This document shows, piece after piece, positions 1 to 34,502 of a stretch of 34,502 bases of DNA. Each line of letters starts with the position of its first letter. Positions within the stretch are counted from its first letter, which is position 1. The stretch covers positions 381 to 34,882 of the forward strand of contig PLMX01000255.1 of the NCBI GenBank assembly GCA_003142635.1, written 5' to 3'. The DNA comes from Syntrophaceae bacterium (GTDB lineage: Bacteria > Desulfobacterota > Syntrophia > Syntrophales > UBA2185). The notes under the pieces were generated by a model. The model was given only the letters and a program-made list of their open reading frames with translations, searched no databases and was not told the DNA's origin. A program made the translations under genes and the position numbers.

Positions 1-65
1 GCCGGGATTGAACCGGCGACACCTGGATTTTCAGTCCAGTGCTCTACCGACTGAGCTACCGACCC
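1..65 (-). tRNA. tRNA-Phe (GAA), 3' end cut by window edge
   Basis: Read on the minus strand, the sequence folds as a tRNA: 5' acceptor strand GGGTCGG, D-stem GCTC/GAGC, anticodon stem CTGGA/TCCAG with loop CTGAAAA (anticodon GAA, phenylalanine), and T-arm GCCGG-TTCAATC-CCGGC. The 3' acceptor strand, discriminator base and any encoded CCA lie beyond position 1. It sits 35 bp downstream of the RDD-protein gene in the same direction, so it may be co-transcribed with it. Confidence 0.95.
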
Positions 66-100
66 TCCCTGTTTGTTATGTTATTATGCGGAAGTCTCGT

Positions 101-628
101 CTATAAAAAATCCCCTTCCTTGTCAAGGCCTTTTTCATCGGGCGTATAAGCAGGCCCATCAACGATATTCCGGACGCGGATGACAACTGTCGCCGCTATC
201 TTGTCATGCCAACCCTGTTTCTTCGCATCAAATGCGATCCAGACAAATCCCATGTAAAAAACTGTGGCAGAAATAATGTACCCCACCCATCTGAGAAAAG
301 CGAGCCCGAAGGTCATTTGCTCCCCCGTTGACTGAACCACCTTGAGGCCAAAGATCATCTTTCCGGGTGTCTGTCCGGCGGCGCCGTGAAAATATGTAAA
401 ATAAAACATGCTTATAAAGACGGTCATAAGGAGATAGATAAACACAAACGTGATTGTCATTTGCTCAAATCTCTCCGGCAGCATTTCGCGGTAGTGAGTG
501 AGAAAGCCCATGCTCAATGCCAGCATGCCTATAAAAAGGATGAAGAGAGAAGTGAAAAAGAGGATTATCTTATCGATGGAAAACGCCATTGCTCTTCGCC
601 AGAAGCCGCCGTAATCACCATTCACCAT
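101..628 (-). CDS. RDD family membrane protein
   Basis: A 175-residue protein with the RDD-family pattern: an N-terminal GFWRRAMAFSIDKII segment entering a first membrane helix (about residues 15-42), a second helix (about 57-80), the conserved GQTPGKMIFGLKVV loop (about 85-99), then a third hydrophobic stretch around 110-133 ending in a cytoplasmic, basic tail (WHDKIAATVVIRV). RDD proteins are small integral membrane proteins of mostly unknown function; some are proposed transporters. The ATG overlaps the rsmE stop codon (TAATG at 626-630), so the two genes are probably translationally coupled in one operon with prmA. A specific function cannot be assigned. Confidence 0.85.
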   Translation of the reverse strand: MVNGDYGGFWRRAMAFSIDKIILFFTSLFILFIGMLALSMGFLTHYREMLPERFEQMTITFVFIYLLMTVFISMFYFTYFHGAAGQTPGKMIFGLKVVQSTGEQMTFGLAFLRWVGYIISATVFYMGFVWIAFDAKKQGWHDKIAATVVIRVRNIVDGPAYTPDEKGLDKEGDFL

Positions 629-1401
629 TACAGATTATCTCCTTCCGGTTCTCCTCCGAAGATACCCAATTCATACTGAATAATGGAAAGAATAGTGACG
701 GTGGCCGTCTCCACCTTCAATACATTCCTGCCCAAACTTACGGATATGAATCCCCTTCTTACGGCGCTCTCCACTTCCTCTCTTGAAAATCCACCCTCCG
801 GACCTATCATGACGGTGACGTCTTTTGCTCCTTCATATTTATTTTCACGCAATAGTTTTTTTATGCCTCTCTCAGATTCTTCTTCCCAGAAAATAATTTT
901 GAGCGGCGCCCCTTCCACAGATGCAAGCATCTCTTCAAAGGAAAGAACGTCGCTGACTTCCGGTATATCGGCCCGCCCGCACTGCCTCGCCGCCTCGGTG
1001 GCTATGCTTCGCCAGCGCGACACCCTCACATCGGCCTTCTCCGCCGTTAATTGGGGGACGGATCTTGCAGCCCGAAAGGGGATGATCCTGCGGGCGCCCA
1101 GTTCGGTTGCCTTCCGGACTATCGAATCCATCTTGTTCGCCTTGGGGAGGGCCTGAAGAACGGTGATGTTCGGAGACTCTTCCTCTATCCTGTTCTTTCC
1201 CATGACCTCTACGTCGATGCCATCGGCGGAGAAGCTCTTTATTACGGTTTCGTATTCCCATCCGGCGCCGTCAAAAAGAATCAGCCGGTCACCCTTCCTC
1301 ATCCTGAGGACGGACTTGACATATCTGAGGTTCTCTCCCCCAAGATCAAATGTCTCGCCCTTCCCTGTGATCCCGGGGAAATAGATTCTCGGCACTGTCA
1401 A
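628..1401 (-). CDS. rsmE: 16S rRNA (uracil-1498-N3)-methyltransferase RsmE
   Basis: This 257-residue protein has the layout of RsmE: an N-terminal PUA-like domain (about residues 1-70, with RMRKGDRLILFDG) followed by a SPOUT methyltransferase domain. Family hallmarks include the KANKMDSIVRKATELGA segment, the MIGPEGGFSREEVESA S-adenosylmethionine knot loop and the C-terminal SLGRNVLKVETATVTILS motif. RsmE methylates N3 of U1498 in 16S rRNA. The start codon is TTG (1399-1401), supported by a GAGGGA ribosome-binding site about 8 nt upstream; no in-frame ATG fits. It lies 80 bp downstream of prmA and overlaps the RDD gene by one base. Confidence 0.93.
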   Translation of the reverse strand: MTVPRIYFPGITGKGETFDLGGENLRYVKSVLRMRKGDRLILFDGAGWEYETVIKSFSADGIDVEVMGKNRIEEESPNITVLQALPKANKMDSIVRKATELGARRIIPFRAARSVPQLTAEKADVRVSRWRSIATEAARQCGRADIPEVSDVLSFEEMLASVEGAPLKIIFWEEESERGIKKLLRENKYEGAKDVTVMIGPEGGFSREEVESAVRRGFISVSLGRNVLKVETATVTILSIIQYELGIFGGEPEGDNL

Positions 1402-1480
1402 GGTTTATTCCCTCATAAAGCAATTGAAAATTGGTCAGAAGGTTGGATAGCTAAAAAATGCCAAACGCTCCTTTGCGGGC

Positions 1481-2440
1481 TCAGGGCTTATTTCCTTTTC
1501 TTTGCAGAACGTAGCAAACCCATTCCTTTTCCGAGATAATCTGGTGGACGGCGAATGCGCCCTTCAGGAAATGCGCTTCAATATCAGTTTTATTCTGATC
1601 AATGATGCCCGAAATCACAAGGTAACCATCTTTTTCGATCAGAGACATCAAGTGGTCACGGAGACGCACCAGTATCTTGGCTGTGAGGTTAGCGACAATG
1701 ATATTAAAGGGCTCATTGATGCTATTTACGTCGCGGTTGATGATCTCCACTCTGTCCGCCACGTTATTGATCATCGCATTCTCGCGGGCAATCGCAGCGG
1801 CCTTCTTGTCGATATCGACGCATACCACTCTTTCCGCTCCCAGCTTTGCGCAGGAGATGCCCAGGATGCCTGTACCTGTCCCGACGTCGAGGACCCGCCA
1901 CTTCTTGCCGCCCCTGTCTTTCAGAAGGATATCTTCGATCGCCTCCAGACACATCCTCGTCGAAGGATGCTGGCCCGTTCCGAACGCCATCCCGGGGTCT
2001 ATCTCGATGACAATGTCCCGGCCTGCCGGGGTGTACCTCTCCCAGGTCGGTTTGATAACGATATTCTTGCTCACCCTGAGCGGCTTAAAATATTTCTTCC
2101 ACTCTTCCCCCCAATCCTGGTCTGCAACTATTTCCATGGAAAGGCGGGACTCCTCCATTCCCGGGAAGAGATCGGAGACGCTGTCCAAATATATCTTCAG
2201 GGAGGCGATTCGATCTTCCAACCGCCCATCAAATGCTAAGTACGCTTTCAGCACCTCTCTCGTTTCAGAGAGCCCAAAGTCTCCCTGGGCCTGCGGCTCC
2301 AGTTCTTCCTGAAACGCACCCGGGACACCTATTTCAGTAAGGAAGTTTGACAATGCATCGATGAGCAGTGGTGATACAGACAGTTCGATCTTCAGCCATT
2401 GCCCCTTCTTTTCTCCGGTCAGCCCGGTCACTTCTGGCAT
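1481..2440 (-). CDS. prmA: Ribosomal protein L11 methyltransferase PrmA
   Basis: This 319-residue class I SAM-dependent methyltransferase matches PrmA, which trimethylates ribosomal protein L11. The N-terminal half (about 15-130) is the L11-binding region. The catalytic half has the PrmA signature DPGMAFGTGQHPSTRMCLE, motif I VLDVGTGTGILGI and the acidic VVCVDID, followed by IIVANLTAKIL in place of the common ANIL. It is somewhat longer than typical family members, with about 15 extra N-terminal residues. The ATG at 2440 is supported by a GGAGGG ribosome-binding site about 7 nt upstream and by a plausible promoter at 2477-2505. It is the first gene of the prmA-rsmE-RDD operon. Confidence 0.93.
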   Translation of the reverse strand: MPEVTGLTGEKKGQWLKIELSVSPLLIDALSNFLTEIGVPGAFQEELEPQAQGDFGLSETREVLKAYLAFDGRLEDRIASLKIYLDSVSDLFPGMEESRLSMEIVADQDWGEEWKKYFKPLRVSKNIVIKPTWERYTPAGRDIVIEIDPGMAFGTGQHPSTRMCLEAIEDILLKDRGGKKWRVLDVGTGTGILGISCAKLGAERVVCVDIDKKAAAIARENAMINNVADRVEIINRDVNSINEPFNIIVANLTAKILVRLRDHLMSLIEKDGYLVISGIIDQNKTDIEAHFLKGAFAVHQIISEKEWVCYVLQRKGNKP

Positions 2441-2476
2441 TTTGTCCCTCCCTGACCTGAAATGATTGGATGTCTT

Positions 2477-2505
2477 TCTATATCCTCTTTTCGATGATAT
2501 TTCAA
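2477..2505 (-). promoter_or_regulatory. Candidate sigma70-type promoter for prmA operon
   Basis: On the minus strand a TTGAAA -35-like hexamer (2500-2505) is separated by exactly 17 bp from a TATAGA -10-like hexamer (2477-2482). It lies about 37 bp upstream of the prmA ATG. The hexamers are moderate matches and there is no experimental support. Confidence 0.45.
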
Positions 2506-2588
2506 GCAGCTTGAATTTTAAGGGTCTTCGTGATAGCTTCGCATTGATTCTCTAGTATTAATCTGAAAGTAGAATTTGTCTCTTGTTT

Positions 2589-2671
2589 CCCCCCTTTTTG
2601 AAAGGGGGGCGCAGGGGGGATTTCGGCTAACCCATTGTAAAATCCCCCTCCATCCCCCTTTACAAAGGGGG
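2589..2671. repeat. Nested C/G-rich palindromic intergenic repeat
   Basis: Two hairpins lie side by side. CCCCCCTTT (2589-2597) pairs with AAAGGGGGG (2601-2609), and CCCCCTTT (2654-2661) pairs with AAAGGGGG (2664-2671). Between them GGGGGATTT (about 2615-2623) pairs with AAATCCCCC (2640-2648), giving a nested palindrome. This style of element (runs of C and G around TTT/AAA and ATCC/GGAT) recurs in many anaerobe genomes as dispersed repeats. It fills most of the 248-bp divergent gap between prmA and the tetrapyrrole cluster and ends only 18 bp before the next start codon, so its transcript could influence expression. Confidence 0.75.
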
Positions 2672-2688
2672 ACTTGTAAGGAAGGGCA

Positions 2689-3336
2689 GTGAAATATTAC
2701 CCGTTATTTCTGGATATCACAGATAGAAGATGCATCGTCATAGGCGGAGGCCATGTCGCCGAGAGGAAAGTGGAACGTCTTCTCGACTTCGGTGCCCGTG
2801 TCGCTGTTGTGGGAAAGACGCTGACACCTGGCCTTGAAACGATGAAGAAAGCAGGCAGAATAAATCACATCGCTGCCGATTATGACAAGTCTGTGATCGA
2901 TGATGCCTTCCTGGTAATCGGCGCCACGGACCGGGATGACATCAATGCGAAGATCTCGCGCGATGCGCAGGATAAGGGGATACTCGTCAATATCGTGGAT
3001 GACCCCGACAAGTGTGATTTCGTGCTCCCGTCTCTCTTCAGGCAGGGAGACCTTCTGATCGCCATATCCACCGGCGGGAAAAGCCCGGCCCTCGCGAAGA
3101 AACTGAGGGAAGAGATGGAACAGATCTTCGGGACGGAATATCAGACCCTCCTCGATGTGCTGGCCCAACTGAGAGAAAAGCTCGTCGTAAAGGGGCGCTC
3201 CTCCGACGAGAACAGGCGCGTGTTTGAAGCGGTCGTGCATTCGGAGATCCTGAAGCACATAAAAGATAAGAGCTGGGATAAGGTAAAAAAAATCATTTGC
3301 GACATTACCGGCGAAAAAATAAAAGTTGGTGATTGA
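2689..3336 (+). CDS. Precorrin-2 dehydrogenase / sirohydrochlorin ferrochelatase-type protein
   Basis: A 215-residue protein of the SirC/Met8/CysG-N family, which oxidises precorrin-2 to sirohydrochlorin with NAD+. The N-terminal Rossmann fold is clear: CIVIGGGHVAERKVERLLD (about residues 14-32). It is followed by IGATDRDDINAKISRDA, the ILVNIVDDPDKCDFVLPS segment and the ISTGGKSPALAKKLREEME motif. The start is GTG (2689-2691), preceded by an AAGGAAGG ribosome-binding site. Its stop overlaps the next ATG (TGATG at 3334-3338), so it heads the operon with ccsA, hemA, hemC and cobA-hemD. Ferrochelatase activity is known for some members only and cannot be decided here. Confidence 0.9.
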   Translation: MKYYPLFLDITDRRCIVIGGGHVAERKVERLLDFGARVAVVGKTLTPGLETMKKAGRINHIAADYDKSVIDDAFLVIGATDRDDINAKISRDAQDKGILVNIVDDPDKCDFVLPSLFRQGDLLIAISTGGKSPALAKKLREEMEQIFGTEYQTLLDVLAQLREKLVVKGRSSDENRRVFEAVVHSEILKHIKDKSWDKVKKIICDITGEKIKVGD

Positions 3337-4151
3337 TGGATATCATTTTTTTCAGGGTGGCTCTTGTCGTCTATCTTCTCAGCGCCTTGGGATACTTGGG
3401 CTCCCTGTATACCAGAAGGGTGCTGGTAGCGAAAGTCTCCACATGGGTTCTATTTTCAGCCTTTGCGTTTCATACCGTGTTTTTCGCAATGAGATGCATC
3501 AAGACCGGCCAGAATCCTGTGGTCAGCTTCCATGAGATGCTTTCTTTTTTCGCCTGGGCAATGGCCGGTATCTATCTTGCCTTCCAATTGAAGACGAAGA
3601 CGAGGGTGCTGGGCGCCTTCGTCTCTCCCGTTAGTTTTCTCCTCATGATTGCGGCCTCAAAAGACATGGCAGGATACGTTTCCATTCCCGCCGCACTGCA
3701 GAGTAACCTGGTAGCGATTCATGTGATACTCGCCGTGACGGGAGAGGCCCTTTTTGCCCTGGCCACCTGCGCGGGCGCTATGTATCTCATCCAGGAAGGC
3801 TTGCTGAAAAATAAGAAGGTGAGCAGCTTCAGCAAGGTGCTGCCTTCCCTTACGGACCTGGACAGAATTAACCATATATGCCTCATGCTGGGATTTTCCT
3901 TGCTCACTCTCGGCATTCTCGTAGGTTCCATATGGGCGAGAAGCGTCTGGGGCAGCCTCTGGCAATGGGACCCCAAGCAGACATGGACGCTCGCGGCGTG
4001 GTTCGCCTATGCCGTGCTGCTTCATCAAAGGCTCGCCATGGGCTGGAAGGGCCACAAGGCGGCGCTTTTCACCCTGCTGGCATTTGCCGCACTCCTGATT
4101 TCGCTTGTGCTTACGAGCCTCCTCTTTGTAACTGCTCACAGATTCATATAA
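3336..4151 (+). CDS. CcsA/HemX-like cytochrome c assembly membrane protein
   Basis: A 271-residue integral membrane protein with roughly eight predicted helices and the tryptophan-rich signature of the cytochrome c assembly family near residues 205-225 (WGSLWQWDPKQTW), followed by a helix with conserved His (VLLHQRL). Members of this family (CcsA/ResC, also called HemX when next to hemA) handle heme at the membrane for cytochrome c maturation. The ATG at 3336 overlaps the preceding stop (TGATG); an in-frame TTG three bases earlier is a less likely start. Its place between a siroheme gene and hemA is common in bacteria using this operon layout. Whether it acts in cytochrome c maturation or modulates HemA is not visible. 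Confidence 0.85.
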   Translation: MDIIFFRVALVVYLLSALGYLGSLYTRRVLVAKVSTWVLFSAFAFHTVFFAMRCIKTGQNPVVSFHEMLSFFAWAMAGIYLAFQLKTKTRVLGAFVSPVSFLLMIAASKDMAGYVSIPAALQSNLVAIHVILAVTGEALFALATCAGAMYLIQEGLLKNKKVSSFSKVLPSLTDLDRINHICLMLGFSLLTLGILVGSIWARSVWGSLWQWDPKQTWTLAAWFAYAVLLHQRLAMGWKGHKAALFTLLAFAALLISLVLTSLLFVTAHRFI

Positions 4152-4155
4152 CACC

Positions 4156-5424
4156 ATGAATATCATTCTTATCGGCATGAACCATAAAACGGCCCCCCTC
4201 GAAATCAGGGAGCGTCTTTATCTATCATGCGGGGACGACGTCAACCATCTTGCGGAAATAATGAACATCCCGGAAATAAAGGAGGGTCTGTATCTTGCCA
4301 CCTGCAACCGCGTGGAGGTCCTCGCAAATGCCACAGATGGTGAGGGCGCTGTTGCGAGGCTGAGGGATTTTATTTTTCATCACGGCAACCTGTCCGCAGA
4401 AGAGATGAGCAAGTGCCTCTATCTGCACCATGACCATGAAGCCGTGCGCCATCTCTTCCGCGTGGCGGCAAGCATCGACTCTATGGTCATGGGGGAACCG
4501 CAGATACTGGGGCAGATCAAGGATGCGTTCCGCACGGCCGTTGAGCACAACGCAACCGGTGTCATACTGAATAAGATCCTCCATCACTCGTTCAGGGTGG
4601 CAAAGAGGGTGAGGAGCGAAACGGGAATTGCCAACAACGCCGTGTCCGTCAGTTTTGCCGCCGTGGAGCTGGCAAAGAAGATATTCGGCGTTATTGAAGG
4701 GAGGAATGTCCTCCTCATCGGCGCCGGTGAAATGTCGGAGCTTGCGGCAAAACATCTTATCAGCCGCAGGGTGGGAAAGATATTCATCGCCAACAGGACG
4801 TATGCGCGCGCGGTGAAGATGGCTGAAGATTTTCACGGGACCGCCATAGAGTTTGACATGCTCCCGGAAAGGCTGCACGAAGTCGATATTGTGATAACCT
4901 CGACAGGGGCGCCCGGCTACGTGCTTACGCCCCCCATGATCGAAGCGGCCATCCGCAGGCGCAAGAACCGTCTCCTCTTCCTTATCGATATTGCCGTGCC
5001 GAGAGATATCGACCCCGCCGTGGGGGAGATCGACAACGTGTATCTCTACAATATCGACGACCTTCAGGGTATTGTGGACAGCAACCTGAAAAGCCGGAAG
5101 AAAGAGGCCGAGAAGGCCGAGACCATTATAGACGAAGAGGTGACAAAGTATCTCGAATGGTACAGCGCCCTCGAAGTTGTGCCGACGATCATCTCCCTGC
5201 GCGAAAAAATGGAGGGCATCATTAGAGGAGAGATTGCGAAGTCCTCTGCATGGATGGAGAATCTCACGGAAGATGAAAAAAGAAATATAGAGATCATGGC
5301 AAATTCCATTATCAACAAGGTGCTTCACGATCCGATCACGGGGCTGAAGGAGGAGAGCAAGGATAACAGCGCGCTGCCGTACATCGCAGCGATCAGGAGG
5401 CTGTTCGGACTGGATGATAAATGA
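4156..5424 (+). CDS. hemA: Glutamyl-tRNA reductase HemA
   Basis: This 422-residue protein catalyses NADPH-dependent reduction of glutamyl-tRNA to glutamate-1-semialdehyde, the first step of C5-pathway tetrapyrrole synthesis. It has the N-terminal GMNHKTAPLEIRERL motif and the catalytic cysteine at residue 50 (YLATCNRVEV). It also has VMGEPQILGQIKDAF, the NADPH-binding LLIGAGEMSELAAKHL region (about 184-199) and a C-terminal dimerisation helix region ending in an IRRLFGL segment. Start ATG 4156 lies 4 bp after the ccsA stop. The stop at 5422-5424 also begins the AGGAG that serves hemC. Confidence 0.96.
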   Translation: MNIILIGMNHKTAPLEIRERLYLSCGDDVNHLAEIMNIPEIKEGLYLATCNRVEVLANATDGEGAVARLRDFIFHHGNLSAEEMSKCLYLHHDHEAVRHLFRVAASIDSMVMGEPQILGQIKDAFRTAVEHNATGVILNKILHHSFRVAKRVRSETGIANNAVSVSFAAVELAKKIFGVIEGRNVLLIGAGEMSELAAKHLISRRVGKIFIANRTYARAVKMAEDFHGTAIEFDMLPERLHEVDIVITSTGAPGYVLTPPMIEAAIRRRKNRLLFLIDIAVPRDIDPAVGEIDNVYLYNIDDLQGIVDSNLKSRKKEAEKAETIIDEEVTKYLEWYSALEVVPTIISLREKMEGIIRGEIAKSSAWMENLTEDEKRNIEIMANSIINKVLHDPITGLKEESKDNSALPYIAAIRRLFGLDDK

Positions 5425-5436
5425 GGAGACAGGCCA

Positions 5437-6387
5437 ATTAGAAGCATACTGAAAATCGGAACACGGGGAAGCCTTCTCGCGCTGACGCAGACCAATTGGG
5501 TTGCAGAGAAGTTGCGAAGAGGGACGCCCGCCGTCACCGTAGAGACTGTAGTGATCAAGACACAGGGAGATATCCTCCAGGACGTACCTCTGGCGAATGT
5601 GGGGGGAAAGGGACTCTTTGTGAAAGAGATCGAGGACGCCCTCCTGCGGGACGAAGTAGATATCGCCGTCCATAGCATGAAGGACGTGCCCATGGAACTT
5701 CCGGATGGTCTGGAAATCGGCGTCATGTCGGAAAGGGAAGACCCGCATGACGTGCTGATCTCGAAAGACCAAAAAAAGCTTGCGGATATGCCGGTCGGCG
5801 CCCGCATCGGCACGGGTTCCCTGAGGAGGGGATTCCAGCTCCTTCACTTTTTTCCGGACATCGAAGTCGTTCCTGTGCGCGGCAACCTCGACACACGCAT
5901 AAGAAAGATTCAAACGGACAACCTCGACGGCATCATTGTGGCGGCAGCAGGGCTGAAGCGAATGGGATGGACGGACCGTATCACTCAGGTCATACCGGTG
6001 GGAATAATGCTCCCCGCCGTAGGCCAAGGCGTGCTTGGCATAGAATTAAGAAAAAACGATGACACCGTCCGCCGCGTCATTTCCTTCCTCAATCATCCCC
6101 ATACATGGGTGGAGGTGAGCGCGGAGCGGGCATTTCTGAGAAGAGTGGGCGGGGGATGCCAACTGCCCGTGGCTGCCTACGGTGTGAAAGAAGGAAATGA
6201 CCTGACCGTTACGGGACTGCTCGGAAGCCTTAACGGCAGAGAGTTGATAAAAGATGAAGTGCGAGGAGTGAGCGCGGACGCCGAGGTTCTGGGGACATCA
6301 CTTGCGGAAAGAATCCTGTCGAAGGGCGGACAGGCGATAATGGATGAGGTTTACAGAAAGGGGCTCTTCTGTGGCGAACAAGGGTAA
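5437..6387 (+). CDS. hemC: Porphobilinogen deaminase HemC, apparent ATT start
   Basis: HemC joins four porphobilinogen molecules into hydroxymethylbilane. The family's N-terminal motif IGTRGSLLALTQ is encoded at about 5452-5490, upstream of the first conventional in-frame start (TTG 5512), so the real start lies earlier. Between the hemA stop and that motif the frame has no ATG, GTG or TTG. ATT at 5437 sits 8 nt after an AGGAG, an ideal spacing; CTG 5449 and ATA 5446 are alternatives. With the ATT start the protein has 316 residues and the dipyrromethane-binding cysteine (GGGCQLP) falls at 241, close to E. coli Cys242. Other motifs: VNIAVHSMKD-like DIAVHSMKDVPMELP and the GTGSLRRGFQLLHF segment. 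The 3' end overlaps cobA-hemD by 17 bp. Confidence 0.93.
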   Translation: MRSILKIGTRGSLLALTQTNWVAEKLRRGTPAVTVETVVIKTQGDILQDVPLANVGGKGLFVKEIEDALLRDEVDIAVHSMKDVPMELPDGLEIGVMSEREDPHDVLISKDQKKLADMPVGARIGTGSLRRGFQLLHFFPDIEVVPVRGNLDTRIRKIQTDNLDGIIVAAAGLKRMGWTDRITQVIPVGIMLPAVGQGVLGIELRKNDDTVRRVISFLNHPHTWVEVSAERAFLRRVGGGCQLPVAAYGVKEGNDLTVTGLLGSLNGRELIKDEVRGVSADAEVLGTSLAERILSKGGQAIMDEVYRKGLFCGEQG

Positions 6388-7891
6388 AGTTTACATCATC
6401 GGGGCCGGCCCGGGAGACCCCGGACTGCTTACGATAAAAGGCTTGAGATGCCTCAAGGAAGCTGATGTCATCATCTACGACTATCTTGTGAATGAGGAGA
6501 TCATACATCAGGCGAAGGAGTCGGCGCGCCTGATCTACGCCGGGAAAAAAGGGGGAGACCACACCCTGCCGCAGGATGAAATAAATCGGCTTCTCCTTGA
6601 AGAGGCAAGGCAGGGCAACGTTGTCGCGAGAGTCAAAGGCGGAGACCCGTTCATCTTCGGGCGCGGCGGGGAAGAGGCGGAGATCCTGGCGCAGTCCGGT
6701 ATCCCCTTTGAGGTAGTACCGGGTGTAACGTCCGCCGCCGCGGTCCCGGCGTATGCGGGTATCCCGCTCACACATCGCGGCCATACGTCCACAGTCGCCA
6801 TTGTGACAGGACATGAGGACGCGACGAAAGAAGAGAGCGATATCGATTGGAAGTGTCTGGCGGGAATCGGCACCGTTGTCTTTCTCATGGGCGTCAGGAA
6901 TCTCGGCCGCATCACGGCCAAGCTGATGTCCCATGGCAAGCATGCGGATACGCCCGCCGCCCTCATCCGCTGGGGGACGACGGAAAATCAGGAAACCCTG
7001 ACGGGAACCATCAGCGACATTGCCGGGAAAGCGGAGGAAAAACATTTTTCTCCCCCGGCTATTTTGGTGGTGGGCGGCGTCGTGGATCTGCGGAGCGTGC
7101 TCAACTGGTATGAGACGCAGCCGCTCTTCGGCAAAGGCATCGTGATCACAAGACCCGAGGCGCAGTCGGAAGAATTCGCAAGCCTTCTTCATGCGCAGGG
7201 TGCACGGATGATAAATTTCCCGACGATCAAAATCGTCCCGCCCGTCAGTTACGACGATCTCGACGGGGCCATCGCCGAACTTTCGGCATATCAGTGGATC
7301 ATCTTCACCAGCGCCAACGGCGTGGCCTTCTTTTTGAGGCGTCTGAAAGAGCTCGGACGGGATGTGAGGGATCTCAAAGGACTCCGGATCTGCACCATCG
7401 GTCCGGCTACAGCAACGCAGCTTGAACAATTAGGCATCCGGGTTGATCTTGTGCCTGACGAGTTTATCTCCGAGGGCGTGGTCACGGCCTTTGAGAAGAT
7501 CAATTTGAGGAGAAGCAGGATACTCCTCCCGAGAGCCGAAGCGGCCCGCGATGTCATTCCCGAAGGACTTGCGAAACTCGGGACAAAGGTCGATGTGGTA
7601 ACGGCATATCGAACAGTCAATTCGGGAAGAGATAAAGCGGAGCTTGAAAAATTGATGAAGGAGGGAAAGGTGGACGTCATCACATTTACCAGCCCTTCGA
7701 CCGTGCTTAATTTCATGGAAATCATGGGACGGAATTATGTGACGCCGAAGGGAGTAAGGATCGCCTGTATTGGACCGGTCACAGCCGCAGCCGTCAAGAA
7801 GTGCGGCCTTCCCGCGGATATAATCCAGGAACGCTATACCATACCGGGCCTGGTTGAAACACTGATAAAATATTTCAGCAAAAAAGCATGA
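6371..7891 (+). CDS. cobA-hemD: Fused uroporphyrinogen-III C-methyltransferase / uroporphyrinogen-III synthase
   Basis: A 506-residue bifunctional protein. The N-terminal part (about 1-245) is the SAM-dependent methyltransferase (SUMT/CobA), with VYIIGAGPGDPGLLTIKG, GKKGGDH, VARVKGGDPFIFGRGGEE and VVPGVTSAAAVPAYAGIP. The C-terminal part (about 250-506) is uroporphyrinogen-III synthase (HemD), with GIVITRPEAQS, WIIFTSANGVAFFLRRL and the late ITFTSPSTVLNF segment. The fusion makes uroporphyrinogen III from hydroxymethylbilane and methylates it to precorrin-2. The chosen start is GTG 6371, which has an AAGGGG ribosome-binding site and places the methyltransferase motif near the N-terminus; the longer frame would start inside hemC. 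Confidence 0.94.
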   Translation: MANKGKVYIIGAGPGDPGLLTIKGLRCLKEADVIIYDYLVNEEIIHQAKESARLIYAGKKGGDHTLPQDEINRLLLEEARQGNVVARVKGGDPFIFGRGGEEAEILAQSGIPFEVVPGVTSAAAVPAYAGIPLTHRGHTSTVAIVTGHEDATKEESDIDWKCLAGIGTVVFLMGVRNLGRITAKLMSHGKHADTPAALIRWGTTENQETLTGTISDIAGKAEEKHFSPPAILVVGGVVDLRSVLNWYETQPLFGKGIVITRPEAQSEEFASLLHAQGARMINFPTIKIVPPVSYDDLDGAIAELSAYQWIIFTSANGVAFFLRRLKELGRDVRDLKGLRICTIGPATATQLEQLGIRVDLVPDEFISEGVVTAFEKINLRRSRILLPRAEAARDVIPEGLAKLGTKVDVVTAYRTVNSGRDKAELEKLMKEGKVDVITFTSPSTVLNFMEIMGRNYVTPKGVRIACIGPVTAAAVKKCGLPADIIQERYTIPGLVETLIKYFSKKA

Positions 7892-7920
7892 ACAAAAGAA
7901 AAGGAGGGTCAGAATAAATC

Positions 7921-8895
7921 ATGTATTTTCCTGCCTACAGACCGCGACGGTTGAGAAAAAACGAAAATTTCCGGAGAATGATCAGGGAAACGAAACTTTC
8001 CGTCGATAATTTCGTATATCCTTTTTTTGCGACCTTCGGAAAGGATGTGAAAAAACCGATCAGTTCTATGCCGGGAAATTTTCAAATGTCCGTTGACCAT
8101 CTGGTAAAAGAAGTGCAGAGGGCGAAAGACCTGGGCATCCCTGCTGTTCTCCTCTTCGGCATCCCGGATAAAAAGGACGAGGTGGCATCCGGAGCCTTCA
8201 TGAAAAACGGCGTTGTTCAGCAGGCGGTCAAAAGGATCAAAGACAAGGTTCCCGACGTTATCGTCATTACCGATGTGTGCCTCTGCGAATACACGAGCCA
8301 TGGCCACTGCGGGATGATCGAGAAGGGCGAAGTGGATAACGATGCCTCGCTCGAAGTCATAGCGGAAACCGCCGTGTCTCATGCAAAAGCAGGTGCGGAC
8401 ATGGTTGCCCCGTCCGCCATGATGGACGGCCAGGTTGGCGCCATCCGTGACGCCCTCGATGAAGCCGGCTTCGACAACCTGCCGATCATGGCCTACTCCG
8501 CGAAATATGCCTCCTGCTTCTACGGCCCGTTCCGTGAGGCCGCGGAAAGCGCCCCGCAATTCGGTGACCGCAAGGCCTACCAGATGGATCCGGCCAACGG
8601 AGACGAGGCTATCCGTGAGATAAGTCTCGATGTTGAAGAAGGAGCCGATATTATCATGATCAAGCCCGCCCTGCCCTACCTCGATATCATCCGCCGCGCA
8701 CGGGAGGAGTTTGACCTGCCCATTGCGGCCTACAATGTGAGCGGCGAGTTCTCCATGATCAAGGCAGCGGCCAAACTTGGCTGGATGGACGGAGAAAGGG
8801 CGATGATGGAAGCTCTCACCTCCATCAAGAGGGCCGGCGCAGATATCATCATCACCTATTTTGCCACGGAGGCGGCACAGTTTCTCCAGAAATAG
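7921..8895 (+). CDS. hemB: Delta-aminolevulinic acid dehydratase HemB
   Basis: This 324-residue enzyme condenses two 5-aminolevulinate molecules to porphobilinogen. The two Schiff-base lysines are visible at residues 195 (AYSAKYAS) and 248 ([12 protein letters not shown]). Residues 117-131 carry three cysteines (C120, C122, C130) in the [14 protein letters not shown] arrangement, which marks the zinc-dependent type. The [16 protein letters not shown] motif is also present. An AAGGAGGG ribosome-binding site lies upstream of the ATG, with longer-than-usual spacing. It follows cobA-hemD by 29 bp and completes the uroporphyrinogen-III set; hemL is not in the window. Confidence 0.96.
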
Positions 8896-8978
8896 TTGAT
8901 AAGGTGAACCCTCTACGCCACATGGAATTAGTTCCTATAGCATCATTCCTACGTAGTGACTGTGTTGTAATTCTCTTT

Positions 8979-9063
8979 CTTGTCATTTCGCGTGAAACGA
9001 GAAATCTTACTGATTAATCATATTGAGGCCTTAAGATTCCTCACATTCGTTTGGAATGACAAG
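8979..9063. repeat. ~85-bp imperfect palindromic repeat, copy A
   Basis: The left end CTTGTCATTTCGCG... and the reverse complement of the right end CTTGTCATTCCAAACG... are imperfect terminal inverted repeats. Both run on into an AATCTTA core. The element occupies most of the gap between hemB and ahbD and is related to the copy at 12031-12114. It resembles the short dispersed inverted-repeat elements (MITE-like) common in anaerobe genomes. No transposase is present nearby. Confidence 0.75.
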
Positions 9064-9092
9064 TTAGAATAACATATTAGATTAGCGACTAA

Positions 9093-10181
9093 ATGAAAAT
9101 CAAGAGATTGCCAGTTCTGCCCCATACCCTCCGCATGGTTGCCTGGGAAGTGACCCGGAGCTGTAACCTCGCCTGCATCCACTGCCGGGCATCGGCCAAG
9201 CACGGCTCTTATGCCGGCGAACTCACGACAGACGAGGGATTGCGTCTCCTGGACGCGATTGCAGCCGTGAGCAAACCCGTGATCATTCTCACCGGCGGGG
9301 AACCGCTCCTCCGTCCCGACATATTTGGGATTGCCGCCTACGGACACAGGAAAGGACTCCGCATGGTTCTCGCTACCAACGGAACCCTGGTCACGGAGAA
9401 GATTGCCGGCGATATGCTGAGATCCGGGATCAAGAGAGTCAGCATCAGCATCGATGGCTTGAACGCAGAAATGCACGATGCCTTCCGCGCCGTGGCGGGC
9501 GCCTTTGACGGAGCGCTGGCCGGAATTGAAGCAATGAAAAAAGCCGGCATGGAATTCCAGATCAACACGACCATAACCAAAACCAACCTGGATCAACTCC
9601 CTGGTATCATGGATCTGGCCGTCAGACTCGGCGCTGCCGCACACCATATCTTCCTCCTCGTTCCCACCGGCCGCGGAAAAGAGATGGCTGAGCAGGCCAT
9701 ATCTCCCGCAGATTATGAAAAAACACTGAACTGGTTCTACGAGGCAAGCCTCAATTGCCCGATACAACTGAAGGCTACATGCGCGCCCCATTATTACCGC
9801 ATCATGAAGCAGAGAAGACAGGGGAAAGGAGGCAGGGATCAGGGATCAGGGGACAGCGATCAGGGGGCAGGAAACCCTTTGCATGCCATGACGCGCGGCT
9901 GTCTGGGTGGAAGCGCCTTTTGCTTCATCTCTCACACGGGGCAGGTGCAGCCCTGCGGGTATCTGGAGCTCGACTGCGGCCAGATCAGAGAGAAAGGATT
10001 CAAGGACATCTGGAACAGTTCCCCGATATTTGCAGACCTCCGTGATCTAAATAAATACAAAGGCAAATGCGGCCATTGCGAATTCATCAAAGTCTGCGGC
10101 GGCTGCCGCGCGCGGGCCTACGAGATCACGGGAGATTATCTCGCCCCCGAACCGTTTTGTATCTATGCGCCAAGCAATTGA
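9093..10181 (+). CDS. ahbD: AhbD-type radical SAM heme b synthase
   Basis: A 362-residue radical SAM/SPASM protein. The SAM-cluster cysteines are C24, C28 and C31 (RSCNLACIHC), followed by GGEPLL at about 68-73. The C-terminal SPASM-type part is rich in cysteines (C270, C277, C288, C295, C326, C329, C335, C338, C356). The N-terminus (LRMVAWEVTRSCNLAC) is typical of the NirJ2/AhbD branch rather than AhbC. AhbD oxidatively decarboxylates Fe-coproporphyrin III to heme b in the siroheme-dependent pathway. Residues about 241-261 form a Gly/Asp/Gln-rich insertion encoded by a degenerate short tandem repeat, placed between the core and SPASM domains. The ATG at 9093 has no strong ribosome-binding site and starts 30 bp after a palindromic repeat. 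The NirJ or AhbC alternative is less likely. Confidence 0.82.
   Translation: MKIKRLPVLPHTLRMVAWEVTRSCNLACIHCRASAKHGSYAGELTTDEGLRLLDAIAAVSKPVIILTGGEPLLRPDIFGIAAYGHRKGLRMVLATNGTLVTEKIAGDMLRSGIKRVSISIDGLNAEMHDAFRAVAGAFDGALAGIEAMKKAGMEFQINTTITKTNLDQLPGIMDLAVRLGAAAHHIFLLVPTGRGKEMAEQAISPADYEKTLNWFYEASLNCPIQLKATCAPHYYRIMKQRRQGKGGRDQGSGDSDQGAGNPLHAMTRGCLGGSAFCFISHTGQVQPCGYLELDCGQIREKGFKDIWNSSPIFADLRDLNKYKGKCGHCEFIKVCGGCRARAYEITGDYLAPEPFCIYAPSN
9831..9870 (+). repeat. Degenerate short tandem repeat inside ahbD
   Basis: The stretch is built from imperfect copies of a unit resembling GGATCAGG or GGGATCAGGG, with variants GGACAGCGATCAGGGG. It is translated in frame as a Gly/Asp/Gln/Ser-rich linker (about residues 247-260 of AhbD). 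Similar CAGGGATCAGGG repeats are usually intergenic in bacteria. Confidence 0.7.
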
Positions 10182-10241
10182 ACCTTGATGAATAAAGGAC
10201 TGCCACTTCACGAATAGCCGAGCCTCTGCGAGCATTTACTA

Positions 10242-10270
10242 TTGACACGCAATTTCCTTTCTCCTATTAT
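10242..10270 (+). promoter_or_regulatory. Near-consensus sigma70 promoter upstream of hicBA
   Basis: TTGACA (10242-10247) is separated by exactly 17 bp from TATTAT (10265-10270), a nearly perfect vegetative promoter. Transcription would begin near 10277, leaving a leader of about 95 nt before hicB. A 26-codon open frame (10269-10349) lies in this leader, but it has no ribosome-binding site and no recognisable product. Confidence 0.7.
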
Positions 10271-10372
10271 GAACCCAATGAAAGAGGCGGCCATAAGAGT
10301 TATCAGTAGACTCGAAACCGATTTCAAAAGACGCAGGAAAGAGAGATAAGATACAGGGAGGCAAGAAATAAA

Positions 10373-10615
10373 ATGCTGCTGGAATATATTCAGGCGGCGC
10401 TACGCCACGCAAAATATGAAATATTAGCCGACGATGGCAGCTACTATGGAGAAATACCGGAGTGCAAAGGCGCTTACGCGAACGCAAGAACTCTTGAGGA
10501 CTGCCGCGAACAGCTTAGAGAAGTCCTTGAGGAATGGGTTCTATTTCGAGTTCACCGGAACCTTTCATTGCCCGTCATAGATGGTATTAAGCTGATAGTA
10601 AAGAAAGTGGCGTGA
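10373..10615 (+). CDS. hicB: HicB-family antitoxin
   Basis: An 80-residue protein with the HicB partial RNase H-like fold pattern: KYEILADDGSYYGEIPECKG followed by a TLEDCREQLREVLEEW helix. HicB antitoxins bind and neutralise HicA and often repress their own operon. A GGGAGG ribosome-binding site precedes the ATG by about 11 nt. The gene order hicB-hicA (antitoxin first) is seen in part of the family. The stop overlaps the hicA start (GTGATG at 10612-10617), so the pair is translationally coupled. The C-terminal tail is short, and no separate DNA-binding domain is obvious. Confidence 0.88.
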   Translation: MLLEYIQAALRHAKYEILADDGSYYGEIPECKGAYANARTLEDCREQLREVLEEWVLFRVHRNLSLPVIDGIKLIVKKVA

Positions 10616-10833
10616 TGCCTTCCTTTGGCCCAATTAGAAGGAAAGACCTGACCCGGAACCTTAAGCGTCTCGGATTTGAAGGACCATATTCTGGTGGTAA
10701 GCACCAGTTCATGGTTTTGGGCGACATTACCATACGAATTCCCAATCCCCATCAAAACGACATTGGCAAGGAACTCTTAGGCAGAATTCTTCGCCAGGCG
10801 GGCATAACAAAAGATGATTGGGAGAAATTATGA
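10615..10833 (+). CDS. hicA: HicA-family mRNA interferase toxin
   Basis: A 72-residue HicA-like protein with a double-stranded RNA-binding-like fold. The N-terminal RRKDLTRNLKRLGFEG helix-turn and the GGKHQFMV strand carry the family's conserved Gly and catalytic His. The IPNPHQNDIGKELLGRILRQAGI helix and the DDWEKL ending follow the usual HicA pattern. HicA toxins cleave mRNA when free of HicB. The ATG at 10615 is chosen because it overlaps the hicB stop as TGATG; GTG 10612 is possible. The pair lies between ahbD and a broken copy of the ahbD tail, indicating insertion or rearrangement within the heme cluster. Confidence 0.88.
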   Translation: MPSFGPIRRKDLTRNLKRLGFEGPYSGGKHQFMVLGDITIRIPNPHQNDIGKELLGRILRQAGITKDDWEKL

Positions 10834-10921
10834 AAACAACTTATAAGCTCCACCATAGTCTTGAAGAATGTCCTCATAAAAACACGCCGCGATAGAAAAC
10901 AGGCGGATGTCCCCAAATCAC

Positions 10922-11023
10922 AAATGCGGCCGGTGCCAATTCGTCAAAGTCTGCGGCGGCTGCCGTGCGCGGGCCTGCGAAATTATGGGAGATTACTTGG
11001 CCCCCGAACCCTTCTGTATCTAT
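10922..11023 (+). pseudogene. Fragment of an ahbD-like SPASM C-terminus
   Basis: This 34-codon stretch repeats the tail of AhbD (KCG...C...VCGGCRARA...[12 protein letters not shown]). It matches at 29 of 34 residues by direct comparison, with clear nucleotide similarity to 10074-10175. It sits in an open frame (10907-11155) that has no radical SAM core. Downstream of the match, the frame reads through unrelated residues. It is therefore the remnant of a second radical SAM gene of this family, or of a partial duplication of ahbD. The rest of 10834-11219 holds no convincing gene apart from the promoter listed at 11130. Confidence 0.85.
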
Positions 11024-11129
11024 GAACCGAAAAGATGCGGCATTCCTGTGTTTCATGGAGAGAATCGATACGAAAGAACCCTGGTGTGGATACAAGATGC
11101 ACTGAGCACTTTCTCCCTGATAGTATTGC

Positions 11130-11158
11130 TTGACCATCTTGAATTTGGTCTTTAGTAT
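11130..11158 (+). promoter_or_regulatory. Candidate sigma70 promoter for the DUF2007-like/ahbA-B genes
   Basis: TTGACC (11130-11135) and TAGTAT (11153-11158) are separated by 17 bp. This would start transcription near 11165, about 55 nt before the 11220 ATG. It would give the siroheme decarboxylase gene its own promoter, separate from the upstream hem operon. Confidence 0.45.
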
Positions 11159-11219
11159 TTCAGCCAATAATCGAGCATTTGATCTGTCCTATACGGACTG
11201 TATAAGCATTGTTAAACAT

Positions 11220-11480
11220 ATGGGAAGAGTACAAATAGAAGATTTCTCCGATAAAGCCATTTCCAGAATATTGATGGCTGGAACTATCGAAGAGGCTGAA
11301 CAAACAGAAGACATACTTACTGAAAACGGTATTGATTATGCGGTTTCATTGGAGCCGTTTGTTACCAGTATCTTTGGTTCCGAACGCACCGACATAGCCT
11401 TCTATGTGTTATCAGGCCAAGAACATTATTGCAGAGTAATGCTCGCATCGAAGGGGATTGGCTTCTTGTTTAACAGTTGA
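11220..11480 (+). CDS. Small DUF2007-like hypothetical protein
   Basis: An 86-residue protein with a segment (AGTIEEAEQTEDILTENGIDYAV, about residues 18-40) that resembles the ferredoxin-like DUF2007 'putative signal transducing' family. In that family a short strand is followed by a helix ending in a GIP/GID turn. No cysteines are arranged for a metal site. The open frame extends back to 11130, but that start codon overlaps the -35 element, so ATG 11220 is preferred although its ribosome-binding site is weak. It lies 40 bp before the siroheme decarboxylase gene, suggesting co-transcription. Its function is unknown. Confidence 0.65.
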   Translation: MGRVQIEDFSDKAISRILMAGTIEEAEQTEDILTENGIDYAVSLEPFVTSIFGSERTDIAFYVLSGQEHYCRVMLASKGIGFLFNS

Positions 11481-11520
11481 GTAACCGTTGACCATTTTAT
11501 AGCTGAAGAACATTTCTAAA

Positions 11521-11967
11521 ATGGATAGTATCGATAAAAAGATTTTGAATATCATCCAGAAGGACTTCCCTGTAGTTGAAGAACCATTCAAGGCAGTAGC
11601 TGAAAAGGTAGGCATTAGCGAGGATGAGGCCCTTGAGCGTATCAAAAATTTGAAGGAACAGGGAATCATCCGCCGGATCGGGGCTGTCTTTGATTCCAAG
11701 AAGATGGGCTATGCGAGCACACTGTGCGCCGCCAGGGTTCCCAAAGAAAATTTGAAACAGTTCGTCGCGGTCGTAAACTCCTATCCCGGCGTCACGCACA
11801 ATTACCGAAGAAGCCATGAATACAATATCTGGTTCACTTTCATTGCCTCGGATGAGGAGACGCTGAAGAAATCACTCGGCGAAATACGCGACAAAACTGG
11901 CGTCACGGATATCATCAGCATGACCGCCGCACAGTCTTTCAAGATCGATGCGACGTTTGAATTGTGA
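11521..11967 (+). CDS. Siroheme decarboxylase subunit (AhbA/AhbB, Lrp-like)
   Basis: A 148-residue Lrp/AsnC-type protein with an N-terminal helix-turn-helix (about residues 1-60, including KNLKEQGIIRRIGAVFDS) and a C-terminal RAM-like domain. The motif PGVTHNYRRSHEYNIWFT (about 91-108) is characteristic of AhbA/AhbB and the NirD/L/G/H heme d1 proteins rather than of amino-acid regulators. These enzymes decarboxylate siroheme to 12,18-didecarboxysiroheme, normally as an AhbA-AhbB heterodimer. Only one subunit gene is present here, near ahbD. Whether it is AhbA or AhbB cannot be settled by eye. A transcription regulator is the alternative, but the motif argues against it. Confidence 0.85.
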   Translation: MDSIDKKILNIIQKDFPVVEEPFKAVAEKVGISEDEALERIKNLKEQGIIRRIGAVFDSKKMGYASTLCAARVPKENLKQFVAVVNSYPGVTHNYRRSHEYNIWFTFIASDEETLKKSLGEIRDKTGVTDIISMTAAQSFKIDATFEL

Positions 11968-12030
11968 GCGAAATAATTCAGGCGGGCATTAATACTGAAG
12001 TAACCTCTACCATGTCATGATACGAGAAGA

Positions 12031-12114
12031 TGTCATTCCGAACGCATGTGAGGAATCTTAAGATCCCTTTCTTTGCTCGGGACAAAGATTTATCCCTTCG
12101 GTCGAAATGACAAG
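12031..12114. repeat. ~85-bp imperfect palindromic repeat, copy B
   Basis: The left arm TGTCATTCCGAACG...GAGGAATCTTAA matches the reverse complement of the right arm of copy A (8979-9063). Its own right end (GGTCGAAATGACAAG) forms an imperfect inverted repeat with its left end. A partial GAAATGACA unit recurs at about 12123-12131. The element lies between the decarboxylase gene and polA, so copies A and B bracket the ahbD-hicBA-decarboxylase segment. Confidence 0.75.
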
Positions 12115-12217
12115 AAGAGATCGAAATGACAAAAAAGAGATTTATGACACAGTCTCCAAGTCCGGAATGACGTCAAATATATATTTTTACAGTATTGAAA
12201 ATCATAGAAAGAACGCA

Positions 12218-14902
12218 ATGACAGAAGAAGCTGAAAAACCCACCCTGTTCTTAATCGACGGCAGCAATTATGTATATCGCGCCTATTATGCAATCAGAGA
12301 ATTATCCAATTCCAAAGGCTTCCCCACCAATGCCATCTACGGTTTCACCACGATGCTCCTGAAGCTGCTGCGGGACTGGAAGCCGCAGTACATCGCTGTT
12401 GTCTTCGACCTCAAGGGACCCACCTTCCGCCATGAGGCCTTCGAGGCGTACAAGGCCACAAGAAGGCCCACGCCCGATGACCTGATACTGCAGATACCCT
12501 ACATCAAGGATATTATTCGCGGCTTTTCCATACCGGTCCTGGAAATGCAGGGACTGGAGGCGGACGATATTATCGGGACTCTGGCCAGACGGTACGCGGA
12601 TAGGAATTTCAGGACGGTCATCATCTCCGGCGACAAGGACATGATGCAACTCGTTTCCGATAACGTCGTAATGATAGATACCATGAAGGATAAGTCCTAC
12701 GATGTCGAAGCCGTAAGGGAACGGTTTGGCGTCGGCCCTGAGAAGGTGATAGAAATTTTGGGCCTCACGGGCGATCAATCCGATAACATCCCGGGCGTTC
12801 CCGGCATAGGTCCGAAGACCGCACAACGGCTGATTGAGGAATTCGGATCCGTGGAGGGAGTTCTGCAAAACACCGACAAGGTGCGAAACCCGAAGACGCG
12901 CGAAAGTTTGCGGTCGTTTGCCGACCAAGCCAGAATGAGCCACGATCTCGCCAGAATCAGGACGGACGCGGAAGTTGACATTGACCTCGAAAGCACGCGC
13001 TATTCCGGGCCTGACAATAAGGCCCTGCAGGCCCTGTTCAAGGAATTTGAATTTTCATCGCTCCTTCAGGAACTGAAAATCAAAGATGAATCAATCAAAG
13101 GGCAATACGGTCTCATCCTCACGGGCAATGAATTTGCGGCCTTGATTGAACGGCTCGGGCATGTGAAACAATTTGCTTTCGACATTGTCGCGGATGCGGA
13201 TGTACCGATGCTTGCCTATATTGTCGGTGTCTCTATCTGCCTCTCCCCGGGAGAAGCCTTCTACATCCCGCTTTCCCACACATACATGGGTGTTCCGCAG
13301 CAGTTCACGTCACGCGACGTTCTGAAGGGCCTGACACCCTTCCTTTCCAGTCACGGCATCAAGAAACACGGCCACGACCTGAAGAATGCCATGATCATCC
13401 TGGCGAGAGGAGGCGTAGATCTGCAGGGTCTCGGGTGCGACACGATGGTGGCCTCCTACATACTGAATCCGGCCAAGCACAGCTTCGAGCTGGCCGATGT
13501 GGTCAGGGAGCACCTGGGTAGACACATTACGCATCCAAAAGATTTGATCGGCAGCGGCGCCAAGGCTGTTTCTTTCAGCGTTATCCCCGTTGAGAAGGTT
13601 AGGGATTACGCGTGCCGGAGGGCCGATGCTATCTTGGCACTTGCCGCAGCGCTGCATGAAAAGATTGTAGAAGACGGATTCAAAGACCTTTACTATGAGG
13701 TGGAGATGCCCCTCATTTCCGTTCTTGCCGCCATGGAGAAGAAGGGCGTGCTCCTGGATACGCAGCTCCTTGCGGCGATGTCGGGAGAGATCGAACAACT
13801 GATGTCTCTTACCGAAGAAAAGATCTACCAATTGGCCGGAGAAAAATTCAATATCAGTTCGCCGAAACAGCTCCAGGTGGTTCTCTTCGAAAAGCTCGGT
13901 CTTCCCAGAGGGAGGAAAACGAAGGAGGGCCATTCGACGGATATTGAAGTTTTAACCAACCTCGCCCGGAGCCACGAACTGCCCGCAGAAATCCTGTCAT
14001 ACCGGACCATGGCGAAGCTGAGATCAACCTACATCGATGCCTTGCCGTCGCTGATCAACCCGGGGACAGGCCGCATCCACACATCCTATAACCAGACGGT
14101 GACGGCCACAGGCAGGCTCTCCTCCAGCAATCCCAACCTGCAGAATATCCCCATCAGGACACCGGAAGGAAAAAGAATCAGGCAGGCCTTCATCGCGCCG
14201 GATGGCTGGGAAATCATTTCCGCCGATTACTCTCAGATCGAACTCCGGATACTCGCGCATCTCTCCTGTGACAAAGCCTTGATCGACTCCTTCATGGAGG
14301 ATGTTGATATCCATACTGCAACAGCGGCGAATATCTTCGGCGTCTTCCCGGCAATGGTGACGGCGGAAATGAGACGGCAGGCCAAGGTTATCAATTTCGG
14401 CATCCTCTACGGCATGAGCGCCTTCGGTCTATCGAAGGAACTCAATGTGCCGCAGAAGACGGCCCAGGTTTATATCGACGAATATTTTAACAAGTACCCG
14501 GGGGTGAGAGCCTTCCTGGATGGAATCATTGCGGATGCACGGAAAGACGGATACGTCTGCACCCTTCTCAACCGACGCCGCTATCTTCCCGAGATAAACA
14601 GCAGCAATGCCCCTGTGCGGCAGTTTGCAGAGCGCATGGCAATCAACACTCCGATTCAGGGAACGGCGGCCGATCTCATTAAAGTGGCCATGATCAATAT
14701 CGCAAACCTGATTGCGAAAGAGCATCTCCTGGCAAGCATGATCATGCAGGTCCACGATGAACTGGTCTTCGAAGTTCCCCTCGCCGAGAAGGAAGATGTA
14801 TTGGCCCTCGTCAAGAAAGAAATGGAAGAGGTGATCAGCCTGAAGGTGCCTCTCAGGGTGGACATCTCCTCGGGAAAGAACTGGGACGAGGCGCACGGCT
14901 GA
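12218..14902 (+). CDS. polA: DNA polymerase I
   Basis: An 894-residue family A polymerase. The N-terminal 5'-nuclease domain (about 1-290) shows LFLIDGSNYVYRAYYA, VFDLKGPTFRHE, GDKDMMQLV and GLTGDQSDNIPGVPGIGPKTA. The C-terminal polymerase domain shows motif A (DYSQIELRILAHLS), motif B (RRQAKVINFGILYGMS) and motif C (MQVHDELVFEV). The middle 3'-5' exonuclease-like domain has lost the catalytic acids. By alignment to the E. coli motifs, FDTET reads FDIVA, LKYD reads LKNA and YAAED reads YACRR, so only the first Asp remains. Start ATG 12218 is chosen because the longer frame from 12107 merely translates a palindromic repeat; no strong ribosome-binding site is seen. It acts in DNA repair and Okazaki fragment processing. 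Confidence 0.95.
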   Translation: MTEEAEKPTLFLIDGSNYVYRAYYAIRELSNSKGFPTNAIYGFTTMLLKLLRDWKPQYIAVVFDLKGPTFRHEAFEAYKATRRPTPDDLILQIPYIKDIIRGFSIPVLEMQGLEADDIIGTLARRYADRNFRTVIISGDKDMMQLVSDNVVMIDTMKDKSYDVEAVRERFGVGPEKVIEILGLTGDQSDNIPGVPGIGPKTAQRLIEEFGSVEGVLQNTDKVRNPKTRESLRSFADQARMSHDLARIRTDAEVDIDLESTRYSGPDNKALQALFKEFEFSSLLQELKIKDESIKGQYGLILTGNEFAALIERLGHVKQFAFDIVADADVPMLAYIVGVSICLSPGEAFYIPLSHTYMGVPQQFTSRDVLKGLTPFLSSHGIKKHGHDLKNAMIILARGGVDLQGLGCDTMVASYILNPAKHSFELADVVREHLGRHITHPKDLIGSGAKAVSFSVIPVEKVRDYACRRADAILALAAALHEKIVEDGFKDLYYEVEMPLISVLAAMEKKGVLLDTQLLAAMSGEIEQLMSLTEEKIYQLAGEKFNISSPKQLQVVLFEKLGLPRGRKTKEGHSTDIEVLTNLARSHELPAEILSYRTMAKLRSTYIDALPSLINPGTGRIHTSYNQTVTATGRLSSSNPNLQNIPIRTPEGKRIRQAFIAPDGWEIISADYSQIELRILAHLSCDKALIDSFMEDVDIHTATAANIFGVFPAMVTAEMRRQAKVINFGILYGMSAFGLSKELNVPQKTAQVYIDEYFNKYPGVRAFLDGIIADARKDGYVCTLLNRRRYLPEINSSNAPVRQFAERMAINTPIQGTAADLIKVAMINIANLIAKEHLLASMIMQVHDELVFEVPLAEKEDVLALVKKEMEEVISLKVPLRVDISSGKNWDEAHG

Positions 14903-14940
14903 AACAGGATATTAAGAACAAGAATTCTTCAGGAGGCAGC

Positions 14941-15947
14941 ATGGAAATTCGTGGGTTGCTCGCATTGGTGACAGGCGCCACAGGCTTCATCGGCGGACGG
15001 CTGGCGGAAAGATTGGCGGCTGAAGAAGGCGTCCGTGTTCGCGCTCTGGTGCGGGGCGCCTAACAAAGCTGCCCCTGGAAATAGTTGAGGGGGATCTTCT
15101 TGATCCGCAATCTCTGCGTAAGGCCGTCGAGAGGTGCGATCTTGTGTTCCACTGCGCGGCCCTTGTCCGTGAGACGGGGAAGAAAAAGGAATTCTATCAG
15201 ATCAATGTCCAAGGTACGGAGAACATCGTCAAGGCTGCCGTCGCAGCAGGCATCAAGAAGTTCATTCACATGAGCAGTGTCGCCGTATACGGACTCAATC
15301 CTCCCGATGGGGCGGATGAAGACACGGCCTTTCAGCCTTGCGGCAATCTCTACTGCGATACAAAGATCGCCTCTGAAGAAATCGTATGGGCATATCACCG
15401 GTACAAAGGACTGCCGGTCGTGGTAATCCGGCCCACCAATGTCTATGGACCTCATTCCAAGCCATGGACGCTGCGACCGCTCAAGATGATAACCTCGGGT
15501 AAAATGATGCTCATCAACGATGGGACGGGTCTCTGCAATTATGTGTATATCGATAATCTTATTGACGCTGCGCTCCTGGCCACGAAACGCGACGAAGCAG
15601 TGGGGCAGGCTTATATAATCACCGATGGCATCGCCCTCACCTGGAAAGAATTCTTCGGATGCTATGCGCAAATGGCCGGGAAACCGCAGATGAGATCCGT
15701 TCCCGCACAGCTCGCAAAAATGGTCGCCCTCGGAATGGAGATAACCTCCATGTTTACCGGCAAGCAGCCAAAGATCACGCGGCAGGCTGTTGGTTTTCTA
15801 ACCAAGAAAGCCTGCTTCAGTATTAAAAAGGCGCGGCGCGAGCTGGGTTATCGGCCCCGCCTCTCATTGGAGGAAGGAATGCGGATGACCGAACAGTGGC
15901 TGCTGGAGGAGGGGCATCTGGGAAAGACCAAGGGTAAGCAAAAATAA
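14941..15947 (+). pseudogene. NAD-dependent epimerase/dehydratase gene with a frameshift
   Basis: An AGGAGG ribosome-binding site precedes the ATG at 14941. The first 40 codons encode a normal extended-SDR start (LVTGATGFIGGRLAERL) and then hit TAA at 15061-15063. The family's next segment (PLEIVEGDLLDPQSL, then VFHCAALV, and the YCDTK catalytic Tyr-Lys pair) continues in a different frame to 15947. Restoring one base near 15051-15060, for example in the GGGG run at 15052-15055, would give a continuous protein of about 335 residues. Such proteins act on nucleotide sugars, sterol-like or other hydroxy substrates; the substrate cannot be told. It could be a real inactivating mutation or a sequencing/assembly error. 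Confidence 0.88.
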
Positions 15948-15986
15948 TCCGGCGTTGGAATTAGATTTACGTCTCGCCTCCGTTCC

Positions 15987-16511
15987 TTATATCTCAGGCT
16001 CCGGATATGTGATCTCCATGCTCTTCACTTTTGCCCAGGAAGTCAGTATGTGGGGCTTAGTGGTCTTGCCACTCATAATATCCTCAACATGGTAATTGCG
16101 CACCAGGAGCGCATCGCCGATAAGTGAGCGATGACAGCGACACGGGACAGCCTCCGAACACATAATGGCAACTCTTTTTTCCCCGGCAAGACCCACCAAT
16201 TGCTCCATCCCTTCGGCAAATTCAGAAGTCTGCATATAGTCCGCAAACCCCCGGAACGAGGCGTTCCTCCAAGCCATATTGATAGATGCGTTTGTTGTAT
16301 GACGCAGCCCGCCGAGAAGACCCAAGTGCATGTAGTCAATTTCATGCTCGTGCAGACTCTTCTTTAATTCCTCTTTATTGAATTGGGGATTATGGCGAGA
16401 TTTAGGAATAGACCTGACATCGACTACCGTCTCGATATGGAATGCCTGAAGCATTTCCACAAACTCATCGATCGTATGAGTTGAATGGCCGATTGTGTAT
16501 ATGGTCTTCAT
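15987..16511 (-). CDS. DUF488 family protein
   Basis: A 174-residue protein of the DUF488 family. It has the N-terminal YTIGHSTHTIDEFVEML motif, VVDVRSIPKSRHNPQFN and the C-terminal MCSEAVPCRCHRSLIGDAL motif with its Cys-x-Cys-His-Arg core. The family is widespread and poorly characterised; conserved His, Arg and Cys residues suggest an enzymatic or metal-related role, but none is established. ATG 16511 is preferred over GTG 16520 because AGGTG lies 6 nt upstream of it. The gene converges on the epimerase gene and diverges from the flavin-reductase gene. Confidence 0.85.
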   Translation of the reverse strand: MKTIYTIGHSTHTIDEFVEMLQAFHIETVVDVRSIPKSRHNPQFNKEELKKSLHEHEIDYMHLGLLGGLRHTTNASINMAWRNASFRGFADYMQTSEFAEGMEQLVGLAGEKRVAIMCSEAVPCRCHRSLIGDALLVRNYHVEDIMSGKTTKPHILTSWAKVKSMEITYPEPEI

Positions 16512-16566
16512 GTGAAACACCTGACAATTACACGCGGTAGATTTTCATTTTAGATTTTCATTTGTC

Positions 16567-16595
16567 TTGACAGGCAATTCTCCCTTTCCTATACT
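16567..16595 (+). promoter_or_regulatory. Near-consensus sigma70 promoter for the flavin-reductase-like gene
   Basis: TTGACA (16567-16572), a 17-bp spacer and TATACT (16590-16595) form an almost ideal vegetative promoter. Transcription would begin near 16602, leaving a leader of about 88 nt. The direct repeat GATTTTCATTT occurs twice just upstream (about 16540-16562). Confidence 0.75.
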
Positions 16596-16689
16596 TTCAA
16601 AAGAAGTTTCAATCAAGCAAATGTCTTATTTCATTTGCCGATAGGAATCGATGAAGTTCAGTGAATCGTTATGAAGGAAGGAGAATATT

Positions 16690-17181
16690 ATGAAGAAAGG
16701 GATGTTGGCCGTAAGCCACTTGATGCCATGCTCCGTAGTGCTCTTGAGCGCAGGAAACGGAACGAAAAAGGACGCCATGACAGCCACCTCCATGTTTGTT
16801 TCCGAAGACCCGCCCTTATTCGTCGTCAGTGTTGACAGGGGTCATCTTACTCACGCCCTGATTGAAGAAACAGGCCAGTTCGTTCTGAACGTAGCCTCCG
16901 TAGGGCAGGTGAAACTCGCCAGGGGTCTGGGTTCCACACACGGCAACAGGGTCGATAAATTCAAGAAATTCTCCATCGCAACAGAAAAAGCGAGAGTGGT
17001 GAGCGCCCCTGTTATTAGGGGCTCTGCTGTCTCCATAGAGTGCAAAGTGATCACATCCTTCCCGGTGAGCACCTACACTCTTTACCTCGCCGGCGCCGTG
17101 GATTTCACTGTAAACAAAGCCCTGACTCCTCTCGCCTGGCATTTCAACCGCTTTTACAGCGTGAAGGATGAGGTGAAATAG
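16690..17181 (+). CDS. Flavin reductase-like (FMN-binding split-barrel) protein
   Basis: A 163-residue protein of the DIM6/NTAB flavin reductase-like family. These proteins bind FMN in a split beta-barrel and act as NAD(P)H:flavin oxidoreductases or as small electron-transfer flavoproteins. Visible family segments are SVVLLSAGNG...DAMTATSMFVSEDPPLFVVSVD (the FMN-phosphate region) and the ETGQFVLNVAS strand-turn. A strong AAGGAAGGAG ribosome-binding site precedes the ATG. It is transcribed alone, between a near-consensus promoter and a strong hairpin terminator. The substrate and electron partner are unknown. Confidence 0.85.
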   Translation: MKKGMLAVSHLMPCSVVLLSAGNGTKKDAMTATSMFVSEDPPLFVVSVDRGHLTHALIEETGQFVLNVASVGQVKLARGLGSTHGNRVDKFKKFSIATEKARVVSAPVIRGSAVSIECKVITSFPVSTYTLYLAGAVDFTVNKALTPLAWHFNRFYSVKDEVK

Positions 17182-17189
17182 AAAATACA

Positions 17190-17221
17190 AAGGGCCTTCA
17201 GACGCGATACTGAAGGCCCTT
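17190..17221. terminator. Strong hairpin, probable bidirectional terminator
   Basis: A perfect 12-bp stem, AAGGGCCTTCAG with CTGAAGGCCCTT, has an 8-nt loop. It lies between convergent genes, 8 bp after the flavin-reductase stop and 64 bp after the DsbC-like gene on the other strand. T-rich sequence follows on the minus strand (TTTGTATTTTC), with a weaker tract on the plus strand, so it probably stops both transcripts. Confidence 0.85.
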
Positions 17222-17285
17222 ATAGGTTGTTTTCCAGAGAAAGAATCCGGCCGCAACGGACATGCTAAGGCCGGCCAAATAAGCG

Positions 17286-17996
17286 TCACTTCTTGAGCGC
17301 TTCTTCGATCTCCGGAATATTTGCCCCAACGACCGGCTTCTTGCCGTTAATGATAAAAAATGGCGTGCCGTTTATGCGCATCTTTCGCCCGATCTGTTTG
17401 TGAAGCTCCAGAAGTTCCGCTGCTTCAGGTTTCGAGCATTTCTCATATTTCTGGTCATCAAACTTGCCCTGCATGGCATCTTCGTAAGCCTTCGCCCGGT
17501 CAGCGGCGCAAAAGATATATTTAATTTTGTTCTCAGCATCCTGGTGCATGGGGAGGGGGAAAAAGAAAATATAGCGGGTTACGTCCTTTCTCTTTCCTAA
17601 AAAAGCGGATGCCGTCCTGCAGTGGGGGCAATCGGGATCAGTAAATTCTACAATAATATTTTTGCCGTTTCCGATCTTGATGGCCTTATCCAACGGGAGG
17701 GTTTTTGCGCTTGCGGCAAAAAGCTCGCCCTTTCTCTCTTCGGTGACATTCCTTCCCTCTTTGTCGTAGATATCCCCGACGATGAGATACCCGGGAACCG
17801 GAACGTAATAGATGATATCGGTGTCTTTGACGATCTCGTACATACCCTTTATATCGGTCGGCTTAACAATATCAAAATCTGCTCCGGGAAACTCTCTTGT
17901 CAGCGTCTCTTCTACTGTTTCAGCGCGCAGGTTTCCGCAAATTACAGAGACAAAAACCAATGCAAAAAAAATGGATACTCCGATTTTCCTTTTCAT
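17286..17996 (-). CDS. Periplasmic DsbC/DsbG-like thiol:disulfide oxidoreductase
   Basis: A 236-residue exported protein. Residues 1-25 form a signal peptide with a likely cleavage after LRA. An N-terminal dimerisation-like region (about 26-100) precedes a thioredoxin fold with the active site CPHC at 123-126 (FTDPDCPHC) and a cis-proline loop, NGTPFFI. A second cysteine pair (about 162 and 186) resembles the structural disulfide of DsbC. The role is isomerisation or reduction of disulfides in periplasmic proteins, possibly cytochromes; the partner (DsbD/CcdA) is not visible. The AGGAGG ribosome-binding site lies just upstream of the ATG. Confidence 0.88.
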   Translation of the reverse strand: MKRKIGVSIFFALVFVSVICGNLRAETVEETLTREFPGADFDIVKPTDIKGMYEIVKDTDIIYYVPVPGYLIVGDIYDKEGRNVTEERKGELFAASAKTLPLDKAIKIGNGKNIIVEFTDPDCPHCRTASAFLGKRKDVTRYIFFFPLPMHQDAENKIKYIFCAADRAKAYEDAMQGKFDDQKYEKCSKPEAAELLELHKQIGRKMRINGTPFFIINGKKPVVGANIPEIEEALKK

Positions 17997-18030
17997 CCTT
18001 CCTCCTTGCCAACATACGAATTATGGTACC

Positions 18031-18059
18031 AGTATAGCACCCCTGTCGTAAGATGCCTA
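18031..18059 (-). promoter_or_regulatory. Candidate promoter for the DsbC-like gene
   Basis: On the minus strand TAGGCA (18054-18059) and TATACT (18031-18036) are spaced 17 bp apart. They lie in the 63-bp gap immediately after the porB stop. This would allow transcription independent of the upstream oxidoreductase operon. Confidence 0.4.
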
Positions 18060-19001
18060 TCAAAATACTTTATTAGGCTTAATCGCTCGCTTAGCGCTCG
18101 ATGATTGGATGCATGCGTCGGCGGCCTGATCTCCGGCCTTTCTCTGCAACAGCTCCCAATCTTCTTCAACCATTTTTTGGATCTGCTCGAAGTCTTCGGC
18201 AGTCAGGTGACTGAACCGTCCCTGAACCTCGAAATAGTCCTGCACAGGTCGTTGCTTGCCTTTGTAATTGATGGTATAGCGGACGCCGTCTTCCACCTCG
18301 TACAGGGGGAAGATATTTGCCTGGACGGCCATCCGCGCCGTTTTTACCGATATCTCGGAGGGAATGCGCCATCCGGGGGGACAGCTCGCGAAGATGTGCA
18401 GGAACTTCGATCCTTTGATTGATTTGGCTTTTTTAACCTTCCGAACAAGGTCCTCCGGAAATGCTATGTTTGCCGTCGCTACATAGGGGATACGGTGCGC
18501 CACGAGGGCTTCAACGATATTTTTCTTGCGCAATCTTTTCCAGTCCTGTCCGGGTGTGGTCGTCGTCCATGCCCCATACGGCGTCGAAGAGCTGCACTGG
18601 ATGCCGGTATTCATATAGGCTTCATTGTCGTAGCAGACATAAATAAAATCCTCATTCCTTTCGACGGCGCCGCTCAGTGCCTGAAAACCGATGTCGAATG
18701 TGCCGCCGTCGCCGGCCCACGCAACGACCGTGGTATCCGTATCGCCCCTCATATCGAGGGCAGCACGCAGTCCGGAAGCCACGGAGGCGCCCGCCGGCAT
18801 GGGGGCGTGGACTACGGGGATCCGCATGACGGACTGGGGATAAACCCCGACGATGACACCCGTGCAACTTGCGGGGATAACCAGAATGGTATTTTCTCCC
18901 ATAGCCTTTGTGAAAATGCGCAGAGCAATAACTGCGCCGCAGCCCGGACAGGCCGCGTGCCCTGAACACATGAATTCACGCTCGTCAGCGTCCAATCGCA
19001 T
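18060..19001 (-). CDS. porB: 2-oxoacid:ferredoxin oxidoreductase beta subunit (set 2)
   Basis: A 313-residue thiamine-diphosphate-binding beta subunit of the four-subunit 2-oxoacid:ferredoxin oxidoreductase family. Cluster cysteines are seen at residues 19 and 22 (CPGCG) and 46, with a further one in the FASCPPGW segment. The ThDP/Mg motif is GDGGTFDIG (97-105) with the downstream YDNEAYMNTG. With the alpha, gamma and delta subunits it would oxidatively decarboxylate a 2-oxoacid to an acyl-CoA, reducing ferredoxin, or run in reverse. The start overlaps the porA end by 17 bp. The C-terminal tail of about 20 residues is longer than in the second paralogue. Substrate (pyruvate, branched-chain, aryl) is not decidable. 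Confidence 0.9.
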   Translation of the reverse strand: MRLDADEREFMCSGHAACPGCGAVIALRIFTKAMGENTILVIPASCTGVIVGVYPQSVMRIPVVHAPMPAGASVASGLRAALDMRGDTDTTVVAWAGDGGTFDIGFQALSGAVERNEDFIYVCYDNEAYMNTGIQCSSSTPYGAWTTTTPGQDWKRLRKKNIVEALVAHRIPYVATANIAFPEDLVRKVKKAKSIKGSKFLHIFASCPPGWRIPSEISVKTARMAVQANIFPLYEVEDGVRYTINYKGKQRPVQDYFEVQGRFSHLTAEDFEQIQKMVEEDWELLQRKAGDQAADACIQSSSAKRAIKPNKVF

Positions 19002-20160
19002 GTTTCACCTCTCGCAGTCCTATCCAGACGCTTTTATCTGAGGGGACATCGCCGTCCTTTGTTGCCTTATATATCTCTTCGAGAACCGCCTTCGTGACAT
19101 CCCTGCCACCGAGGCCGACAACATAACCGAAAACAAGGGGACGGTCCTGTCTATTGCAGAGCGCAGCCCGAACTTCCTGCAGGAATATGCCCCCTGCACC
19201 GGATGAAAAATTGCGGTCAATAACAGCAACTTTCTTTGCAGACTTAAGCGCCCTGCAGACCAGTTCCACAGGGAATGGCCGAAACATCTTCATCTTCAGG
19301 AGAGCGACTTTCTCGCCTCTGTCCCGCAGGTCTTCAAGAAGCAGACGGGCGGTGCTCGTAATAGTTCCCGACGTGACGAGAATGATCTCCGCATCGTCAC
19401 AGTTGATCGCCTCGACAGCGCCATAGCGGCGGTTGAATAAAACCTCAAATTCCTTCTCAACGTCATCAAAGCGCTCCGGTACCTGATCCATAGCCACTGC
19501 ATTGTCATGACGAATTTCCATATATATTGAAGGAGGCGCGATGGAATTCACTGTGAACGGATTCTTGGTATCGACCTTGAATGCGGGATTGTACGGGGGA
19601 AGAAAACGATCCACTTCTTCCTGCTCGGGAATATCCACCGGTTCATAGGTATGGGAGAGTAAGAAGCCCTCCATCACAACCATGACAGGAAGGTTTACCC
19701 ATTCCGCCAGGCGGAACGCCTGGAGGGTTGTGTCAAAAACCTCCTGCCCGTCTTCACAGTATAACTGTATCCAGCCTGTGTCGCGCTGGGACAGGCTGTC
19801 GGTCTGGTCTGACCAGATATTCCACGGTGCGCCGAGCGCCCGGTTCACTTCGGCCATAACAATAGGCAGACGCGATCCTGCCGTCCAGTGCAGCATTTCG
19901 TGCATATAAGCAAGGCCGGCTGAGGAGGTCGCAGTAAATGTCCTGACGCCGCCGCACGCTGCTCCGACAAGGCTCGCGAGACAGGAGTGCTCACTCTCCA
20001 CCCTTAAATAACGGGCATCCATTTTACCGGTTGCGCAGTAATCCGATAAGACCTCTACGATATGTGATTGGGGTGTGATAGGATAAGCAGAGATTACTTG
20101 AACCCTTGCCAGCCGGACGGCCTCCGCGACAGCAGAATTGCCTTCGAGCACCTGTTTCAT
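18985..20160 (-). CDS. porA: 2-oxoacid:ferredoxin oxidoreductase alpha subunit (set 2)
   Basis: A 391-residue alpha subunit. It has the ISAYPITPQSHIVEVL motif near the N-terminus, ESEHSCLASLVGAA, the TATSSAGLAYMHEMLHW segment and SQRDTGWIQLYCEDGQEVFDT. The C-terminal part has KMKMFRPFP and VIDRNFSSGAGG. These are family signatures for the pyrimidine and transketolase-type domains. The start overlaps the upstream flavoprotein stop (ATGA at 20157-20160), so the subunits are translationally coupled. Its paralogue at 25326-26471 is clearly homologous over its full length, implying duplication of the whole set. Confidence 0.9.
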   Translation of the reverse strand: MKQVLEGNSAVAEAVRLARVQVISAYPITPQSHIVEVLSDYCATGKMDARYLRVESEHSCLASLVGAACGGVRTFTATSSAGLAYMHEMLHWTAGSRLPIVMAEVNRALGAPWNIWSDQTDSLSQRDTGWIQLYCEDGQEVFDTTLQAFRLAEWVNLPVMVVMEGFLLSHTYEPVDIPEQEEVDRFLPPYNPAFKVDTKNPFTVNSIAPPSIYMEIRHDNAVAMDQVPERFDDVEKEFEVLFNRRYGAVEAINCDDAEIILVTSGTITSTARLLLEDLRDRGEKVALLKMKMFRPFPVELVCRALKSAKKVAVIDRNFSSGAGGIFLQEVRAALCNRQDRPLVFGYVVGLGGRDVTKAVLEEIYKATKDGDVPSDKSVWIGLREVKHAIGR

Positions 20161-21902
20161 GACCCCTCCTCACCCATGATTACGGCATGGCGAGGACATT
20201 CCGTAAAGCACACACCGCATCCTTTGCAGTAATCATAGTTGATATGCCGGTTTTCCATGTGCTGACCTCTGATGACCGCTGCATCCGGGCAAAATACATA
20301 GCAGTTGTCACACTCGTCGCAGAGGCCGCAATTGAAGCAGCGTCCGGACTCCCGGAGAGCCGTCTCAGCGGTTATCGGGAGCTCGATCTCATTAACCGAG
20401 CGGCTGCGATCTTCTACAGCAAGACGCGGTTGAGTTACTCTGGTTTCATTCTGGAAATAGTCTGTATTGATTTCTGCGTATTGGACAAGATGAGAACTGC
20501 GGAGGCCGCGCGGTCCTCCGAGATATGCTTCCATGGAGAGCGCCGGCCCATCTCCGACCACGCATGCCTCAAGCCGGGGTTTGATCTCATCGATTCCTCT
20601 TTCAAAATACGTGTCCAGCACCATCGCCGCCTGCTTGCCGGAGGCTATGGCCTGTGCAACATTTTTTGCTTCATTGGTCAGATCCCCGCCATAGATTACC
20701 GGCGCGCCGCCTTCTTCCAAAAGTAGAACGCAGTGACTAAAGCCTATAACTCCCCGCTGCGCCAAAGGCGGGCTATACCAGAGTTCAGCCGCTGTGGCGC
20801 CCGTCGCCGCAAATATGTGATCGACAACTTTTTTAACGGTCTTTTTTCCGTCGAATACTATCCGGCCGCGGCCATCTTTATCCCGGCCCTTGATTTTCAT
20901 TTTCCGCAAAAGGAGTCTGAGCCGGCCGTCATGACATTCAATGGCCGACGGGGCTACAAGTTCTTCCAGTCCCACGCCCTCTTCCAGCGCCATCGCTATT
21001 TCATCTCCGAATGCCGGCATATCCTCCCGGCGCCTTCGATACAGGATGGCGGCATTCCCGCCAGACATGGTGATGGTTCTGGCAACGTCAACCGCCGTGT
21101 TGCCGCCCCCGATGACAACTGAAAAGCCGTCACATAAAGGCCTCTCACCCTGCCTCGCTCTTCTCAAAAAATCCAGCCCGTCCTTAACGGATTCCGGGGT
21201 CTCTCCCGCTATGCCGAGCGGCGCGCCATGCGCATGGCCGCAGCCGAGAAAAACGGCGCTGTAACTTCTTCTGAGTTCATGGAATGATTCAGACGACACG
21301 GCCTTCTTAGTAAGTATATGCACACCCTGGCTTCGAATCCGGGCGATCTCGGATTGAAGAACAGCCAAGGGCAGACGATATTCCGGTATCCCCCAGCGCA
21401 AGATTCCCCCTGCTTCAGGAAGCGCCTCGAAAATATCACATGGATAACCCAGCATTGACAGGAACCATGCCGCGGAAAGTCCGGCTGGACCGGCGCCAAT
21501 GACGGCTATTCTTTGATTTCTTTTGGGGAGCTTTTGCGGTGTGGTCGCGAGACCTTTGCCGGCAGCCGTATCAGCGAGAAACCGTTCCAGGGTGTGAACA
21601 GCGATGGGCGAATCAAAATCCTTTCTGTTGCAAACGCTCTCGCAGGGGTGGAAGCAGACGCGCCCACATACACCCGGTAAAGGATTCTCCCGGAGGATCA
21701 TTTCCCACGCTTCGTTGAACAGCCCCTGCCTTGCCAGCATCTCGATCATGCCGATATCCTCGCCGGCCGGACAACCGGCGCTGCAGGGCGATTGCTTGTC
21801 CTGGTAACGAGGTTTCAGAAAACGCCAGGAGCCCGTCTTGTTGCTTTCCGTTGTTTCATAAGTTATGACTACAAACGGTTTTTGGCCCATCGCAACGCTC
21901 AT
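20157..21902 (-). CDS. Fused PorD ferredoxin / GltD-like NAD(P)H flavoprotein
   Basis: A 581-residue protein with a nested layout. Residues 12-36 match the N-terminal PorD segment (TGSWRFLKP at 23-31) seen intact in the separate porD at 26468-26752. A GltD-like NADPH:acceptor flavoprotein follows. It has an N-terminal iron-sulfur region with C40/C44 and C79-C91, FAD motif VIGAGPAGLSAAW (from 134), and NAD(P) motif VIGGGNTAVDVAR. The last 60 residues (from 522) are a ferredoxin with two cluster motifs, CDNCYVFCPD and CKGCGVCFTECPR. The likely role is to link the oxidoreductase to NAD(P)H. A TGAGGCG ribosome-binding site precedes the ATG. Phenylglyoxylate:acceptor oxidoreductase is a known relative that also uses a flavoprotein subunit. 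Confidence 0.88.
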   Translation of the reverse strand: MSVAMGQKPFVVITYETTESNKTGSWRFLKPRYQDKQSPCSAGCPAGEDIGMIEMLARQGLFNEAWEMILRENPLPGVCGRVCFHPCESVCNRKDFDSPIAVHTLERFLADTAAGKGLATTPQKLPKRNQRIAVIGAGPAGLSAAWFLSMLGYPCDIFEALPEAGGILRWGIPEYRLPLAVLQSEIARIRSQGVHILTKKAVSSESFHELRRSYSAVFLGCGHAHGAPLGIAGETPESVKDGLDFLRRARQGERPLCDGFSVVIGGGNTAVDVARTITMSGGNAAILYRRRREDMPAFGDEIAMALEEGVGLEELVAPSAIECHDGRLRLLLRKMKIKGRDKDGRGRIVFDGKKTVKKVVDHIFAATGATAAELWYSPPLAQRGVIGFSHCVLLLEEGGAPVIYGGDLTNEAKNVAQAIASGKQAAMVLDTYFERGIDEIKPRLEACVVGDGPALSMEAYLGGPRGLRSSHLVQYAEINTDYFQNETRVTQPRLAVEDRSRSVNEIELPITAETALRESGRCFNCGLCDECDNCYVFCPDAAVIRGQHMENRHINYDYCKGCGVCFTECPRHAVIMGEEGS

Positions 21903-21924
21903 GTCTTCGCCTCATTTATGTTTC

Positions 21925-22476
21925 TTATAAAAACCGGACTTCTCGATACGCTGCTTCTGCAGCGGCCACATTCCTCTCGGGATCGGACGGCACTTCCTTC
22001 CTTATTGCAGCAATGACGGTATCCATAGGCGGCGCCTCCATCATGCGCGCGAAGGCGCCTATCATGGCTGTATTGACAATGGGGTGCGTCCGGCTTCCTA
22101 TCCTGTTCTTGAGGGCAATGCTCGTTGCATCCACAATGGCAACCCTGTGGTTTGCGAAGGCGCTCATATCGGAAGGGGGTATGGAGCAGTTAAGCAGAAT
22201 CCAACCGCCCGGCTTGAGTCCTACCGTGACGCCGATGTCTTCAATGAGGCTCTGGTCTTGAACGACCACATGATCAGGCGTGGTCACACCTGTTCTCGCT
22301 AAAATCTTCTTGCTCGCGAGACGGAGATACGCCTCTACCGGGGCCCCCCGCCGTTCAACACCGAAGAAAGGGAAACTCTGGACCTGATAACCGGCCTGAA
22401 AAAAAGCCTTGGCGAGTAAGGTGGCCAACACGACGGTACCCCCGCCGCCGCGTCCATGAAAGCGGATTTCGAGCAT
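21925..22476 (-). CDS. porG: 2-oxoacid:ferredoxin oxidoreductase gamma subunit (set 2)
   Basis: A 183-residue gamma subunit with the hallmark EIRFHGRGGGGTVVLATLLAKAF start, FPFFGVERRGAPVEAYLR and the late IVNTAMIGAFARM motif. This subunit forms the CoA-binding domain in this family. The second glycine-rich position reads GRGGGG rather than the GRGGQG of the paralogue. ATG 22476 is chosen because the 18 bases before it contain a GAGGGG ribosome-binding site; GTG 22494 would include that site in the coding region. It is the first gene of the set, 22 bp upstream of the flavoprotein. Confidence 0.9.
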   Translation of the reverse strand: MLEIRFHGRGGGGTVVLATLLAKAFFQAGYQVQSFPFFGVERRGAPVEAYLRLASKKILARTGVTTPDHVVVQDQSLIEDIGVTVGLKPGGWILLNCSIPPSDMSAFANHRVAIVDATSIALKNRIGSRTHPIVNTAMIGAFARMMEAPPMDTVIAAIRKEVPSDPERNVAAAEAAYREVRFL

Positions 22477-22568
22477 CTTCTTTCTTCCCCTCACTCTATT
22501 AACTTAAGCTGATCTCTCTCATCATGCCCGTCAGTGCACAGGGGCGAAGGTGTGACTGATGTTCAGCG

Positions 22569-23468
22569 TCATTTCAAATGGTGAAGCCGCTTCAGGCGAC
22601 CGATAAATTTCTTTGCGAGGGCGGAAGCAAGATCCTCTTTTCCCATCCCCCCCTTTAATGCCTCGATGATGACATCCATGCCGGCTTTCACTTCCTCGTG
22701 CGGTCCCGGCAGGGCAATGACGTAAGAGGGATGAACGTACGCGACCCCGATCCTGACGCCGTCTTTTTCGTGACGCCCCGTTCCTTTCTCGTAATGGATT
22801 ATGTATGGCGTGGACGCCGAAGGGTCGATCCTCAGAAGGGCCTCAACCATCCTGTCCTTATCCTCGGCCCCTACTCCGCCGGTCGTGATGATCAGTCCAT
22901 AGCCCTCGCTCAGGGTCCGGCGAAGTATCGGGACAATACTCTCCAGATCGTCTTCGAGCGCCTCGCCTACCGTGACGCTGTATCCTTCCTTCGTCAGCCG
23001 GTCTGTGATGTAGGGGCTGTTGGTGTCCTGAATCATGCCCCTCCGGACCTCGAACCCGGATGGAAAGACTATTGCCCTCTTCCGTATCCGCTCTGAGATT
23101 TCGCGCTGCATCCGCGCCATTCCACCGAGGATCTCGCCAGCCGTCTCCTGATTCTCGATGGCAATCAACCCGAGAATGCCATCGGAGTGAAGACTTGTCT
23201 CGGGGGTGAGACTGACCCCCGGGATCGCCGCCAGCGCCTTGAGCAGGGCGTCCCTCTTGCCGATAATATCCTCGGCCCTTACGGATTTCTTCAGGACGTC
23301 AAGAGTGATGAGTTCCTCACGCACATCGACAACCATGATCTCCTTCTTGTCGAGGTGCAGAATCCCGGCAAACTTCTCTGCAATCAATCCCAGGTCGACA
23401 TCGACGATATGTATGGGACTGATCCATATCTCCGTCTTTTCAAAAAGTTCAAGTTCCAACCTTCTCAC
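22569..23468 (-). CDS. MoaB/CinA-type molybdopterin-binding domain protein
   Basis: A roughly 299-residue protein. The C-terminal half is a MoaB/Mog/CinA-like fold with VRRGMIQDTNSPYITDRL, the acidic GEALEDDLESIVPILR, LIITTGGVGAEDKDRMVEAL and VIALPGPHEEV. The N-terminal 125 residues (ISPIHIVDVDLGLIAEKFAG onwards) are not recognised. Such domains bind molybdopterin or act on nucleotide cofactors. The start is uncertain: GTG 23468 or TTG 23459 gives a short overlap with the preceding NadC-like gene, whereas ATG 23519 would overlap it by about 70 bp and is less likely. It is coupled to the NadC-like gene, between the two oxidoreductase sets. Its substrate is unknown. Confidence 0.75.
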   Translation of the reverse strand: MRRLELELFEKTEIWISPIHIVDVDLGLIAEKFAGILHLDKKEIMVVDVREELITLDVLKKSVRAEDIIGKRDALLKALAAIPGVSLTPETSLHSDGILGLIAIENQETAGEILGGMARMQREISERIRKRAIVFPSGFEVRRGMIQDTNSPYITDRLTKEGYSVTVGEALEDDLESIVPILRRTLSEGYGLIITTGGVGAEDKDRMVEALLRIDPSASTPYIIHYEKGTGRHEKDGVRIGVAYVHPSYVIALPGPHEEVKAGMDVIIEALKGGMGKEDLASALAKKFIGRLKRLHHLK

Positions 23469-24279
23469 CCGTCTCTGCCGTAATATCCATTCTCGTGTCA
23501 AGAAGCGGCGCATCGACAACGGCCTGTCCGATGTCGACGATCTCTACAGGCAGCTTCTTCAGTTCATGGAGATCGCCGATTCCGATGTTTCCTGCAAAAG
23601 CTATTTGCACGCGGTCTCTCAGCGCCTTTGCCCGCAACCCGGAATCGATCTTTACGATATCCTCTTTTCTGCCTGTATCGATCATGATGATGTTGCCGCC
23701 GCCCTCTGCGGCGACGATTGCTTCCCGGAGGAGGCTATGTCCTACCCCCTTCAGCTGTATCACCAGGGTGTGTCCCTTCAGGCCTTTCACGGATTGCAGC
23801 GTCTTTGCGACCCCGCCCAATGCTTTGACGTAGTTCTTATCCAGGTAAAGGAAGGGTATATCTGCCATGCGGTACGGGATGCCTCCGTCGGCGATCGCCT
23901 GCCGGACCAGGTCTTTGATCGGCAGCGGCATTTTCTTCCATGCCCCGCATACCACCTTCAGGTTCTTTCCGGCGGCCTTCTTTGCCTTCCGGGCGGCCGT
24001 GGCAATACCGGAGGCCTTTGAGATCCAGCCGATAAGCTGCTCTTCACCCACGGCCAGCTGCTTGGCGCTTCCCGTGAGAACGGCGATGACCTCCTCCGGC
24101 CTGACCCTCGCCCCGTTTTTCTTGCATTTCTTCAAATGGATTCCCAGATTCTTGCAGGCCTTTTTCAGCCATTTGATTCCGGAAAGGACGCCCTCTGTCT
24201 GGGCGGAGATGTGGGCAATGTACTTCTTTTCCCGGATGCCGGCGAAGATGATATCACGGATATCCCGTTCAGGTAGCAT
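23449..24279 (-). CDS. NadC/ModD-like phosphoribosyltransferase homologue, degenerate active site
   Basis: A 276-residue protein of the quinolinate phosphoribosyltransferase (NadC) fold, related to ModD. The segment GEEQLIGWISKASGIATAARKA (about 78-99) matches the NadC core helix, and the C-terminal barrel (IIMIDTGRKEDI, VQIAFAGNIGIGDLHEL) follows the family order. The catalytic TRKTTPGLR-type segment is replaced by CGAWKKMPLPIK (111-122), and the GGG-x2-HR loop reads GGIPYRM. The usual quinolinate chemistry therefore looks unlikely. It overlaps the molybdopterin-binding-domain gene, so they probably act together. A GGGAGGA ribosome-binding site precedes the ATG. The 177-bp gap to porB (24280-24456) holds nothing I recognise. 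Confidence 0.7.
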   Translation of the reverse strand: MLPERDIRDIIFAGIREKKYIAHISAQTEGVLSGIKWLKKACKNLGIHLKKCKKNGARVRPEEVIAVLTGSAKQLAVGEEQLIGWISKASGIATAARKAKKAAGKNLKVVCGAWKKMPLPIKDLVRQAIADGGIPYRMADIPFLYLDKNYVKALGGVAKTLQSVKGLKGHTLVIQLKGVGHSLLREAIVAAEGGGNIIMIDTGRKEDIVKIDSGLRAKALRDRVQIAFAGNIGIGDLHELKKLPVEIVDIGQAVVDAPLLDTRMDITAETGEKVGT

Positions 24280-24456
24280 TATTTATAAAATCCTCCCGCA
24301 TGCGTATCCATTCCCCGGATGGAAATGGACCTCAAAACAGGAATGGGATATGCCTTTTGCACCGGCCATTCGAGATTTTCCTGGGCAGTATCTTCATGAG
24401 CGGAAAATGCTCTTCCGGCCGAGAATAAGGATTTCACTACCCCGGAGAGCATGAGC

Positions 24457-25347
24457 CTATCCTGCCAGACGCTTCAGATATTCCCGTTCCTTCTCCACTC
24501 TTTCTTCAAACTGCTGGAGGTTCTCTTTCGTGAGATTGCGAAAGCGCCCCTGGAGGGCAAAATAATCCCGGAGCGGCTTTTCCGGCCGTTTGGAACTCAG
24601 GGTGTACTTCTCCCCGTTTTCAATTTCATAAAGGGGAAATATTCCTGTCTCGGTGCCCAGCTTGGCAAGCCTGATCGTCATCTCCGGAGAATAGCGCCAC
24701 CCCGTTGGGCAGGGAGAAAAGATCAGGATGAACCTCGTGCCCCCTATCTCCTTCGCTTTCTTCACCTTCCTGATCAGGTCGGCGGGATATCCGATGGAGG
24801 CCGTCGCAATGTAAGGGATGTTGTGCGCGGCCATGATGCGGACGATGTCCTTCTTGGGCGTATCTTTCACGAAGGGGGCGGGAGTCGTAGTCGTCCAGGC
24901 GCCCGCAGGGGTTGAAGAGCTTCGCTGAATCCCCGTATTCATATAACCTTCATTATCATAGCAGACGTATATGATATTGTCATTTCTCTCGGCCGCTCCC
25001 GACAGGGCCTGAAGGCCGATGTCAAACGTGCCTCCGTCGCCGGCCCACGCGAGGACATGTATGTCTTCCTTGCCCATGACATCCAGGGCCGCCCGAATTC
25101 CTGAAGCCGATATGGCCGTCGATTCAAAAGGAATCCTGAGGACAGGAATCTTAAGTGAAGAAAAAGGGAAACCCGCGGCAATTGTCCCCATGCACGAGGG
25201 CGGAATGACAATAATGGTTCTCGGACCCAGTCCCTTCAATACATATTTCATAGCCAGCGCGGCTCCACAGCCGGGGCAGGCCGTATGTCCTGAGTAAACA
25301 AGCTCCTCTTCGGGTATAGGGAATTTTATTTGAGCAGGCCTATCCAT
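24457..25347 (-). CDS. porB: 2-oxoacid:ferredoxin oxidoreductase beta subunit (set 1)
   Basis: A 296-residue thiamine-diphosphate-binding beta subunit. Cluster cysteines are C24 and C27 (CPGCG), C52 and one in SPCPTGW. The ThDP motif is GDGGTFDIG (103-111) with YDNEGYMNTG downstream and an SSTPAGAWTTTTP loop. It shares this layout with the paralogue at 18060-19001 but lacks that protein's C-terminal extension. Its start overlaps the end of porA by 22 bp. It is the last of the porG-porD-porA-porB set. The substrate 2-oxoacid cannot be assigned. Confidence 0.9.
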   Translation of the reverse strand: MDRPAQIKFPIPEEELVYSGHTACPGCGAALAMKYVLKGLGPRTIIVIPPSCMGTIAAGFPFSSLKIPVLRIPFESTAISASGIRAALDVMGKEDIHVLAWAGDGGTFDIGLQALSGAAERNDNIIYVCYDNEGYMNTGIQRSSSTPAGAWTTTTPAPFVKDTPKKDIVRIMAAHNIPYIATASIGYPADLIRKVKKAKEIGGTRFILIFSPCPTGWRYSPEMTIRLAKLGTETGIFPLYEIENGEKYTLSSKRPEKPLRDYFALQGRFRNLTKENLQQFEERVEKEREYLKRLAG

Positions 25348-26471
25348 GTGCTTTCTCCTCGGTTCGGCATATTATGCGTTTGTTCAATGATTAATTCAAT
25401 GTCTTTATCGGTCACATCCTTGCCTCCCAAGCCGGCGATAAACTCATAAACAGGCAGACCGCAATTGATCCCCTGGAGGGAGGCCTTGACCTCCTGTGCA
25501 AAAATCCCTCCGCATCCGGGAGAGAAGTCACGGTCGATCACAGCCACCTTCTTTGCTTTTCGAAGCGGCTCACAGATCTGCTTTCCGGGGAAAGGACGAA
25601 CCATGCGGATCCGGAGGACGCCCACCTTCATTCCCCTGGCCCGGCAGCGGTCGGCAACGACGCGGCACGTGCCGGCAATTGTTCCTGCTGTAACCAATAT
25701 AAGGTCGGCATCTTCACACAGATAGGTTGAGACGAGACCATAATCCCGGCCAAACACCTTTTTAAATTCGGCATCGATTTCACTGCAGAAGGTCTTGGCC
25801 TCCTCCATGTCCTGATGCATCTTGTATCGGAAATTGATATAGTAATCCGTCGTTGACCCGAACATGCAGGGATTATCAACGTCGAGGCACTCCCGGGCTG
25901 GCGCGGGCGGGAGGAAGAGGTCGACCTGGCTCTGCTCCGGAAGGTCAACAATCTCATAGGTGTGAGAAAGGATGAACCCTTCCAGATTGACCATGACAGG
26001 AAGCAGTAATTTCTCCGATATCCTGTAGGACTGAATGATTGTGTCAAAGACCTCCTGGCCGCTCTCACAGTAGAACTGCAGCCAACCCGTATCCCGCTGG
26101 GAGAGACTGTCGCTCAGATCCGCCTTCAGATTGAAAGGGCTTGCCAGCGCCCTGTTGACGTTTGCCATGACTATCGGGAGCCGCAACCCTGAGGCATAAT
26201 GCAGCAACTCATGCATCAACGCCAGCCCCTGGGAGCTTGTTGCCGTGAATGTTCTAGCCCCCATCACTGACGCGGAAATGCACGCGGCCATGGCGGAATG
26301 CTCCGACTCCACGTTGATGAACTTGGCCTGAAGGGCTCCCGTTGCGCAGAACCCGGCCAACATCTCCACTATGGAAGACTGAGGGGTGATGGGATACGCT
26401 GCAATGACTTGGGCCTTCGCGGCCACAACAGCATACGAGACGGCCTGGTTGGCAGAAATAACTTTCTTCAT
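25326..26471 (-). CDS. porA: 2-oxoacid:ferredoxin oxidoreductase alpha subunit (set 1)
   Basis: A 381-residue alpha subunit with IAAYPITPQSSIVEML, ESEHSAMAACISASVMGA, TATSSQGLALMHELLHYA and SQRDTGWLQFYCESGQEVFDT. The C-terminal part carries RIRMVRPFPG and VIDRDFSPGCGG. The start overlaps the porD stop (ATGA at 26468-26471). The sequence parallels the other alpha subunit along its length, but with differences around the loop after residue 200 that may bear on substrate choice. Confidence 0.9.
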   Translation of the reverse strand: MKKVISANQAVSYAVVAAKAQVIAAYPITPQSSIVEMLAGFCATGALQAKFINVESEHSAMAACISASVMGARTFTATSSQGLALMHELLHYASGLRLPIVMANVNRALASPFNLKADLSDSLSQRDTGWLQFYCESGQEVFDTIIQSYRISEKLLLPVMVNLEGFILSHTYEIVDLPEQSQVDLFLPPAPARECLDVDNPCMFGSTTDYYINFRYKMHQDMEEAKTFCSEIDAEFKKVFGRDYGLVSTYLCEDADLILVTAGTIAGTCRVVADRCRARGMKVGVLRIRMVRPFPGKQICEPLRKAKKVAVIDRDFSPGCGGIFAQEVKASLQGINCGLPVYEFIAGLGGKDVTDKDIELIIEQTHNMPNRGESTWIGLLK

Positions 26472-26752
26472 CTTTCTTCCTTCTCAATCAAAATGGCTCC
26501 TCTGGGACACTCTTTCGCGCAGATTCCGCAACCCTTGCAATAGGTGTAGGAGATTTGAAATGCACCGCCCTCCGCATAGATCGCGTTATCCGGACAGTAC
26601 ATCCAGCAAAGGCCGCAGCTATTACATTTTTCCCGATCGAGGATTGGTCTTTGTGAGCGCCACTCGCCGGTTTCGTTTCCTTCTGTCGTGATGAAGGAGA
26701 TGGCTGTGATTGGTAACGTATCTAAGGATTTCAGGCTATATCGCTTTTTCAT
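26468..26752 (-). CDS. porD: 2-oxoacid:ferredoxin oxidoreductase delta subunit, 2[4Fe-4S] ferredoxin
   Basis: A 94-residue ferredoxin-like delta subunit. After an N-terminal segment with the PorD-type TGEWRSQRP motif (about 27-35) come two 4Fe-4S motifs, CNSCGLCWMYCP and CKGCGICAKECP. This subunit passes electrons from the catalytic subunits to soluble ferredoxin. It lies between porG (32 bp upstream) and porA (4-bp overlap). It is a stand-alone version of the protein that is split around a GltD domain in the other set. Confidence 0.92.
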   Translation of the reverse strand: MKKRYSLKSLDTLPITAISFITTEGNETGEWRSQRPILDREKCNSCGLCWMYCPDNAIYAEGGAFQISYTYCKGCGICAKECPRGAILIEKEER

Positions 26753-26784
26753 TTAATCAACCTCTTGATGCAAGATTACTCTAC

Positions 26785-27333
26785 TTAAAAAACCACCTTC
26801 TCATAAGCCTCCCGGGCGGCCTTGGCATTATCCTCGGGATGTGTTGGCACATTCTCGCGCACGGCATCCATGATCGATCCTATAGCGACCATCCCGGTTG
26901 CCCTTGAGAACGCACCGATGATCGTCGTATTGACGATCGGAACGGATGAGCTCCCCAGGCCGTGCTCCTGTGCGATGGTGTTTGCATCCAGTGTCGCCAC
27001 GCGATAGGGGCCCAGAAAAACATAGTCCTCCGGTTTCTTATCGCTGTTGATGATGATCCAGTGTCCTTCCTTCAGACCCTGGACAATCCCCTTCCTTCTG
27101 GTCAGGCTTGAGTCAAGAACGATCAGGCAGTCCGGTTCATAGATTCCGAATCTCTCCCTGATCTCGAAGTCGCTCACGCGCGTAAAGGCGACTACGGGCG
27201 CACCTCTTCTCTCAGCCCCGAAGTTCGGGAAAGCCTGAACGAATTTCTTTTCCTTGAAGAAGGCGGAGGCGAGAACCGTCGATGCTACGACCGCGCCCTG
27301 TCCTCCTCTTCCATGAAACCTGATTTCGTACAT
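26785..27333 (-). CDS. porG: 2-oxoacid:ferredoxin oxidoreductase gamma subunit (set 1)
   Basis: A 182-residue gamma subunit with MYEIRFHGRGGQGAVVASTV at its N-terminus, FPNFGAERRGAPVVAFTRV and the late IVNTTIIGAFSRAT motif. ATG 27333 is chosen over ATG 27348 because a GGAG ribosome-binding site lies between them. It begins the set and lies 167 bp downstream of the LarA-like gene, a gap with a small hairpin, so it may have its own transcription start. Confidence 0.9.
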   Translation of the reverse strand: MYEIRFHGRGGQGAVVASTVLASAFFKEKKFVQAFPNFGAERRGAPVVAFTRVSDFEIRERFGIYEPDCLIVLDSSLTRRKGIVQGLKEGHWIIINSDKKPEDYVFLGPYRVATLDANTIAQEHGLGSSSVPIVNTTIIGAFSRATGMVAIGSIMDAVRENVPTHPEDNAKAAREAYEKVVF

Positions 27334-27360
27334 TCGCTTCCACTCCATTTCTTATTTGAG

Positions 27361-27381
27361 CCTGCCTGATGGCCAGGCAGG
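27361..27381. repeat. Perfect 8-bp hairpin between LarA-like gene and porG
   Basis: CCTGCCTG (27361-27368) and CAGGCAGG (27374-27381) pair across a 5-nt loop. There is no clear T-run on either side, so it is weak as an intrinsic terminator. It could modulate read-through or be a fragment of a dispersed repeat. Confidence 0.45.
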
Positions 27382-27500
27382 AATCCCCTTCTCGAAAAAC
27401 CGCCGGCAGTGAAATATCTCCCCTCAATAGGGATTGGATGCCCTGCTGGCGCATCCCTCTCAAGTCGCTGTCTTGAGTTGATCTATTCAGGATGCAGAGC

Positions 27501-28961
27501 CTATTGCCTGTTAACCTTTACCTGTTTGTCTTTCAGCACCGCGGCACTTAGACCGCGCTGACGGCACCACTTCGGAAGCAACTCTCTCTCCACCTTCTCT
27601 TCAATGCCCGAGACCTTGGACTTGAGCAGTTCGGCCAGGGGCTCAGTCATGTTGAATCCGTTTGCCGCACCGTCAAATACGAGGATATTCGAGGTACCGC
27701 TGGCCCGCGTCACGAAGTCGACCGCCTCCTGCAGCCCTTCCGTCATCACCGCATATTTCATGTACTGGGGATTCTGCGGGTCCGCATTCATATGATTCAC
27801 CATGGCGCGACCCACCACAACGGTTGGAACATGCTGCGAAAAGAACGTGCATGGCAATCCGCTCATGCAGTAGTTGTTGATCATCCATTTGACGGCTGGA
27901 TTCAAAGGAGGGAGCTGCTCGATAAGACGATGGCCCAGTTCGTCAAAATACATCTCCGTGTAGCGTGAAAACGGAGGGAATCCCTGGTCCAGATCGAACT
28001 CATCCACAGAGAGCCCCGCAAAATTGTCGTACACGATCCCGCCCGCTCTCATGTACCCGATGGGCATGGGACCGTCGACGATCACATTGCATTGGTCGAT
28101 GTGTTCCAGCAAGGTAAGCAGTTTCCCATACCATCTCAACGTATCGACCGCCATATACTCATCCTGCTTCAAGAGATCGTTGTTCGCGCTGACCTCGGCG
28201 ATCCCGCTGGGTGCAACGTTCAGCATGACGGAAAAGACAAACTTGCTCTGGACGAAGTCCGAGGTGAACATAGCTCTGGGAATGATGTTCGACGATCTCG
28301 GGCCGAAGTTCTGGTGATATGTCGAACGCGTCTCCATCCTCGCATAGGACATGGCAAAGGGCTTGACGATACGGTTGAGCATCCTATGGTTGTGGAGCTC
28401 CCTCAGATCATTGTTGTGGGCGTGGATAACCCACTTCGCATCATAGGCCCTCTTGAGTCCATAAAGGGTCCCGAACTCTGTCTGGATGGGAAAACCTTCA
28501 TCAATGGGCGTCATCCCCATGGCCTTCCCGTTGAAATGCTGATCAAGCCCGAATTTCTTGATGTACTCCTCTGTCTCCCTGAACCGCAGCCCCACACCGG
28601 CACGCAGCCGTATATCCTTGGTACCGGTCCTCTCCGCGATCACATCGTGTGTAACCTTGATCATCTCCGCATAGGCAGTCCCGCCATAGAGCGTGAAACC
28701 ATGGTGCGACGCCAGGATGTTGACAGAATCCCCGGGCTTTATCTTGGTCATGTCAACCCCGTTCAAAGAATCCCGGGTCGCCTGACGGATCGCTTCAATC
28801 CCACGCTCGCTCGGGAAAATGGGCTTGGGAATAGAGGGAATGAGTTCCCGAACGGTCAGGGAGGTCATCCCCGGCAATTCTGCGGCTCTCATCTTCAACA
28901 GCTCCGGAGCAATGCAGTACTGTGACTTGTTAGGAGCGGCAGGTTTTAGTGTATTTCCCAT
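27501..28961 (-). CDS. LarA/DUF2088-like protein
   Basis: A 486-residue protein. Residues about 40-130 follow the layout of the LarA (nickel-pincer racemase) N-terminal domain: a PIFPSERGIEAIRQAT helix, a GDSVNILASHHGF strand, then a helix and the RLRAGVGLRFRETEEYIKKFG turn. The last occupies the place where LarA proteins have a GTHR-like motif. The late segment YAVMTEGLQEAVDFVTRASG with ILVFDGAANGFN resembles the LarA C-terminal domain. Several family-typical catalytic motifs are altered, and no larB, larC or larE is present. Known relatives racemise or epimerise 2-hydroxyacids. A TGAGG ribosome-binding site precedes the ATG, 10 bp after the GltD-like gene. The assignment rests on pattern order, not a search. 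Confidence 0.5.
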   Translation of the reverse strand: MGNTLKPAAPNKSQYCIAPELLKMRAAELPGMTSLTVRELIPSIPKPIFPSERGIEAIRQATRDSLNGVDMTKIKPGDSVNILASHHGFTLYGGTAYAEMIKVTHDVIAERTGTKDIRLRAGVGLRFRETEEYIKKFGLDQHFNGKAMGMTPIDEGFPIQTEFGTLYGLKRAYDAKWVIHAHNNDLRELHNHRMLNRIVKPFAMSYARMETRSTYHQNFGPRSSNIIPRAMFTSDFVQSKFVFSVMLNVAPSGIAEVSANNDLLKQDEYMAVDTLRWYGKLLTLLEHIDQCNVIVDGPMPIGYMRAGGIVYDNFAGLSVDEFDLDQGFPPFSRYTEMYFDELGHRLIEQLPPLNPAVKWMINNYCMSGLPCTFFSQHVPTVVVGRAMVNHMNADPQNPQYMKYAVMTEGLQEAVDFVTRASGTSNILVFDGAANGFNMTEPLAELLKSKVSGIEEKVERELLPKWCRQRGLSAAVLKDKQVKVNRQ

Positions 28962-28971
28962 CTTATGTACC

Positions 28972-30999
28972 TCACTTACTCTTAAAAACGGTTTCGATTA
29001 GTTTAATGTCATCATCAAAATGAAATCCCCGTGGCTCATACTTCTTCTTCAGTTCGGGGTCCAGATCCCACAGGGTGAATGTCTTTCCAAAGGTCTGGTG
29101 TGTGCTCCCCAACGTGACCGGGAATCCGGACGCCTCCAGAAGTTTGACGATCGACTGGATGCAAAGGACGGCGCAACCGGTGCGGGCCCCTGTCATCCGG
29201 GAGATGTCTTCAGGAGTTTTGGCCCCTTTCAGAATGGCGGCAACGACCTCTTCAGCGCGTGTCACATTGCAGTAACAGATGATCTGCTTCGGATGGATAT
29301 GCACCTTCTTGCAGATGCGCATGATCTCTTCTTGATCGAACTCGCTGGCGTCGACGGCTATGGTATAAGGCTCCTGTATCGGTTCGATGGTGATCGCGAA
29401 TACAGGACATCGGTCCACGCAGTTCAAACAGCCTTTGCACTCTGCGAACGTGTAAGTGGGCGGTGCGGCGCATCCGAAACACCTTTGTGCTTCGTTCACG
29501 GCCTGGTCCTCCTGATAGCCGAGGCTGACCTCTTCAAAAGAGCGGACCGCCTGCCCCAGATCGAGATGACCGGTCTCGTTCCTCGCCGCCGGATAGAAGT
29601 AATCGCGATTCATCTCTTCATAAGTCACGACCTCGCGCGCGGCCATCTCCTCTTGGCGCGCATTTCCCTTTTCGAGGAAACGATGGATGGCCAAAGCCGC
29701 TTTTTTACCCGCACCGATTGCCTCGGATACGGTGCCTGTCCCCTTGGTTGCATCCCCTCCGGCAAAAATGCCCTTGATATTGGTCTCGAAAGTCATATCG
29801 TCGATCTTGATCGTTTTGGAGGGGTTTCTCTCCAGCTCGACAAAATCTTTATCGTCCGGTCTCTGACCGATCGCGACGATCACCATATCGGCCGCAATGG
29901 TTGGGGCAGCACCATCTCCATACTCCGGCGCGAATCTTCCCCGCTCATTAATGACGCTCGTACACTGGATCGTTTCCAGACCCACGATTTTGCCCCGATC
30001 GGCCAATATCTTTCCGACCCCCAGGCTGGGATGGATGATAACCCCTTCCCCTCCGGCCTGTTCGATCTCCACATCCTGGGCCGGCATCCTGTCTTTGCAG
30101 GTCAGGTCGCAAGACTCCAGGCAGATCAGGTGAACCTCCTTGGCCCCGAGTCGCCGGGAAAGCCTGGCAGAATCGATGGCCACATTGCCGCCGCCGATGA
30201 CCGCCACGCAGTCCCCCATTTTCACCTTTTCCCCAGAGTTCGCCCTCTTCAGAAAATCAACCGCAGACAAGACCCCCTTGGTCTCTTCCCCAGGAACGCC
30301 GACCTTAAGACTTGCCCATGAACCTGTTGCGACAAAGACCGCCTTGTATCCCTGCTTAAAGAGCTCTTTGGCGTCCTTTACAGGCGTATTCGTCTTGACA
30401 TCGACCCCTGACTCTTCGATATATCTGATCTCGTTGTCCAGGACCTGCTTCGGCAGCCGATATTCAGGGATACCGTAACGCATCATGCCGCCTGCCTTCT
30501 CAGCACCCTCGAAAAGAGTGACACGGTAACCCATCCGGCCCAAGTGGAAGGCACAGGAGAGTCCTGCCGGTCCCGATCCCACCACGGCGACGCTCTCCAT
30601 CCGGACCACCTTTGGCTTGACCGGCTTATAGCCCATCTTCACGGCAGTATCGGCAATAAAACGCTCTACAGACTTGATCGACACGCCTTCGTCAAATTCG
30701 ATCCGGTTGCACTCTTTTTCGCAGGGATGATGACAGACCCGGCCCGTAGCACCGGGAAGCGGGTTTGTCTCTCGGAGCAAATCATAAGCCTCAAGGTATT
30801 TCTTCTGTCCGATCAGATAATTAAACCCTTCGATGTCGTTTCCAATCGGACATTGAACGGTACAAGGAGAGATCTTGATCTTCTCCAGCGGCCGGCTTAT
30901 GGATGGGGTGTAGGCCTTCGTCGGGCAAACATGGGTGCATGTTTTGCAGCCGATACATTTTTCCAAAATGAAATGTGAATTCGTTATAACCTTTTTCAT
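28972..30999 (-). CDS. GltD-like NAD(P)H flavoprotein with ferredoxin and BFD domains
   Basis: A 675-residue electron-transfer flavoprotein. In order it has: an N-terminal 4Fe-4S motif (C15, C18, C21, C25), the GltD iron-sulfur region (C47, C51 and GRVCHHPCEKECNR), an FAD motif VVGSGPAGLSCAF, and an NAD(P) motif VIGGGNVAIDSARL. A C-terminal ferredoxin motif (CKGCLNCVDRCP) follows. Next is a [2Fe-2S] BFD-like domain with CYC and GCAVLC about 33 residues apart. This many redox centres suggest electron exchange among ferredoxin, NAD(P)H and another partner, possibly by bifurcation; this is inference. An AGGAGG ribosome-binding site precedes the ATG. It is followed 10 bp later by the LarA-like gene, so the two are probably co-functional. 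Confidence 0.88.
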   Translation of the reverse strand: MKKVITNSHFILEKCIGCKTCTHVCPTKAYTPSISRPLEKIKISPCTVQCPIGNDIEGFNYLIGQKKYLEAYDLLRETNPLPGATGRVCHHPCEKECNRIEFDEGVSIKSVERFIADTAVKMGYKPVKPKVVRMESVAVVGSGPAGLSCAFHLGRMGYRVTLFEGAEKAGGMMRYGIPEYRLPKQVLDNEIRYIEESGVDVKTNTPVKDAKELFKQGYKAVFVATGSWASLKVGVPGEETKGVLSAVDFLKRANSGEKVKMGDCVAVIGGGNVAIDSARLSRRLGAKEVHLICLESCDLTCKDRMPAQDVEIEQAGGEGVIIHPSLGVGKILADRGKIVGLETIQCTSVINERGRFAPEYGDGAAPTIAADMVIVAIGQRPDDKDFVELERNPSKTIKIDDMTFETNIKGIFAGGDATKGTGTVSEAIGAGKKAALAIHRFLEKGNARQEEMAAREVVTYEEMNRDYFYPAARNETGHLDLGQAVRSFEEVSLGYQEDQAVNEAQRCFGCAAPPTYTFAECKGCLNCVDRCPVFAITIEPIQEPYTIAVDASEFDQEEIMRICKKVHIHPKQIICYCNVTRAEEVVAAILKGAKTPEDISRMTGARTGCAVLCIQSIVKLLEASGFPVTLGSTHQTFGKTFTLWDLDPELKKKYEPRGFHFDDDIKLIETVFKSK

Positions 31000-31065
31000 A
31001 GCTTTTCTGCCCTTCCTCCTATGTCAAAAGACCATATTTCATGGAGTGGTCTTTCTTTTACAATT

Positions 31066-31239
31066 TCAGGGTCGCGCGGCCTTCCCCTGCTCGCGCTTCA
31101 TGTCCAGGTGAAATTCTTTCTTGCAAAATGGACACTTGAGCTTTTGCTTGGGATTTACTTCAACAACCTCCGAGAGAATCCTGTCCAGGTAATACTCCTT
31201 TCCGCACAACGCACACTCTATATAATGCACTTTTGCCAT
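31066..31239 (-). CDS. 57-residue zinc-ribbon protein
   Basis: A short reading frame starting at ATG 31237-31239 and ending at TGA 31066-31068. It encodes a 57-residue protein with two CxxC pairs (C9/C12 in ECALCGKEY, C36/C39 in KCPFCKKEFHLDM), the spacing of a small zinc ribbon or rubredoxin-like fold. A GGAG ribosome-binding site lies about 7 nt upstream. It fits snugly between UbiD (15 bp upstream) and the GltD-like gene, on the same strand. No known family is recognised; it may be a metal-binding or subunit-like accessory of the neighbouring enzyme. Confidence 0.75.
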   Translation of the reverse strand: MAKVHYIECALCGKEYYLDRILSEVVEVNPKQKLKCPFCKKEFHLDMKREQGKAARP

Positions 31240-31254
31240 GGTAATCTCCTTTAT

Positions 31255-32655
31255 CTAAAACTGTTTCAGGATATCCGGCTCCAGGAAATCCTCCAGCCTT
31301 ATTCTGGACATCACGGATTCAGGTATGCAGAGCCTTTTGGCGAAGCCGCGGGGATCGACAGGCTTGGTCGCATCAATCCCACCCTTTGTCGTCAAGATGT
31401 CATTGCCCGACGGGTCTAACCTCGTGCCCATCATGCCGGGGATGACCACAAGGTCCTTGTCCCACTGTGATCGTGTAGCGATCGCCCAGAGCACATGCTC
31501 ATCATCAAAGATATTGACGTCATCATCCACCACAACAACATGTTTTATCCGGTAATCGGAGCTAAGGGCCGTTGCTATGGCGGTCTTAGGCTCTCCATCG
31601 TTGGACTTCCGGATCTGGATATACGCGTGGAGCCTCGCTGTCCCTGAGACAGGTACGTGTACCCCCACAACCCCGGGCACCACCGCCCTGATTCTGTTAT
31701 AAAGATAAGCCTCGATCATCGGTGCGTCAAGTAAGAGGTGATCCGCATGGCCCGGCATGATGTCGAGATAGAAGGCGTCTTTCCTTCGCGTTATCGCTTT
31801 CACCGTCGTCACGGGGTTTAGCCTCTGGCCGCCGTAATACTGGGTATATTCGCCGAAGGGCGCCTCGATATCAACCTGCTCGTAGGACATTTCGGCTTCT
31901 ATGACGATTTCCGCCTGTGCTGGAACGAGCATGTCCTTCCCCCAAGTTTCGGAAGGGGTCAGCTCGACGGGTTCGCCTATGATACCGCCGATTATCTGCG
32001 GTTCATCCGTGAAGATCTTCGTTTGCGCCCCCATATAGAAAGCAGGATGATGTCCAATCATAATGATTATAGGAACGTTGCGTTTGAGGGCCTTGTATTT
32101 CTGGAAGACATAATTTGTGTGACGCGCCGCGTTGAAATTTACGACAAGGCTTTTGGGGCCTGCGACATAGATCCTGATGATTGCGCAATTGACCCATCCT
32201 GTCTCCGGGTCTTTTATCCAGACGCTGGGGCTGGTGAAGTATGGCCCTAAATCCATTTCATGATGAGTCACGATCGGCAGTTCATATAAATCTACATCAT
32301 CGCCTTTCTGGATAATGCCTTTGACCATCGCTTTGGACTTATCGATTACGACCGGAGGCACAGGCTTCTCTTTCTCGATATAGTCCAGGGGAAGCCTCTG
32401 AACCGTAGACCCGATAGCATCTGCGAGCCTCTCCCTCGAGCCAAAAAGATTGATCACTACCGGCAGCTTTGAGATTGATCCGTTCAGGTTCCGGACCTTC
32501 TCGAAGATCAAAACGGGCTGCTTTTTTCTCGACTCCACCTGCTGCAGGATGGCAGGAATTTCAAACTCTGGAGAAATCTCCTTCTTAACCCTGAGAATAT
32601 GGGACGGCATATCCCTTTCCAGGTGTTCTATATACGCTCGCAGACCTTGGTTCAT
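31255..32655 (-). CDS. UbiD-family prenylated-FMN (de)carboxylase
   Basis: A 466-residue member of the UbiD family, which reversibly decarboxylates aromatic or unsaturated acids using prenylated FMN. The family's essential Arg-Glu-Glu set is visible: R161 (CAIIRIYVAG), E264 and E269 (EAPFGEYTQYYGGQ). Other features are the N-terminal IDKSKAMVKGI, the MIGHHPAFYMGA loop and the HADHLLLDAPMIEA segment. Length resembles the hydroxybenzoate/vanillate decarboxylase group, but the substrate is not readable. No UbiX prenyltransferase gene is present in the window. An AGGAGG ribosome-binding site precedes the ATG. It lies 87 bp downstream of the acyl-CoA synthetase subunits. Confidence 0.9.
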   Translation of the reverse strand: MNQGLRAYIEHLERDMPSHILRVKKEISPEFEIPAILQQVESRKKQPVLIFEKVRNLNGSISKLPVVINLFGSRERLADAIGSTVQRLPLDYIEKEKPVPPVVIDKSKAMVKGIIQKGDDVDLYELPIVTHHEMDLGPYFTSPSVWIKDPETGWVNCAIIRIYVAGPKSLVVNFNAARHTNYVFQKYKALKRNVPIIIMIGHHPAFYMGAQTKIFTDEPQIIGGIIGEPVELTPSETWGKDMLVPAQAEIVIEAEMSYEQVDIEAPFGEYTQYYGGQRLNPVTTVKAITRRKDAFYLDIMPGHADHLLLDAPMIEAYLYNRIRAVVPGVVGVHVPVSGTARLHAYIQIRKSNDGEPKTAIATALSSDYRIKHVVVVDDDVNIFDDEHVLWAIATRSQWDKDLVVIPGMMGTRLDPSGNDILTTKGGIDATKPVDPRGFAKRLCIPESVMSRIRLEDFLEPDILKQF

Positions 32656-32742
32656 CGTATGCTCCTCCTCGCATGTAACTTTCTGTATAGATCTTTCGAT
32701 AAGAATGTCATCTCATTTTAGCGTCGACGTGGACGCTTTCAT

Positions 32743-33450
32743 TCACTCACTGAGGATAATCCGGGCATCGACTATGATGGCCCCCTTCTCCATGACGAAA
32801 ATAGGATTGAGATCCATCTCCGCAATCTCTGAGTTGGCCTCGGCCAATTTCGAAACTTGTACGAGCATATCGCACAGGGCATCGATGTCTTTCGCGGATT
32901 TTCCCCGGATCCCGGTAAGAAGAGGATATCCCTTGATCTCTTCCACCATGTCCCGGGCGTCCTCGCGGCTCACGGGAACAACACGGAAAGAGACGTCTTT
33001 CATGACTTCCACCCAGATTCCGCCCAGCCCGAACATGATCACCTTCCCGAAGGTGGCGTCCGTCGCCAATCCGATTATGACCTCTTCGCCGCCGCTCACC
33101 ATGTGATAGAGCAAAACCCCCTCTATCCTGGCGTTTGCATCATAGGCCTTTGCATTGGCTATGATTTCCTTGAATGCCCCTTTGACCTTCTCCGGATTTT
33201 CAAGATTCACCTTCACGCACTTGGCATCGGTTTTATGTATGATCTGCGGTGAGACTATCTTGGCCACAACCGGGAATCCGAGTTCGCTCGCGAATGCCGC
33301 TGCTTCTTCAGCCGAGACGGCCACCTTCTCCTTTGTAACGGCGCAGCCATATGAGGCGAGAAGCGCTTTTGCTTCCGGCTCCAACAAAACATTCCTCTTG
33401 GCTTTTCTGGCCCGGCTCAGAATTTCTTTTGCCTGCTCATGGGTATTCAT
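32743..33450 (-). CDS. ADP-forming acyl-CoA synthetase, ATP-grasp (beta) subunit
   Basis: A 235-residue ATP-grasp protein matching the beta part of NDP-forming acyl-CoA synthetases. It has EPEAKALLASYGCAVTKEKVA at the N-terminus, FPVVAKIVSPQIIHKTD with H72 at the place of the catalytic histidine in known enzymes, MVSGGEEVIIGLATDATFG and the LGGIWVEVMKD loop. It couples acyl-CoA and ADP + phosphate to acid and ATP, or the reverse. ATG 33450 is chosen because it overlaps the alpha subunit stop (ATGA) and starts the conserved domain; the longer frame to 33576 lies within the alpha gene. Acid specificity is unknown. Confidence 0.9.
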   Translation of the reverse strand: MNTHEQAKEILSRARKAKRNVLLEPEAKALLASYGCAVTKEKVAVSAEEAAAFASELGFPVVAKIVSPQIIHKTDAKCVKVNLENPEKVKGAFKEIIANAKAYDANARIEGVLLYHMVSGGEEVIIGLATDATFGKVIMFGLGGIWVEVMKDVSFRVVPVSREDARDMVEEIKGYPLLTGIRGKSAKDIDALCDMLVQVSKLAEANSEIAEMDLNPIFVMEKGAIIVDARIILSE

Positions 33451-34502
33451 CGCACTGCCTCCTTCTCCAATCGCTCCACCGCTTTCTTGTATCTTATCAG
33501 GGCACCCAGCGCTTTTGCTCCCCTTTCCGGAGTCAGGAAGAGGGGGACCTTCTTCTGCAGCAGGACTTCCTTGCACTCATCCACTTCTTTTCCGGCGGAC
33601 GGCCAGATTACAATGAACGGCTTCTTGCAGTTGGCCTGTATCTCCAGCATAGCGTCCAGGGCAGCCTTTGGGTTATTTTCTCCCAGGCCGACGAAGGCCA
33701 TCATGTCAATATTGTCGTCCGCTTCGATGATGTTGGCCCGTACAACAAACGGATTCTTTCCTTTCAGCATTGCCATCGCACCGAGGTCGATGTCGGTCGG
33801 GTTCGTCCTGCTGGCTCCGGGGATCTCTTCCACGAGTCTCCTCACGGTCTCCTCCGAAAACGGGGGGACTTCCAGGCCCACCTCTCCGCACATGTCAGCG
33901 GCCGCAACACCCGGACCTCCGGGCCCCGCAATGATGCCGACCCTCGGCCCCTTGGGAATTCCTTGTCCGAACCACACGTTCTCGAAGGCGATAAGGTAAT
34001 CCTGGGCCTGCTCGAAGTCTTCCACACGAATAATCCCCGCCTGCCGGAAGGCGCCGTCATAAACTGCGATAGAACCGGCAATAGAACCGGTGTGGGAGGC
34101 TGTCATCTTTCGGCCCACCTCCGTTCTCCCGACCTTATAAACGAGTACGGGTTTGACACGGGAGAGGGGTTTGGCTATTTCCAGAAAACGCTGCCCGTCT
34201 CTGAAGCCTTCCAGATAGACGAAGACTGCGTTTGTCTTGGGGTCGTCACGCAGGTAATCCATGAAGTCAATCACGGAGACATCACATTCGTTTCCGATGG
34301 AAATGAACTTGCTGAAGGAGAGTCCCCGGACCTCGCCCATATTGATGAAATATCCTCCACCGCCTCCCGACTGGCTGATGACCGAAACACCGCCTACGTC
34401 TTTCGGAAATGTGCTTCTCCTCGCCCAGGGGTGACCGGATTCCGGGCAGAGGATGCCGACGCAGTTTGGTCCTATGAGCTTCATGCCGCCCTGGCGGGCC
34501 AT
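33447..34502 (-). CDS. ADP-forming acyl-CoA synthetase, CoA-binding (alpha) subunit, partial
   Basis: The visible 351 residues are the C-terminal part of the alpha (CoA-binding) subunit; the apparent Met at the window edge is internal, and the gene runs on beyond 34502. Visible motifs include LIGPNCVGI and ASHTGSIAGS, whose histidine (residue 137 here) is the expected phosphohistidine. GIIAGPGGPGVAAADM and PTDIDLGAMAMLKG follow. The downstream beta subunit overlaps by 4 bp. Such enzymes conserve ATP from acyl-CoAs in fermentation and syntrophic metabolism. The alpha and beta parts are separate here, not fused. Confidence 0.88.
   Translation of the reverse strand: MARQGGMKLIGPNCVGILCPESGHPWARRSTFPKDVGGVSVISQSGGGGGYFINMGEVRGLSFSKFISIGNECDVSVIDFMDYLRDDPKTNAVFVYLEGFRDGQRFLEIAKPLSRVKPVLVYKVGRTEVGRKMTASHTGSIAGSIAVYDGAFRQAGIIRVEDFEQAQDYLIAFENVWFGQGIPKGPRVGIIAGPGGPGVAAADMCGEVGLEVPPFSEETVRRLVEEIPGASRTNPTDIDLGAMAMLKGKNPFVVRANIIEADDNIDMMAFVGLGENNPKAALDAMLEIQANCKKPFIVIWPSAGKEVDECKEVLLQKKVPLFLTPERGAKALGALIRYKKAVERLEKEAVR

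Follow-up and report, generated by a model that had tools for sequence, protein, structure and literature searches.

A NadC-fold protein and a MoaB/CinA-type protein as proposed maturation partners of a probable LarA-superfamily protein

The window, as we call the whole 34,502-nucleotide stretch of DNA that was analysed, is one part of contig C204 of a Syntrophaceae-like MAG (G000). Between about 34.5 kb and 18 kb, almost every large gene is on the minus strand. In reading direction this run comprises a split NDP-forming acyl-CoA synthetase (ATP-grasp and Succ_CoA_lig parts; 32743-34502), a UbiD-family decarboxylase (31255-32655), an oxidoreductase here called c2 (28972-30999), a 486 aa protein called c1 (27501-28961), a 2-oxoacid:ferredoxin oxidoreductase (POR) set, two genes called Q and M, and a second POR set. 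The first POR set encodes a gamma subunit (26785-27348) and, identified with Pfam and NCBIfam, an alpha (25326-26471) and a beta subunit (24457-25347). The second begins with its own gamma subunit (21925-22494) and runs on at 18060-21902. Q (23449-24279; 276 aa) and M (22569-23459; 296 aa) thus lie on the minus strand between two oxidoreductase sets and overlap, as originally predicted. The two acyl-CoA synthetase ORFs (32743-33576 and 33447-34502) share about 130 bases with their listed starts, and the real start of the ATP-grasp ORF is probably further inside than listed. Elsewhere in the window, a tetrapyrrole synthesis run (4156-8895) encodes glutamyl-tRNA reductase, a fused methylase/uroporphyrinogen-III synthase and ALA dehydratase, and is preceded by a cytochrome c assembly protein.

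Q was characterised by Pfam and NCBIfam searches, a family alignment and comparison with NadC. The quinolinate phosphoribosyltransferase fold that had been predicted for it is confirmed, with both domains above their gathering scores (PF02749, 42 bits; PF01729, 44 bits) and an hhalign match to NadC with a probability of 99 and an E-value of 1e-20. Q is not an ordinary NadC by score. It reaches 94 bits against TIGR00078, about half of the NadC cut-off of 198.4, and 22.3 bits against the ModD family TIGR01334, whose cut-off is 178.85. A separate NadC is encoded in the window's own genome (G000:C228).

Pocket residues were compared in a MAFFT alignment of 31 Q proteins and 15 NadC proteins, numbered as in Mycobacterium tuberculosis NadC, with the NadC-like row from genome G277 left out. 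In the M. tuberculosis enzyme the C3 carboxylate of the substrate is held by Arg139 and Arg162 and the C2 carboxylate by Arg105 and Lys172, and mutants of these residues or of His175 have no detectable activity (PMC4065032). In Q, Arg105 is replaced by Glu, Asp or Asn, Lys172 by Asp (31/31) and His175 mostly by Tyr. Arg139 becomes Trp, Phe or Tyr, an assignment made less certain by a two-residue gap in the hhalign alignment of this region. Lys140 is retained and Thr141 is a second Lys, giving WKK in 31/31. The loop His161 is gone and the neighbouring loop Arg162 is retained in nearly all, Glu201 is Gln in 31/31, and the Asp222 equivalent is kept. The Arg162 equivalent is the only one of the five quinolinate binders that Q retains, so that the set is incomplete. 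The original prediction described Q as a degenerate protein that had lost the catalytic Arg/Lys segment and the loop His. The Arg and the His are indeed lost, whereas the Lys is kept and has been joined by a second. The word degenerate does not fit: since the altered pattern is strictly conserved across phyla (Trp114, Lys115, Lys116, Asp147, Gln175 and Asp201 in Q's own numbering are almost invariant in Bacteria and Archaea), Q appears to be re-purposed rather than decaying. With one C3-carboxylate grip retained and both C2 grips turned acidic, the pocket would suit a nicotinate-type ring without a C2 carboxylate, and not quinolinate. In one MAG (G096; L137:8720-9368) an internal stop splits Q into two frames next to c1, c2 and M genes that look intact; this is either an assembly error or decay.

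M was examined by Pfam searches, an AlphaFold2 model and matches to the PDB. Its ORF could reach 23519, for a length of 316 aa, and homologues start with a motif like MELNLLEKTELW. Because the homologues begin there, the likely start codon of M is the TTG at 23459, which lies 11 bases within the end of Q. Counted from this start, the N-terminal domain has about 105-120 residues, not the 125 of the original prediction, which was right about the MoaB/CinA fold of the remainder (PF00994, 64 bits, residues 154-288 of the 316 aa ORF). The model has a pLDDT of 92, with an N-terminal domain of the order beta-alpha-beta-beta-alpha-beta. Residues 123-288 match Mog/MoaB (Z 15-17) and MoeA-type insertase domains (Z 16), the best Foldseek match is a CinA domain (E 1e-9), and the lists of PDB matches for the whole-M model are filled by this C-terminal domain. 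The loops TTGGVGAEDKD and LPGPNDE are retained. M reaches none of the MoaB, MoeA or CinA equivalog cut-offs (27.7 vs 222.4 bits for TIGR02667, 28.4 vs 243.15 for TIGR00200, 44.7 vs 293 for PRK01215). Mog transfers an adenylyl group to a phosphate and CinA cleaves phosphoanhydrides in pyridine nucleotides. By analogy, the 5′-phosphate of a pyridinium nucleotide may be the target of M.

The original prediction found the presence of the pair unexplained, and a partner is at hand in c1, which lies 3.2 kb upstream within the gene run. c1 matches nothing in Pfam or NCBIfam, including Lar_N (PF09861), and hmmsearch of its profile against PDB sequences returned nothing up to E 10. An AlphaFold2 model built with 19 sequences (pLDDT 87) is most similar to LarA. 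The first 11 PDB entries are all of the LarA family (Z 17.1-18.7, followed by Z 6.5), with 308-354 residues aligned at an rmsd of 3.9-6.0, and include lactate and malate racemases and two 'single-histidine' LarA-like enzymes. Foldseek places 7s91, 6d6z and 8ezh first (E 1e-8 to 1e-7, the next match at 4e-3). A comparison with 28 LarA sequences by hhalign is collinear, its E-value moving from 0.077 to 0.055 as sequences were added, where decoys gave 0.12-0.55. We set aside any identification as LarA by sequence alone, the hmmsearch being empty and the hhalign score marginal. The relation is proposed from the predicted fold and a residue pattern, and sequence profiles barely see it. In the profile alignment Lys200 of c1 coincides with the LarA Lys that tethers the nickel-pincer nucleotide (NPN), and His216 with the His that ligates nickel. 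All 32 c1 proteins compared have both residues, and the pair is 16 residues apart in c1 and LarA alike; Lys183 and His199 of the Isosphaera pallida enzyme, from which the residue roles are taken, have the same spacing (PMC12611868).

Other parts of the LarA site are not conserved in c1. The first catalytic His (His108) and the contacts to the NPN ribose and phosphate (Asp70, Arg73/Lys) align with Arg/Gly/Ala126 and with a Ser-x-His-Gly-Phe motif at 85-89. Without these residues, c1 might not bind NPN itself. Position 126 is Arg in 19 proteins and Gly or Ala in 12, a hint that there is more than one class of substrate. From the model and the residue pattern, we take c1 to be a LarA-fold protein that would carry a tethered metal-pyridinium cofactor, possibly with a somewhat different nucleotide part, and would use it for other chemistry. 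Canonical Lar_N proteins (PF09861) are encoded within two cassette neighbourhoods (L027:6665-7966 and L126:6200-7495); the c1 pathway may thus also involve an ordinary LarA homologue.

The next gene, c2, encodes a GltD-like NAD(P)/FAD oxidoreductase fused to a 4Fe-4S and BFD [2Fe-2S] domain. The part that is conserved in the cassette is the C-terminal ~175 aa (28972-29499), with one invariant set of four Cys and a BFD-type set of four Cys. Given these Cys sets, c1 probably gains or loses electrons via c2.

Genome contigs were scanned with Q. The window's Q is 93% identical to that of a second genome ('Syntrophaceae bacterium isolate fen_1145', L022), and beyond the genus the relatives are 38-50% identical. 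They come from Actinomycetota, Solincola, Clostridium, an Oscillospiraceae MAG, Dehalococcoidia, Desulfobacterales, Syntrophobacteria, Thermoproteota and Borrarchaeota. By tblastn, nearly every Q locus also encodes M, c1 and c2. c1, Q and M occur together, each time within 20 kb or less, in 27 distinct loci spanning Syntrophaceae, Desulfobacterales, Actinomycetota, Clostridia, Dehalococcoidia and Archaea, and in one locus (L040) Q and M are fused in a single ORF of 575 aa. Loci L042 and L043 were too short and were left out. The exceptions are a Q-M pair without c1 on a 10.7-kb contig (L035), a second Q copy with no c1 nearby (L037), c1-c2 without Q or M on a 7.7-kb contig (L130, in G124) and the fourth c1 copy of one genome (L138, in G247). 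Linkage to por genes, which the original prediction proposed as a check, is peculiar to the genus (the window and L022), with a por-like gene loosely near the pair in L027 and L030.

The same association is seen when whole genomes are counted. Among 297 relatives, c1 is found in nine, M in eight (E ≤ 1e-30) and Q in eight, all eight being the same genomes. A candidate Q-only genome (G277) was rejected, its match being an ordinary NadC (QRPTase_C, 204 bits). Among 391 Clostridia, c1 is found in seven and M in the same seven. Hypergeometric p-values for the co-occurrence of c1 and M, which ignore relatedness, are 7e-15 and 4e-15, respectively. The carriers among the 297 belong to five families, and two genomes of the window's own genus (G002 and G003) are without the genes. 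Thus, the cassette likely moves between lineages as a set, and patchily. Copy numbers differ within it. One genome (G247) has four c1 genes, one Q and one M, and another (G212) has two c1, one Q and one M, as would be expected if a single maturation set serves several enzymes. Mirror-tree distance correlations are 0.64 for Q-M, 0.36 for c1-M and 0.05 for c1-Q. They give no support to strict co-inheritance of c1 with the Q/M pair; the poor correlation with Q and the modest one with M suggest that c1 has been exchanged between lineages. Q and M are part of a cassette that is widespread, seems not to have been described before and centres on a new LarA-like branch.

We consider it fairly probable that Q and M serve the maturation of c1, a LarA-superfamily enzyme, and that they make, modify or install its NPN-type pyridinium cofactor. 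From the linkage, the co-occurrence, the LarA fold of c1 and its Lys-x15-His match, the conserved altered pocket of Q and the MoaB/CinA-type domain of M, we infer the site of the cofactor, the chemistry of Q and M and the reaction of c1 as follows. Lys200 of c1 would carry a nickel-pincer-type pyridinium-nucleotide metal cofactor, and His216 would ligate the metal. The ligand of Q would be a pyridinium nucleotide of the nicotinate type (3-carboxy or 3-thiocarboxy), not quinolinate. M would target the phosphate of this nucleotide, by nucleotidyl transfer as in Mog/Cnx1G or by phosphoanhydride cleavage as in CinA, or would help to install the cofactor. c1 would then perform a hydride transfer fed or drained by c2, that is, net redox chemistry and not racemisation, and c1 is probably a redox enzyme of the LarA superfamily. 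The original prediction offered a pterin- or pyridine-type cofactor. Linkage and co-occurrence support the pyridine type well. The pterin or molybdenum side is unsupported, since in the annotated neighbourhoods nothing connects the pair with molybdate transport or Moco genes. Neither outcome that the original prediction named as refuting was obtained: Q does not have a complete set of quinolinate-binding residues, and the pair is not tied to molybdate transport genes.

The position of the lar genes bears on the metal. In Clostridium magnum DSM 2767 (G114; L038/L140/L141), larB, c2, c1, Q, larC, M, cbiM and larE lie within about 13 kb on one strand. The cluster starts with LarB (C1:658958), c2, c1 (660758), a BenE-type transporter and Q, continues with a 2-oxopent-4-enoate hydratase-family protein, an acylating acetaldehyde dehydrogenase and a 4-hydroxy-2-oxovalerate aldolase, and ends with LarC (667563), M (668778), an IclR regulator, a CbiM-like protein (the last two assigned by reading rather than by family search) and LarE (671538). 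In G518, LarB and LarC directly follow the cassette, and LarC adjoins c1 in G631 and neighbours it in L126 and L128. The cofactor of the c1/Q/M system therefore likely contains nickel. Only linkage within clusters was counted here. Whole-genome presence of larB, larC and larE was set aside as proof; it is uninformative because canonical LarA (PF09861), found in 21 of 22 cassette genomes, needs NPN anyway.

Q and M could instead leave the cofactor unaltered, either as an independent replacement for LarB, LarE and LarC that builds ordinary NPN or as a dedicated supply of precursor. The NadC fold of Q would be a natural starting point for a pyridinium mononucleotide, and LarB, LarC and LarE were not found above cut-off in the cassette genomes G102 and G105, nor in the incomplete G106, while G108 is without LarB and LarC. 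They were likewise not found in the window's own genome. However, G102 and G105 hold canonical LarA that needs NPN, so that their missing genes may reflect incomplete assemblies. The sister species of the window's genome (G001) has larB, larC and larE in one place, and the homologous G000 contig begins only downstream of it; the absence from G000 is likely an assembly gap. Many cassette genomes have both gene sets, and in C. magnum and G518 the Lar biosynthesis genes share the cluster with Q and M, where they cannot be alternatives. We regard this explanation as unlikely.

It is also rather unlikely that Q and M act in the catabolism of a pyridine- or pterin-like pathway substrate, with c1 using ordinary NPN made by LarB, LarC and LarE. 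Catabolic genes and a BenE-type transporter are indeed among the neighbours. Against this reading, the neighbouring catabolic genes vary by locus, whereas Q and M do not, and a genome with as many as four c1 paralogues has a single Q and a single M. Canonical LarA enzymes, moreover, have no need of Q or M: PF09861 proteins are present in 21 of 22 cassette genomes, and such systems are known to run on LarB, LarC and LarE alone (PMC12611868). That Q is a dead scaffold, a chaperone without chemistry that shapes a complex with M and c1, would agree with the replacement of residues essential in M. tuberculosis NadC, but these substitutions are specific and hardly vary across Bacteria and Archaea, a pattern that suggests selection for a new active site and makes a dead Q improbable. 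Least probable of all is that Q is of ModD type and M of MoaB/MoeA type, serving a molybdenum or tungsten enzyme, for in spite of the MoaB/Mog/MoeA domain fold of M and a tungsten-type AOR gene near the pair in L135, both proteins fall far below the family cut-offs given above, the annotated neighbourhoods contain no identified mod, other molybdate transport or Moco gene, and the constant partner of Q and M has a LarA fold.

With Q and M as maturation proteins of c1, the neighbours suggest a possible reaction for the clostridial form: the reductive ring opening of 2-furoate to 2-hydroxypenta-2,4-dienoate. A hydride would be added to C5 of 2-furoate, and the ring would open to the substrate of the adjacent hydratase, after which the aldolase and the acylating acetaldehyde dehydrogenase would follow. 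Furoate would be fed by UbiD, as in the decarboxylation of furan-2,5-dicarboxylate, and by aldehyde enzymes. The hydratase lies beside the cassette in only 11 of the 27 loci and not in the window; six of the loci also have the acetaldehyde dehydrogenase and the aldolase, as has L130, outside the 27. UbiD is present in five of the 27 and BenE-type transporters in seven; besides the window, UbiD lies near the cassette in L026, L125, L132 and L135. An aldehyde dehydrogenase and an Fe-ADH are encoded in L125, and an AOR and an Fe-ADH in L135. The window has no hydratase or aldolase next to the cassette, and there the 2-oxoacid that results could be consumed by the POR sets. Alternatively, c1 might oxidise a 2-hydroxyacid with c2 as the acceptor. 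Other neighbours include a linalool dehydratase/isomerase-family protein among three c1 paralogues and a UbiD gene (L132:16342-17919, in G247), which suggests that the c1 family has further substrates. Near the cassette, a creatinase/prolidase-type M24 protein is encoded repeatedly (L025, L027, L030, L126, L129, L134, L135) and perhaps releases an amide-bound acid. In G492, a membrane H+-pyrophosphatase gene follows the catabolic genes (L125:13411-15372).

A bolder form of the maturation proposal, which we regard as tentative and doubtful, is that Q and M convert NPN or a precursor into a new cofactor variant, e.g., a dinucleotide, for use by what would be the first net-redox branch of LarA, and that c1 and c2 open furan-2-carboxylate and related rings without oxygen in anaerobic bacteria and archaea. 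In the literature searched, mostly outside subscription journals, we found no LarA or other NPN system described with NadC-, MoaB- or other molybdopterin-binding-type proteins, and no anaerobic ring opening of furoate. The LarA family is the only one known to have NPN enzymes, and all of its members described in the literature examined racemise or epimerise hydroxyacids. If the proposal is true, a second LarA branch with its own maturation proteins and an iron-sulfur partner would bring net redox chemistry to this organometallic cofactor, and two uncharacterised families would gain a function; their likeness to NadC/ModD and molybdopterin-binding proteins makes it easy to mislabel them. Should the furoate step hold as well, the cassette would be a gene set for the oxygen-free breakdown of furan acids from plant biomass. 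C. magnum DSM 2767 is a cultured strain with the whole set in one cluster, which makes the idea directly testable.

Each of the three proteins resembles a known system and departs from it. Q shares with NadC the fold, the domain order and the equivalents of Lys140, Arg162 and Asp222, and differs in the replaced equivalents of Arg105, Arg139, Lys172, His175 and Glu201. ModD is, like Q, a NadC-fold paralogue of unsettled function, but ModD adjoins molybdate transport genes, as in Geobacter sulfurreducens (PMC2700814), and Q does not. M has the C-terminal domain fold of MoaB/Mog and CinA (Mog Z 17), with the TTGGVG...D and PGP loops, and is set apart by an additional conserved N-terminal domain and by its linkage to a LarA-fold protein. 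c1 stands outside PF09861 and is almost always accompanied by c2, Q and M, yet it has the predicted two-domain LarA fold and the tether-Lys/Ni-His pair at the same spacing, and larB, larC and larE can share its cluster.
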